Below are positions 1 through 64,000 of a stretch of DNA of 64,000 nt, one piece after another; within the stretch, counting starts at the first letter, position 1, and each line of letters starts with the position of its first letter. Position numbers and translations under genes: made by a program. Origin of the DNA: Xiphias gladius (lineage: Eukaryota > Chordata > Actinopteri > Istiophoriformes > Xiphiidae); contig NC_053404.1 in NCBI RefSeq assembly GCF_016859285.1, forward strand, positions 15,949,105-16,013,104. Direction: 5' to 3'. The notes under the pieces were generated by a model, which was given only the letters and a program-made list of their open reading frames with translations, was not told where the DNA came from and made no database searches.

Positions 1-79
1 TGTTGGTTGTGGTGTCAGAGGAGGTGCTGCCATCCGAACCTTTAAATCGACCTTTTCTGCGAGCTCCTTTGCTTTGAGA
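1..79 (-). CDS. cacnb2: Voltage-gated calcium channel beta-2 subunit, internal exon (partial)
   Basis: The minus strand encodes an exon fragment beginning SQSKGARRKGRFKGSD and continuing GSTSSDTT. This is the conserved N-terminal variable-region exon of calcium channel beta subunits. The KGSD form fits beta-2; beta-4 has KRSD. Seen: a pyrimidine-rich tract and an AG acceptor end at plus positions 80-81, so the exon starts at 79 and reads on past the window edge. Known: beta subunits are cytoplasmic membrane-associated guanylate kinase-like proteins that bind the alpha-1 pore subunit and control its traffic and gating. CACNB2 lies next to SLC39A12 in human, on the same strand, as here. Only about 26 codons are visible. 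The choice between beta-2 and another beta paralogue rests on one residue and on gene order. Confidence 0.82.
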
Positions 80-592
80 CTTCAGAGAGCAAAAAAGGAA
101 ATAGTCAAATTGTTAAAGAAGAGAGAGTTCATCTTTTCAAGCCTGTATTAATCCAATATTTCCATGCCCATATGTACATTGAAACAGCTTTTTTCCCCGC
201 TATAGTTCCGCCTGTCCATACTGGTCGTTTCCAATGTAAGAGATGATGGACAGTCCTCATTCTGTGCTAAACTGCCTTGAGGCTCAGCAGAAACTAATGT
301 GAAGCTCCAACAGGCTGATTTAGGAAAATCAAGTGTTTATTTTCCTAATAGGACTGTAATTAACAATTATTTTAATTAACCATACAATGATAGAAAATAG
401 TAAAAAGATCGCAGCACAGTTTCCTAAGCGTCCGAGTTGACTTCTTCAAATGACTGACCTACAGTCAAAAACCTAACCATATTAAGTTTAAAAAGACATA
501 AAACAGAGAAAAGCAAAAAAAAATCCTCACATTGAAGAGGCTGCAACCAGATAATGTGTGCCGTTTTTGCTTGAAAAATAACATCAGCAATT

Positions 593-905
593 TAGAGCTG
601 CAACCATTAGTCACTCCATTAGTCTACTGACAGAAGATGAATTGGCAACTATTTTGATTATCATTTAGGTCAATTTTTAAGCAAAATGGCCAAAAAAATC
701 TCTGGTTGCGGCCTCTAGAAACTGAGGATTTTCTGGTTTTCTCAGTTTTACATAACTGTAAACTGATCCTTGGGCTCTGGCATTTTTTACTATTTCCTGC
801 TATCGTGTAGACCCAACGATTAATGGATTAATCAAAAAAATGATCTGCAGATTAATCACATGTTACAAATAATAACTGCTGGTTGCAGCCCTAAAACTAT
901 TTATC
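593..905. mobile_element. hAT-like non-autonomous element (MITE)
   Basis: The left end reads gagctgcaaccattagtc and the right end reads ctgctggttgcagcccta, which form imperfect terminal inverted repeats. The interior has several ATTAATGGATTAATC-like motifs. This is the form of a very common fish repeat whose ends read GGGCTGCAAC and whose interior is rich in GATTAATC. There is no coding capacity. Placement in the hAT superfamily is from memory of that repeat type. Confidence 0.55.
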
Positions 906-1969
906 AGTCACCAAATTGTTTTTGCCAGTGCATTTATTAATTAATTGACTTTTTCAGCCCTACTTCAAACGCTTCAGTCTTTTTTAGCACAAACTTTCCT
1001 CTCTGTGCTTCACCAGACAGTGTTTTCTTGCTGAGCTGCAGTGAAGAGCTGGTAACGCAAACAGGGAATTTTAGTCTAAAATGACAGTAACTGTGGTAGA
1101 TACCCATTCATTTGTTTAACTCAGACTGTTGAAGCCTAATACCAGTTTTCAGCTAAACTTTTGATTGCACTTTTTGCACAAGAGGGCTGCAGATTTTGTC
1201 CCCCATCTCTTACATTGTAATCATGTTAGGAAGGGATCTTTTCACATCCGGTGTGACCAGGAGAAATAATAATAGCTTCCAAAAACTGCTTCAGTGTACA
1301 TATAGGCATGTGGGAATATTACTTTACGACAGAAAAAAAAATGTGAACCTATACTTTAAATATAGAAATAAAGCCTCACTGTTAGTTCAATTAGTTAAAA
1401 ATAGCTGTCAGTGTTTTATTTGAAGTGAAATATTATGACAGGTGTCATAAAACAATATCATTATGTGGGTGGTCACCAATAGGCAAGCTGATATGATGAG
1501 GGGCTGGAAAAGTAATGCACTCATGCTCAAGTGCTCATACAGCGTGTGTTGCTACTGGCAACTGAGAAACAGAAATTCATTTCAAATCTGCCTCTTTTTT
1601 CCCATCCCATTCCCCCAGGGCATGTTAATCATGCATATAAAGATGCATATAATTACTGGTTTTTCATTCAAAGCATCTAATCAATTACTGAATGATATGT
1701 GATAATTTAAACTGAGTTATGAGTTTTGGTTGCCGTTTTTTTTTTTTTTTTAAATTAAACTTTTGATACATTTTGGATTTACAATTATTTTTTTTGCTGA
1801 TGAAATTAAAATGGCTACAACCATGACATACCAACCTGACTTAGTCCAGCATCCAAAGATAAAAGCTATGACGACATTTCTTTTTAGTAAAATAAACCGT
1901 TAAATTTTGAAAATTCGAAATCGCGAGGTGATGTCCTCGAGAATAATTACGTAATCAAAACTTAATTTA

Positions 1970-2650
1970 AAATAGCCGTAGCCACTAGGCGCGAGGAAGT
2001 GGACAGGTTGAGGGCATGTGAGCTGAAGCTGAAATGTTTCTTTAGCGTGCTAACTTTTGTGAACTATTACAGACTGTTACATGGAAAATATCGGTGTCAT
2101 TTGAATTAAATTAGCTTACTTGTAACATCGGGTGTTCCAGCGAATCCATGTGTTTGTCCCGAGGCGTTGCTGCTCCTGTTTTTGGAGTATTATTGACGAC
2201 CATTACACCATTTGACAAAGGCAAATACTCGACAAAAACCACTCAGCTTGGACAGAGTCCCCAGCTGTGTCCGAGATAAAAGCTGAAGCGCATTTTCACC
2301 AATTCACCGGCTCATGTTGACGAGTTGAAGACTGACAGAAGTGAGACGCCGCCGGTCACCTGGCACCGCCAATCTTCAAGTTTGAGGCAGGAGAGGTAAG
2401 GAGGAGCCTGTCCGGAAGAGGACTGTGAAGCTGTTTTCCTTCAGTTCAGATAATGATGATGATGATGAGGAGGATTTGAATTCTCGGATATTATAGCATC
2501 ACGGAGCCTCCTCATGAGTACCCTCCTACCCACACTGGCTGAGAGCTTTGCTGCTCCATGAGCCCTCATTCAGCGCCAACCCTTCCTTCTCACCGCACGA
2601 AAGGATGAAAATAAATTACAGCATCGAAACAGAGAAGAAAGAAGAAGAAA
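1970..2650. promoter_or_regulatory. CpG-richer patch, possible promoter or first exon of a cacnb2 isoform
   Basis: This patch is visibly richer in G, C and CpG than the AT-rich DNA on both sides, for example gacgccgccggtcacc near 2,345. It contains an open stretch followed by ggtaag near 2,395 on the plus strand. cacnb2 genes use several alternative first exons, and this region lies about 2 kb upstream of the cacnb2 exon. No known beta-2 N-terminus could be read here on the minus strand, so this is a weak inference. Confidence 0.25.
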
Positions 2651-3216
2651 TGTATGGTATAAAAGCCTTTAACCATTGAGTGACAAAACTGCAAAAAAAA
2701 AAAAAAGGGGGGGTTAAATCCTGAGCCACTTCATTCAAGAATGAATTGGTTCAGTGGCAACAGAATCAGGTATTCATCACTTTTCAAGTAAAAGTGATTA
2801 TCTGCGTTCTTTGTCAGTCAGGGAACATTTTAAAGCTCACTGCAAGGTTAAATTGTTCCTGTTGTTGGGAGTCTGTGACTCCGAAACCAAATGACACTTC
2901 AGTAATAGAAGTTTTAATATTTAAAACAAAAAACAAAAAACAAAAAACGGAAAGCTTAAAGAGTAACTTAACGCTATAGCGGGACCAATATAGGATTTTT
3001 AAGGCCGATACGTATATTGATATTTGAGAGTTTTAAAATCCAGTAATGATATAATATTAATTTTCTGTACACAACCTCTAGTTTGTTTCTTTATCAGTAG
3101 CGACCAATAAATGTACTGGGCAAGACATTTTACTGTTGAAAAATAAACATGCCTTTACTCTCTGATGGACAAACTATAGACATATATCTTTGGCATTTCT
3201 GTACTTCAGTTTCTTG

Positions 3217-3218
<2 letters not shown>

Positions 3219-3280
<62 letters not shown>
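3219..3280. repeat. (AT)31 microsatellite
   Basis: An uninterrupted run of alternating A and T covers these positions, followed by a short imperfect continuation (gtcatatatatgtg). It is likely to vary in length between individuals. Confidence 0.95.
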
Positions 3281-3283
<3 letters not shown>

Positions 3284-6200
3284 ATATATATGTGAGCTGA
3301 CATATACACCAAAATGATGTATCTGCAGTTAGGTAATAAGTGACGATATATCTGCCCAGCCGACTTTAACACTTTTTGCTGGCATTTAGTGGTTTAATAT
3401 AGCACCTTACTTCAGTGATGCACTGATGTACTCCAGGACACCATGACATCACTGATGTGGTTGTGGTTGACAGCTCTCAACCACACCGTCCAAGGTGAGG
3501 AAGGCTTGAAAATTTCAACCAGGGAGGGCAGTAAAACACTGCCTTTCAGCCTGGTGTTGACAGCAAGAAGGCAGATCGTTGGCTACAGCAATGATGACAG
3601 TCGGGTGGCTTCTACAATGCCTATACTGGGTCTGATTGGGAGTGAGCAGCTGGGGAAACTATAGGGATGTCTGTTAGGCAGGTAAAGAATGACAGGCTCT
3701 GAAAAGACCCTGTTAGTTTGAAGAGCAACAAGATTAACCACATAACCTTCAAGCAGAGGAGAGAAGAGAAGCTGAAGGTTCGGCGGTAGTCTTGACATCA
3801 TCATCATCATCATGATCTTTGCGATCGCCATCAAAACAAGTCTACATTATCAGCTGCTGACTGTTATAGCACAAGAGAGCGCTGAATATTCTCACACATT
3901 GACATTATAGTACATCCAGTAAAATGAGATCATTCAAGCTATAAGCTGCAGCTGAAGTGAACTCCTGAGACAAACTTTTTACAAAGTTTTGTTATTCATT
4001 ATTGCCCTCTAGTGGTTTCATGTCCTTTTGTATTTTAAAGGGGACACTCCACTGATTTTCCACATCACAGTGAGTTTATTAGTCACAGTTATTGCTACTC
4101 AGCTTATGAAAACAGTTGTGTACTGAACTCTGTGGCCCCCGGAGGCAACTCTCCAAAGTCTGAAAAATTAACCCAATTGATGTCACAGTGATGTAATCAG
4201 GGTTATTTCGGCTTGGGCGTGGTGACTAAAAATTTTATTAGAATTAAAAGCTGTGTGGAGTTTGAAAGAGGGCTTTTAGTGTGGGCTTTTTGTGTGGGCT
4301 TTTAGGTTCGGATGGAGAAGAAAAAATGCTAATGAGTTGATTTGTTGTAAATGTAGGATGCAGTGTTTTTGGAACTTGACTGTACAGGAACCAAAAGTCA
4401 GGATAACTAACACTGTGTCGCTTTACTTGTGACGATTTAAAAAAAAAAAAAATCCGTCCCTTTTACATCTACCAACTTTATGGAAGTGCCCTACTAAATT
4501 GATGAGGTACCGCTTTAAAATAGAGACCAAATTATTGACTGAAGAATGGCAAGCTGAGCAGCAGTTTGAGTAGCGATCATTTAAAAAAACTCACGTGAAA
4601 TTAAGATTGCTGCTTCCCGAAAATTCTTTGACATAGGAAGAATTCTGTGTATTTCAGGTCACAAGTCCTGTGACTGTACACAATTAAAAGTTCTCACTGC
4701 CAGTAACTATAGGTTGATCCCATGTGGTTTTGTGTAACAACAATAACAGGTGCAAAGGATTATTTTCAGTCAAATCCCTTAAAATCAAAGGCAAACCACT
4801 TCTCTATTTCCTGTTTTGTCCTTTGCTTTCCCCTTCATTTCTGTGTGTTCTGCTGCCTTGATGACCCTGCAGCTGAACTCTTCTTCTGGCAGGTCTCTGC
4901 AGAGCAAGTGAGGATACTCAGTGTTCACACCACCAGTGTTCACGGATAATAAAAAAAAAAATTAAAATAAAAACTTCCTTCCTCCATCCTGGCAGCAGTT
5001 GCCTTGAAAAGATGCACACCTGCCAGAAAATGCCTCTGTGGTGCAAAAGAGCAGATTTACACACAAACCACTGGGCCCAAAGCTTTCCTGAAAATGCCAA
5101 AAGGGGTTGGCATTTCCAAAATAACAGCAAAGTTGCTAGAAGAAGAGAAAATGCTATGGACTTCCTGCTATTGTTTTAACATTACTCGGGAAGTCACAGT
5201 AAATGGTGTCAGCTTTTTCTGACATGATTGTCAAATAATCTCTTGACACTGTCAATATTACTGACTTTGCACTTTGGTAGTAAGCTTAGAATGGTTAGAT
5301 TAGCTTAGGATAATCGCCATGAAAATTCTGCCATGAAACTAATCCCCAGCACAAACAAGGCAAGTGCTTGACAGCTGTTTACTCAAATTTTACCGAAATA
5401 TGTTGATGCGGAGAGCACCAGAATTTAATCACAACAAGCTGATTAAATAGATGAAAAATAATCTTCTCTTAAGTCCACTCATTCTTTCAATATCACAGAT
5501 CCAATTTAATGTACAAAAAGTTGATTTACTTTGTTTCATTAGTTTTATTGTACTGATGTATTCATCATATTCTCTTCTTCCACCACCTCCTACTGCAGGC
5601 CCCACTCTGGCCGGTAAAGAGCGCGTGCGCCGTGTGGGCTGGTTCGCTCCAGAGTTTTGTCTGTCTTTTACAGCAAGCATTAGTCATCCAGGTTGGTGGA
5701 TGAAGAGAACAAATGGCTCAGGTGGGTGGAAGTGCCCTCATATTGGATCACAGAGCGGCCTCAAAAACAAAGAACCATACCTCGGAGATGAGAAGCTGAA
5801 AGAGAGCAATGTTTGTAAAAACAGGGCTTCAAAAAAAGTATTTTAGAGCAGTTTAAGTTTAACAAAAAGCTATTAGTCCTTTTTTGCACCTAATATTAGA
5901 GTTGCTGATTAAGCCAATTGGGCTTTGTTGTATTTATAAGCAGTTCCAGTTAAGGTAATGCTCTATTATGAGTTTGTAGTTTCCTAATAATTTCTCTAAT
6001 AATATCCTGAGTTTCCTGGAAAACACTACTGTATGTAATTTAGTTCTTATTATTAGGAAAATATTATAATATTATATATATTAATATTAATATCTGTGAA
6101 ATAAATGGGTAGGTTGACTTTGAAAGACATGACCATTTACCAGGCAGAAAGGAACTAAATAAAAATGGATTAAATATTAACTGTATCCAACAGTCCAATT

Positions 6201-6965
6201 TTGTCAAAGGGCAATATCAAATCATCGGAGTGTCCCTTTAAGTGAAATTAATTAATTCAAAGTGTACTAGCTGAATACTGCCTCTATTTACCTTGTAATC
6301 TGTACTAAACTTCACTGTCTTTTAAGGAAACTTCTTGGAAAATATTAAGAAAATTATGCAGAAATTACAGGTCTGTAGAATAAACTGTTACCCAAATCAA
6401 TATGTATACTAAAAAAAATTGTACAAAATCAATAGATTCCCACATGAACTAGCTTACTATCTATATAAAGACAAAAAATACATATCAACCAAAAGAAGTA
6501 AATTTATAATACTTTGTATATTGCTGGTAAGAAATGACTTCAAAATCAAATAATCGGATTGTCTGAGGCAACATGAATATTTCACTGAATAACAGATATG
6601 CACAATTGCATTTGATACTGCCAAATAAGGTCATTAAAGTTTAAACTAGACATCAAATGTCCAGATACAGACACCCATGACACCCACACATACAAAAATA
6701 ATTCATTATGTATAAAAAGGAAAGGATTCATACAGCTATACATGACATATTTACTGTATCATCCAGTGCTGAGACTAAAACATCATGAAATACTCACTCG
6801 TTGACCAGTAATGACAATAACACTTGCACAAATAGAGTTGAGAGTTGTGCACAGCAGCAGATAATAATCAGCAAGTCAAAGAAAATTTCAAAGAACGCTA
6901 AAAATCAAGTCAACACTCATTTCACTTCAAACCTGTTTGAATAGATACTGTATGTCATGTACACT

Positions 6966-6968
<3 letters not shown>

Positions 6969-7037
<69 letters not shown>
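6969..7037. repeat. (GT)34 microsatellite in the slc39a12 3' untranslated region
   Basis: An uninterrupted GT repeat on the plus strand, read as CA on the slc39a12 sense strand. It starts five bases after the slc39a12 stop codon (7,043-7,045, minus), so the transcript should carry a long CA repeat at the start of its 3' untranslated region. Confidence 0.93.
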
Positions 7038-7039
<2 letters not shown>

Positions 7040-7042
7040 AAT

Positions 7043-10000
7043 TTAGAATTTGAGTTCATGTTCAAAGAGTGCGAGGAGCAAAAGACAGGCCCAACCCATC
7101 AATAGACCAAGGTTCTGTAGGAGAAACATGAGACATGGTCGGTCGGTCTTCACTCGACACATCTCAGGAAGCTGAAAAAAGAGAGAAAAATAAAAGTAAA
7201 AACAAAACCCTCAACATTTTTGACAGAAAGATGGGAAAAGGCTTATTATTCTGTATTTTTCTTATTGTCAGGGTGTCCCATAGAAAGGCCAAAACCTACG
7301 GTGTCTTAGTCTGTCTCTCAATACTTTTTTAACTTTCCTAATCTGTCTCTCGCACTCAGCCCAAAAGCCCATTCATTCCTTCTGAAAATGTAAATCTTAA
7401 GCAAGACTAAGAGTCCACAGACAGTGCTTTGAGCTGAATGCTAATGTCAGCATGCTAACATGCTCACAGTGGCAATGCCAAGATGTGAATGTTTAGCAGG
7501 TACAGGCATGACGTTTACTATGTTCACCATCTAATTTACTGTGTTTACATGCTAGTTAGTTTGTTAACATTTGTTAATTAGCACTAAACCCAAAGTACTT
7601 GCAAGGCTGATGGAAATGCCATTAGTTTTGCAGGTGTTGGTTAGTTTGAAGGTGAAGATCAGATCAAGATCAAAGTCAGAGGACGAATGGTGATTACAGT
7701 TTGTCCTGAGGGGAAGAGGAATGTCTGAACCAAATTTCATGGCAATCCATCTGACAGTTGTTGGGATGTTTCACTCAAAACCCCAAATGTCAACATCATG
7801 TTGACATTAGATGAAAAGCGAGGGGGAACATCAAAGTCAGTGAGCTTCATCCTGTGGGGACAGTGAATGTTTCATAGAAGTCCATCAAATAGTTGCTGAG
7901 ATATTTTAATCTCACCGACAGACTGACATTGCCATCCCTATGGCCATGCAACTAGCATGGTTAACAGTGGAACATGAATATATAGTGTAATTTCCTACAA
8001 CAGCTGGGTATTGTAGTTTTTAGTGAATTTGACTCAGGAGTAAAAACTGTATTTGTTGGGGACTATTTTCAGTGGTGGATTAATGCACATTTTGTGGGCT
8101 AGTGAGAATTTAGAGCAAAGGGATGGCGTATTAGGGACCGACCTAAAATAAAGTAAAATGCCTGTGTTTATCGGTATAAAGGAATATGTCACCCAGTATA
8201 ACTGTATTTTCTCGCTGATGTGGTTTTAATAATTATGGACAGCATTAGTGTTCTATTGTACGGAGAATGGGACCTGTTGACAATAAGAAAGATATAGAAC
8301 ATTACCAGCCTTTAATAAGGCTATCTTACCATTTCTACAAGTGACAAGTAGAGGAAAATCCCAGCAGTGACAGCAAAGATCCACTGCTGCACCTCTGTCT
8401 CTGAAGAAACAAAGAGTCCGATGTAGAGGCCCATAAAGGCTGTCAGAGCGCTGAGAAAGTTCATTAGCACAGCAGTCTTCACTGAGAGTCCAGAGCTGAG
8501 CAACACTGCAAAGTCCCCTTTGAGACAAAAACCAGACAAGAGGAGTCTGTCAGTCAGTGTTTCCTGGCCTCAGCCAAAAAACAGCAAACATGCTCCCAGA
8601 GCAAGCATAGTGACCCCTCACCCATCTCGTGCGGGATCTCGTGGCACAGGATAGCCACCGTGGTCGCCATGCCAGTCTCGGCTGAAAAGGAGAAGGCCGC
8701 CCCAACAACGAGGCCATCGGCGAAGTTATGAAGGCTGTCTCCCACGATTATCATCACAGCCAGCAGAGGAACCCCTTGTCCTGGGAATACAAAGCCAGTC
8801 TTTGTCATTAAAGCTCATCCTCAGACCATGACAATTGCTCTGTTATGCCAGGCGACTAATTAAAGTACATGACAATCATCTGTGTGTGTGATTGTGCAGT
8901 TCATACTAAAGAAGCTTACTCTGATGTGAAGGACTCCTTGTGTCTGCATGTTCAAGAGATACTTCTGTACACTCCAAGTCATCCACTGGTCCCTGCAGGA
9001 TACAGATCATTATTTACAGTACAGACTTTTGAACCTTCTTAACCTTTTATTCCAATTTGATAGATAAGATTGGTTCTTGTAGTTAAATGAACCTGGACGT
9101 GGACGAGAAAAATACACCAAAACAGGATATTTTTATGTCAGCAAAAAATGGTTGGAAAATAGGTCTATGTATGTAGTTTACAAAAACAGGCTTTCTATGT
9201 GAGTGTCCTGTCTCTGTGTGGGAAATGTTCTAGTTTTGAGGTATGTATTCAACTGTACGTACATGATTCAACACAAATGTGAAGTGCTTTCTGATGATTC
9301 AGTATTTTAGTCTCCCACATCCCACATGCCATGTTCCTTTACTCCCTCCTACACCACTCTTCATTTCCTGTTATATAAGAGCAGTGTTGGAAAATTTATT
9401 TTAAGTGAATTTCAGTTGATTTTTGAACTGTAAACATGAATTCAGTAGATTCACATCATCATTTATCTACAGTATGTCCCTCACTGTTTTTTTAATTTTT
9501 TAATTTTTATTTTTTTTATGAGGAGGTTGGGATCTGAACTGGGCCAGCGTGCTGAACTATCCTCAAGGTTGTGTGAAGCTGTGCTCTAATTTGCTGGTTG
9601 CTCTCCTGTAAACAGTGCCCTCTAGCACAACAATACTGGTGGAGGAGTGGTGTGGGAGTGAAGCATCATCGGGGTGAATGAATGTGATGACATAACGATT
9701 GCAAGAGCTGCTGAAAAAAAGTCCCTGTATTTGTGTACATGAGGAAAATAAATATGGTGTGACGATGAACTTTAGTATATTTATTGTCACAATAGCCAAT
9801 AAACTACCAGCTACGACAAGCCAATTGCACAGGACATGCCTCCCACCAAGCTGAGTCAGTTGTAACCCCAGGACACCAAACCACACGAATGTGTGAAAAC
9901 TAGTCAGCAGGCAAGCGGAGGAGTCATAACAGACCAGCTAAATAAATAAATAAATTGCTGAAATGTCCAGCTTCTGCCAGACCAAGTGGTAGTGGTATGA

Positions 10001-11238
10001 ATGGAAGAGACCAAGCCTAATCATCTACACTTCCAGGACTAATTCCAGGATAAGTCTTAGGATAAATCATATCTACTTGTATATAATTAGTGGTATCGAA
10101 TGGTGTTTGAAATCAATTTGAATTAACACATTTGCAACATGACGTGGTGTCGATGAAGGGGTACTCATATGATAAGGCTGTGGGAGTACATCAGACTAAA
10201 AAGCTCTAGAATCGCTGAAGTAGAAGCACAACATCTTATACGTTTATTTTTTGTTTCTTTCTCTCTCTTATAGTCAATTACTTTTTAATATTTGGCACTG
10301 TTTTAACATTTTGCCATTTAACTTGCAAGTACTGCCATGTCATGGTCCCTTTGGTCTGCTCTATCACTACGTGATATTCATTTGTGTGATAGGGATGATG
10401 AGTTCTTAAAAAAACAGTTTAGTGTGGGTAGCGATCAAACTCACCAGCTGTATGGTGGAGATGGACTTGCCCCTCTGTGACTGACCATTGCAGCTGAGCT
10501 CTAAGGGAAGGTCACTGGAGTGACCCTGCAGACAAAAGAAAGTCATGAGACCACTGTTGCTCAAATGCACAGTCAGGACAAACGCCAAAAGTTCAAAATG
10601 TGGTTAGGTAAAGGAAATTTAGCCACAACTTCAGCCCCTTTCCCTTGATACACTATGGTTTGAGCATTTAGCTCTCTGTGTCATTTTCGGGTTATTAAAT
10701 TGATAACAGCTACAAAAAAAAAAAACTCTTACATGGCCTTGAGAAGGAACAAAAAAGGAGAACATTCTTTCAATAAGGAAAAAGCCATAAATCCCAGCAA
10801 TCATGCCCAGAATCTTCCACAGATACTCCTTTCCTTCAGTATAGTGCTCATCATCATGACTGTGAGTGTTATCATGGAGGCCCAGAATCTCCAAAGGACA
10901 CAAAAAGGAGAGAATTAGACATTTATTCCACACTCAAGATCCGTACAGTATGTGGTCGGTTGTAGTAGACAGTGAGGTTTTTTATACCTGTGGTATGAGG
11001 TGCAGGAGAGCATCTCCTGAGAGGGTTCCCACTGCCAGGCCCACAAACAGCTGCAGGATGAGTGTGTAGGTTTCCTGGCAGGAGTTGAAGAAGATCAGGC
11101 AGATACCGAACATGGAGCCTACCGTGATGAGCAGGACAGCGGCTGTGCTGTAGCCATACTCTGCAGGTAAGTGAAGGGAGGAGTTTATTTTTGAGTTTAT
11201 TTGTGACAAATCCTATAATTACACTTAACTGAATATTA

Positions 11239-11279
<41 letters not shown>

Positions 11280-14200
11280 GATATTTGATTTGTGCTAACA
11301 AATGAATGGCTATTCATAGACGAAAGTACATCATAACCGGTTTCCTGCATGTTTTTTTTTGTGCATTAGTATGTGACTCTCTTTCCCTAAATGATGGTAA
11401 AACCTGGTCAATTTGCCCTTTTCTTCTTATTTTAAGTAGTTCAATTGATGACCTAAAATAAAATATTTAATAGAAAGAGTCCTTCTCAATCCAGTAAAAA
11501 GTCACAAATTAAAAAACTGGTTTATTTGGTGGAAATTACTCTATATTGTATTTATGTATGATTGTGGTTTGTAGGAAGAAACAATGAGATAAAATGTCTT
11601 ACTCTCGAGAGCAGTGGGCAGAGATCTTCTTGTTTTTTGATCAGCAGACTCACAGGCGTTGCCTAGCAACTGCTGAATAATGGCCGGGCAAATTTGTCTG
11701 AAGTGCTCCCTGGAGATTGGCAAATGAGGATCCAGAGCAAAAATATCCACCAACTGATTGGCTGAAAAACATACCTGATGAGATTCAAAGGAAAAAGCAA
11801 ATCTGGGGATGAGTAGGAGGCTCAAATCGAGCTTTAACTGCATAGCAAAAACTAATCAGATATTTGTCTCAGCCTCACCTGTGCCCAATCTCTGTTTATT
11901 CCACCAGTTTCATGGTTACAGCCATCCACCTGATGCCCCGCTCCTCTCTGTGAACTGCCCATGACGCTCCGCCTCTTCCTGTCATGAGAGAGAGTGGCTC
12001 CCTCCCGACCCACTCCCAACTGAAGAAGCAACTCCTCTAAGTCTAAGAAGAGAAGTGGCATCGATGGACTATATAGTGAGGTCAGAGTTATCTGTCTGGA
12101 GGGTTAGTGGCTCTTTCAAGCATCTCATTTCTCCTATTCAGTGGCTGAGCAGAGGAAATACCTTTAAATTACCTTTAAAGAACGGACTTGCAGAAGATAC
12201 AGAAATGTCAAAGGAATAGTTTGGCATTATGGGAAATACGCTTGTTCTCTTTTTTTGCCAAGAGATAGATGAAACTCTCATGTTTGAATGTTAAATATGA
12301 AGCTACAGCCAGCACTTAACTAGCGTAACTTAGCATAAAATATAGAAATGGGGAACAGCTAGCCTGGTTCTCTCCTAATGTAACAAAATCTATCTACCGG
12401 CACTCCAGGATAGCCCAGCACTTAACCCTCTGTCAAATCAAAGACACAAAATATAATGTGTTAATAAGTGAGCTTGAGAGGTGCTAGAAGGTGGGTTTTG
12501 TTAGAACCAGGCTAGCTGTTTCCTCCTGTCCCCAGTCTTCTTGCTAACCTAAGCTAATCGCCTGCTGGCTGTAGCTGTCACCTGTCAATATTCTCATCTG
12601 TCTCTACTCCAGAAAGCAAATTAGCGTTTCTCTCTTAAATTTTCAAACTATTAATTTACATTATACTTTCAAAGAACATAAGATTCTGTTGCAAGGTCTT
12701 TATGTAGCTGTGGCCAGCGAGGAATCTCCATAATAGTAGCGGACCACGTGATCTGTTCATTAAATAGCAAGCAAATGTCAGTGGTGATGTGAGTAAGAAG
12801 CTTAATAACCTGATTAATTTACCTATAATCTGCAGGTTACTTGTACGATTCAGGGATTGAAAGATGTAGTCGGTAAAGAAGGCAGGTGAGGGGAGGTTCC
12901 TCCGTCCGAAACAGTGGCCCTTCAGGATATGGCTGATGATGGCTGCAGCCACTTTGGGCACAGAAGACTCACCAGCACCTGGATTTTCTTCTATGTCAAC
13001 ATCTTCAAGTAGATGAGTGGCATCAATACACTGTGGGATCAAAGATGAAATGATCATATCTGGGCGTGCCCCTGGTGATAAAGGATCGATTTCTTAAATT
13101 TAAATCCCTTACTTGCAGATCAGATGAGGTATCTTGGTTGGACGGGTTGTAGTGCTGGTTGATGAGCTGCAGAATACTCTCTGTCTCGCTAAGTGAGAGG
13201 AACTGGTTGTCCTCGGCTGGGTGTAGATTGGTGAGGGCCAAAACGTAGAACTGATAGTTCCCAGATGAGGAGGAGGAAAGGGAGGAAGGGGAGGCAGTGT
13301 TTGACACACACAGATCTTGCAGGTTAATTGTGTAGTACAGCAGAACAGTCGCGATTCGCTGGTAGTCCTCCTCAGTGAAATAAGCCTTTTCATCATCCTC
13401 GAGCACAGAGATGGCTACATCTGGTGTCAGGCACTGTAATGAGAACAGGATCACGTTAGAAGAATTTTAGGGAGATTTTATGGACAGAAAGTTGCAGAAT
13501 AAAGGGTCTGTGAACCTTAGATTTACATGTGATGGAAAAGGCGAAAAGCAGGTCAGCTTGATAAAAGGCCTATTTTCTCCTTGCACAGAGTACTCTGCTT
13601 ATTAGAAAATGGCTAGCTTTGTGCTGTTGTTTGTCGTCTGGTGAGTTGACTACAAGCCCAATTAGACCCACACACAAAATATAGAGGGTTATGAGAGTGG
13701 GTGAAGCACTTTTCCTTATTAGAGAGAGCGGACTATTCAGCAAACAATGCTGAAAGTAGAAAGTTGCTCTCTTAATTTATAAATCTTACTTTCAAGGCTT
13801 GAGAGACATAAAATCCCATTGTCAGCGCATCTGTTCAAACATGTGAAGTACCTCTAACTCTACTCTATGGAGTTTATTATGTCAAACTGAGGGATGTCTA
13901 AAACCACTCAGCATGAATGCCCCATAGAGGTCAAGGACTTAAGCCTCCACATTCACTCACATTCCACCCATAACAAGCACATTTCTTGGAATAAGCAGTC
14001 AGGAACGCGGTGAATACATAATAAGTACTTAGCATACTGGATGTAAAAGTTGAGTGTCATATAGTGACATTTGTATGATAACATAAAGACAGGTGTAGAC
14101 CTTACCTTGTCACAGATCTCCTGAGAGGTCCCAATTCGCTCTGCACAGCGCACTGCCTGAAGAAGCGTGGTGATCAGGAGACCAGTTTTGTTCCTCTGGA

Positions 14201-14354
14201 GCTGTGGTTCGTTGTCCATCCCTGGGGGGAGATCCAAGGCCTTGAGAGCCTCCTGCAGGTACCCCCTCTCCTGACTTTTCACCTCCACTACCCTCCCCAG
14301 CAGACAAAGAGGAAGCAGCAACAGCAAAAGGGGAGCACTGCTCCTAAAGTGCAT
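7043..14354 (-). CDS. slc39a12: Zinc transporter ZIP12 (SLC39A12), complete, 12 coding exons
   Basis: ZIP12 moves zinc into the cytosol and in other vertebrates is mainly a nervous-system transporter. Coding exons (high to low): 14354-14106, 13433-13113, 13030-12823, 12042-11879, 11774-11603, 11160-10988, 10888-10733, 10525-10445, 8992-8920, 8780-8622, 8517-8330, 7171-7043. All joins keep phase and use GT-AG sites, giving 690 residues; human ZIP12 has 691. Seen: signal peptide [20 protein letters not shown] (start chosen here; an in-frame Met 93 bases upstream would bury it), a long extracellular N-domain, [11 protein letters not shown], a His-rich loop ([11 protein letters not shown]), HNFADG in transmembrane segment 4 and [10 protein letters not shown] in segment 5. 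The last two are the metal-binding motifs of the LIV-1 ZIP subfamily; CHEIPHE has C in place of H at its first position, as in human ZIP12. The last exon encodes the final helix and ends ELKF. No break seen. Confidence 0.95.
7172..8329. other. Last intron of slc39a12
   Basis: No exon is seen. It contains a copy of a dispersed repeat (about 7,427-7,990) and AT-rich sequence. Donor ATG|GTAAG is at 8,330 and acceptor ttttttcag at 7,172. Confidence 0.8.
7427..7990 (+). repeat. Dispersed repeat family B, near full-length copy
   Basis: It opens with gctaatgtcagcatgctaac and continues to ggcaatccatctgacagttg and catgcaactagcatgg. Parts of the same family recur at 21,056-21,440 (first part) and 22,610-22,870 (last part, shared ccaaatttcatggcaatc-like block). 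It has no open frame. Such TTAGCATGCTAAC-rich repeats are very common in percomorph fish. The class is not certain. Confidence 0.7.
8993..10444. other. Intron 8 of slc39a12
   Basis: A 1.45-kb intron. About 9,530-9,900 has a less AT-rich composition with a 107-codon chance open frame on the minus strand that resembles nothing known. No exon or clear mobile element is seen. Confidence 0.6.
11240..11278. repeat. (TTA)n microsatellite
   Basis: About 12 TTA units lie in slc39a12 intron 5, just upstream (on the sense strand) of the exon at 11,160. Confidence 0.9.
12211..12655. mobile_element. Palindromic MITE family A, copy 1 (slc39a12 intron 3)
   Basis: It starts ggaatagtttggcattatgg, passes ttgccaagagatagatgaaa and ends in caatattctcatctgtctct, whose reverse complement resembles the start. 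The interior has the shared motifs tgaagctacagccagca, a TTAGC block and cagctagcctggttctc. Other copies are at 24,110-24,782, 48,066-48,396, 49,222-49,540 and 51,535-51,912. It has no coding capacity, so it is probably a non-autonomous DNA transposon. Confidence 0.7.
13434..14105. other. Intron 1 of slc39a12
   Basis: A 672-base intron between the signal-peptide exon and the second extracellular exon. Nothing else is recognised in it. Confidence 0.75.
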
Positions 14355-16323
14355 GTTCTTACCGAGGCAGTCCGACTCCCTCGAGCTCCCAGGACTGACT
14401 AAGGGCTTGAGACAACAAGGAGTGGATGGAAAGAAAAATATAGACAAGCAAATTGGGAGAGAAATTTGAATGAAGGTGAATGAGGAGATAGAACAGAGAG
14501 CTTCTAAAAAAACAAGAGCAGTGGATATGTTCTGGCTGAGGGAGGCATTAATAATGGGCCTGCCAGATCTGGTGGAGGACAGGACGGCTCGGCACCCTTC
14601 AGCTGAACCAAACCTTACAGTGCCGAATGGTCAGCCAAAGCCTGGGCCCCTCAGTCCACAACAAAAAGATTAGTGCAGGCAAGTGAGAGAGAGAGCACAG
14701 GGGCAGGGAGAAGGGGGAGACTGTACAGAAAATAATTAGTACTGAGGAAAACCAGGGACTAGGGAAAAGTTATTATTAAAGCAATGCAATGGCTCGGGCA
14801 GTCAGAGATCCACATCTACAACAAAGTAGGTTTCCTGATCCAGTGGCACAATCACCTCTTCAGTTTGTATATTAATTTAATTTATTTTCTTGAATTGTTT
14901 CAAAACTGTCAGCTCAAACTAGTTTCCCTATTTAACAGCATCAATTGTTCAAGAACAGGCGAGTAGTTGGTGTTACTGAGTGCCTGCAGTGTGTTGACAA
15001 CAAGCCCCAGAGCCCCCCCTACATAAAGCACCAATGGCGTTCAAATCTAATTCTCTCATTCTGTATGATCTCTGAGTCACCCAAGATCAAACATACAGAA
15101 CAAAACATGCCAAGCTTTCTCGCAACGCTTTCCAGCATCCTCCCACACTGTGCACCCCGCAGGTCAACTCAACTGATCAATAAAAGGACAAAACTGTTGC
15201 TGAAAAATACTAAATGCTACAGTAATACCTGAGCTTGAGAAGCTGAAAACGCTTACTGGGTGAACCAGGCTTACCATTCTCCCCTCTGCTCCTCGCAGCT
15301 GCCACAACTAAGTTTGTTTGCCTCCTCCGGTAAGATCCAGTTGTTTGGGGAGAATTCTTGGGCATTGGTGCTGTTGGTAAAACCCTCTTAGAAGAAGTAA
15401 GAATTGAGTAAGCTCCTGAGGATTAGCTGCGACAGCCTTAGAGGGTTGTGGTTGCCATGGAGAACACTGCCTTATTTTCAGCAGTGAGTTGGGGGGGGGG
15501 GGGCCAGCTGCTGGTAGGGGTGATTGAATGGCAGAGCGATATTTTTAAATCTTGAAATTCAGATCTGATTATCTTTCATCTATGTACAACAAAAATCCAG
15601 AAAAGCAAAAATCCAGAAATGTTGCTGTTATTCACACCAAAGCCTACATAACTGAATAAGCATTTAGGTAGAGGACTTGGAGGAGACACAAGACCACAGG
15701 AAAATACGAACAAGGAAACATCATTCTTATATACAGTAGTTTTCTATCAAGTGTGGATGAGGCTGTAAGGGAGTTGCCCAGTAATGAGAGAAGTGGTTTT
15801 GATCACACTGATGGATATCGTGTTACGTGGCAAGGTTAGATTAGTCAAACAAACAACAATTTCTAAAAGTTTCCACAGAATGATTGGCCTCATCTCCTCC
15901 TAGCCTGACAGGCACCACTTACAGCTTCAAAAAAACTCATCAACGTCTCCTGTAATCACTTCCAAAAAAGGAGATCCATAAATGAAGAAGAGGGCTGATA
16001 GATTTTGTTCGGTTATTTATAGTGTTTGATAGAACAGACGTTATTCAGCGAGAGGGTTCAAGTTTGACTCTGAAGAGGTTTCGTAAGATCCCGGAGTATT
16101 TAACCTGATCAGGAACTCGTGTCTGCTGAGCATTTTGTGTCTGTCATCAAACCATTTTTTCTGTTCTTATAAAAAACCGCTTTAGGCACTTTTATTTATG
16201 TCACAATCCATCTCACCACAGTTCTCCAGAATTAGTAGTTAAACATTGTTGCTCTGTTGTTGGTCTTTCTGAAGAAAAACTAGCAAAAAGAGGACAATTC
16301 AGATTTGTTTATGTCATTTTTTT
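14355..16323. other. Intergenic region between slc39a12 5' end and mrc1 3' end
   Basis: It should hold the slc39a12 promoter and 5' untranslated sequence. It includes a G run near 15,490-15,503 and the orphan mrc1-like exon described separately. No other exon is seen. Confidence 0.6.
15640..15960 (-). pseudogene. Orphan duplicate of mrc1 exon 1 and upstream flank
   Basis: On the minus strand, ATG at 15,721 opens MFPCSYFPVVLCLLQVL, compared with [17 protein letters not shown] at the true mrc1 start (28,490). The DNA around the two exons matches at roughly three of four positions by eye, including ggacttggaggagacac against gaacttggaggagacag. The likeness continues upstream: tcacactgatggatatc (about 15,798) against tcacactgatgaatatc (28,635), then blocks around ggttagattagtcaaaca and tccacagaat. 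At the place of the mrc1 exon 1 donor (GTACGT) this copy has TTATGT, and a TAG stop follows within two codons. No further mrc1-like exon lies before slc39a12. Best read as a fossil of a tandem duplication. A weak shifted donor (GTTATG) or a role as an untranslated exon or promoter cannot be excluded. Confidence 0.75.
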
Positions 16324-16329
16324 TTTATT
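16324..16329 (-). terminator. Candidate mrc1 polyadenylation signal
   Basis: AATAAA on the minus strand, 480 bases after the mrc1 stop codon. It is the first clear hexamer on that strand past the stop. Confidence 0.5.
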
Positions 16330-16808
16330 CAGCATCTATTTACAATGTCGTAAGACAGAAATAGGCTGATGAACAGCCCATGGAGAATAATAAAGAGCAA
16401 CCCAGTTGAGAAGAACCTGGCTAATGGCAGTAAAAAAAAAAAAAAAAATCTTCTCCTTTCTTGATTTTTTTTTTTTTTACATGTGTCTGGTCTACAAATG
16501 TTTTTGATTATGTTGATTGGTAAAGGTAAAAAAAATAAATCTTTACACATTTCACAAATCACATAATGATGGTAATATTTTATAGATTGTTCACTTATAT
16601 TATCTTGTCTGTAATTCACTTGGTGCACTGCCAGTGCTTGCATCAATTATTGTATAATAATTATGATCATCATCATCTTTGACTCGGTCCTCTGTAAAAA
16701 GGGAAAACTCATTTTTGGCTGGTTGAGATTCAGTTCCCAGTAAAGTGACCCAAAATAAAGTATCACACCAAGATGAAAATCTCTGATCATATCATTTTCA
16801 TGCTTTTT

Positions 16809-17992
16809 CTATGCTTTTTCATTTTGCTCTATGTTTGCCACCAGACCCTTGGTGTCTACTGCGGCTCGGATCGGACTGTTGAAATATAACTTGTTGTCAA
16901 AGGTGCATTCTCCCAAGACAGGGGTGGGTATCCGTTTACGGAAGAGGAGGAAGGAGCCAAGTCCAACTATGGCAATAACAACAAGCACTATAGCCACAGT
17001 GATGCCAGCAGACCCATGTGAGGCTTCTTTAACGACGTGGGCTAAGGAGGCAAAACATATAGAAGTATTAAGAGTGACATAATTAAAGTTTGAAACATCA
17101 TATGCAATAGATATCTCAGATAAAATAACTTACCAACAGGTGGAGGCTTTTCTGTAGGTGTAATAACTGAAAAAAAGATGAATTGTTCATTGTAAGTTAC
17201 TGATGGAGCAATTAAAAAGTACATAAAAGCTGATTAAATTTACCTTTGGGTGTTTTGCAGATGTAAGACCTATATCTGCTGCAGCTATTTGTACTCCACT
17301 GTCCACTGTCAGAATTTATGTCCACACATGAATCTGACTTTGGCATCCCTGTTTTCCAGTTGGTATAGTCCACAACGCTGTTATCGATCCACATCCACTC
17401 ACCTGAAACAAAGGAAACTTGTTATCTTACCAACCAAAGCAGCTCACTCAGACACAGTAGGCATACACTGTTTCCCAATTAATTACTACCCTCTGACTGT
17501 ATACAGTATACAATGACTAATGTTTTAATATATTGTTTTTGAAGCTTTTAGACAAGAAATTAACATATTTACATGGTGTTTTATGCTAACAAGAATGATG
17601 CAATACACAAATTTAGCTTCAATAAGCCATGCTCACCTTCATGGGTCTTGTACAGGCCAATCCAGAAGGTTTTGGCACCGTCCTGCAGAAGCTCCAGGTT
17701 CTTTTGTATGAACAGACTCTCTTGAGGGTCCTGAATACTCACCAGAGATGCACCTGACGAACACAGCCATAGTAGCATACTGTTCGATTTTACACGCATA
17801 CAGATAACCATTTATCGGTAGAAATTCTTCATAACATACCCATTTTCAGGCATTCAACTGAGGCATGTGCCCAGTTGTCCACTACTGAGCTGAGGAAGGA
17901 ATAACAATGGCTTCTGAAAGGTATCCAGGTTTTTCGCTTCTTCGGTTCTGGACAGTTGCCAGGAAGCTGCGGGGGTTCAGTGGGGGCTATGT
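16809..17992 (-). CDS. mrc1: mrc1 exons 26-30: C-type lectin domain 8, stalk, membrane helix, tail
   Basis: Exons: 17992-17840, 17753-17637, 17402-17244, 17166-17134, 17041-16809. Landmarks are [45 protein letters not shown] and [10 protein letters not shown]. The 33-nt exon encodes the Pro-rich stalk [11 protein letters not shown]. The last exon encodes [20 protein letters not shown] (membrane helix), the basic stop-transfer RKR, FDNKLYF and the stop at 16,809-16,811. Confidence 0.95.
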
Positions 17993-20900
17993 CTGAAAAA
18001 AATACAGGAGACTACATCCTAGTCTCAGGGACTGGTGGAAAACCATTCTTAGAATTGGTTATGTACAGTATATACAAGAGAACTAACAGAGGGATTGTCT
18101 GACCTGGTGACCTCTTGCAAAGGGAATAGTACGTATTAGTACATGGTGCAGTCTTCCACGTTCTGTCCAAATCCATATACACACAGCCATAGTTGTTTTT
18201 AGGCTCATCTGTGCCCCATTTGGTGTAGGACAGAAGCCAGTTATCGACCCACTTGAACCGACCGTCAGTCTGTGAAAAGATATCACCACTTGCATTATGA
18301 GATAGAAGGTCCTTGTCTTAGTTTGAAAGCCTATTTGAACTAATGGTGTAGAATAACTGGTAGGTCCTTTACCACATTGCTGTTGAGGCCAAGCCACACA
18401 GGCTCATTGTGCTTGGAAATCTGCAAGGTGATGTATGCCTGGGTTACGGGGTTCAGGATACTGGCCAATTCTGCATCATCTGCTTGGCACTGCCTCCTCG
18501 CCTCATCCCATCTCATCCTCTGGGCCACCAGTTTGTAGGAATCATTGCCAAGCTTGTAGAAAGCCTTTGGTAACACAGTGGTGGGTGGGACTACAATCTG
18601 AGAATCTTTGTTAATAGGAAACACCAATTGTTAGTCACAATCACAAAAAACAAAAACAAAAAACAAAAAAAAAACCAAACAAACAAATAAATTCAGCTGA
18701 AATACCTTTACCTCATGGCCCGGTAGACTTGCCTTACTAATATTTCACTCACCAATGTTTCTTTTACAGATGAATCCTTTTTTTGAGAGACAGTCTTCCA
18801 CTTTCCAGAATCCTGTTAGTTTGGAGATGCTGCCCACCATAATCACACAATCAAACATCTGTCAGGCAGAAAAGGGTAGTTTAGTTCAGCCTGGTTGCGC
18901 CATTTTCATGGGTTTTCCTTTCAAATTCCTTTTTTTTCAATGATGGTATGCACATACATTTGAAGTGAGAAGTTCAGATGACTGATGTAACTAACATAAA
19001 AGTATTAGAATACGGAAAATTAACACATATGCACATTTCATACATGCGTTTAAGCATAAAATTAAATCACTGCACAATATTAACAGTATTGTATATGTAG
19101 TCAGATGATTAATGGGGAAGAAAAAAAAATATAAGTCCTGCGACAAAAATGATTATTAATTTTTTGGACTTATGCTCAGTCAGTACTATCATTTTAGATG
19201 TCTGCGGTTAAGATAAACAAGGGTCTTTGGTAGAGTTCTTTTTCTTTTTTTTCTTGTGTCATTGACGATAATTTACACTTCGTTGCAACTAGTCTACAAG
19301 CAAATGGCCACAAGATTATTCAATTAAAGTGTAGGAGGGATAGAGAGTTGTACAGAAAATGACTTGGATATAGAAGTTAAAATAACCTCATCCATTAATG
19401 AATAACGTCCATCAGGCACTGTTGTTGGGTGCCCTTTGGCCCAGTTGGTGTATGAAATGCCTTTGCCGTCTGTCCACACAAAGTGCATCTCCCAGTTGAC
19501 ATCATTCATACCGATCCAAAAATCTTCATTGTATCTCAGCATCTGTGTTGTTAAGAAAGCTAAAAAGGAAGACACAATTACTCTTAAACTCCCCAAAATT
19601 GTGGTTTACTTACATAAGACTTAATCACCACATTGTGAAGTGTAACCCTTACAGACAACCACAAATGAAATGCTGCTCATATCACTCACCTTGCTCTTTC
19701 TCGTTGACGATAGAAACCAGATTTCCTCCCTGGTTTATGCAGTACGTCCTAGCGTCCTGCCAGTTCTTATTGTCATTTCCCACAGCAATTTTGTAGCACT
19801 GTATAAACAAGATGGCTCTGAGGTATAAGTTAGAATAACAAGCAAATGGACAGTAGATAACCAGTGTCCTTTCAAGCTTAGAGAAAATATGGGAATACGT
19901 TTTACCAGAACAGATTTATGCACATTGGAGAGTTTATGTCACATCCTGAAAGCAGGACCTTTGTCTCGGAAAAAGATATGCACACTATGCGTAGTGTCAG
20001 CACTGTATTGAAGTAATCTGTGTTGTATGCAGTTATTCGTAATTACCTTTCCTTGGAAAGATAGCCACTCTGGTGCGCATCCTCCCTTAGGAATAGGGGT
20101 GGGGGCCATTGTTGTATTGATAAAACTACTGCTTCTTTTGCAAATAGAGGGAAGCTCCATACCACAGTTAATATCATTCCAGTACCCTATATGTGCAAAG
20201 TTTACACAGAAAAAAATTTATAAAATGATTAGAAGAGGAAATTATTTATAAGCAAATCAACACAGTATGGATTGTCTCTGCTTTAGACTCACCCATGCTC
20301 TTGTATATAGTCACACAGTTTTCATCATTGTTAGCGAAGTTGGGCTCATTTTGTTCCCATGCAGTGTACGTTACAGGGGTGCCATCTAGCCAGCTAAGAT
20401 TGCAAAAATTAAAATAAATAAGACACCACTAATTTAAAACGCTCATCACAATATCTGCATTTCTCTATTGTATCAAATGTCAGACTAGATTTGATGTGTG
20501 GCAAATGACAAATAGCCAGTATTCCTAGTGTTGTGCATTAATATTGTTGTGATTTACCTAAATGTCTTATCCAAATTCACTACCATGCCAATGTAGTACT
20601 GTCCTTCTGTGCCTTTCGATATCTGTTGGAACATAATGGTAAGAGAGACATTACATTGAGATTAAAGCAAAAAACAGTTGTTACGCACTGGGTTTCGGTG
20701 CTTTTGCCATCAGATTTTTGAGAACATACAGCATGCTGTCATATTGAATTTCAATGCTAAATATAAAATATTACAAATTTCTTGCCTGTTTCCAAAGGAA
20801 CTTCCTCTCACTTTCCCCTGTGATGACCACAAGTTCACCAAAGTTTTTTTTACAGTAGGCTCTGGCAGCTTCCATAGCTAGGTTGTCAGTGTTGATGAAA

Positions 20901-23900
20901 TATTGTGTGTCATTGTATATGACCCAGCCATCTTCTGTGGTGTTGTATACTGTAAAAGGAACAAAATAGTTAAGATGTACCACAGATACAGTATTTGGGA
21001 TTGATGGAAAGAAGGATAAATGAGTCTACAGCCATAGTAGCAGCTCAGTGGGGCTGTACTTGTGAAAGGAGGTACTTTGAGCTAAATGCTAACGTCAGCA
21101 TGCTAATATGCCTACAGTCACAATTCTAAAATGCTAATGTTTGGCAGGTATAATGTTTACCATGTTCATCATCTTAGTTTAGTGTGTTAGCATGCTAAGA
21201 GTTGCTAATTAGCACTAACTCAAAAAAACGTGAACGGAATGCCGTTGATTTAGCCGTTGGTAAACCGCTGGTTTAGCAATAATCAATCAATCACCAAACT
21301 GGACAAATTGAAATTTTGATGAAATCTCAGATGTTGGTGCTTTATGAAAAGTTAAAGGATCACCAAAGCCTTTACAATTCATCCATGAATGTCTGTGCGA
21401 AAGTTCACAGCAATAAAAAGAGACAAGTGGAAGGGAGAGAGTGTAACTCATAAATCAAGAAAATGAAAAGAAAGAGAGATAGAGGCTGCTTTGGGGACAG
21501 ACTGCTGCTGAAACTTACCTGGTGCAATTACGGCAGGCTCAGGTTTGGGAGTCACACCTGAAAATACAAGAACCATGAAGGAGGAATCTAAATAGCAGGG
21601 TAAAGCTCTAAAGGAAATGTCACATAACTAGTTTAGATAAATGGCTCTATGTAAACTGGAGCTCCGTGATGAGACCAGTCGGTGTTACCTTTGCGTATCT
21701 GGCAAATCCAGTCATTGTAGGCCTCACAGTGCCGATCGTTCCAGTGCCGTCCGTAGTAAAACTGGACTTCTGCACAGTGTTCGTTGTCATTGTAGTTGTT
21801 TGGTTCCCCAAAGCCCCAGTTCTCAAAGCCATTCTAGATCACAGTTATTGGAAATACACATTATTAGGCCACGACTGATAATTACAGTGAGTAAAGCTTT
21901 TAGTGTTAACGATGAAGGACTACATACAGCAGAGCCATCAGTCCAGACAAAACCTTTATTGGTACCCATGGAGCTGAAGCCAATCCAAGCTGCATCAGAG
22001 GCATGAAACCTTTATGACAACAGAAAACACCGATACTGATTACATGAATGTATTATTAGAATAATATAATCTCTGACATATACGAGCTGGTAAATTAACA
22101 TACGGAGCATTGCTTAGGTCCTGCATACTGTGGATGCTCATCAGGTCCCCACCAATGGCCTTGCAAAAGTTCTGCGCTTCATGCCATGTCTTCTTAAGGT
22201 CCTTTTTTTTTTTGTAAAGCTTTTTAATGAGTGAAAAAGAAAAACATCTTAAGTTTTATGTACTTGAAAGAGCACAAATTTCACATATTAGTTCAGTTTG
22301 TCCCCCTACCTTGTAGCAGACGTTCCTTTTACCAGCAGGGGTCCATCCAAGTGCACAGCTCAGGGCTGGGGTGGTGGGTGGAACTGTTGTCATCTGTACA
22401 CCCTCCGCTGGTTTCTTGCAGATATACTTCTCGTTGTTGCTGCAGCTGACAACATCCCATAATCCAGCAAAAATCCCAGTTGTCATGGCAACACATCCTT
22501 GTTTTCTGTCTTTTATTAAACACACAGAAGGAGATGGGAAAAATATAGATAAACTGACCTAAAAAATGTAAAGATACAAAAGAAATACAGATTTATGACA
22601 ATTAATTATGAGGGAGACATGAAAGTTTGTACTAAATTTCATGGCAATCATTCCAATAGTTATCGAGACATTTCACTCAGAACCACCAACGTGAACCTCG
22701 TGGTGTCACTAGAGCAAACGTTAGGGAATCTCCTAAGTCATAAGGATATATCATCTGGGAACCATGAATGTCTGTACAAAATTTCTTGGAAATCCATAGT
22801 TGTTTCAGTCTGGACCAAAACAGACCAACATAGCCTTCCAAAGAGCTATAATAGCTAGCATGGAACCTATAAACTGTTAAATCTACTACACATAGTGCTT
22901 CACAACTCTGCCAATCCAATCAACAAATAATTTGTACATGTACAGAACAGTACATATAAGTAGCTGCAGTAGATAATGTAAGATCCCTAGGAAGCAGAGA
23001 TTTAATGTACAACTAATGAGAAGTGTGCTGTACCTGGCATTCCCACATTGAAATTAGTGAACGTGACCGTTCTTCTGGTGGTCCACTGGAAAGTGTTTCT
23101 GTCTACTGTGTTGGAAAAACCAGTCCAGAAGTACTTCTCTGGTCTTAAACCCATCAAACTGACCAGGAAGGCATTCTCATATCTGCATGAAAACATATAA
23201 AGGCAGAAAGGTGAGCAAAACAATGAATGAATCTTTACTTTTTGATACCACAAGGTGTAATGGCTCTATTGAAAACAGACTATTCTCGCCTTTATAAACT
23301 CAACACAGCATTCAACATTTGTTTTAAGTTATCATATTCATTGTAATCTTTTGGAAACAGGTGTTTCACATAATTTTTATTACTGAACTATGAAGAAAAA
23401 ATTGCACATACTACATGAATATGAAAATATACCTGTCAGCCACATCCACCAGGTTACCGCCAGCCTCGGAGCATGCCCGCTTTGCCCCATCGAACGTTTT
23501 TCTCTCAGATCCAATATTGTAACAGTGTGAACCAAACCTGACTGAGCCCTTAAAATGATTTTTTTTAAAAAAAACAGTGAGTCTAAATCTGATCTGAAGG
23601 CTTTATTATAATATCAAACCTCAATTCAAAGGAAATGACGTCACTTACTAGCTTGCATCCAGGGTTGGCTTCCTCTTGGGTGCCTTCAGCTGGATTAGTG
23701 GAGGCTTTCTTCTTACAGATATACCCATATGTCTTTTCACACATGTGATCTGCCCAACTCCCATCCTGTATGAGCAATATATAAATGCTAAAACAGTACC
23801 ACTCATTTGATAATACGACAATATTATAATTTAGCCCATTTGCATTTGGTGCCTGATGGGTGTTACCTTTCCTCTGATGAGGACGCAGTCTTCCTGGAGG

Positions 23901-26900
23901 TTGGTGGCATGAGATGGCTCACCAGTTTGCCACTGGGTGAAGGTAACGTGGGAGTGATCGGACCATTCAAACAGCATCTGGTTCCTCTGATCATTCAAGC
24001 CAATCCAGAGCACATCTGTCGGTACTAAGGGTTTTAAACACACATTTACTATGGTCATGGAGTGTAGTTTCACAGATTTGGTATCTTCTGTATTTAGTTT
24101 TGTTGTTCTTTAGATGAGTAGTTTGATGTTTTAAGAAATACACCTACTTGCTTTCATGCTGAGAGTTAGATAAGAGGATTGATGCCTTTCCCGTTTCTGT
24201 ACGGTAAATATGAAGCTGCAGCCAGCACACGATTAGCTTAGCTTAGGGCAAAGACTGGAAACGGGGGGAAACATCTAGCCTGGCTCTGTCCATCAGTTAC
24301 AAAAACTGCCTACCAACAGCTCTGAAGTTCATTAATTAACTTGTTATATTTTATTTGTTTATATGTACAGGAACTAGAATGTAAAAGCGACAAGTTGGGG
24401 TGCTTCACTATTTCTTGGCATGGAGACTACGCGTTTTCCAGGCAACCAGCAGAGATTTCAGGAAGTTACTGCGTCTGACCAATATAGCAGTTTGGCACAT
24501 AACCCCCCCATAAAGCCACAAATTGCCATTTTTATATTTTGTTTTTGTATGGATTAAACAAATAAGATATAATGTTTTAACTGGAGAACCATATAGGTGT
24601 TTTTAAGTTGGATTTTATACTTTTACAGAGCAGACTAGCTGTTCCTCCCTTCTTCCAGTCTTTATGGTAAACTAAGCTAACCTCTCCTAGCTGTAGCTTC
24701 ATATTCAACGAACAGGTATGAGAGTGGTTTCAAACTTCTCATCTAACTCTAAACGTCTAATTATTCCTTAAAAAAATTCGGATCAGTGTGTTTACTATTC
24801 ACCAATTTAATGTCACAAAAAATAAAACTGTCATTAAGAGTTTCCATACTCATAACATTTAGCATAAATTGCTTTTGTTAAAAAAAAAAAGAATCAATGG
24901 AGAAAAAAACTGACTTATTTTACACTTACAATACCCAGACTGAGATATGATGAAGCTCTGCTCTTCTATATTGTGTATGCTGGCCAAATCTCCTCCATCT
25001 TTGTGGCATGCAGCCAAAGCATCCCTCCACATCTTTTTATTCCTCTCCAGGTACCAACAGTTACCGGCATAAGGAACCCAGTGACTGGGGCAGAAACTGG
25101 GCTGGTCTTTGCCTGTGGATAGAAACCAAAAAAGCTGAGAATATATTCAGATGTAGATACGTACCATGAAGACTTACTTGTAATAATAAACCTTATTCTG
25201 GTCATTTTGAATTATGATATTATTTTACTTGGTGGTGCGGGCAGGCTGGTAGAGTTTCCTTTGCGACAAATGTAACCAAGTTTCTTGGTGCAAGTGCTGC
25301 TCTCCCATTTTGAGGCTTTTGCAGCATTTAGGGTTGCACATGTAAGCCCAGGCTCCGATGACGGATGACCTGTAGGAAACATAGATCCATGTATTATTGT
25401 TTTTAATTTAAAACCATAATTGTATTTAACTGTAAATATGTATGGTTATTTTTGAAAGCCCTCTGTTTTTATCACATCAAATGAAAACATGACATACTGT
25501 ACAATCATGTCCTATCACAGTGTATGTTTTTACTTACCTGGGGCCCAGTTTAAATACCTAAATGGATTTCCATTGCTCCACTGCCATCCACTCTCATAAT
25601 CCAAGCTGTTCAATCCAATCCACAGCGATGTTCCGAAAGAATTTGTCAACCCTGTGTCAACACATGTATTATGAAGCTATTAATATTCAATAATATGAAA
25701 ATGCGTGGTGTGGGTAGCTGATACGAGGTTAACTTTGTACCTGAAATGTATGACTGCTCATGTAGCTCTACAATGCTGAGGAGGTCAGCTCCCTGCTGCT
25801 GGCAGCTCTTTCTGGCCTGATGCCAGGTCAACACTGACTGTGCGTTCCTCTGATACTGAACCCCTGTGACTGGATCAGTGTCCCAACCTGAGGATGCTGG
25901 ATTATGGTAAAGACACAAAATACCACAAATTATAAAACTGAGGGAAATTATTCACCACATGAAGTAAAAGTAATGTAATACCTGTTGATCTGAATGGATT
26001 CTAAGGACAATAAGTGTCTCAAAACTGGAAACTGAGCAATATCTTGTAGATTCTTATCTAGGACTGTGTTCTGTTTCCTTAAAAACTATAGTAAAAGTGC
26101 ACTTGTTTTCTTTTCCTGTTCTCTTCCTGCCCCCGTTTTAGAGCAGCGTAAAGGGAAAGACAGGCCAGTGAGAAAAGGAAAACAAGGACAGTGCTGTGCT
26201 GACAACTCATGAGAGGAAGTGGTAGTGTTATTCTGCTGGGGTAGAGGAGGGGTCAGAAACAAGACCTGTCAGCACTGACCTCTTTGGTGATAGCACTTAC
26301 AGAAATGACAGAAAAACAAAATAATTGTGTGTGGTTTGATTAAAAAAAGGCATTGTGATGTGTTTGGATGGTCCGCTGACTTCTTTGTAAAATCATTAGT
26401 CAAAGATAATATAGCATAGACATAACAAACTCTTTAAGAATTTTTTTTCAAATGTTAAGTTTATTGTAGCCTTCTGTGAGGTTGATAAGATTTGTTATTC
26501 ACAGTTACCTTGGTTGGGACAAAAGCCCCATTTCTTTGCCTTATTGTAATCTTTCTCTGTGGCACACCACAGCTGTCCATCTGGTCGACCGTCCTTTGTG
26601 CATTCAGCGTACCACTTCTCCGCAAACTTAAAAGGGAACTGACAAGGGCCTCCAAATGCATTGCCCCCTAATGTGAAAATCTCTGAGGAGACAGATCAGG
26701 AAAAGTATATGGACATGTAATCATTACACCAATAAATTATTGTTAATCATGGGCATTCATTTTCTGTTCTTACAGCCTCCACTCTTCTGCGAGGGCTTTT
26801 CACAAGATTTTGGAACTTGGTTGCAGGGATTTGCTCCCATTCAGCCACAAGAGCACTGGTGAAGTAATTTATTGATGTTGGGTGAGAAGGCCTGGCTCAC

Positions 26901-28490
26901 AGTTCCAGTTCACTCCGGAAGTGTTTGATAGGGTTGAGGTTATAGCTCTGTGCAAGCTCTGTGTCAGGTTCTTCCACACCAAACTTAGAGAGCAACTCTT
27001 TATGGACTTCTCATTGTACACGTGACGGGGGTGTTCTCATGTTGAAAAAGGGCCTTTCCCAAAACTCTGCCATAAAGATGAGAATTCACTGTTGTCTAAA
27101 ATATCATTGTAGCTTTAAGTTTAATTGAAACTAAGGGGGCTATCAAAATGTACCATTTATGATGTGTTGGCTTGATCTTCCCATAGTGTTTTCTGACCAT
27201 GACTTCTGCTCTTGAAATAGACAGAAACGATTGGTCTAATAGTCAGACCACAGATTTGGCAGGATCCTTTTGCTGTGCACTGATCCTTTTTTGGTGCACT
27301 GCATTTGGAGTTAGTCCCTTCATATCAAACAAAGCTTGATATTTGTGATGCTTTACCAACAGCGCCATTCTGGACAGTGAACTCTCAGCTGTCTAAAGCA
27401 TGGGACAATTAACTGTGCTCACTGAAAGTTGCTAATACATTTTGACTTCCCTAAGTAAGACAGTGGTATAGTAGAGATTTAAAAAATTGTCAAGCAGAGT
27501 TCCTGGCATGTACATCTCTTAGGCAGACCCTTATTTAAAATTTAAATGATATTTAACTTATAGCCATTGCACCTGTTACTTGGTCTACATAGCAAACTTG
27601 CTATACATTGCAACTGTACAGTATCAAGAATTGAAGTATATTCTGAATATAGTATTACTTCTGTATAATGTATTTTTCTGCACTTGGAAACACAAACACT
27701 GAGTATGACTTCAATCTCCTAAGCATGAAGAAATGATGCACAATATTGTAAAACGCTGTTGAAGGACCCTCTGAAACACCTTTCCAAACTTCCTAGAAAG
27801 CTGAAGCACATTCCAGTTTAGATACCACTGTAGACAGTATTATAGGTTTGGCTTTTTTAAATCAATGGTAGACCAAGAATTCTTACCTTGATATCCCTTT
27901 GAACAAATGTCACCCCGAGTGCCAAATATCCTCCAGCGACTCCAAACGCCAGAGCCTTTGTAGATCATTATGTTCTTCTCATTTCGGTTGCCCCAGTTTA
28001 AGTGGAGGTCCTGGTCTTTTAGGCCAAAGAGAGTCTCGTTCTTGCATTGCCAGTGCTGGAGGTCACTGTTCTCATCACATTCAAAGAGGAGCACCTTAAC
28101 CCAGTCTTTTATCTCTGTTGCCCCCAGACAGAGCTTGAGGGACAGACTGAGGAGGCGCAACTGGGAAGCCCAACGAAACTTCTGCTCTTTGGCATGAGGA
28201 TCACAAGGTTGCAAAGTTAATGATGTGGCACTCTCCACTGTAACGCACTTGTTGTGGTCCTCGTTGAAGATCAGGAAAGAGCTACTGTCTAAAGCAAATA
28301 AAACAGCTTCAACAACACATCTCATACAATAGTTTCAAATGAATTTACAAGATGATTACTCTCATAACTTTACCCACAGCCAAGTTGAAAAGACAAAAAA
28401 AATGTGTCAGGGGTACGTACCAATGTCAGCAGTAATACAGAGAACTTGGAGGAGACAGAGGATCACAGCTAAATTGGAACAAGGTAACAT
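16809..28490 (-). CDS. mrc1: Macrophage mannose receptor 1 (MRC1, CD206), complete, 30 coding exons
   Basis: This is a type I membrane endocytic receptor of macrophages and endothelium that takes up mannose-, fucose- and GlcNAc-ended glycans through C-type lectin domains and sulfated glycans through its ricin-like domain. Thirty exons join in phase to give 1,423 residues (human 1,456, also 30 exons). Domain order: signal peptide (1-23), Cys-rich ricin-type domain (24-157), fibronectin type II (158-210), eight C-type lectin domains (about 211-1,335), a stalk, one membrane helix (about 1,357-1,380) and a short tail with FDNKLYF, the counterpart of the human tyrosine endocytosis motif, ending NIEQNEKA. 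Domains 4 and 5 keep EPN and WND, the mannose-type calcium and sugar site; the others do not. Exon positions are given in the block entries. One intron is GC-AG. Whether this is the a or b fish copy cannot be told here. Confidence 0.96.
18104..18605 (-). CDS. mrc1: mrc1 exons 24-25: C-type lectin domain 7
   Basis: Exons: 18605-18373, 18269-18104. Landmarks are [41 protein letters not shown] and YYSLCKRS. It has EPK in place of EPN and no WND. Confidence 0.94.
18753..19798 (-). CDS. mrc1: mrc1 exons 21-23: C-type lectin domain 6
   Basis: Exons: 19798-19690, 19559-19387, 18858-18753. Landmarks are [38 protein letters not shown] and KKGFICKRN. The donor after 19,387 is a weak GTTATT, but phase and protein likeness support it. 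The sugar-site motif is absent. Confidence 0.92.
20047..20949 (-). CDS. mrc1: mrc1 exons 17-20: C-type lectin domain 5
   Basis: Exons: 20949-20786, 20622-20558, 20393-20293, 20186-20047. Landmarks are [43 protein letters not shown] and YWNDINCGM, with EPN and WND both kept. The donor after exon 17 is GCAAGA instead of GT; the join to ATATCG keeps phase and gives [17 protein letters not shown], which fits the family. Exon 20 runs into domain 6. Confidence 0.93.
21056..21440 (+). repeat. Dispersed repeat family B, first part (mrc1 intron 16)
   Basis: It begins gctaaatgctaacgtcagca and shares ggcaggtataatgtttacca and gctaattagcactaac with the copy at 7,427. The last portion is divergent. It lies between mrc1 exons at 21,519 and 20,949. 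Confidence 0.65.
21519..22201 (-). CDS. mrc1: mrc1 exons 13-16: C-type lectin domain 4 and linker
   Basis: Exons: 22201-22104, 22009-21928, 21833-21689, 21557-21519. Landmarks are [39 protein letters not shown] and [18 protein letters not shown] with WND is the calcium-dependent mannose-type site; in human MRC1 domain 4 is the main sugar binder. The loop after the first cysteine pair is several residues shorter than human. The 39-nt exon encodes only a Pro-rich linker ([13 protein letters not shown]). Confidence 0.94.
22310..23548 (-). CDS. mrc1: mrc1 exons 10-12: C-type lectin domain 3
   Basis: Exons: 23548-23433, 23182-23034, 22509-22310. Landmarks are [13 protein letters not shown] (nearly identical to human), [18 protein letters not shown] and [10 protein letters not shown]. 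There is no sugar-site motif. The intron 23,033-22,510 contains a fragment of repeat family B. Exon 12 also encodes the start of domain 4 ([16 protein letters not shown]). Confidence 0.94.
22610..22870 (+). repeat. Dispersed repeat family B, last part (mrc1 intron 11)
   Basis: It shares aaatttcatggcaatc, gagacatttcactcagaacc and ctagcatgg with the last half of the copy at 7,427-7,990. The first half is missing. Confidence 0.65.
23649..25112 (-). CDS. mrc1: mrc1 exons 7-9: C-type lectin domain 2
   Basis: Exons: 25112-24930, 24024-23867, 23765-23649. Landmarks are [39 protein letters not shown] and YGYICKKK. The motif is EPS rather than EPN, the same as human domain 2. The 905-base intron between the first two exons holds palindromic MITE copy 2. 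Confidence 0.94.
24110..24782. mobile_element. Palindromic MITE family A, copy 2 (mrc1 intron 7)
   Basis: It starts gatgttttaagaaatacacc with gagttagataagagg nearby, and ends with cttctcatctaactctaaac and attattccttaaa, the reverse complement type of the start. The interior carries tgaagctgcagccagcaca, attagcttagcttaggg and catctagcctggctctg. It fills most of the intron between domain 2 exons. Confidence 0.75.
25229..25887 (-). CDS. mrc1: mrc1 exons 4-6: C-type lectin domain 1
   Basis: Exons: 25887-25741, 25651-25538, 25369-25229. Landmarks are [37 protein letters not shown] and [10 protein letters not shown]. It lacks the EPN/WND sugar-site pair, so it is probably a structural domain, as in the human receptor. 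Confidence 0.94.
26509..28490 (-). CDS. mrc1: mrc1 exons 1-3: signal peptide, ricin-type Cys-rich domain, FNII domain
   Basis: Exons: 28490-28421 (signal peptide), 28288-27887 (Cys-rich domain with [29 protein letters not shown] and GSGVWSRW) and 26667-26509 (fibronectin type II domain, [14 protein letters not shown] to WGFCPNQ, with its four cysteines). The start Met is the only one in phase that opens a hydrophobic leader. Intron 2 (27,886-26,668) carries a Tc1-like relic. Confidence 0.95.
26772..27120 (-). mobile_element. Tc1/mariner-like transposase relic (mrc1 intron 2)
   Basis: The stretch corresponds to the 3' half of a fish Tc1-like transposase gene read on the minus strand. Recognisable traces of the conserved catalytic-domain end (proline- and asparagine-containing DLNP-type region, then the C-terminal helix) are spread over two frames with stops and small indels. 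One known landmark is ctcccattcagccacaagag at 26,834. No terminal repeats or full gene remain, so it is a dead fragment. Confidence 0.72.
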
Positions 28491-28760
28491 TATCCTTGAT
28501 GTTTAGTTTGCACTCAGTGGTGGAAGAAGTGGTGCGAGAGTTTGCCAGTCATGAAGAGAAGAGGTCTGGTGTGTGGTAAGGTGTGTGACATACAGCAACA
28601 ATGACACAGAGACATGGCCCTTTCCCCCCTTCATCACACTGATGAATATCCTGTCACATGGGTGGTTAAGGTTGGTCAAACACAGCAATTTCCATGGGCA
28701 TCCACAGAATTTTTAGCAGAGGAGAGGAATGCAGGAAGATGGGAGCAAGCAATCGCATCT
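28491..28760 (-). promoter_or_regulatory. mrc1 upstream region with a block kept in the orphan duplicate
   Basis: It lies directly upstream of the mrc1 start codon. The sub-block 28,630-28,715 (tcacactgatgaatatcctg, then ggttggtcaaacacagcaat and tccacagaat) is also found upstream of the orphan exon near 15,795-15,880, at similar spacing. The sharing comes from common origin. Whether it also reflects promoter function is an inference. No TATA box stands out. Confidence 0.4.
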
Positions 28761-31700
28761 TACCATTAAACAAGAAAACGGAGGTCACCAGTGATAGCTT
28801 CAAATAGAGCTCATTGTGTCAGGGTAGGACAATAAATCTATTTTTAATAAATCAAAGGCATAAGTGGAACAGGATGATGAATTTTGGGAATTTATTTATC
28901 AAAGCAGGCTTTCTTTTCAAGTTCAGTATGTTGCCTTTTTCTGAGATTTTTGAGCTACTATAAATAGCCCTTCGGTCAGTGCAAAATCTCTGCTTGGATA
29001 ATGAACCCAGAGAGCTGATGTCATTCAACAAGACTGACTGAAGAAGTTTCAAGTGTCAGAAAACTGACTGAAGAAGTTTCAAGTGTCAGAAGATTTAGGT
29101 GAATCACATCTGATTAAGAATGTACCAGTTTCATAGTTATGCCGCAGTAAATGAGGATTAAACGAGGTTTTGCAGCACTTTGCTTATGTGACTTTTTTTG
29201 TGGGATAGTTGCCCCCAGGAGGTCCACTAGGCTTTCAGTGAGGAGTGCAGTGATGATACAGGTCAGGAGAAAGAGAGGACAGAAGGAAATCCTGCTTCCT
29301 ATTGGGGGAAGTGAGTGGAGATCTGACCACTTTTAGCCTCAAACGGCAGGCATGCCCAGTAGTGCTGCTCAGACAAATAGGGTACATAAAAAAACTGTAA
29401 AATACCTGTTTGGACAATGATAAATTAAACACACAGATGTAGGAGAGTCTATCTGTAAACAATAAACAGTATATTTAATGAATTAAGTATTGTCTGCAAC
29501 AATTTTGATGGTTTATCCCCTGGCCTTTTAAAACGAGAATGTGAGACTGTGTCCATTTCATTGCTTGTGCATTCTTGTCTGCCATGGTTTCTCTTCTGAT
29601 ACTACCACTAGGTGCTGCCAAAGTTAGAAAATTTAAAAATTCTACATTTATCTACATGCAATAAATTTTTTCAGTCTTTATTTGTGTAAAAGTGTGACTC
29701 ATCTAAAATGAATCATACTTTTCAAAGTAAAACCGATTTTTGGAAGTGTATGTAGGTAATAAGTGATTGTAAATGCATTAAAGGAATAGTTAAGCTCAGC
29801 ATAAAGACTGGTGAAACAAAAAAAATGGTGAAACAACGAAACTATTCCTTCAATGTAAACACAAAAGGCTGGTAGAAGAGATCAAATACACGCCAACATC
29901 AGTATGTAATAGTGAAAAATGCATGACTTGACTTGCTGAACAGTTTTCCAAGAGGGCTGAATGTTAAGGCTTGAGACATTAAAGTACACATGTGCAGATA
30001 TTAAGAATCAGTCACAATTAAATATAGGTGGAACTTCCATATACTGGAAGGTGGACATAATATCACAAAAACATGTACAGTTTAATGCAAAAACCACTAC
30101 AAAAGCCCAGTAACAAATAATATCTTTTTGCCATTGTGCCATTTTTTCCTGCTCTGAAAATTATGATATCCATGTTTCTGCAGGATTACAGGAAAGGAAG
30201 GTATGCGAATGTTTTGCAGAATAATGACAGGAAACATTTCCTCTTGGGGACTTATTGGGATGAAATGGGATAAATTCCAGTGTCAAAGGTTTAAATGAGG
30301 ATCAAAACATGTGCCTTCAGTTCATGTCGGTACATTCTGCATACATGATAAATCACACAAGTGAAACTTAAAACATATTTGATTGATTGTCTTTATTAAC
30401 CTTACCAAAATATATCTATCAATGATACAAATTCACACTTTGTTTTTCTTTTTGGAATATAACTTAGCAAAGAAAAACCTAATATAAATAACATGGATTT
30501 ATGCTTTTACATATTCACTGCACTTTATGGTGATAGAAAAAAGTCTGCCAAAAATTCTCAAGTGACATTACAGGTACATTCCCAAAGTGCCATGCTTGGT
30601 GGGGGAGAGGGGTTTTAGGGGTAAAAAAAAGTACATTTGAACAAAAAGGTAAATAATACATAACATAACACTCATTTGACAAATAATGTCCTTTATGGGA
30701 AAACATTGCCTTAGAGCTCCCTTTTGGCCTGTGAAAAGTACCATCATACATTTTAACATAATATTTCATCGGTGTCACATACACAAATTCATACTTTAGT
30801 TTGGTTGCACCAGCTATTCTTAGATTCATTATTAAATTTGTTTAAAGCTTCTCAGTTCTTAACTACTAGATGATTTAATTGAACTAGTGATTTACTGAAA
30901 TCCGCGTTGCATCCTTAGAACTTGACCCAATGTCTTAGTCAGACAAATCAAACAGGAAATCACTGTAGCACCACAAGCTGTGAAATAGCATAACTTCTAT
31001 TTCTATATGCATATATGGAGAAATATGTGTGTTTCAGAATAAAGTGAAATAGTAGTATTCATGCAGCTTAGAGTGAGCAGGGAATTCCGGATAACACTAA
31101 CCTAGCTTACGTTACTGGATCAAACGTTTCCGGCTTAAGGTTTCATAATTCAAAGTTGTTTTATTTTTGTGAAAAGTAATTCTTCCCAATTTACATCATT
31201 ACAAAATAGCATTTCATCAAGGGTCATGTCAGATTTGTCAATCATATTCCACATTACTTCTTTTACTCCGCACTCTAAACGTGTCATATATTGGCAAGCT
31301 AACGTTAGCTTAGTTCTTTGATTCAGTTAGCTGTAAATATTAAACCTAGCAATTACTGGGTGTAAATTTTTAGTAACATCTAATCACTATGTAAGAGCTA
31401 GTTTCTGCAGTGCAACTTATTTTAATGTAGCGATGTGTAAATCTCTAGTAAATATTTATGTCATAACTAAGACACGAAATCTTTAAGTTTGTGTTTAAAG
31501 TTCCTCCAAAGTTCTTAACCACTAGCTAGTTTCAAACTGGTGATTTACTATATCAGGTTGTGATATTACAAGTTAAGACATTTTTAGCTAAAAAAATCAA
31601 CGATGTAAATGAGTCGCTGTAGCATCACAGTCTGTAACATAACATAACCCCCACAAATTTTTTTGGGGGGGGGGCAATCATTTGTCAGTGTAGGAATTAC

Positions 31701-32265
31701 TTTGTTTTATTCATATATGCATGCATGAAAAATGTTTCATTTAGCTGTTAGAAGCATCTCATTATGGTAACCTAACTGACAATATTTGGTTATTTAGTCT
31801 GTCATTAGGGCAGAGTTTTGTCATTTGAGCTATATTGTGTTTTTTTTTTTTAAATGTAATTTTAAATCCTTTTTAGACATCACCATTATTACCTGTTTCG
31901 TCAAATGTGTCGACCATATTAACTTACTCTTGCTGTAAATGGGTCCTTTATTAGCAAGCCAATGTTAGTTATGTTGTTAGCTAGTTCAGTTAGCTAACAT
32001 TACATAACAGTTACATCGAAGCAGGTTAGGCTACTGGCTGAAACCTTTTAGCAAGAAGTAATCACTGTGTAAGAACTAGATTGTGTTGTGCAACCAGTTT
32101 TAATGTAGTGAATCTCCACTAACACTTATTTTGGCTAAGTATGAATTTACAAAGTGCTGGTGCAACCCCCTCTTGAATCAAAGGATCCTACAGATCTGGA
32201 TTGTGCCAACCTATGCTCCTACTATGTGTTGTAATGTTGCACTGTTTTTGCTTGAAGTGTTGGTC
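28761..32265. other. Intergenic region between mrc1 5' end and tmem236 3' end
   Basis: AT-rich, no exon recognised. It includes a short direct repeat at 29,030-29,091 and, toward 32 kb, the probable tmem236 3' untranslated region with candidate AATAAA on the minus strand at 31,952-31,947. Confidence 0.6.
29030..29091. repeat. Two-copy tandem repeat of about 30 bases
   Basis: The block actgactgaagaagtttcaa followed by gtgtcagaa occurs twice in a row with almost no change. Confidence 0.9.
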
Positions 32266-35255
32266 TTAAAAGAACATCCTCTCTGTGTTGAAGACCCTCA
32301 GTTTGGTCATGAAGTTGAAATAGACAAAGGCCAGGCACACCAACAGGTTCTTCATCAGATAGAGGAGGGGTGTGACAAAGCCAAAGAAGGCAATGAGGCC
32401 AACACGCACAAAGAAAAAGGGCAAGTCCTGCAGAGCTACTCCTAGTGAGGAAAGCAGGGGGCTGTGGGGCATGACCACCACACGCAGGCAGGACAGGTAG
32501 CTGAAGATATAGATGGGGAACACCCAGCCTGAGTAGTAGACCAGGGGATGTCCTGCTACACGCATCATCTCCACCGTATCCATCCAGAACATAAAGCTGT
32601 CCACAAACACATCCGCTCGGGCATCGCTGGCGCACAGGAATCTCAGTGGACCCGTGTAGGCGTACGGAGATATGTGGTACGCTGTGGTGGTGCTCACTGA
32701 TCGAGAGCTCAATCCAGAGATACTAAATGGTCTCCCAGCATTACCTGGTATCCCAGGGACTGTCCCGTTGGTCTCTGGTCGGGCCCCTGCTCCGTTCTGG
32801 TTCCTGTCACTGGGCTGGCTTGCAACTGGTGGTGCAGGAGTGGAGCCACCTTGCCCGGGCACAGCTGGCCCTGACACAGCTGGAGTGATAGGTGTTACAG
32901 GTGTTACCTGTTCCACATGTGTGAGGACAGTGGAGGGAATGTCAGTATCTCTCTCCATGTCATTAGCTGGGGAGACAAAAAGAATGATTTTCAAGACAAT
33001 AGTCCAGTCAAAGAAGATTATACAGAGCAAAGCAAATCTGAAATTACATGTGCTGATGTTGCTTATCTTAATGTGGTGCTTGTACTCACATTGTTGCCTC
33101 TTTTTTTAATTTACCAAACACGACAAGAATCATAATGTTCAGAATGACTTTATTTTGAACATTGTTGGGCTAAAGTTGTGAGAAGAGAAACAGTGGGAAA
33201 AGTATAATAGCGATACAACAGGTCATCAAATCCTGTGATCATAAAAATGTAACTATTAATCTGCTGTGTAGTTGGAACCACAGCTTCATGAAACAGATGA
33301 TGTTAAAATTCTAAAATAGGTAGGGTTTTAAAAAGGAACATCACAATAACAGGAGTTTACTCAAACCACCTCAGCATCCTTCTTTAGAAAAACGTTGCCG
33401 CAGCCTTGTCAGTTCAGCACTGTTTTATGAGAAGAAAGCTGGGTTGACAAATTTCCAGCTAATTTCTTGTGTTACACAGGTATTTTCCAACTTTGGGTAC
33501 AGATCCAAAGGATAAGAAGTTCAATTGTGTCTGTAAATTATTCTGGATAAATGATATAAAGAACTATTTGCTGTATTTGTTGCCTCCAAGCTCCTGCAAT
33601 GTAAAGCCAGGCTTGTATCACTGTATATATAGTTGGCAGAGGAAAGTTCAGGATCTATAGCACTCAGTGAGTGATTTGTGTAATGTGTTCAGAGAGCTGC
33701 GCTCACCCTGGCCAGTCAGTCTGCAGTGGCGTATCCGCTCCACAACGTCAATACAGATGAGAGAGAAGAGGACTAGTGATACGGGGAGCTCCGTGAATGT
33801 GTCATATTTCATGTTGTTATTTATCTGAACCTGGGCAACCGACCAGAAAATAATTAGTTTAACATACATTTTGACCAGAACATTTAATGTAATTATCTAC
33901 TCACTTCCAGTCAATATAGAAGTTATCAGTTTACCTACAAACAATAATAATAATAATTTACATCAAACTGCCTATACTTCTGACCTCCTCTGTTTCAGAG
34001 TTTGTGGGCTAAATCAGTTGCAGCTTTGGTATTTTCCTGAGTCAGGACTTCATACCAACAGGAGACAGAACAAAGCAGACAAACTGGTTGCCTTAGTAGA
34101 ATTTATGGCAGTTATGTAAAAGACACCAGATAAGCAAGGGCCAAAAGGTCAGGTTGGGCTTCAGAAAGGGCCACATAAAACAGCAAAGGATCTAGGCTGC
34201 AGCCAACAAGGAAGTGAAAATGTGCCTCATGGACAGATGATTTGACTGGGGCAGCTTGGACAGGAAGAGGAACCAAGCTGCTTATCAGTAGCTCCTTATC
34301 CATATAGCTGGATATTTCTCCCTTGAGAACCAAAAGGTTCCTCACAAATCATCACCTTTATTCCACTCACAGAGGTCTTACCCTTGGATTCCACTAATCT
34401 AAAAAAAATGGTATCATTTTGGTCCCAAATGTAAAGTTGCAGCAGGCATTTTGTTAACTTCCAAGCAACTTCTTTGGATGATAAACACAATCATAATATG
34501 TAAAAGTGGTCTAAATAATTACAATAAATGTTGTGGTCAATTATAGGCTGACTCTTATAGCAAATATAGATAAGATAAGGGTCATAATTTATTATCAGAA
34601 TACAGATCAATTAATACAATAAGACTGATGTCAAACAATCTGCAACATGTACCTCAGAGCTGGCGATGAGAAAGGCAAAGCAGGGTAATGTGGATAGGAT
34701 CACGTATACCAGGGCCACAGGCCTCCTGATACAAAGACAAAGGAAGGGAAAGACAAAATAGTAAGGAAGGAAGACAAAGGCAGTTGCAGGACTTGCCATA
34801 TCATGATATTCACCAGCCAATTGCAGTACAAACCAGCTACAGGCCTGTTCAGACTCAAACTGGCTGGTCAGGTCTCAGTCAGTGCTGCACTGGGATCCCA
34901 GCTGCTGACCATACACAGCTACAAACAGTGCTGGACCTCCATTTTGGGCTCCTGACATAAGGACAAAGGCAGGAGAAACTCACCACTTCTTTCTCCCAAT
35001 GAGAATCTTCTTTTTCATGAAGACCATGTACTTCAGGGGTACCCAGACCAGCAGGGCAGTGGAGGTGACATAGGCAATGGAGGAGGCCACGATCAACCAG
35101 TAAGCCGTGCTGCCGTCTCCAGGAGGCTGCGCCGAGGTTTTCACCTTTGCTACAATGATCGCAAACCTCTGCATGACGATGAAGAGCGGCACGCACAGGC
35201 CTGCAAACTGCAGCACCTCGCAAAGGGCGAACTTCAGCGTCCTCCCCGAGCCCAT
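32266..35255 (-). CDS. tmem236: Transmembrane protein 236, complete, 4 coding exons
   Basis: Exons: 35255-34984, 34725-34653, 33830-33707, 32966-32266; all GT-AG and in phase, giving 389 residues (human 351). Matches to human TMEM236 include a start MGSGRTLKFALCEVLQFAG, WLIVASSIAYV, a conserved STLPCFAFLIASSE, TELPVSLVLFSLICIDVVER, TVEMMRVAGHP, LQDLPFFFVRVGLI and VYFNFMTKLRVF. Several hydrophobic segments indicate a multi-pass membrane protein. Its molecular role is not established. The loop encoded by the start of exon 4 (after residue 156) is rich in Pro, Thr, Gly and Ala, poorly conserved and accounts for the extra length. It is next to mrc1 in human too, on the same strand. Confidence 0.94.
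33831..34652. other. Intron 2 of tmem236
   Basis: 822 bases with no exon or recognisable repeat. Confidence 0.7.
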
Positions 35256-36869
35256 GCTGTAGCAGTTCAAAAAAAGAAAAAGAAGGGAGGGAGACGGGGG
35301 CTGTTGTCGCAGTGAGGCGACCCCTGTCCCTCTGAGAGCTGGTCAGGCCTCGGACCAGTGCATTGTCTGCCTCCACTAGCATTTTCCACACGGCACAGCC
35401 CTGGCTCTCTGCTCACCCAACTGCTTACACTGCACTAGGCATTGTGTACCTTGGTGTGATGGTGATGTGACTGGCCCTTTACTCTCTTTATATACAGGAT
35501 ACAAACAAAGGTTGTCGAACTCTGCACCCTGAAGGATATCTGTGTACTACAGGCATCTTGAAGGCGACAACTCAGTCAGTATTTTTGAAGCTAATATCTC
35601 ATCTCACCACATAAGAGATGACTTGAATTATTCTAAGCATATAAAAAACATGTAGCTTTGCATTAATTAAACCTTATAATTAGCCTAAACATGTTTCTAA
35701 AACCGGACATATGTTCACAGCCACATAAAAAGCAACATCCAAAGGCCTGTGGCTGTGACCCCAACACACACAGGCCACAAGAAAACCCAAAGGCACTTGT
35801 AGCTCTTCTCATATTTATACATTGCCATCTAGTGGCAAATTTTGATAACTGTACAATTTCTGAAGCCCAGTGACGTAACAAAAGTTAGAAATATACTGTA
35901 TCTGTGGTTTCACATCACAGCTTAATTTCTGCTGTTTCAACATACTATCTTTTTCTCAAATTGAGATTAATTGATAAAGGCTTGTCATGCCATAATAATG
36001 ATAGTGACATGGGCCCTCTTTCCTCAAACAGACACGAAAAGCCAAAAGCCGAACCCAAAGCGCAAGCTTAAACTTGGGATCAGTGCTCTCTTTAGTTCAA
36101 ACACCATTTGGGCAACAGTTTCCGGCTACGACCCTTTGTGTTAATGCACATTCAAGCTAATGATGATGTGAAAATGCTGCTGACTTGTTTCGTCTGGCGC
36201 TGACAACCTGTTCAGCGGGACATTGTGCCAGTGCTAAGCTCCCAAGAAGAAAAGTCATCTGTATCTTAAAATAGACACCCTAAAGTTGCCTTTGTTGTTG
36301 TTTCCAGTGTCAGTTATGAGCAGGTTAAGATGGTGACATCTCAGGTTATTTGTCCGTTTTAGCAGACTTAAAACAAGTGCGGATTATTTCGCCCAAAGAC
36401 TGTGAACCACCAAGATAAAGGGCACCGTATGACACCTTCTGTTGTTAAACCCTCACCTTTTTATTTTTCATAGTTCGGTATAGTTGCGTACATTTTCAAG
36501 GAGAAGCGGTCTCCAATGAGAAAATAATTTGATAACATCTTGGAATTATGAGCAGCTATGGGCTTCTGTAGGAGGGCCCACTTCCGGTATGTTTGGGGCC
36601 CCTGAGTAGTATTATCTCAGGGGGTCCACAGCTTCCAGCTACGCCCGTGTAATAAGACTGATAAAGCTTAAAAGTCTTACATCACAGAGGGACTTTATTT
36701 CTAACAGCCCCTGGCCCAACGGCAGGCCACGCACTTGCTGCAGCACTAGTCCCGCGAGAGAGGAGATCCGATGGGCGTTGAGAGTGGATGGATGACCCCG
36801 CTGCTCCCCTCCCAACCAGCCCCAGCTGTCAGCTCCCTTCCTGACTAACCCCACCCTGCCCCCGGTACC
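35256..36869. other. Head-to-head intergenic region, tmem236 to hacd1
   Basis: The two genes start 1.6 kb apart on opposite strands. The part next to hacd1 is GC-rich with CpGs (from about 36,640); the part next to tmem236 (35,256-35,450) is moderately GC-rich. No exon is recognised. It should contain both promoters. Confidence 0.6.
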
Positions 36870-37450
36870 ATGGCGTCCAGCGAGGAGGACGGCACGGTTG
36901 AGGAGAAGGAAAACAACAACAAGAAGAGAACGAAGAGCACCCTCGCTACCGCATGGCTCACTTTCTACAACATCGCCATGACCGCCGGGTACGTGCGTTA
37001 TTCCGCCCCTGTCGCCTATTAATAAGAAAACCCAATAACTTAGCCGCCCCCTAAAAAACGGAAAGAGTGCGTTGCTGTTTATAGGACTGTGTCTCTGTGT
37101 CAAGTGCCTGTTCAGCTCGCTGAATTTAGCGGCGCGCCGTCACACCGGAGTTGTTAAAAATAAAAATAAAAACTAGAGTGAACAGTTTGATAGTAAAAAC
37201 AAAGTAACAAAAAAAAAAAAAAACAGTCAAAACTGTAAGCGGTATTTATCTGAGAGGTAGAAAATGAATGAATGGCGTCCGGGAAAAGTGACGGGCTGGC
37301 GCTGCGGCCGTGTCCAAATAGGGCCGACGGCGTGGTGTCAGCGTCCAAAGGCCCGCAGTGCTTCCGGCAGTCGCAGTGATAAGTATAGCCGGAGTGCCCT
37401 GACACTGGAGCTCACGGACCGGGACAGTCAAGTGCGCGTAGGTGCAGATT
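36640..37450 (+). promoter_or_regulatory. CpG-rich promoter region of hacd1
   Basis: CpG-dense sequence surrounds the first coding exon and reaches into intron 1, for example gctgcggccgtgtcc near 37,300, tagcggcgcgccgtc near 37,128 and gcgcgta at 37,434. This fits a CpG-island promoter of a broadly expressed gene. No TATA box is seen. Confidence 0.6.
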
Positions 37451-40400
37451 TGCCTCAACAGCAACATAACATTTGTGGGCTGAACTGTTAATACCAGTGA
37501 CCCTGTAAACAGCTCTGTGAGATAATCTTTCATTCCTATACTCTGTTATCGAGGAAAATCCTCCTGCACTCTTTTAGTTTGACTGTGTTTTGTGTGTTGC
37601 AGAGTCAGCGCTCGGATTGACGACACGCATACATTGTTTAAAGGCTATCTTAATGTTAATCCTGTTTTTTATTCAGCTACCAATGTCAGTTTTTGGGGGT
37701 TTTTTTTAGGATCCATACATCCACAACAGCTCCGGGACAGTCAGCCTCCCAACAGTTCAGCTGCCATAGGTTGTGCACTTTCTAATTCTTGGTGTTGGCT
37801 GCTGTTGACTCCTTTCACATCGAGGTTGAGGCTGTAAAATATGGTACATGTTTAAATCTGTAATGGTACAGCGTAGACTGAGCAGGGGACAACTTTGAAG
37901 ACGCCTGTGAAGAGCCGTAGATTAGTGTTGAAACAACTGATCAAGTAAGATTAACAGTGTAGAATTTAAATAATTGAGTAAAAAAAGTAGTTGCAGCTCC
38001 ACTGTAGATTAAGTGAAGGCGATAAAGAACAACAAGAGCACCTTTAAACCTTGTTGCAAGTCAGTGCTGGAAAGGGATTTTACTTGAAACGAATTATTGT
38101 AGAGTTGTTGTGAAATGTTTGGTTAAAAAGCGAAGATCTGAAAGTGAAGTATTACTTTGAAGCAACAGGACTTACATTTCAAGGTCGTCATTCAATCTTT
38201 AATTTTAACTTTACTTCAATGGCACATTTTTTTCCTGTGTTTATACTAAATTATGAGGGTGTACACTGCCCTCAGACACTTATATTTACTTTATATACAC
38301 TATATATTTATATACACTTGCACAATATCTGACTGTCCCTGTGTCTTAGTGTCCCGAGCCAAAAACTGGCAAAATTCAATGCAGCAGACTTCATCGGGCA
38401 GGTGCTTGTAGATCTGGAGAGACCTCTCCTTTTGGCATGAGAGAATAAATCAGGATATCACCACTATGTTGTCTGATGTAAACTGTTGTTGATCTTAAGA
38501 TTTATTTTCCATTTTTACTAAACATGTACTACAAAAACAGAGACAGGAGTCCAGGAAAAATCTCAGTATCAATGAAGGCAGTGAGATATAATCCAGTCAT
38601 ATGGCACTGGGCAGGTTTAGACAGACCTGAATAAGGAGACATGGGTTTCATTTCAACTTTCATTAAAACAGCTTTCCAGCCTCTGTTGCATTAGTGCTGG
38701 GATACTCTGGGAAAAGTCTGTCTGGCCAAGTCTGTCCCACGCAGCCCGATGTCTTTTCAAGCATCCTGAGGATTTAACTGAGCTGTGCCTGTATGTAATA
38801 TTGCCTGTGTTTTTTTTTTTTTTTTGAAGGTGGCTGGTTTTGGCCATTGCAATGATGCGCTTCTACATCCAAAAAGGCACACACAAGGGTCTGTACAGAA
38901 GTATAGCAAGGACACTCAAGTTCTTCCAGACCTTTGCATTAGTTGAGGTAAGACTTTGAGCAGGATGGTGCTTGCTGTTACTTGCATGGCTGCGCACAGT
39001 GCAGGCGGTGCTGCTTTAGCCGTCTGAATAAAAAGGCTGGTAGATCGTAATCAACATTTATTCGACTAAAGAGGCGATAAAGGCCGACAATCATAGAAAA
39101 GTTTGTTAAGAAGGGAAAAATAACTACATATAGTAATTTTATGTATCTCGTCTTACAGGTGGGACATTGTGCCATCGGTATGTGAGCATTTTGGTCAATT
39201 TATGTTAAAATTTAAACAAATTTTCATATGTCCAATCACTTGTGCCGCTGTAAGTTGTTTTGTTTTGTTTTCCTCTTGCTCTGCTGTAGGAATCGTGAGG
39301 ACTTCCGTGATTGTGACCGGGGTTCAAGTGTGTTCACGGATTTTCATGGTTTGGTTCATCACCAACAGCATCAGACAGGTGACTATTGGGATAAACACCA
39401 GCTCTGCTACAGAAGGTTGTCATTTAGTTGCACAAACAAATGAAAAAACAGCTTACATTTTCACTTATTCTCTTTACTGTCTCAGTGAGAAAACGCACAA
39501 GAATGACATATTTTAATCAAAAGTTTTACGTCAGTATTATTACCTCCACAGCGTATATATCGATAATATTCAGTAATCAAAGGTACATTGTCAGGGTTTT
39601 CTGGGACAAAATCTAATCAAATGAGGCTTCTTTGCTATGTGCTTCATCACAGTTTTGTTTGTTTTGTATTCACCAATTCATGTCTTTTCTCCCACACGTT
39701 TGCACACACCCCACACAGAGGTAACAAGGCCTATAAGAGCAGCATTTGTTGTTTTGGCTTGACTCTTGCTTTGACTTTTTCCTTCCTCTGTATATTTGCC
39801 ATTTTCCTGACTTAAATGAAGATCCAGCATGAAGAAAGCGTAATCCTTTTCCTGGTTGTGTGGACGTTGACAGAGATTTCCAGATATTCCTACTACACTT
39901 TCAAACTGCTCAACCACCTGCCGTACTTCATCAAATGGGCCAGGTGGAGATGCCATTACCCGTGGCTGGGATGAGCTTGAATTGTCATTACTGTGACGGA
40001 CATTGTGTCTGAGCATGTCGGCCTGATCTGGCGATTTCACCTCTGGCATGCTTCCCTCACTGGGCCTAGACCGGCTTTACACCAGGAAGTAGTACAGCCG
40101 TGTGTGTATTAAGTATTGCCCGGCTCACACAGAGAGAAGAAGCATGTGTGTGTTTATTGATTAGCGCACCTTGTTAGCCATTCTCTGTCAGTGGTGGGTG
40201 AACTAACTGCTAACACTGTGCTCTGACAATACTGACGTTAAAGGAGACAGGCTGACATTTAATCATTTTAGGTCTTATTTAGATATTTGTATGATTTTTT
40301 TTTTTAATTGTAGATTGAAAATTGAATGAAATATAGTTTATAATGTATGTTTTTCCTAACATACCGTACATCTGCATTATTGGTTGTAATTTTCTCCAGC

Positions 40401-43400
40401 ATACTATGGAAAAAACATAATTCATAATTAATTTGGCAGTGAAAAAAGTATTATTTTGAATCCAAAGCCTTAATTGTGAGCATGCAAACCATAAATTGAC
40501 AAATTCCTCATGGGTAGCAGTGAAGCGTGGTGATGATCAACACATTTCTCGGCTGCAGAGTGACATAATGCCTGCTGACTACTGTACGAAGAGTACTTGT
40601 GACGTGGCGGTCTGGCCTTGCGTGTCACTTTGCTACAGTAGCTCAGCTGAAATTGGAGTCGCTGGGAGGGACGTCAGCTGTACACATTGATAGCTGTCCA
40701 ACACGCAGGCTTGGCATCTTACAGCCCAGAGAGGGCTATCTTGCTTCAGAATAATGAAGTTCACGCATTACATCAACTCATTTACTAGGTGAGACATTGT
40801 TCTGTCTCTGGGGTTACCACTGTCAGAGGCTTACTGGCAGCATTTTCATTTTTCTTCCCCTTTAGTGTGGCATGGGATCGTCAGGAGACAATTTAGCTTT
40901 GTTCGAATTACTCCTTGTTTTTGTCTTGATTCTTATGCGTTTGACTGGCACTCTCCTTCCTGCCCCCACCCTTCACGTCTTGCTTTAAGCACGGAGGAGA
41001 CGGCAGGCCCCTGGAGAGGGGCTCATGTTCAGCTGCTCCTGTTTTTAAGACCATCTGTTTTGGTCATGGAATGTTCGCCCAACATTTCTCTCACATCCTC
41101 TTGAGACGCTCCCCCGAGCCTTTGCTTTGGTCGTGACTAAATGCAGGATCTCTATAGCCCTGAGTCATGGCATATATCATACTAGAGAGACCACGAGTTG
41201 TCACGAAGGGACGCCGGCTATCTCAAACGTAGAAATACAAGAAGATGATAGTTGGTGAGTTTGTCACTAATTTTTTATTCCTCAGATTTGTACAAAGAAT
41301 CATTCTCTTCAACCCCAATAGCTCTTCATTTTTAAATTTTACGGGACCATATTTTGATGTGGCATTCCTACATTTTTTTTTTACCGGCCTATAAAAATAA
41401 GGCCAACTTGCACAGTAAACTACTTGCTTTCTGCTGAATAATTCCGACCTACTGATGCTTGTAAGACTTTGAACGAAACAATGGTTATCGTCCAAGCTGA
41501 GAGACTGTCTGTGTGTGCATCTAAGTGTCTGTATGCCACGTAATCAAAATGTATCCATCGTCACTGTAGTCAGTGCAGTGATTCAGTCGCTGACAGTTGT
41601 CAAGGGCGCAAATCACAGCCACAACTTGAGCCTGCAGCTTTGCCCACTACAACGTCATACCAAACCAAATCCTTTTTCACTGGGGAACCCCAGCTCTCTA
41701 TCCAAGTTTTAGTCACCGCCCATCATTAGTACTGGATATCCTTCCTGACCAGCTGGTTTGCTCCTGTAGCTCACAGTATATGTAAATTAACACCTCGTTC
41801 TAAAAGTAAAATACAATTGCTGAAAAGTAGAGTCTAAGAGTTGGTCCTCTTTTTGACGACCTGAATGCCAGTTCTACTTTGCTTCAGTGCCATCAGTCTT
41901 TTGGCCCTTTCCATACCTTACCCTTTCCATACCACACCAATTTAACCTCAAAACTCTTGAAAATCCTTGCCCTCCTTTTCTCTTCTATTGTATTCTTACC
42001 TGCCAAGAATTCTCTCATACTGTATCTTCCTCCTGCTTTTGCTCTTTACTATAAATCAAATAGCTATACGGAAGGCTGCAGTCGGTTTTCAGGTAATGGA
42101 AAGGTCCAGCATGCTGACACAGCAGACAGAGACGTTGTGCAAAAGATATTGTCATTTTTAGATCCTCGTGACTTATGCCGTTTGCTGTTTGGGAGCCATC
42201 CTTAAAGTCTCAAATGTCCGAATTTCAACAGCAGTTCAGTGTTTTAACTTGGAAAACTTTTCAAAACAAAATGTGCTTTCAGTTACATAACCACGCACTG
42301 ATATCCTACAGAAATCAAAGTAACAGACATAGAGTGAGAGTAGTAGCTGCTAAGCTTGTGGTACCAGCAAATGAGCTAAAAGAGCCATATATTCCATGTG
42401 GTTCTTTATTCTTTACTTTGTATAATCAAAGATTATTATTCAATGGATAATTGATATTTATATTTACAAACGGTTACACCGGGGCATTGTGCCTTTACCA
42501 TTCTCATTTCTTCTGACTGGTTGCTTATGCTCAGAATTTAGGCCAAGTGTAAAATTTAAATATTTTCAGAATTAGGGAAGCGTGTGTTTGTTGTTGAAGT
42601 CTTTCTTTAGAGGTAGCATTTGTTACAGTGTGCGCTACTGCAGTTTTGAATCCCCTCAAATGTACGGTCCGGTGCCTTTGTGTTTTGTGTGTTTTGTTGA
42701 CCATGTATGTGAGTGTGTCAACACCCTTTGACTCTAACTGCTGGACTGTGTGTACTGTGTGACCGTGTGTGACTGTGTATATCACAATGCCTGACTTTAA
42801 GACATCCTTCTCTTTTCCTTTACAGATACAACCTCTTCATCATCTTGTACCCCCTGGGAGTCGTTGGAGAACTGATGACCATTTATTCTGCTCTACCATT
42901 TGTACGCAGATCTGGAATGTACTCCATGAGGCTTCCCAACAAGTATAACGTGTCGTTTGACTACTACTACTGCCTCATCATCGTCATGCTGTCCTACATC
43001 CCACGTAAGGAGTATTTTCAGTCCCTACACTGTGCACCTTATATTAAGGCATGTGGAGCACAATCTGAAAGTGAACCTGACTCCCCTTAGAGGATACATC
43101 TTTGCATTTATCACTGTTTGGAGAAAGAATTGGAGGAGAGGATTTATTTATTTTTTCTAGCTTTGGGCATCATTCCATATGCCCTAGAAACTTCTTTTTT
43201 CCTGTTGCCAAGACAATAATGCTACCTGCCCTGTTCAAAATAGGAGACCAGTGACCATTTTCCTGTTTTGTGCTCTAAAACTGGAGTGGGCGATATGGAA
43301 AAATCTTATCATGGTGTATTTCATTTTATATCATTTATACTATATGTTGATGATTGTACATTTTGTAAACATATAAAAAAATTTCTGGAGAAATCAATTG

Positions 43401-44243
43401 AGAAACTGTTTACAGACAAAATAACCATATGAAGTGTCTGTTTTTGATCAATCCAGTGAACAAATCAAGGTACAAAAATCCAGTCCCGCCATCAAACAAT
43501 CCTGCCCAGTGATTTGTAACATTGCCTACAATGGCCTACTGCGTATTAAAGGGAGAGCTATGTCTATGTTACCTCACTGTGTATTCTGTATCAACGTGTT
43601 TCTGATGCTACTGTAAAGCAATTAAACAGATTTCCCCCAAAAAATCAGACCTAATTTCACATATCAAAAATGATTTCACATTAATTGATTGACAATAAAA
43701 AGCTACATGTAGCACCTTTTGCGCCAAGAGAAATCATTACATGCAGGGGATTTAAACAATATCACCTGTACACCTGTAAATGATCTAATACAATACAATA
43801 GACATGCACCAAATATTACTTCTGTGAAGCGGATAATGTCTGTCTGTGAGACATTGTATTGAATTGCATATACACACTTACAGTACCTGTGCTAATTAAC
43901 ATACTGAATATTCTGTTTTGCAAGTTATAAATATATATCCAGCAGTATGCTTGGCATTGAGAATTTAGTCCAGGTTGACAGTTATATTCACTGTTTTGTT
44001 CATTTCAGTTGTGAAGTAGAGGTTATGTGTTACTCTAATTGGCATAAGTAAAACTTTAAATTGCCTTAAATCTGAGCTGAATTATGAACAGAGCAATTAT
44101 AACAGACACATAATAAAACTGTATTGGTTCTGTAATTGATCCTGTTTTTCTTTTTCACAGTGTTTCCTCAGCTGTACTTCCACATGCTGCGGCAGAGGAG
44201 AAGGGTGCTTCACGGGGAGGTCATAGTGGAGAAGGACGACTAG
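36870..44243 (+). CDS. hacd1: Very-long-chain (3R)-3-hydroxyacyl-CoA dehydratase 1, complete, 7 coding exons
   Basis: HACD1 (formerly PTPLA) performs the third step of very-long-chain fatty acid elongation in the ER membrane, removing water from 3-hydroxyacyl-CoA; in mammals it matters for skeletal muscle. Exons: 36870-36988, 38830-38947, 39159-39177, 39290-39378, 39822-39943, 42826-43004, 44161-44243, all GT-AG and in phase, 242 residues. Landmarks: [79 protein letters not shown] (Tyr and Glu of the family active site), [14 protein letters not shown] and the end GEVIVEKDD. An in-frame TAA 21 bases before the ATG supports this start; the longer N-terminus of one human isoform is absent. Exon 3 has only 19 nt. 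Confidence 0.96.
36989..38829. other. Intron 1 of hacd1
   Basis: 1.84 kb. The first 450 bases belong to the CpG-rich region. The rest is AT-rich with no exon recognised. Confidence 0.7.
39159..39177 (+). CDS. hacd1: hacd1 exon 3, a 19-nt micro-exon
   Basis: The sequence gtgggacattgtgccatcg is flanked by tcttacag and gtatgtg. It encodes VGHCAI plus one base and links exon 2 (ending TFALVE) to exon 4 (beginning with the rest of Gly, then IVRTSVIV). It corresponds to IVHCLIG in human HACD1. Without it the frame would shift. Confidence 0.9.
39944..42825. other. Intron 5 of hacd1
   Basis: 2.9 kb with no exon recognised. Open frames up to about 108 codons near 41,900-42,200 on the plus strand lack any family likeness. 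Confidence 0.7.
43005..44160. other. Intron 6 of hacd1
   Basis: 1.16 kb, AT-rich, nothing recognised. The donor follows ATCCCAC and the acceptor is tttttcacag. Confidence 0.75.
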
Positions 44244-46630
44244 ACAAGCACCACCTTATGCCCTTGTTTGAGCCAGCCTGCCTCCACATCACCCTCACCT
44301 CCCCCCGCTTCATCCTCCGTCTAATCTTTAGCACCACCGTCTGTTACATTCTTCATTGCAAAGGACCGGAAAGTGCTGCACAGATGACGACCTGTCTGAC
44401 GAAAGCAACAACCAGTGATAATGACGAAGAAATGACAAAACAACGGGAGTTCATCTGTACTGAGCAGTACTAACTGATCCTAAGTATTTCGTTACGTGAT
44501 TAATTCCTATCTGAATGGTAATACTGAAAACATTGCCTGAGACAGAAGCCCGGCCTTGTGTGTCCGCGCAGAGAGATCCTGAGTCCCGCCAGCCCTACAG
44601 CATCTTGTTGCACTGAAGCATCGCAGCCTGAAACATGCACTGATTGCGAAAAATATGAGCCATTACACTGCACCGTGAAGGAGAGAGAGGCAAATGAGAG
44701 GCCTCCAAGGAAATGTGAAATGAAACATGGGAAGAAGATTGTAACTTGTGTCCCTTGAATTGTCCAAGCGTCACCCCCCAAACTTACACAATTGGCAGTT
44801 GTTGGTTTTTTTTATTAGGTGTGTTTCACCACACGTTTCATACAAACATAGTGCGGCTGTACAAGAAAAGGTTTCAAAAGAGAAAATATGCATAGTTATA
44901 TCATACCTCAACAATAAATCTACATTTAGACAATATGCTGCTTCTTTTGTGTATGTTTGTTTTACCTTATGTGTAAATGATGCAATGTGAAATAAGCAGG
45001 TAATAGTAAGCATATTTCTTAAATCTAATTTATTCACTTTACTGTATAACTTAGAGCAAGCACAGCTCAAATTTAACATTTTGTCCAATTGGCTCAGCTC
45101 CTGCATCCTTTTGTGTTGCTTTGATGTTTAATATGTCAAATTCATTTACAGGAGTGCATCTTAAACTAATTTGAGTCTTCAAAAAGGAGTAGCTTTTTCT
45201 ATAAACCACTGTAGCTGAGGCTACAATTCAAATTTATGTTAGCACTCTCAGTCTGCAGTCGCTGGTCTGTTTGTTTTTTTAACAAAGACTCTGATGTCCA
45301 TGTTGGTAGAGAGGTAGTTAGATTCCCTCCTACTAAAGGTGCTATTGTAAGATCATTTTAATCTTCTGTGCAGCTGAAGGAGTGACTGTGATTGGAGTTG
45401 ACCTAAAGCGGGAAAACAGGATGTGAAATGATTGAGAGGAAATGTAAGTCAATGAACTGCATAGCCCATGGTTATTTAAGAAAAACAACCACTTTGCTTA
45501 TACTCTTGGTTAGAGAATTAAGAAAAACAGCACAAGTCAATGTCAAAAACAATCACTGGAAAAGTTACTTTTCAAGAAAAGCAATCGAAATGTGAAAATA
45601 CCTTTTGTGCAAAATCAATAAACTAAATTCTACAATACTGTGGGGAGTTTTGTGATGACCTTCACACTGAGTCATGCGGAAATTTAAATATCAGCCAGCT
45701 GATACAAGATCTGTTTATCGGATTTTGTGTGGAAATGTATAAATAAGCCAACAAACGCAAACATCTCTTGGGTTTTACAGATTTATTTTTGAGAGTTTCC
45801 TTCATCTTTCATAGTGTACAAAATTAAGTGGTTTTTTTTTAAACAGGAAATACCTGAGTGCAGAAAATGGTACATTTTCTATTTGTAGGTAGGATCCACA
45901 GATTCTTATATATAAACATACGTATGTCTGTAGTAAGGAAAAATAAACCTCATAATCACAAAATACTGTATTATACAAAGAGTATTAAACTGTAAACTTG
46001 CAGTTTTGAGCTAAAACTCAAGCTGACTGACATTTTTTCTGTATTTATGTGTAAGTACTGCATTTATTCCTACTCATATAAATGAAAATGCTATATAGAC
46101 ATTCATGAGGTAAGATAACAGTTCCTCAAAGATAGCATATCAGCAACGTGTTTTTGTGCATCATTTTGCACCTTTAATTCTCATTTTTGTAAAATTACAT
46201 GTTATGAAAAGCACTATGGGAAGTCCATTTGGCCTCATAGAATGTATGTTTTCCTACAAAAGTTGCATAATGATATATACATTCAGATATTCAGTTGCGC
46301 GTGGAATACAGTTTTATAAAATGTATTTCAAATAACCATAATATCAATATAATATATTGATGATTCGGTAATTTAAAAAATAAAAAACAGATTCTCCTCC
46401 TTTGGTTGCCCTGCTGTATTGCACTTGCTGGTAAAGTTGGAGTGGCTTCACTTTGGAGGAGAAAGGCATCTCATCAGCATTGGAGAGACGTTCGCTGCCG
46501 CAGCCCCTAGGCTCATTTCAAATTTGTCCCTTTGCTCTCTCCGTATGGACTCTCCATGATCTGTGTCAGTGGACCAGTACCACATGGGTGAAGTCTAGCT
46601 GCTCACTGGAAGCTCGCTTTCAAGACACCG
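44244..46630. other. 3' untranslated regions of hacd1 and colec12 (convergent)
   Basis: Plus-strand AATAAA at 44,913-44,918 and 45,617-45,622 are candidate hacd1 poly(A) signals. Minus-strand AATAAA at 46,061-46,056 and 45,787-45,782 are candidates for colec12. The two transcripts therefore end within a few hundred bases of each other or may overlap. No other gene is seen. Confidence 0.5.
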
Positions 46631-49600
46631 CTACAATCCAGGTGATTTTACTGCAGAAAGAGATACAGAATGACATTAGGACACCTGTGAGGAAAATATC
46701 CTTAGGCCACTTGTTAAGCAGGAAGAAAACAGCGGCATTTGGAAAGGAAAAAAAGAAGACCAAAACAGATACAGAGCAAGATAGATATGGACGTACAGGT
46801 CTCCATTTCCTTCTCACAGATGTAGCTTATGAGATCTTCACAGAAGAAATCGTTCCATAACCCTTCATGGATGAGACCCGCACAGTCTTCTCCCATTCCA
46901 TGCCCATGGCCCCAGTTGTCAGGCTGACCTGGCTTCCACTTCCTGCAGGCAAACAACAGGGGGCGATCACACATCAGATTTACAGTAACCTGATCCAAGG
47001 CTCTGGTGGAAAACCACAGCGGTGGGACAGAGAATAAACTAGCAGTAACTGAAGTTGGATAACCTGATTAAAATTTCCACCATTTACCATTCCTTTATCT
47101 TCAACAGTTAGATACAAGTGTAGGTCACTGATGTTAACAAGGCTTTCATCCCATATTGCTGTGTTCAGATTTTATTTAATACTGGTTTGATATATTTGAT
47201 AATTGTATCATATTCCTTTATTTGCAGTTTTGTAAACTTTAGTGTTTGTCTTAATGTTTTTGCTTTTGTACATAAAGAAAATGAGCTCCTATCATTGGAT
47301 GACCCTGTATAAATGAATGTTGAATGAATTTGAAAGTAATTGATTTGTTTGAAACTGCGAAGTGGAGTTTTTACATGCAGAAAGTACCAGAGGGTTTTCA
47401 CAGGAATTTGAATTTTTATTTGGTGTTATTTTATGTAACTAAAAACCTACAGCTTAATTTATAAATGGTACTCTATGCTCTATGCTTGTTGTTATTATTG
47501 GAAAGCAGTATTTTGCTCTGAAACAAAATACCCATCCCAGGAACAGAAATTTTCCCTATGATAGAAGTAGTTTTTGATTTAATACTGACGTGTAAGCAGG
47601 TTCAGTCCCATCCAGCCAGCGCCACACGTTCTCCTCCTCCCTGTCGGTCAGACCCATCCAGAAGTAACCCTTTCCAAATGTCTGCTTCTTCAGCCATTTC
47701 TGAGGTCACACGAGAAAAGAAAAAACACCGTGTCATTAACTGAGACGTTACCTAACACATTACAGAGCAATGATACACTTTACTTTCAGTAAACAGGTCA
47801 AATTAGGGGATTCCATTAGTTGTTAAGGGACTAAAATAGAATTATAATTAGTCACCTGTTCCTCAATATCATTGATGATCACCAGTGAAGCAGACTTTGA
47901 TTCACACATTGCTTTTGCATCATCAAAGCTGTGCAGGTCTTTGGAGACAAAGTAGCACTTGTCTCTGTAGTTTACCCACTCAATAGGGCATCCTGTAAAA
48001 CATTGAGCGATTTCATTAAATAAATTAAAAAGTGTCACACTGTCATCACTGGTGCTAGAACAAAGACTTACTCACTTTCTTGCCAAGAGTTAGATGAGAA
48101 GATTAATACTACTCTTATGTCTGTATGGTAAATATAGTGTGAAGCTCCAGGCAGCAGCCAGTTAGCTACCACATACCACAATACCCCCTGCTGGTAGGTG
48201 GATTTTGTTGCCTTTGGAAAGAGACAGGCTAGCTGTTTCCCCCTGTTTCCAGCCTTGAAGATAAGATAAGCTAACCAGCCCCTGGTTCCATGTTTACTGT
48301 ACAGATATAAAAGTCGCATTGATTTTCTCATCTCATCGAACTCTCACCAAGAAAATGAATAAGCATATTTTCGAAAATGTTGAACTATTCCTTAAATATA
48401 CGGCATTATTTTTCTGGAATGATTAAACCAATGTCCTCATGGAGATATTCTAGTAAACTTGCATCAATCAGGGCTTTTTTTGATCAAGTAATATATCTTC
48501 ATGCTAGTTGAGCCAGTGCATTATTTCAGGATCTAAGCTGATTCTAGTGAAGCGTTGAAATGTAAAATCTATAATAGAAGAAAATGAAATTATTTTGTCT
48601 GTATGGCAGAACAAATATGATAAAACTGAATATAAGACTAAATGAAGAAAGCATTACCGGGGGCCCATAGCGTAGGAGTTACTGCCTCATCCTGCAGAGA
48701 CACAGGGCCCAAAGGAATTACTGGACCCTGGATTGGGAATCCTGGTTGTCCTGGTGGTCCTGCTGGTCCTGGAGGCCCCACTGGTCCGAGCAGTCCCCTT
48801 GGCCCCTGCTCCCCAGCTGGTCCCACTGAGCCTCTGATACCTGGTGGGCCCTGTGCCCCCTGAGGGCCAGGCTGTCCATCTCTTCCAGGCAAACCAGCAG
48901 TACCTGGCTCTCCTTTAGCTCCAGGTGGTCCAGCCCTGCCTCCTGACCCTCGGGAGCCCTTGGATCCGGGGCTGCCAATTGCACCAGGTAGACCTTTTAA
49001 TCCTGGCAGACCGGGTGGTCCTGGAATACCCTGCTCTCCTCTGGATCCTCGTATCCCTGGAGCACCCTTTTCCCCTTTCTCTCCCTTTTGGCCAGACTGA
49101 CCAGTTGGTCCCTGAGGTCCTTTGTCCCCTCTGGGCCCTCTGGGACCAGGGGGACCTGAAACATAAAACACAATAGTTAAACAAACTTTAAAGTATTTAT
49201 TTAAACAAAAAATTTACCACATTTTGGGAAAAGGCTTTTTCTTTCTTTCTTGTTGAGTTAGAAGAGAAGACTGATGCCATTCTTCTGTCTGTGGGATTAA
49301 TATGAAGCTATAGCCAGCAGCTGGTTAGCTTGGTCAATAGTCTACACATAACCCCTGGAAAAACTACTTCAGATTTGTTACCTTTGGACAAAGGTAGGCT
49401 AGCTGTTTCCCCAAGTTTCCAGCCTTTGTGCTAATATAAGCTAACTGTCTGCTGGCTCTAGCGTCATGTTTACCATGCTGGACATGAGAGCGGTATCAAT
49501 CTTCTCAACTAACTCTTTGCAAGTAAGAACATGTATCTACCAAAACATCAAACACACACACTGAAGCCGGACACATCCCTCACCCTGTAAAATAGTGAAG

Positions 49601-52600
49601 TTGGTTATTAGTTGTGAGTGCTTGGTGTCCACCAGTTTCATCTCCTCCATGACAATAGAGAAGTTGGTGACCTCCTTGTCCAGACGTGCTGCCAGCTCCT
49701 CCTGCTGAGACCTCATCCTGGCTTCATCTGTCCTAACATCTGTCATGCTGCTGTTGAGGTTTAACAAGAAGTCTGAGTGACGGCCGATTGTCTCGGAACA
49801 AGTGCGTAACTCGTTAAGGTTAAGGTTGATGGCACCCAAGAGTTGCGTGGTGAAGCTGATGTTGCCAGTCACACGGTCCATACTCTGCTCAGACTCATCC
49901 AGCCGTACCTCCAGCCGGTCAAACTTGGTGGATGTGAGGTTGCCGAAGTCCCTCTGCTGATCCATAATCTCCCTCAAGGTCTGGTCATGAGCATCAGCCA
50001 GGCTGCTGGTGTTCTGGAGCTGGTTGGCCATATAAGTGAGCTGTGATCCCACATCCTCTAGGCTATCATTGTTGGCCTTTGCTAGAACTGAGGCATTACT
50101 AGCCAAGATTTGCAAGTTTTCCACTTTACTTCGAAGCCACTCAGTATCAGAGCGTGTCTGTCGGGCCGTCTGCTCAAGGCTCTGAAAGTCATTGCGCATT
50201 GTCTGGATGGCCTGGCTGGTGTCATCCACTGAGCGCTGCAGAGCAGCAATGAGGCCTCTCTGCTGGGCCTGGGTGAGGTTTAGGCTGCTGATGCTTAGCA
50301 GCACCTGGTTCTGCAGTTTCATCTGCTGCTGGAGTTCTCTCTGCAGCCTGGCTGTGTCATCTTGCAGACCCCCAATGATGCTGCCGTAAGACTGCAGGGT
50401 GCCATTTACAGAGCGCAAGGTGGCTGTGTTGGTAGCCAGCAGTCCCTGGATGGAGCCCTGGCTGCTCTGGATGTCTGAGTCAATGTTCTGCAGCTGACTC
50501 AGCTTAACTTGATCGCTGTGGATGCGTTCCTCCACCGCAGACAGCTGCGTCTGAATAGTCCAGATTTTGTTCTTAAAAGTCTGGATCTCTGTGGTGGTAT
50601 TCTCTGATTTCATTCCTGTTTGATCATCTGAAGAGATTTGTACAATAAATTAATAAACTTTTCATCTGCTCACTGTAAAGTAGCTTTCACTTCCATTTGA
50701 ACCAAGATACTGTACATGAAACTTACCTAGCTTTTTCAAATCAGTCTCAACAGCCATTATCTTTCCTCCATAGTTTGCAATACCTTCAGACACACTATCA
50801 ACTCTTTGCACCACTGTAACAAAACAGGACAGTTAGGACAAAGGTTAGTGTCAGTCTCAACATGGGCTGCATCCTTTAATAATAAAACAAAATTGCCTGT
50901 ATCCGCAGACAATATATATAAAAGGGATCAGAGAGGAAAGAGATGAGTCTACAAATCTTGTAAGCACGTAATAATGGTGGAATTGATTAACATAATCTCT
51001 TGGGTTAGGCCAGTTCTTGTATGACACAGCTAAAGATATGCAAAAAAAGGGAAATGTGGAGTTGTAGTGCCATCAAATTTAGGGTGAGAGACACAAAAAG
51101 TAGGCATTGAGAAAAAGACAGTGGGAGGGAGGAGGAAACTTTGATTCAGCAAAGATGAAGTGGGGCGGTCAATGACAGAGAGCGAGGTTGGAGATGCATG
51201 GAAAGACACTACTCAAGGCCCTAGGGGACAGGAAGTGACCTAGGGGGTGTCTTCAGTAAACAGGCGGATCAAAGAAAGCCCAGAGGAGACAGACGCTGTG
51301 GCAGGGAGGCTCTTCACGCCCCCACAGGCGACACCAGTGTTCATTTCCTCTGGAATGCGTCTGGGATTCCAGCAAATCAGCCCACTTCTACCACCAGCAT
51401 CGCCAGGGGGACACATCCTTTAACATGGGAAGCTGCATCCCAGTTGTGTACTAAGACAACAGTTCAGTCACAAGGCTTCCATCTCCAGAGATCACATCAC
51501 CAGAAAGACAAGATGAGCTGGTTTGGATTTGTTGCTACTCTCATCACTGTACGTAAAATATAAAGCTACAGCCAGCAGCCGGTTAGCTTAGCATAACGGA
51601 AGTCACTGCTCCCAGCCAAGTAATAGTCCAGACATAACCCTGTGTGAAACTGCAACATTTTTTTACATTTTTGTTTTTGTAGAGATTAAACAAACAAGAT
51701 ATAAAGTATTAATGATTGAACTTTAGAAGTGCCGGTTCGAGGATTTTGTTACCGTTGGACAGATCCATTCTTTATGCTAAGCTAAGCTAACCGTCTCCTG
51801 GCTATAGCTTCATGTTTACCATACAACCATCAGAGTGGTATCAATCTTCTCATCTAGCTCTTGGCAAGAAAGAAAACAAACATATTTACCAAACAGATAA
51901 ACTGTTACTTTAAATCTAAGACTTAAGTAGCAAAAGAAAATTATTCTTTAGTCTTCAGACTGCAAATAGAGTAAATCTTTTTTCTGTTATGGCAAAATTG
52001 CCTCCTGAGTAATAGACAGTGAGATGTTTGGGAAACTTCAAATAGGAAAATTAATGTTTAACCAATATGGTCAAAGCTGTGTATTGTTTCCTTTCTTCAC
52101 TCTCTTTGACAGCCTAGAAACCCACCTAAAGGTGACTCATGGAACAAATAAACAGATTCAAAACCATATGTACGTATAAAAATATCCATGCCTTACCCAA
52201 TCGTTTTTAGTTATACAAAAAAATTGTCAGCTGAACAGGACATGTTCCACACAGAAAACTAAATCAGACAAAGGACATACAGACCAGCATTGCAGACCAC
52301 AAAAAACAGTTTATGATTTTAAGTCCACAGGCCAAACCATAGGCTACACGTATAGCACATTGTTTCTTTCACCAACACATACACTATCCTGGAAACTGAA
52401 ACTAAGACAAGCAGACTCTCACGTATAGAAATTTTATGGGACCTTTCCACATTGTCATGTTCACGACTTGGCCTTCAGAGAAACTCTTTGCATCAACCTG
52501 TAGCAAACTTAACCATAAAACACACATGCAAAGAAGCTGAACTTGCAACAGGGCCCCAGTGGGAGGCATTACTTTGGCAGAAACCTTACAGGTTCAAATG

Positions 52601-55417
52601 TTGTAAAAATGAGCTGTTTGCATCCAGCATGAACTCTTTCCAGCTCTTGTGTGGGTGGTTCCTGAAGCTGTGTGTCGACTCTGTCCAAGATGTCTTGTAA
52701 ATCTTATACACATAAAGTCATAAATAGTAAAAATAGTTATAAAGTGAGTGAATTGTAATCGTCATGCTTTGATTATTTTATTATTTCTAGGAATCACAGG
52801 GCAAGCATCTCAAAACTCAATGTACAAGTGTTATACAAGCACAACTTTTAGGAAAGATGAGGATAATGCCTCTTAGGCTACAAAAGAGGGTATAGCCCAG
52901 CGTCTGATTGCAGGTGGTTGTGCCTTCAGCCTGAAAGGTAGCCTGCAGCCACTACTCAGGACTGGAAATCAACTACAAACTCCTCTGCACATTTTTCGGG
53001 CATTTCATTAATGCAGATGCTAACAAATTAACTGTCATTTAACTTTTTTTAAATCACAAAAGTTACAGCTTCTAATAGCAAATGCTGTGGTACATGCTTA
53101 TTAATCTTAGAATAGGGATAGTAAACCCCAGGAATGTGTTTCATCGTACTTCAGAAAGACTGACAAGGGAAACACTCAATGTGAAATTGCTTTCAGTTAC
53201 AGAAGCTAGAACAACAGCTAGCCTGGAGGTGACGTCAGTACATTATGAGGGGGTGATGACACCTTGAATCAGTTTCTTAAGTCAGATATCATCACTAGAT
53301 GGCCTGACGGAGTGCGGGACCACAAGCAGCAAACAACAAATATCTCCCAGCGAGGTGATGTTTCTGAGTGTATTGAATTGAGCGAGGTTTTGTTTGTATT
53401 GCTCGCAAATTCTACTTTTCATTTGTATGAGAAAGTCACTGATTTGCTGTTTATGGTATCAAACTTTATTCAATTAAGAATGAATTAAACTAAAAAAAAT
53501 TTAAATAAAAAAAATTAAAAAATTAAAATATTTCAATCAAAAGCTTTTTTAAATGCAAAGCTTCTCCAGGATCCAGACACAGCCCACTGACTCTTTGGCT
53601 GCCTCTGAGAGACATGAAAATATCTACAGAAGACTCTTAACCAGGGTCCTTCACCTTCCTTTTTTACAAGCTACTGAACTCTGCAAGATGCTTTGCTCCT
53701 ATGACACTGTTTGTGCCTATTTAAAGTCAATTAGTCTTTCAAAATAAAGACACACTCAGAAAGAGAGGTAAAATGTGCAGGTCATGTCCTCTTCCAGTCA
53801 CTTTTCCTACTGTCTTTGAGGAAATTAATGAGATTTAAATCGTTCTCAAGAGCCCAGAGAACGACCTCATATTGTCTTTGGTCATGTCAATCAAGACAAC
53901 AGGCTGTAGGGAGAAGACAGAGGGTCAATGAATCCCTGCCAAACTTCTAAGGTTAAATTGCATCAAAACAAAAGAGCCACATAGAGGACACTTCTGTGGG
54001 TCAGTGATGGAGGATAGAGCGAAGCACACATGTTAACTGCATAGAGCAATCTGGGTCTCACTACATAACCATCTGGAGTTGGGAGTGTGTTTAGGCTGAG
54101 CTGTGGTTCCCTTGACAGAGCCGTGCTTCAGTGCCAGTAAAAACCCAATTTCAGTGGGTTCTGCTGGAGTTGCATGGAGTTCACTCACTGCTCATCTGGG
54201 ATCAATTAGGCCTGCATGAAAACATGCAGCATGGAACAAGTAGTACAGACTGAGCTCAGAGAGTGAGGGGACATCATAGTTAATGAACTCAAGACTCACA
54301 GATAACCCCTGAACATGTTAACTTCATGCCATTTTCGAAAATTGTCAAAAAGGGGACAAAAAGCAGTCGCATATGGGAATGTTTAGCACAATTAGGGCAG
54401 GAACATTCAGAGTTCAAACCACCGAAGGACGACCTGAAAAAGATGTGAGAAAGCCAACCAGGAAGTTCAGCTCCACAAAGCCTGAAGACCTTTCACGGTT
54501 GGTGTGAGCTTTGGGGGTGTTGGTAAAATAAACTGAGAAAAGTTTGTGTGGTGGAGACAGGGGGGATAGAGCACAGGGAGAGGGACATATAGACAGATGA
54601 GGTTGAAACTTAAAGGGTCTGTTCATCCATATTACAAAGAAATATATTTTCCCACTTACCTCTGGTGTACATAGTCATTGAGATAGTTTTGATTTTATGC
54701 GCTAAGGTTTTGGCATTTCCCTCCCCCACATTTCAAAGGATGCGATTGGAATTTCATTTTCCATTATTTTTTTCTATATTTTTCTACGATATTTTCTACT
54801 ATTCCTTAATAAGAAAATGTTTTTGTTGGATGAACTGACCCTTTATCTGTATCTACCAGTGACTCCTCAGAGGAAAACTGCAGATTTTTTCTAGTAGCTG
54901 TGATATTTCTCTCCTCATATTTTCCATTACTGATCTATTGTTTTTAAATAATGACAAAGGAACATCGCCAAAGAATGTTGATAGCATGCTTCATGGGCAC
55001 GCAAAGGAACAAAAGAGCTGCTTCTTTCACACAAACACAGGAAGTCTCACTGTACTCATAAACTGATCAAACAACAATTCTCTTATTTCTTGGCAGCATG
55101 AAGAGAAACCACATTATATGTAATTGTTTGGATGCCTGCTCTCTCAGCACACTGTTACCGAATCATTTCCACATTTTTAAAAAACAGAAATTGGAAATGT
55201 TTGTCATCCTCTAATTGTACGGATGAAGTGAGAGTGACAGAAGAGTAGAGTGTAGTTTAGTGAGAGAGCTCAAAGAGGAGAAACTTCATCTTACCTTTAT
55301 ATCCAAGTACAGCAACAGCGATGGTGAGGAGAGTACACAGCACATAGAGCAGAGCTATGGAGGTTTTCAGCGCCCATTCATTCTTACACTTAGTGCACTG
55401 GGTGCCCTCCTGGATCC
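46631..55417 (-). CDS. colec12: Collectin-12 (scavenger receptor with C-type lectin), 5' end missing
   Basis: COLEC12 (CL-P1) is a type II membrane scavenger receptor of endothelium and phagocytes that binds oxidised LDL, microbes and galactose-type glycans. Exons: 55417-55295, 50813-50727, 50627-49584, 49155-48658, 47992-47856, 47699-47590, 46942-46797, 46650-46631. Seen in order: [18 protein letters not shown], a membrane helix, a coiled coil of about 390 residues with many N-glycosylation sites, 47 unbroken Gly-X-Y triplets, and a C-type lectin domain with [15 protein letters not shown] and WNDFFCED (QPD is the galactose-type motif). The last exon adds 20 nt, giving the end ETLKSPGL. About 720 residues are visible. 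The cytoplasmic start expected upstream (human MKDDF...GYKRF) was not found up to 64,000, so the gene is partial here. Confidence 0.95.
48066..48396. mobile_element. Palindromic MITE family A, copy 3 (colec12 intron after collagen exon)
   Basis: It starts tgccaagagttagatgagaa and ends tctcatctcatcgaactctc, then ttgaactattcctta. The interior includes aggctagctgtttccccctg, shared with the copies at 49,222 and, in similar form, 24,110. Confidence 0.75.
48658..49155 (-). CDS. colec12: colec12 collagen-like exon
   Basis: One 498-nt exon encodes the whole collagen stalk: 141 residues of Gly-X-Y from [12 protein letters not shown] to GQPGFP with no interruption, then a short linker ([12 protein letters not shown]) into the lectin domain. 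Known: the collagen segment forms the trimeric stem and carries the charged ligand-binding patch (here [10 protein letters not shown] and GSRGEQG). The antisense strand has open frames only because of the Gly-Pro codon pattern. Confidence 0.95.
49222..49540. mobile_element. Palindromic MITE family A, copy 4 (colec12 intron before collagen exon)
   Basis: It starts ttcttgttgagttagaagag and ends caatcttctcaactaactct. The interior has tgaagctatagccagcagct and ggctagctgtttccccaag. It sits 67 bases from the collagen exon. Confidence 0.75.
49584..50627 (-). CDS. colec12: colec12 coiled-coil exon
   Basis: One 1,044-nt exon encodes an extracellular alpha-helical coiled coil. Landmarks near-identical to the human protein are [53 protein letters not shown] and NFTILQG. 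Many NxS/T sites suggest heavy N-glycosylation. Confidence 0.95.
50814..55294. other. colec12 intron downstream of the membrane-helix exon
   Basis: 4.5 kb with no exon recognised. It holds MITE family A copy 5. The remainder is AT-rich. Confidence 0.7.
51535..51912. mobile_element. Palindromic MITE family A, copy 5 (colec12 intron)
   Basis: It carries taaagctacagccagcagcc, ggttagcttagcataacg and caatcttctcatctagctct, then cttggcaagaaag. The left end is more decayed than the right. Confidence 0.72.
55295..55417 (-). CDS. colec12: colec12 membrane-helix exon (first one visible)
   Basis: It encodes [18 protein letters not shown] followed by the hydrophobic span [20 protein letters not shown], then YK. 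This matches the human exon closely. The acceptor is tttttatacag at 55,418 and the donor is at 55,294. It begins in the middle of a Gly codon, so at least one exon lies upstream. Confidence 0.94.
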
Positions 55418-56642
55418 CTGTATAAAAACAATGAAGAATACCACATAATGATTCAATACATTTTGCTGGCTGTTATGCATTTTTCTGAAGCAGAAAGGTC
55501 TAAAAAGGACGTGCGAGTAGAATTTGGTGTTAGCTCGGAACTCTCCATGTCAAGGAGCCCCACATCTGGACAAACAGCCCTGGAGTCTACATTAAAGAGT
55601 CCAGTAGGTCCCTCAGGGCCCAGGTGGTGAAGGGGTAGGTGACACAATCCCCCCCCACCACTGACTTGTTTACACTCAGAGACATGCTTATTTTCCTGAA
55701 CTCCACTTCACTCAACATACTGCCCCTTTTTCAGTTGCTGTCTCTCTCATGTGCGCAGAGTCCTTCCCAGTGATTGTTGTGGGAGAAGAACTGAAAGTTA
55801 ATTGTGTGTACTGTACTTTTTTGCCACATAAAAAAAGCTGCATCTTTATACAATCTGCAATACAATCTTTTTAGTTTTGTTCTTGCAATGTCAGGACACT
55901 GGAGTCAAACTGAAAGGCCTTGGCTAGTGGGGACACTTGCGGAATATTTCTTTCCGAAGATATCTTTCATGATAGATAAATGGCAAGATCCACCGTGCTG
56001 ACGGTAACACAGCTGTGTTTCATTGTCAGTTCAGGAAGTGTGTGTCTCTACGTGTGTCGGAAAAGGTTTGGAGGTGCAGTGTATGATTGTGGGGGGGTTT
56101 CTGGTCTTCATGCACCTGGAATGAAACTAACTTCATATGATTTAATATGAAGGAATAGCTCTCATTCAACAAGGATTCAATAACATGACTATCACATATC
56201 CAGATTAAAAGTAACAGCACCATAAAACCAGTCAGTTACCATCATACATCAAACTGTTAAGTGCAGGCACCATTTAGTGCCAAAGATTTCACCACCCATC
56301 TAGTTCAAGTGCATTTTAAATGATGAGGTAATTTCTTCAGTAAATTAAAAATTCAGCCCTGATTGGCTGCTCAGGGTTTCACTGGGAGTTTAGAAGCCGA
56401 AGTTAACAACTTGACTCGGTCTTATGGGTGTGAAGGGATTGTTAATGATTACTAAGTGTTAGACCTCAGTGAAACACCAAGTCCAGCTGGAAGGTAGGTC
56501 TCCTCAGCACCCGGCCAGCCTGAGAGAACATGAGATTTACCGTAAAAAGCACAGACATGTCCTACAGTCAAAAAAAAAAAAAGAATTAAAAAGAGGGTTT
56601 TAAGTGTACTGCTTCGATGATTTCACTTTTGCCAACTCAAGT

Positions 56643-57660
56643 GACACCACTGCCTCGCAGGCCAAATAACAGACTTACTTTATTTCATCTGCCTAAAGCT
56701 GCACTCCTTGCGTTCCCAAAAATAACAATGCAGAACTCAAACTCAGAAACTCAAACAGTTTCAAGCATGACATCTTAAGAGGAGCTGGACCGACCAATCG
56801 GCCGGGCGGATACAGTGACGGATGATAGCTTATTACAATTATAAATTGATATGTGTTGACCAATACGTAACAAGAAATTGCAGTACAGAAATGCCAAACT
56901 AGTTTTGAGGTAATTTAGAAACAGTCTCAACATTACAATACCAGTTCTTGCCATGATCTTCACATCTTTAAACTTTCATCAGTTTATTTTTTGAGTATAT
57001 GTTAGTGTTATGCCATAACACAACAGTGACATATTATCACCTTATAAACTTTAGATGGTGAACGTGTTAGCAAATAGTTGCCTATCTACACATGCAGCAG
57101 AAACAGAGCAACACCAGCATTCATTTGGAGTTGCGTTTTAGGTGACCTGGTAATGTAAGTCCAATCTCTCCTTTTAGCTCTTTTTTGCTCTCCACCAATT
57201 CCTGAGGAAAATATATGACTTTTAAGCAGCTAAATGCTTTATTGTTTTCACCAGCTAACTGCTAACTTTTTCTTGTTTAGTGGTGGGCAGGTAGCATACA
57301 GTGATTTTATCAGAGCTTTTTTGCTTAAAAAAGATGCCTGCTTTGGTTGACAAAAAACAGTCATGAGGGCAATGAGAATGAAGCAAAACATGACCCCTTT
57401 CAGATTAAATATAGTACTTACACCCATACTTAATGTAAAAATATTGATTAAAGCAGCTTTAAACATATATAATGCCCCCACGGTCCCCAACACAAATGAC
57501 ACCACTGTCTTTCAGGCCAAATAAAAATCCTACTTTATTTTTTCTGCCTGAAGCTGCACCCAAAAAATCTGTAAATAAATCTTATCTTGAACATGTGTTC
57601 CCATGAATGACAATGTAGACGTCCATAAATTTCATCCAACTATTTGAAAGCATGACACCT
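56643..57660. repeat. Pair of diverged direct repeats
   Basis: Unit 1 (56,643-56,775) and unit 2 (57,498-57,660) both start gacaccactg, followed by caggccaaata, ctactttatt-like sequence, ctgcct, aagctgcac and a final gcatgaca. They are about 850 bases apart, in the same orientation. Confidence 0.7.
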
Positions 57661-59452
57661 TTACATAAGCCAAATCAACCTTTCGTGACCTCTGCTGATT
57701 TCTTGCCAAAATCTTCACATCTTTAAAGTAAGCAGGTCCTTATGTGGGAGGAAAAGTTTGAATAGAAGTGGAAACAGAAAGTGGAAAGGCATGATATGAG
57801 TCAGAGAAATGAGTGAAAATCTGGGTACAGTTGTTTTCTGCTTGAATTATTGTATCACACACCTGAGAGTGACCTCAGCTTTCAGAACCCCAAAACATGG
57901 CTGATGCTCATGTCCAAATCATGTGAAGAGCCTCAATGGCCTCCTTAAGTATTCATGCCTGAAAGACATTAGTCTTTAAAAGCACAGTTCCAGCTCTGGG
58001 TGTGGAGCGAGTTACTAAGCACAGAGTAGTTACCACAGCTGTGTTTAGGACATCAGGAGTTACCAAAGTCTTCCCTTGCCACTGGTTTAACTGTAAGCAG
58101 AGAAGTGCACTCTGGGAATAAAGCCACGATAAATGATTGCATTTCTGAATCATTCATAACTGCTGACATGTTTGAAGTGTCAGCTCATGCATGCTTCCAC
58201 AATAAAACAAGCATATCAGTTCATCAGTTCACAGTAATCACAGTGCTGCTGCCCAAATTTGCCGTTCCAATCCAAACACACTGACAGTGTTTACAAGTCT
58301 GCTGTGCTGAAATGATACCAAAACACTTTGTAACGGTATAAACTATTACACAGGCAACAGGCTTTTCCTTTCCAGCGCACACTTGAGTGATGATGTTCAG
58401 ATGCTCTCTGCATAAGTGGAGAATTGGGGGTTGGCTGTCAAATATGGAGGACACCTGGCATAACACAAAACACATGGCTGACAACACAACAACAAAAGGC
58501 GAGATTTCGGTTTCACAGTTCGTCACAGAGAGAACAGACATCAGATGGAGCAGCTGTAATCCTTTCAACCCCTGAGTGTCGACACACCAGTGGGCTGTCT
58601 ACAGCTCTATCAGGGGTCGTGATCTGCTTGCTGTTCCTTTCCCAGTGGGTTACTTCCTGGATGAGGAGGACAAATAAGGAAAAAAGCACATGCTTGACTT
58701 AACTGCTAAGTGAGGCTTTAGGATAATGTTGGTGTTTTTTTTTAATTTGTGAGAATCACCTGTTGTTCCTCTTTTACACTGTTCCTTGTGCTTTTTCTAA
58801 AATATGAAAGTTCATCATCAGCGTAGGTGGCGATATCAGGGCTCCCTTCAAGAAGCTGTTGTTCAACTTTCACGATTATATCTTGACTGTCTTGGGTATG
58901 TTGAGTGAGGTAATATCAGCGGCTAGATTATGTTTAGGGCTTGGTATTTACATTTTTTTTTTTTTAATTATAGCCTGACTAATACCGTTTTTTTGAGGCT
59001 GAGGCTGATATTGTAGTTATAAGATAAGATAGAGATGAAAAATCAACTTGTAAGCGCTCCCTGGTGGACATACTTTACTATGTAATGATGTCACTGTTTG
59101 AAATTTCTGTACTGCAATTTTTTATTTATCAGCGGATATATACATCGATACCAATACCAAAACTGCAATAAGCTAATAATGGCCGCAATTGCTGTCAATC
59201 TACCTATTAAGTTTTAATGTTATATTATTAATTAAATCAGAAACTATTTGATCAAAGAAAAGGAGGAGTATGGATTGACCCAAGCATTTGATGCCAGCTT
59301 TTAGTACTTAAAGTTTAGGAAACATTTTAGTCAGCACCAAAAAAGTGTTGAGGTTCTTACTTACTAGCCTTAGTTTCTGCTTACTGTCAGTCACCACATA
59401 CTGTATCTACAGGGAGACAGAGAAGAGACATCCGGGTGTTAAGGTTTACAAT

Positions 59453-59646
59453 GGGCTAAATTTGGTTGAAAGGTTACTGTCTAGGCTCCTTATAACTGTA
59501 GTTTCGACAGCATTTAAATGATAACATTTCAACGTGTAACATCATTACACATTGAAATGTTATCATTGAAATCCTGTTAAAACAGTGGTTGTGTGTAACT
59601 ACTGTATAGACATCTACAAAGATCACTTTTCAACCAAATTTAGCCC
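59453..59646. mobile_element. Palindromic MITE-like element
   Basis: The left end gggctaaatttggttgaaa is matched by the reverse complement of the right end tttcaaccaaatttagccc. The centre has a second inverted pair, gataacatttcaa (59,520-59,532) and ttgaaatgttatc (59,552-59,564). The whole can fold as an imperfect hairpin of about 190 bases. It has no coding capacity. Confidence 0.8.
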
Positions 59647-61279
59647 AGTTTTAACTTAGACGCCTAGTTGTCTTTTAACCTGCAAATTACCACAACCACG
59701 CTTACTGGGATGTGGCTTTGTAAACTACATTGTCACATTCATGTCCTCTTACTCATGCTGCTTTTGTTAGCAGGAACATAAAGTTATTTGAAGCTAGATT
59801 TGACACAGTTTGGGTTTCAAAAATGATGGCCTACAAATAAATGCTAAAAACCTGAATCCAATACAGCAAGCATTACAAAATTACTATTGAACCTATAATG
59901 TAGACAAACATAATCTAATGGATTTTCATCCCAAATTAAACAATTGGACTAAAAAACTAAACATCATGATTAAGTAATATAGAGACCCCTGGGATATGAC
60001 TCCACATTCTACAGCATCCGGCAGTTTTACATGACAAATGGCCAGATGGATATGGACATGAGAGAGTCAGGACAAATATATTTCACACCTTCTCAAATAT
60101 CTGTCGTACTAATAGAGCCCAGATGCACAAATCCTAACACATGGACAAAATATGTCGAGGTTTGTAGCACATGAACTTTGGCTACATGTTGAGTAATAAG
60201 TTCAGGCCTGCTGATACAGTATAAAAAAGCTTCTGGAGGGACAAATTTCTCAATAAATATTAAAATCAGGAAGATGAGAACTTTAAGCAGAGTGGAAAAA
60301 CATACATGAACAGTGACCTCCTTGTTCAGAGTTTAACATTAGAGAGATTCCATTTCCTTTAGTTTGGCTGCTCATCATTAAATCGGACACTGATTCGTCA
60401 TCTTTCCCTTTAGTTTGCACAGTCAGACACAGTTGGATCTTATCAACCACAACTACAAAAACAACCATTTACCAGGATGCTCAGACCACGGGCTGACCAC
60501 TTTCACTGTTCATGGCAAAACAAAAACGAACAGAAAGTGCCTTTCCACAACAAGAACACACCAGTGGGTTTTTAAATTTGAATGATTCCCTTTGTCATTG
60601 TGTATTTTGGCTCGACAAAGACACCCATTGTTCCTGCAAAATCTATGTTGAAATTATATCTGGACAGTGTCCATCTTGGTCATAATAAAGTGTCTCCAAG
60701 CCTCTGTATTTCATCAGCCTCATTACCTGAAACAAAGGATTACCCAAACATCATCTTTTTCATCTCGACATGGCCTTTAATTTGTCCCTGAAATGTCAAA
60801 ATAATGTCCAGGAGGCCACAGTAAAGCATAGCCAATACTTGAGCCATGCTCATTAAACGATAATGTTTATTTACTGTAAATAGATGAAGGGACGCTATAG
60901 TAACGGATGAGAACACAAAGCTGTGAGCTGAGGTCACACAAGCCCCGATTTGGATCCCTGCCTTGCCTAACACACACTCAACTCCTTTCCAGGAACCACA
61001 GTGCAGATCTTCTCCAACAGGGCAATCAGTGAATTATACCTGGCACCAAAGACAAAGAGAGTTCAAGAAAAACTGCAGCAGTGGATTAATTCCTCAAAAA
61101 CTTGACTTCAGTAAAGTAAAGTAAAAGCAGCAATATCACAAAGGGAATATCTTCTATTACAACTCAAAATTCTGTACTCTAAATTGTATCTTTGGCTAAA
61201 ACATCAAATATACCACAGTCATTGTGAAGAGAGAAAGATCACTCGTATCTTGTTTTTACAATTTCTGATTAGTAGAAGT

Positions 61280-61578
61280 ACAAAGAGAGACAAAGAAAGA
61301 GAGAAGGGGAGAAGGGCTCAAAGAAACTAAGACATAGGGAAAGAAAGACAGGGAGTAACAAAGGACAGAGGAAAGTTTGAAGAAAAGAAGGAAAAGGAAA
61401 GATGGAATAGGGATAGAAAAATGGAAGGAAAAGGGACAGAGTTTAAGAAAGAAGAAAAAGAGGGACGGAAAGATGGAAGGATAAGTGGAAGAAAGAGGAA
61501 AATAAGTAAGGGAAAAGGAAAGAAAGGGGTGGAAAGTGGACAGAAAAAAGATGAAATAAAAAAGAGAGAAAAAGTGAG
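61280..61578. repeat. Polypurine (AG-rich) tract
   Basis: About 300 bases are almost wholly A and G on the plus strand, with scattered GAAA, GGAA and AGAG units. The minus-strand open frame here, rich in Phe, Leu and Ser, is a product of the composition. Confidence 0.88.
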
Positions 61579-64000
61579 TGTGGTACAGGTTGAGTAAACA
61601 CCAGATAATATGCCACTGCTAAAACATGGTAGTTATTCATAGTTTCCAAAAACAGCAATATTTATCTCATGCTGAAAGTAAAATCTAAATCTGAAAAGTA
61701 ATTAGTAGCTACAGCTATCAGATAAAAGGTATGCAAAGGCACAACAGTTTTTCTCCCAAAATGGAAACACTTAAACCTGCATTATTATGTTTTTGGTCTC
61801 TTGGGGGCAGCACAGCAAGCTGTAAACACAACATTAATAAATTATCACATTATAAAGTTGACATTTTAGCAGTAGCAGTTGACTATTGGCATGATGCAAC
61901 ATTAGCATTCATTTCGACATTTTTATTTGACTGTGGCGCCCCCTGTGGTAGTATCTAAAAAAGCACAGCAATGCATGCTGTTTGCCTGACCATACAGCTC
62001 CAGCATGGGGACACCGAGATGAATGGGCTGGAATCAATACATAGACAGCCGCAATTTTCACAAGGACTGACCTTTTTTCTGCTAACAGAAATTACTGTAA
62101 TGCTATAAAATCACATAACAATTCTGCACATAGTGGCTTTAAGTGCCTAAGCCTAAAAAATATACTAAAATCCAGTACTTGAGTAAATACACCTCTGACT
62201 CTCATTACATCACAGAGACAGGAGCGCAGCTGCTACTTACCACATCAACCAACAGGATCTCTGCTGATTGTGAAAGTTTTTTCACAGAGTGCCAAAACCA
62301 TAGCTGGTTTTTTCTTATTGTTTTGCTTTTTTTTTTTTTAATAGCCATGCCATCTGTCCTTCATTACTCAGACTGAAAGAAGAGGTTTTACAGGATCTAT
62401 GATACACTGTAATCTAAGCCAAGATGTTTTACAGTCAGGAGGGAGACGATGGCCCAATGAATGACTCATACACAGCTCGGCTTTCTCAATGGCATGATGA
62501 GGTGGCCTGCGCTGTTTCATGTGCTGCGGCAGTGTGTGTGAGCGAGTGCCATGCTCCATGACTTTCAGTGTTTGTGGACATAAATCAGTGACTTTCGGTA
62601 ACTTCCAGCTGGAGCTTTAATTTTAAAGAAAAACTACTCCTGTGGATCTTCTCACTGTGTTAAATATTAGCAATCTGTGATGTTTGATGCATTCCAGGAG
62701 TAGTTTTAATTTGCCTCTTTGGTGTACCACTTTCTCTCAACCTGCCTTGGAGACATCTGCTTAGTTGGTGATTCCCTACTAGAAAAACTTCCTATAGTGC
62801 TCTGAGTGTAAACTTAGTTCAATAAAATTTGTAACTTGTAGCAGGAGAGGACATGAAGGAAAGCAAACAAAATGTGAGTTTGATTACTCTTGGAACCACC
62901 GAACAGAAAATAGTCATAGAAATGAAAGTTACATCACTAACAGCTCTTGTAACTGTACTTTTGGGTACGCTTTCCTCTAAAGGAACGTGCAAAGGGAGGT
63001 GCTTGCATCCACACTGAACGGCATCCTCAGTCAATTCACAAAGCTTTCTCATAGCAAAGGTCCTGGCTGCATGGTTACTCCACCTAATAACTGACTGTTT
63101 AACAGCTTGGACAATAGATACTGTCCTACAGCATGCCCACCGCACTCACTTTGAGGCTGTACCTGCCAATGATGCAATTGGAGGAAGTGCAGAATTAGGG
63201 CCAAAGGGTTGTGAGTTTATGGGATGGCTTTGGGGCCCTGCATGAGACCGACACCTCCCAGCTCCATGTGTGGTCTGATATAGGCTCCATCTCTTTTATT
63301 ATATGATGGAAACCATGCTCCTCATCACATGAGACAGGCTGCCATGATGCTCATGGTTATATGTGAATGAGGGGGAGTGAGAGGAGGGGTGGAGACAGGA
63401 ATGACAAGGCCAACCCTCATTCAAAGGAGGATGAATTTTGGGGGAGAGACATAAATGTTCCAAAATACGAGTCTGGAAGCAAAATGATTTAAAGAACTTA
63501 GAGGTGGAGGGAAAGCAGTGATGGATGAATAGTAAAAACTATTGTCACATTCATCCAAAGCGAGCCGAGAACCTCTCAGGGACCGCACACAGGGCAGATC
63601 ATGTAAAAAATGGAAGAGGAAAGAAAGTGGTGTCTATCCGACAGCATTACTCTGATTGTGCTTTGTATCACACCCAACAAAAGGCATTTTCCAATTGTGA
63701 GGCAACCACGATTACAGCATCCAGCAGCTCTCCCAAGGCTCCAACCGTCCTCCACCTCGCTTTGGGGGAGAGAGCCCACATAAAGATCTAATGCACCCGT
63801 CAGATCTCCTTTGATGTTAAGACAGGTTTATGGGGTAACATTAGACACATATTAAAAAGGAAAGAGACAAGAAACAGGGTTATTTGTTAATACATGGTTA
63901 TATTTTTGGTCTACCGAGAGGACACAATTTTGAAAGATGAAATTTGAAAGGCTGTAAAACCAAAACAGTGAGCTAAAAGATACTTAAACGCTCTGTAGAG

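Follow-up and report, generated by a model that had tools for sequence, protein, structure and literature searches.

How did a second copy of the first exon of the mannose receptor gene mrc1 come to lie between mrc1 and slc39a12 in Xiphias gladius, and does it serve any purpose there? The initial annotation of this DNA offered two answers, namely that the locus once had tandem mannose receptor genes or that the mrc1 promoter was copied next to slc39a12, where it might still act, and both are considered here by computational analysis of the window, i.e. the whole stretch of 64,000 nucleotides. The reading preferred, to which a probability of about 0.6 may be attached, is that the feature represents an unprocessed stump, the 5' end of an earlier tandem duplicate of mrc1. 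The stump is probably non-functional, and we infer that it is inert at present.

Gene content of the locus

Both genes lie on the minus strand and in transcription order mrc1 (ATG at 28490, last coding ORF at 16812-17129) precedes slc39a12 (ATG at 14354). The features of the two genes are as follows.

16812-28490, minus strand: mrc1 gene body, with CysR (27843-28288), FN2 (26498-26695), C-type lectin pieces and the TM and cytoplasmic ORF (16812-17129)
28421-28490, minus strand: mrc1 coding exon 1 (the parent), with the ATG at 28490, a donor GT at 28420 and an in-frame join, made by eye, to the exon 2 acceptor at 28288
28566-28710, minus strand: parent upstream block (28630-28710) together with the part that the copy lacks (28566-28629), from blastn and alignment
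14106-14354, minus strand: slc39a12 first coding exon with signal peptide and the ATG at 14354, recognised by eye, the ORF having no Pfam match
14355-14503, minus strand: probable 5' UTR portion of the exon carrying the slc39a12 ATG, with a strong acceptor at 14503

The description of mrc1 is based on ORFs and domains. Its CysR matched the Pfam family CysR_MRC2_N at E 7e-17 and its FN2 matched fn2 at E 7e-19. Ten mrc1 ORFs, a selection from the 75 minus-strand ORFs of at least 38 aa, were scanned, and Lectin_C was found in eight of these at E values up to 0.05, the Pfam cut-off being reached in five of the ten; for one the sole match was to a viral lectin-like family and fell short of that family's cut-off. 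The TM tail was identified by eye and Pfam gave no match there. When the CysR ORF was compared with viral and prokaryote contigs there were 2 and 20 pattern matches, respectively, none of which was confirmed, as expected for a fish gene. The identity of slc39a12 follows from the match to ZIP4_domain (E 7e-25) in the next ORF, at 13026-13466, combined with the known mrc1 neighbourhood, since mrc1 is described as a neighbour of slc39a12 (PMC4222902, PMC4229073). Two further slc39a12 ORFs had no Pfam match. At 14362 on the minus strand, 8 bases before the slc39a12 ATG, there is a good donor-like sequence, TCG/GTAAGA (score 7.3), the use of which would skip the start codon.

Directly upstream of mrc1, at 32269-35342 on the minus strand, is a gene that resembles human TMEM236, Pfam giving nothing above cut-off. 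Upstream of this lies a presumably collectin-12-like gene (46717-50649, minus strand), which has a coiled coil, collagen repeats and C-type lectin exons and for which Pfam gave nothing above cut-off in the two ORFs scanned. The window also contains dispersed repeats at 12210-12580, 24121-24750, 48066-48400, 49242-49553 and 51529-51918, which occur in both orientations, are 66-91% identical and include copies inside slc39a12 and mrc1. Two direct-repeat pairs, 7424-7554/21072-21197 (78%) and 7707-7824/22609-22726 (72%), keep their order at two places, one close to the 3' end of slc39a12 and the other within mrc1, and are probably also repeats.

A second mrc1 5' end

The existence of a second mrc1 exon 1 with upstream flank on the minus strand was borne out, both by blastn and by comparison with shuffled sequences. 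The segment 15530-16020 (minus strand) follows mrc1 exon 1 and the sequence on either side of it (28320-28899) in the same order and orientation, with a core identity of 73-75%. A blastn search with 15000-17000 against the window aligned 15670-15797 with 28439-28565 (73.1%, E 4.3e-13) and 15799-15881 with 28630-28710 (74.7% over 83 bp, E 9.4e-9), and with the entire window as query the same two blocks were recovered at E 1.4e-11 and 3.0e-7. The local alignment of copy and parent scored 975, compared to a mean of 612.5 (sd 30.5, maximum 729) for 300 dinucleotide-preserving shuffles. The distance of about 12.7 kb that had been given for the two exons agrees with the 12,769 bp separating the ATG at 15721 from that at 28490, and the several hundred bases of flank that had been claimed are matched by homology extending in the 5' direction to 16020/28899. 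None of 1000 shuffles equalled that upstream homology when the ends were set close, 1 of 1000 did so when the flanks were longer, and in a MAFFT control the count was 0 of 150; farther upstream (16081-16330 versus 28961-29300) 29 of 1000 shuffles were as good, which is not convincing. The copy of the mrc1 5' end is confirmed as genuine, and its parts are listed below.

15638-15721, minus strand: copied mrc1 coding exon 1 (leader), with the ATG at 15721, 25 open codons and a stop TAG at 15646-15644
15645-15658, minus strand: probable 14-base insertion at the end of the copied exon, from gapped alignments, which shifts the frame and contributes two bases of the stop
15636-15637, minus strand: GT opposite the real donor (TTG/GTGTGA) in gapped alignments, a weak site (PWM 4.1 versus 5.7 for the real donor)
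15722-15797, minus strand: copied mrc1 5' UTR/proximal upstream sequence, 66% identity over 74 columns, within the blastn match
15799-15881, minus strand: copied mrc1 upstream block, 60 of 78 columns identical, nearly touching the proximal block as the intervening ~64 bp of the parent (28566-28629) are not present
15913-16020, minus strand: distal upstream flank, more decayed, the end of detectable homology
15530-15635, minus strand: what may be intron 1 of the copy in a decayed state, collinear with the parent (100 columns aligned, 55% identity) and reaching roughly to the expected start of exon 2

An origin by retrocopying is ruled out by the common noncoding upstream flank, the intron homology on the other side being suggestive. 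It is hardly to be credited that the segment is a common repeat (transposable element) or an assembly duplicate instead of a gene copy. The window does carry a repeat family in several copies, and a 17-base direct repeat (88%), at 15556-15572 and 16296-16312, flanks most of the copied segment, such short pairs often being due to chance. Against this, the segment has no match in the window at E values up to 1e-4 other than the mrc1 5' end (two copies) and includes an mrc1 coding exon, and the 73% identity rules out a duplicate or artefact of assembly.

The copied leader and its splice donor

The copied leader reads MFPCSYFPVVLCLLQVLYLNAYSVM*, its counterpart in mrc1 being 23 residues long, and over 21 codons 49 of the 63 bases are identical to those of mrc1. 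In a tblastn search with mrc1 pieces the copied leader was matched twice, in different frames, at E 3e-7 and E 1e-5. It had been noted that a stop follows the leader and that the first donor base has changed from G to T. The first of these observations stands, the second is true only of an ungapped register, in which 9 of 22 bases match at the end of the copied exon (15637-15658) and 3 of 27 beyond it. Gapped alignments place a 14-base insertion in the copy and pair TTG/GTGTGA at 15637 with the real donor, TTG/GTACGT, at 28420, so that the GT is kept; for 15617-15646 the gapped register also gives the best diagonal, with 17 of 30 matches, the runner-up having 14. All donor and acceptor scores quoted here were obtained with splice-site PWMs. 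The coding capacity of the copy is gone, and because of the stop after 25 codons and the failure to find an exon 2 behind it the copied exon cannot yield a mannose receptor. As regards RNA, a conserved structure in the copied exon was sought and 180 of 200 shuffles folded at least as well (z 1.17), and Rfam gave 0 matches for the whole window at gathering scores.

The flanks and their divergence

On the far side of the exon the gapped register continues through intron 1, collinear with small gaps, to about 15539/28329. Shuffles as good as this alignment numbered 3 of 1000, rising to 29 and 59 of 1000 with wider framings; with three gap costs they numbered 5, 19 and 15 of 1000, and with MAFFT 8 of 150. 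These figures are suggestive of a weak homology through most of intron 1. On the upstream side the copy lacks approximately 64 bp of the parent (28566-28629), corresponding to 76-139 bp upstream of the mrc1 ATG, and from this distance the absent piece is probably part of the core promoter.

Jukes-Cantor distances between copy and parent were 0.26 for the leader, 0.28 for the upstream block, 0.45 for the 5' UTR, 0.63 for the distal flank and 0.69 for intron 1, the outer values being rough, as shuffled controls align at 47-50% identity and the outer alignments are near noise level. By Fisher's test the leader differed from the intron (p 0.004) and the upstream block from the distal flank (p 0.005, for a block chosen for being similar). 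The ratio of the divergence of leader plus upstream block to that of distal flank plus intron is 0.41 (95% interval 0.26-0.63; probability of at least 0.5, 0.17), a figure that omits the 5' UTR and two middle pieces and includes the upstream block that had been chosen as similar. A dead copy next to a constrained parent would be expected to give a ratio of at least 0.5, and the value of 0.41 does not reject that expectation. It may well be the case that constraint on the parent alone suffices to explain the conservation of the copy, and the point estimate below 0.5 hints weakly at constraint on the copy too, either for a time in the past or up to the present. The leader has dN 0.17-0.23 and dS 0.30-0.49, one pair of values being 0.22 and 0.44, with 3 synonymous and 8 amino-acid-changing differences among 21 codons, and these substitutions seem too few for constraint to be claimed or to be clear.

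The search for further remnants

A complete tandem duplicate might have left other traces, and it had been stated that no other mrc1-like exon remains before slc39a12. This is in agreement with a tblastn search of 14000-16750 using 152 minus-strand mrc1 ORF pieces of at least 25 aa at E values up to 0.01, which found only the leader: of five rows in all, two were the leader, each in a different frame, two were trivial self-overlaps at the query edge and the last was a match of 9 residues at E 0.009. With permissive blastn against mrc1 this interval yielded the leader, the self-overlap and, in addition, three matches at E 0.72. A trace of the mrc1 3' UTR was sought in 14.36-15.66 kb and was not found, 484 of 1000 shuffles being as good. 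Nor was a second mrc1 found elsewhere in the window when the 152 pieces were run by tblastn against 28521-64000 and 1-14000, again at E values up to 0.01; the matches there were to C-type lectin exons of the collectin-like gene at approximately 46.8-48.0 kb, to the dispersed repeat family, to the repeat pairs at 7.4/21 kb and 7.7/22.6 kb and to a few scattered sites at E 0.003-0.009. The window contains one mrc1 gene and one first-exon stump, and not the two or more complete co-oriented genes between SLC39A12 and STAM by which an MRC1L-type array is defined.

Origin of the copy

Homology, orientation, collinearity, the detection of no other exon and the loss of the reading frame are all directly observed. 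The collinear DNA-level homology over upstream flank and exon, possibly with intron 1, indicates that a second mrc1 5' end existed, or began forming, at this locus, and to that extent the suggestion of former tandem mannose receptor genes is upheld; what was duplicated may have been a complete gene or roughly 0.5 kb of its 5' end alone. Under the preferred reading, a tandem duplication at the DNA level would have set a second, co-oriented mrc1 between the first and slc39a12, a non-homologous deletion would then have removed everything from exon 2 to the last exon of the second gene, sparing approximately 0.5 kb that comprises the upstream flank, exon 1 and perhaps the greater part of intron 1, and the remnant would have decayed through the 14-base insertion with its stop, the absence of the ~64 bp of probable core promoter and many other indels. 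The copy is on the same strand, within approximately 0.8 kb behind the mrc1 stop, which is the expected place of a tandem copy. This account would also take the duplicate to have been a complete gene at first and the 64-bp difference to be a loss from the copy, not a gain in the parent.

It is possible, if rather unlikely, that a single event such as template switching copied some 0.5-0.6 kb (upstream flank, exon 1 and perhaps intron 1) to a position 12.8 kb downstream and that there was never a complete second gene. The homology does stop near the intron 1/exon 2 border (at about 15530), neither a later exon (tblastn, 14.0-16.75 kb) nor a 3' UTR trace (14.36-15.66 kb) was found, and one event is needed and not two; the missing relic of mrc1 exons 2-30 or of the 3' UTR behind the stump is explained by a single short duplication as well or better. 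Such an event has to be set against the prevalence of tandem copies among segmental gene duplications (PMC1484586) and the reported occurrence of tandem mrc1 arrays at the same locus in birds, turtle and lizard (PMC4229073), and the core/outer ratio below 0.5 mildly favours a functional phase in the history of the copy.

A possible role for slc39a12

An important consideration is whether the stump, whatever its origin, has come to serve its other neighbour. In human slc39a12 the start codon is reported to be in exon 2 (PMC4222902) and in the present gene the ATG has a strong acceptor before it, at 14503, so that a noncoding slc39a12 exon is to be expected upstream. The copy might supply it, acting as an alternative promoter or as a noncoding first exon (15638 joined to the acceptor at 14503) in which the leader ATG would form a 25-codon upstream ORF, or it might be a macrophage/endothelial enhancer; the prospect of any such role is a poor one. 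In addition to its location upstream of the slc39a12 start, the copy retains a GT at 15637, the acceptor at 14503 (score 10.9) is the top of the 17 acceptors scoring at least 6 in 14330-16330, and the upstream block is better conserved than the distal flank, with the ratio of 0.41 already given. However, the copy lacks the piece at -76 to -139 of the parent, the donor at 15637 scores only 4.1 compared to 8.8 at 15274, which is the best donor in 14330-16330 and nearer to slc39a12, and the conservation of the block is explicable by parental constraint. Furthermore, slc39a12 is described as chiefly a nervous-system gene (PMC4222902), whereas zebrafish mrc1a and mrc1b are reported from macrophages or lymphatic endothelium (PMC12886890). 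Promoter signals in base composition were looked for in 14300-16500, where GC ranged from 0.30 to 0.56 and one 100-bp bin (16000) had 5 CpG, the others having 0-3 and the window mean being 1.36, and they were not convincing.

A promoter or 5' UTR function of the copy is possible, its plausibility being one of position. That slc39a12 has acquired the copied mrc1 5' end as alternative promoter and noncoding first exon, and with it a mannose-receptor-like (macrophage or endothelial) expression in this fish lineage, is very improbable; if it were true that the stump drives slc39a12, this may be a compact case of the capture of a neighbour's promoter.

Comparison with known systems

Read as the 5' remnant of an earlier tandem copy of mrc1, the stump is of an ordinary class and has a precedent in the bird MRC1L arrays. 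Partial unprocessed pseudogenes are described as common, with 1,811 likely non-functional unprocessed copies in human and 1,581 in mouse, and 75% of recent segmental gene duplications are reported to be in tandem (PMC1484586). Like the stump, the unprocessed partial pseudogenes of human and mouse that lie next to their parents are DNA-level copies with noncoding flank, an incomplete coding region, an in-frame stop and a tandem position, but the stump differs from them in keeping the first exon only (PMC1484586). Among the matches listed for titles on fish or teleost mrc1 tandem duplication, on mrc1 with slc39a12, on zebrafish mrc1a/mrc1b and on partial gene duplication, none named the stump. 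In zebrafish there are likewise two mannose receptor genes, mrc1a and mrc1b, but both are expressed (PMC12886890, PMC5457137), and slc39a12 reportedly appears to be absent from that species (PMC4222902). The closest parallel in position is the avian and reptilian MRC1L array, which occupies the same locus beside SLC39A12 and consists of tandem mrc1 copies in one direction, chicken MRC1L-A to -E lying in tandem between SLC39A12 and STAM (PMC4229073). In these tetrapods all of the reading frames are described as intact (PMC4229073), whereas the second copy in the fish is a stump. The stump would bear witness to an earlier duplication at this locus, that of a key macrophage receptor which has been expanded in birds and reptiles, and this short segment makes it possible to test whether fish too had tandem mannose receptors.
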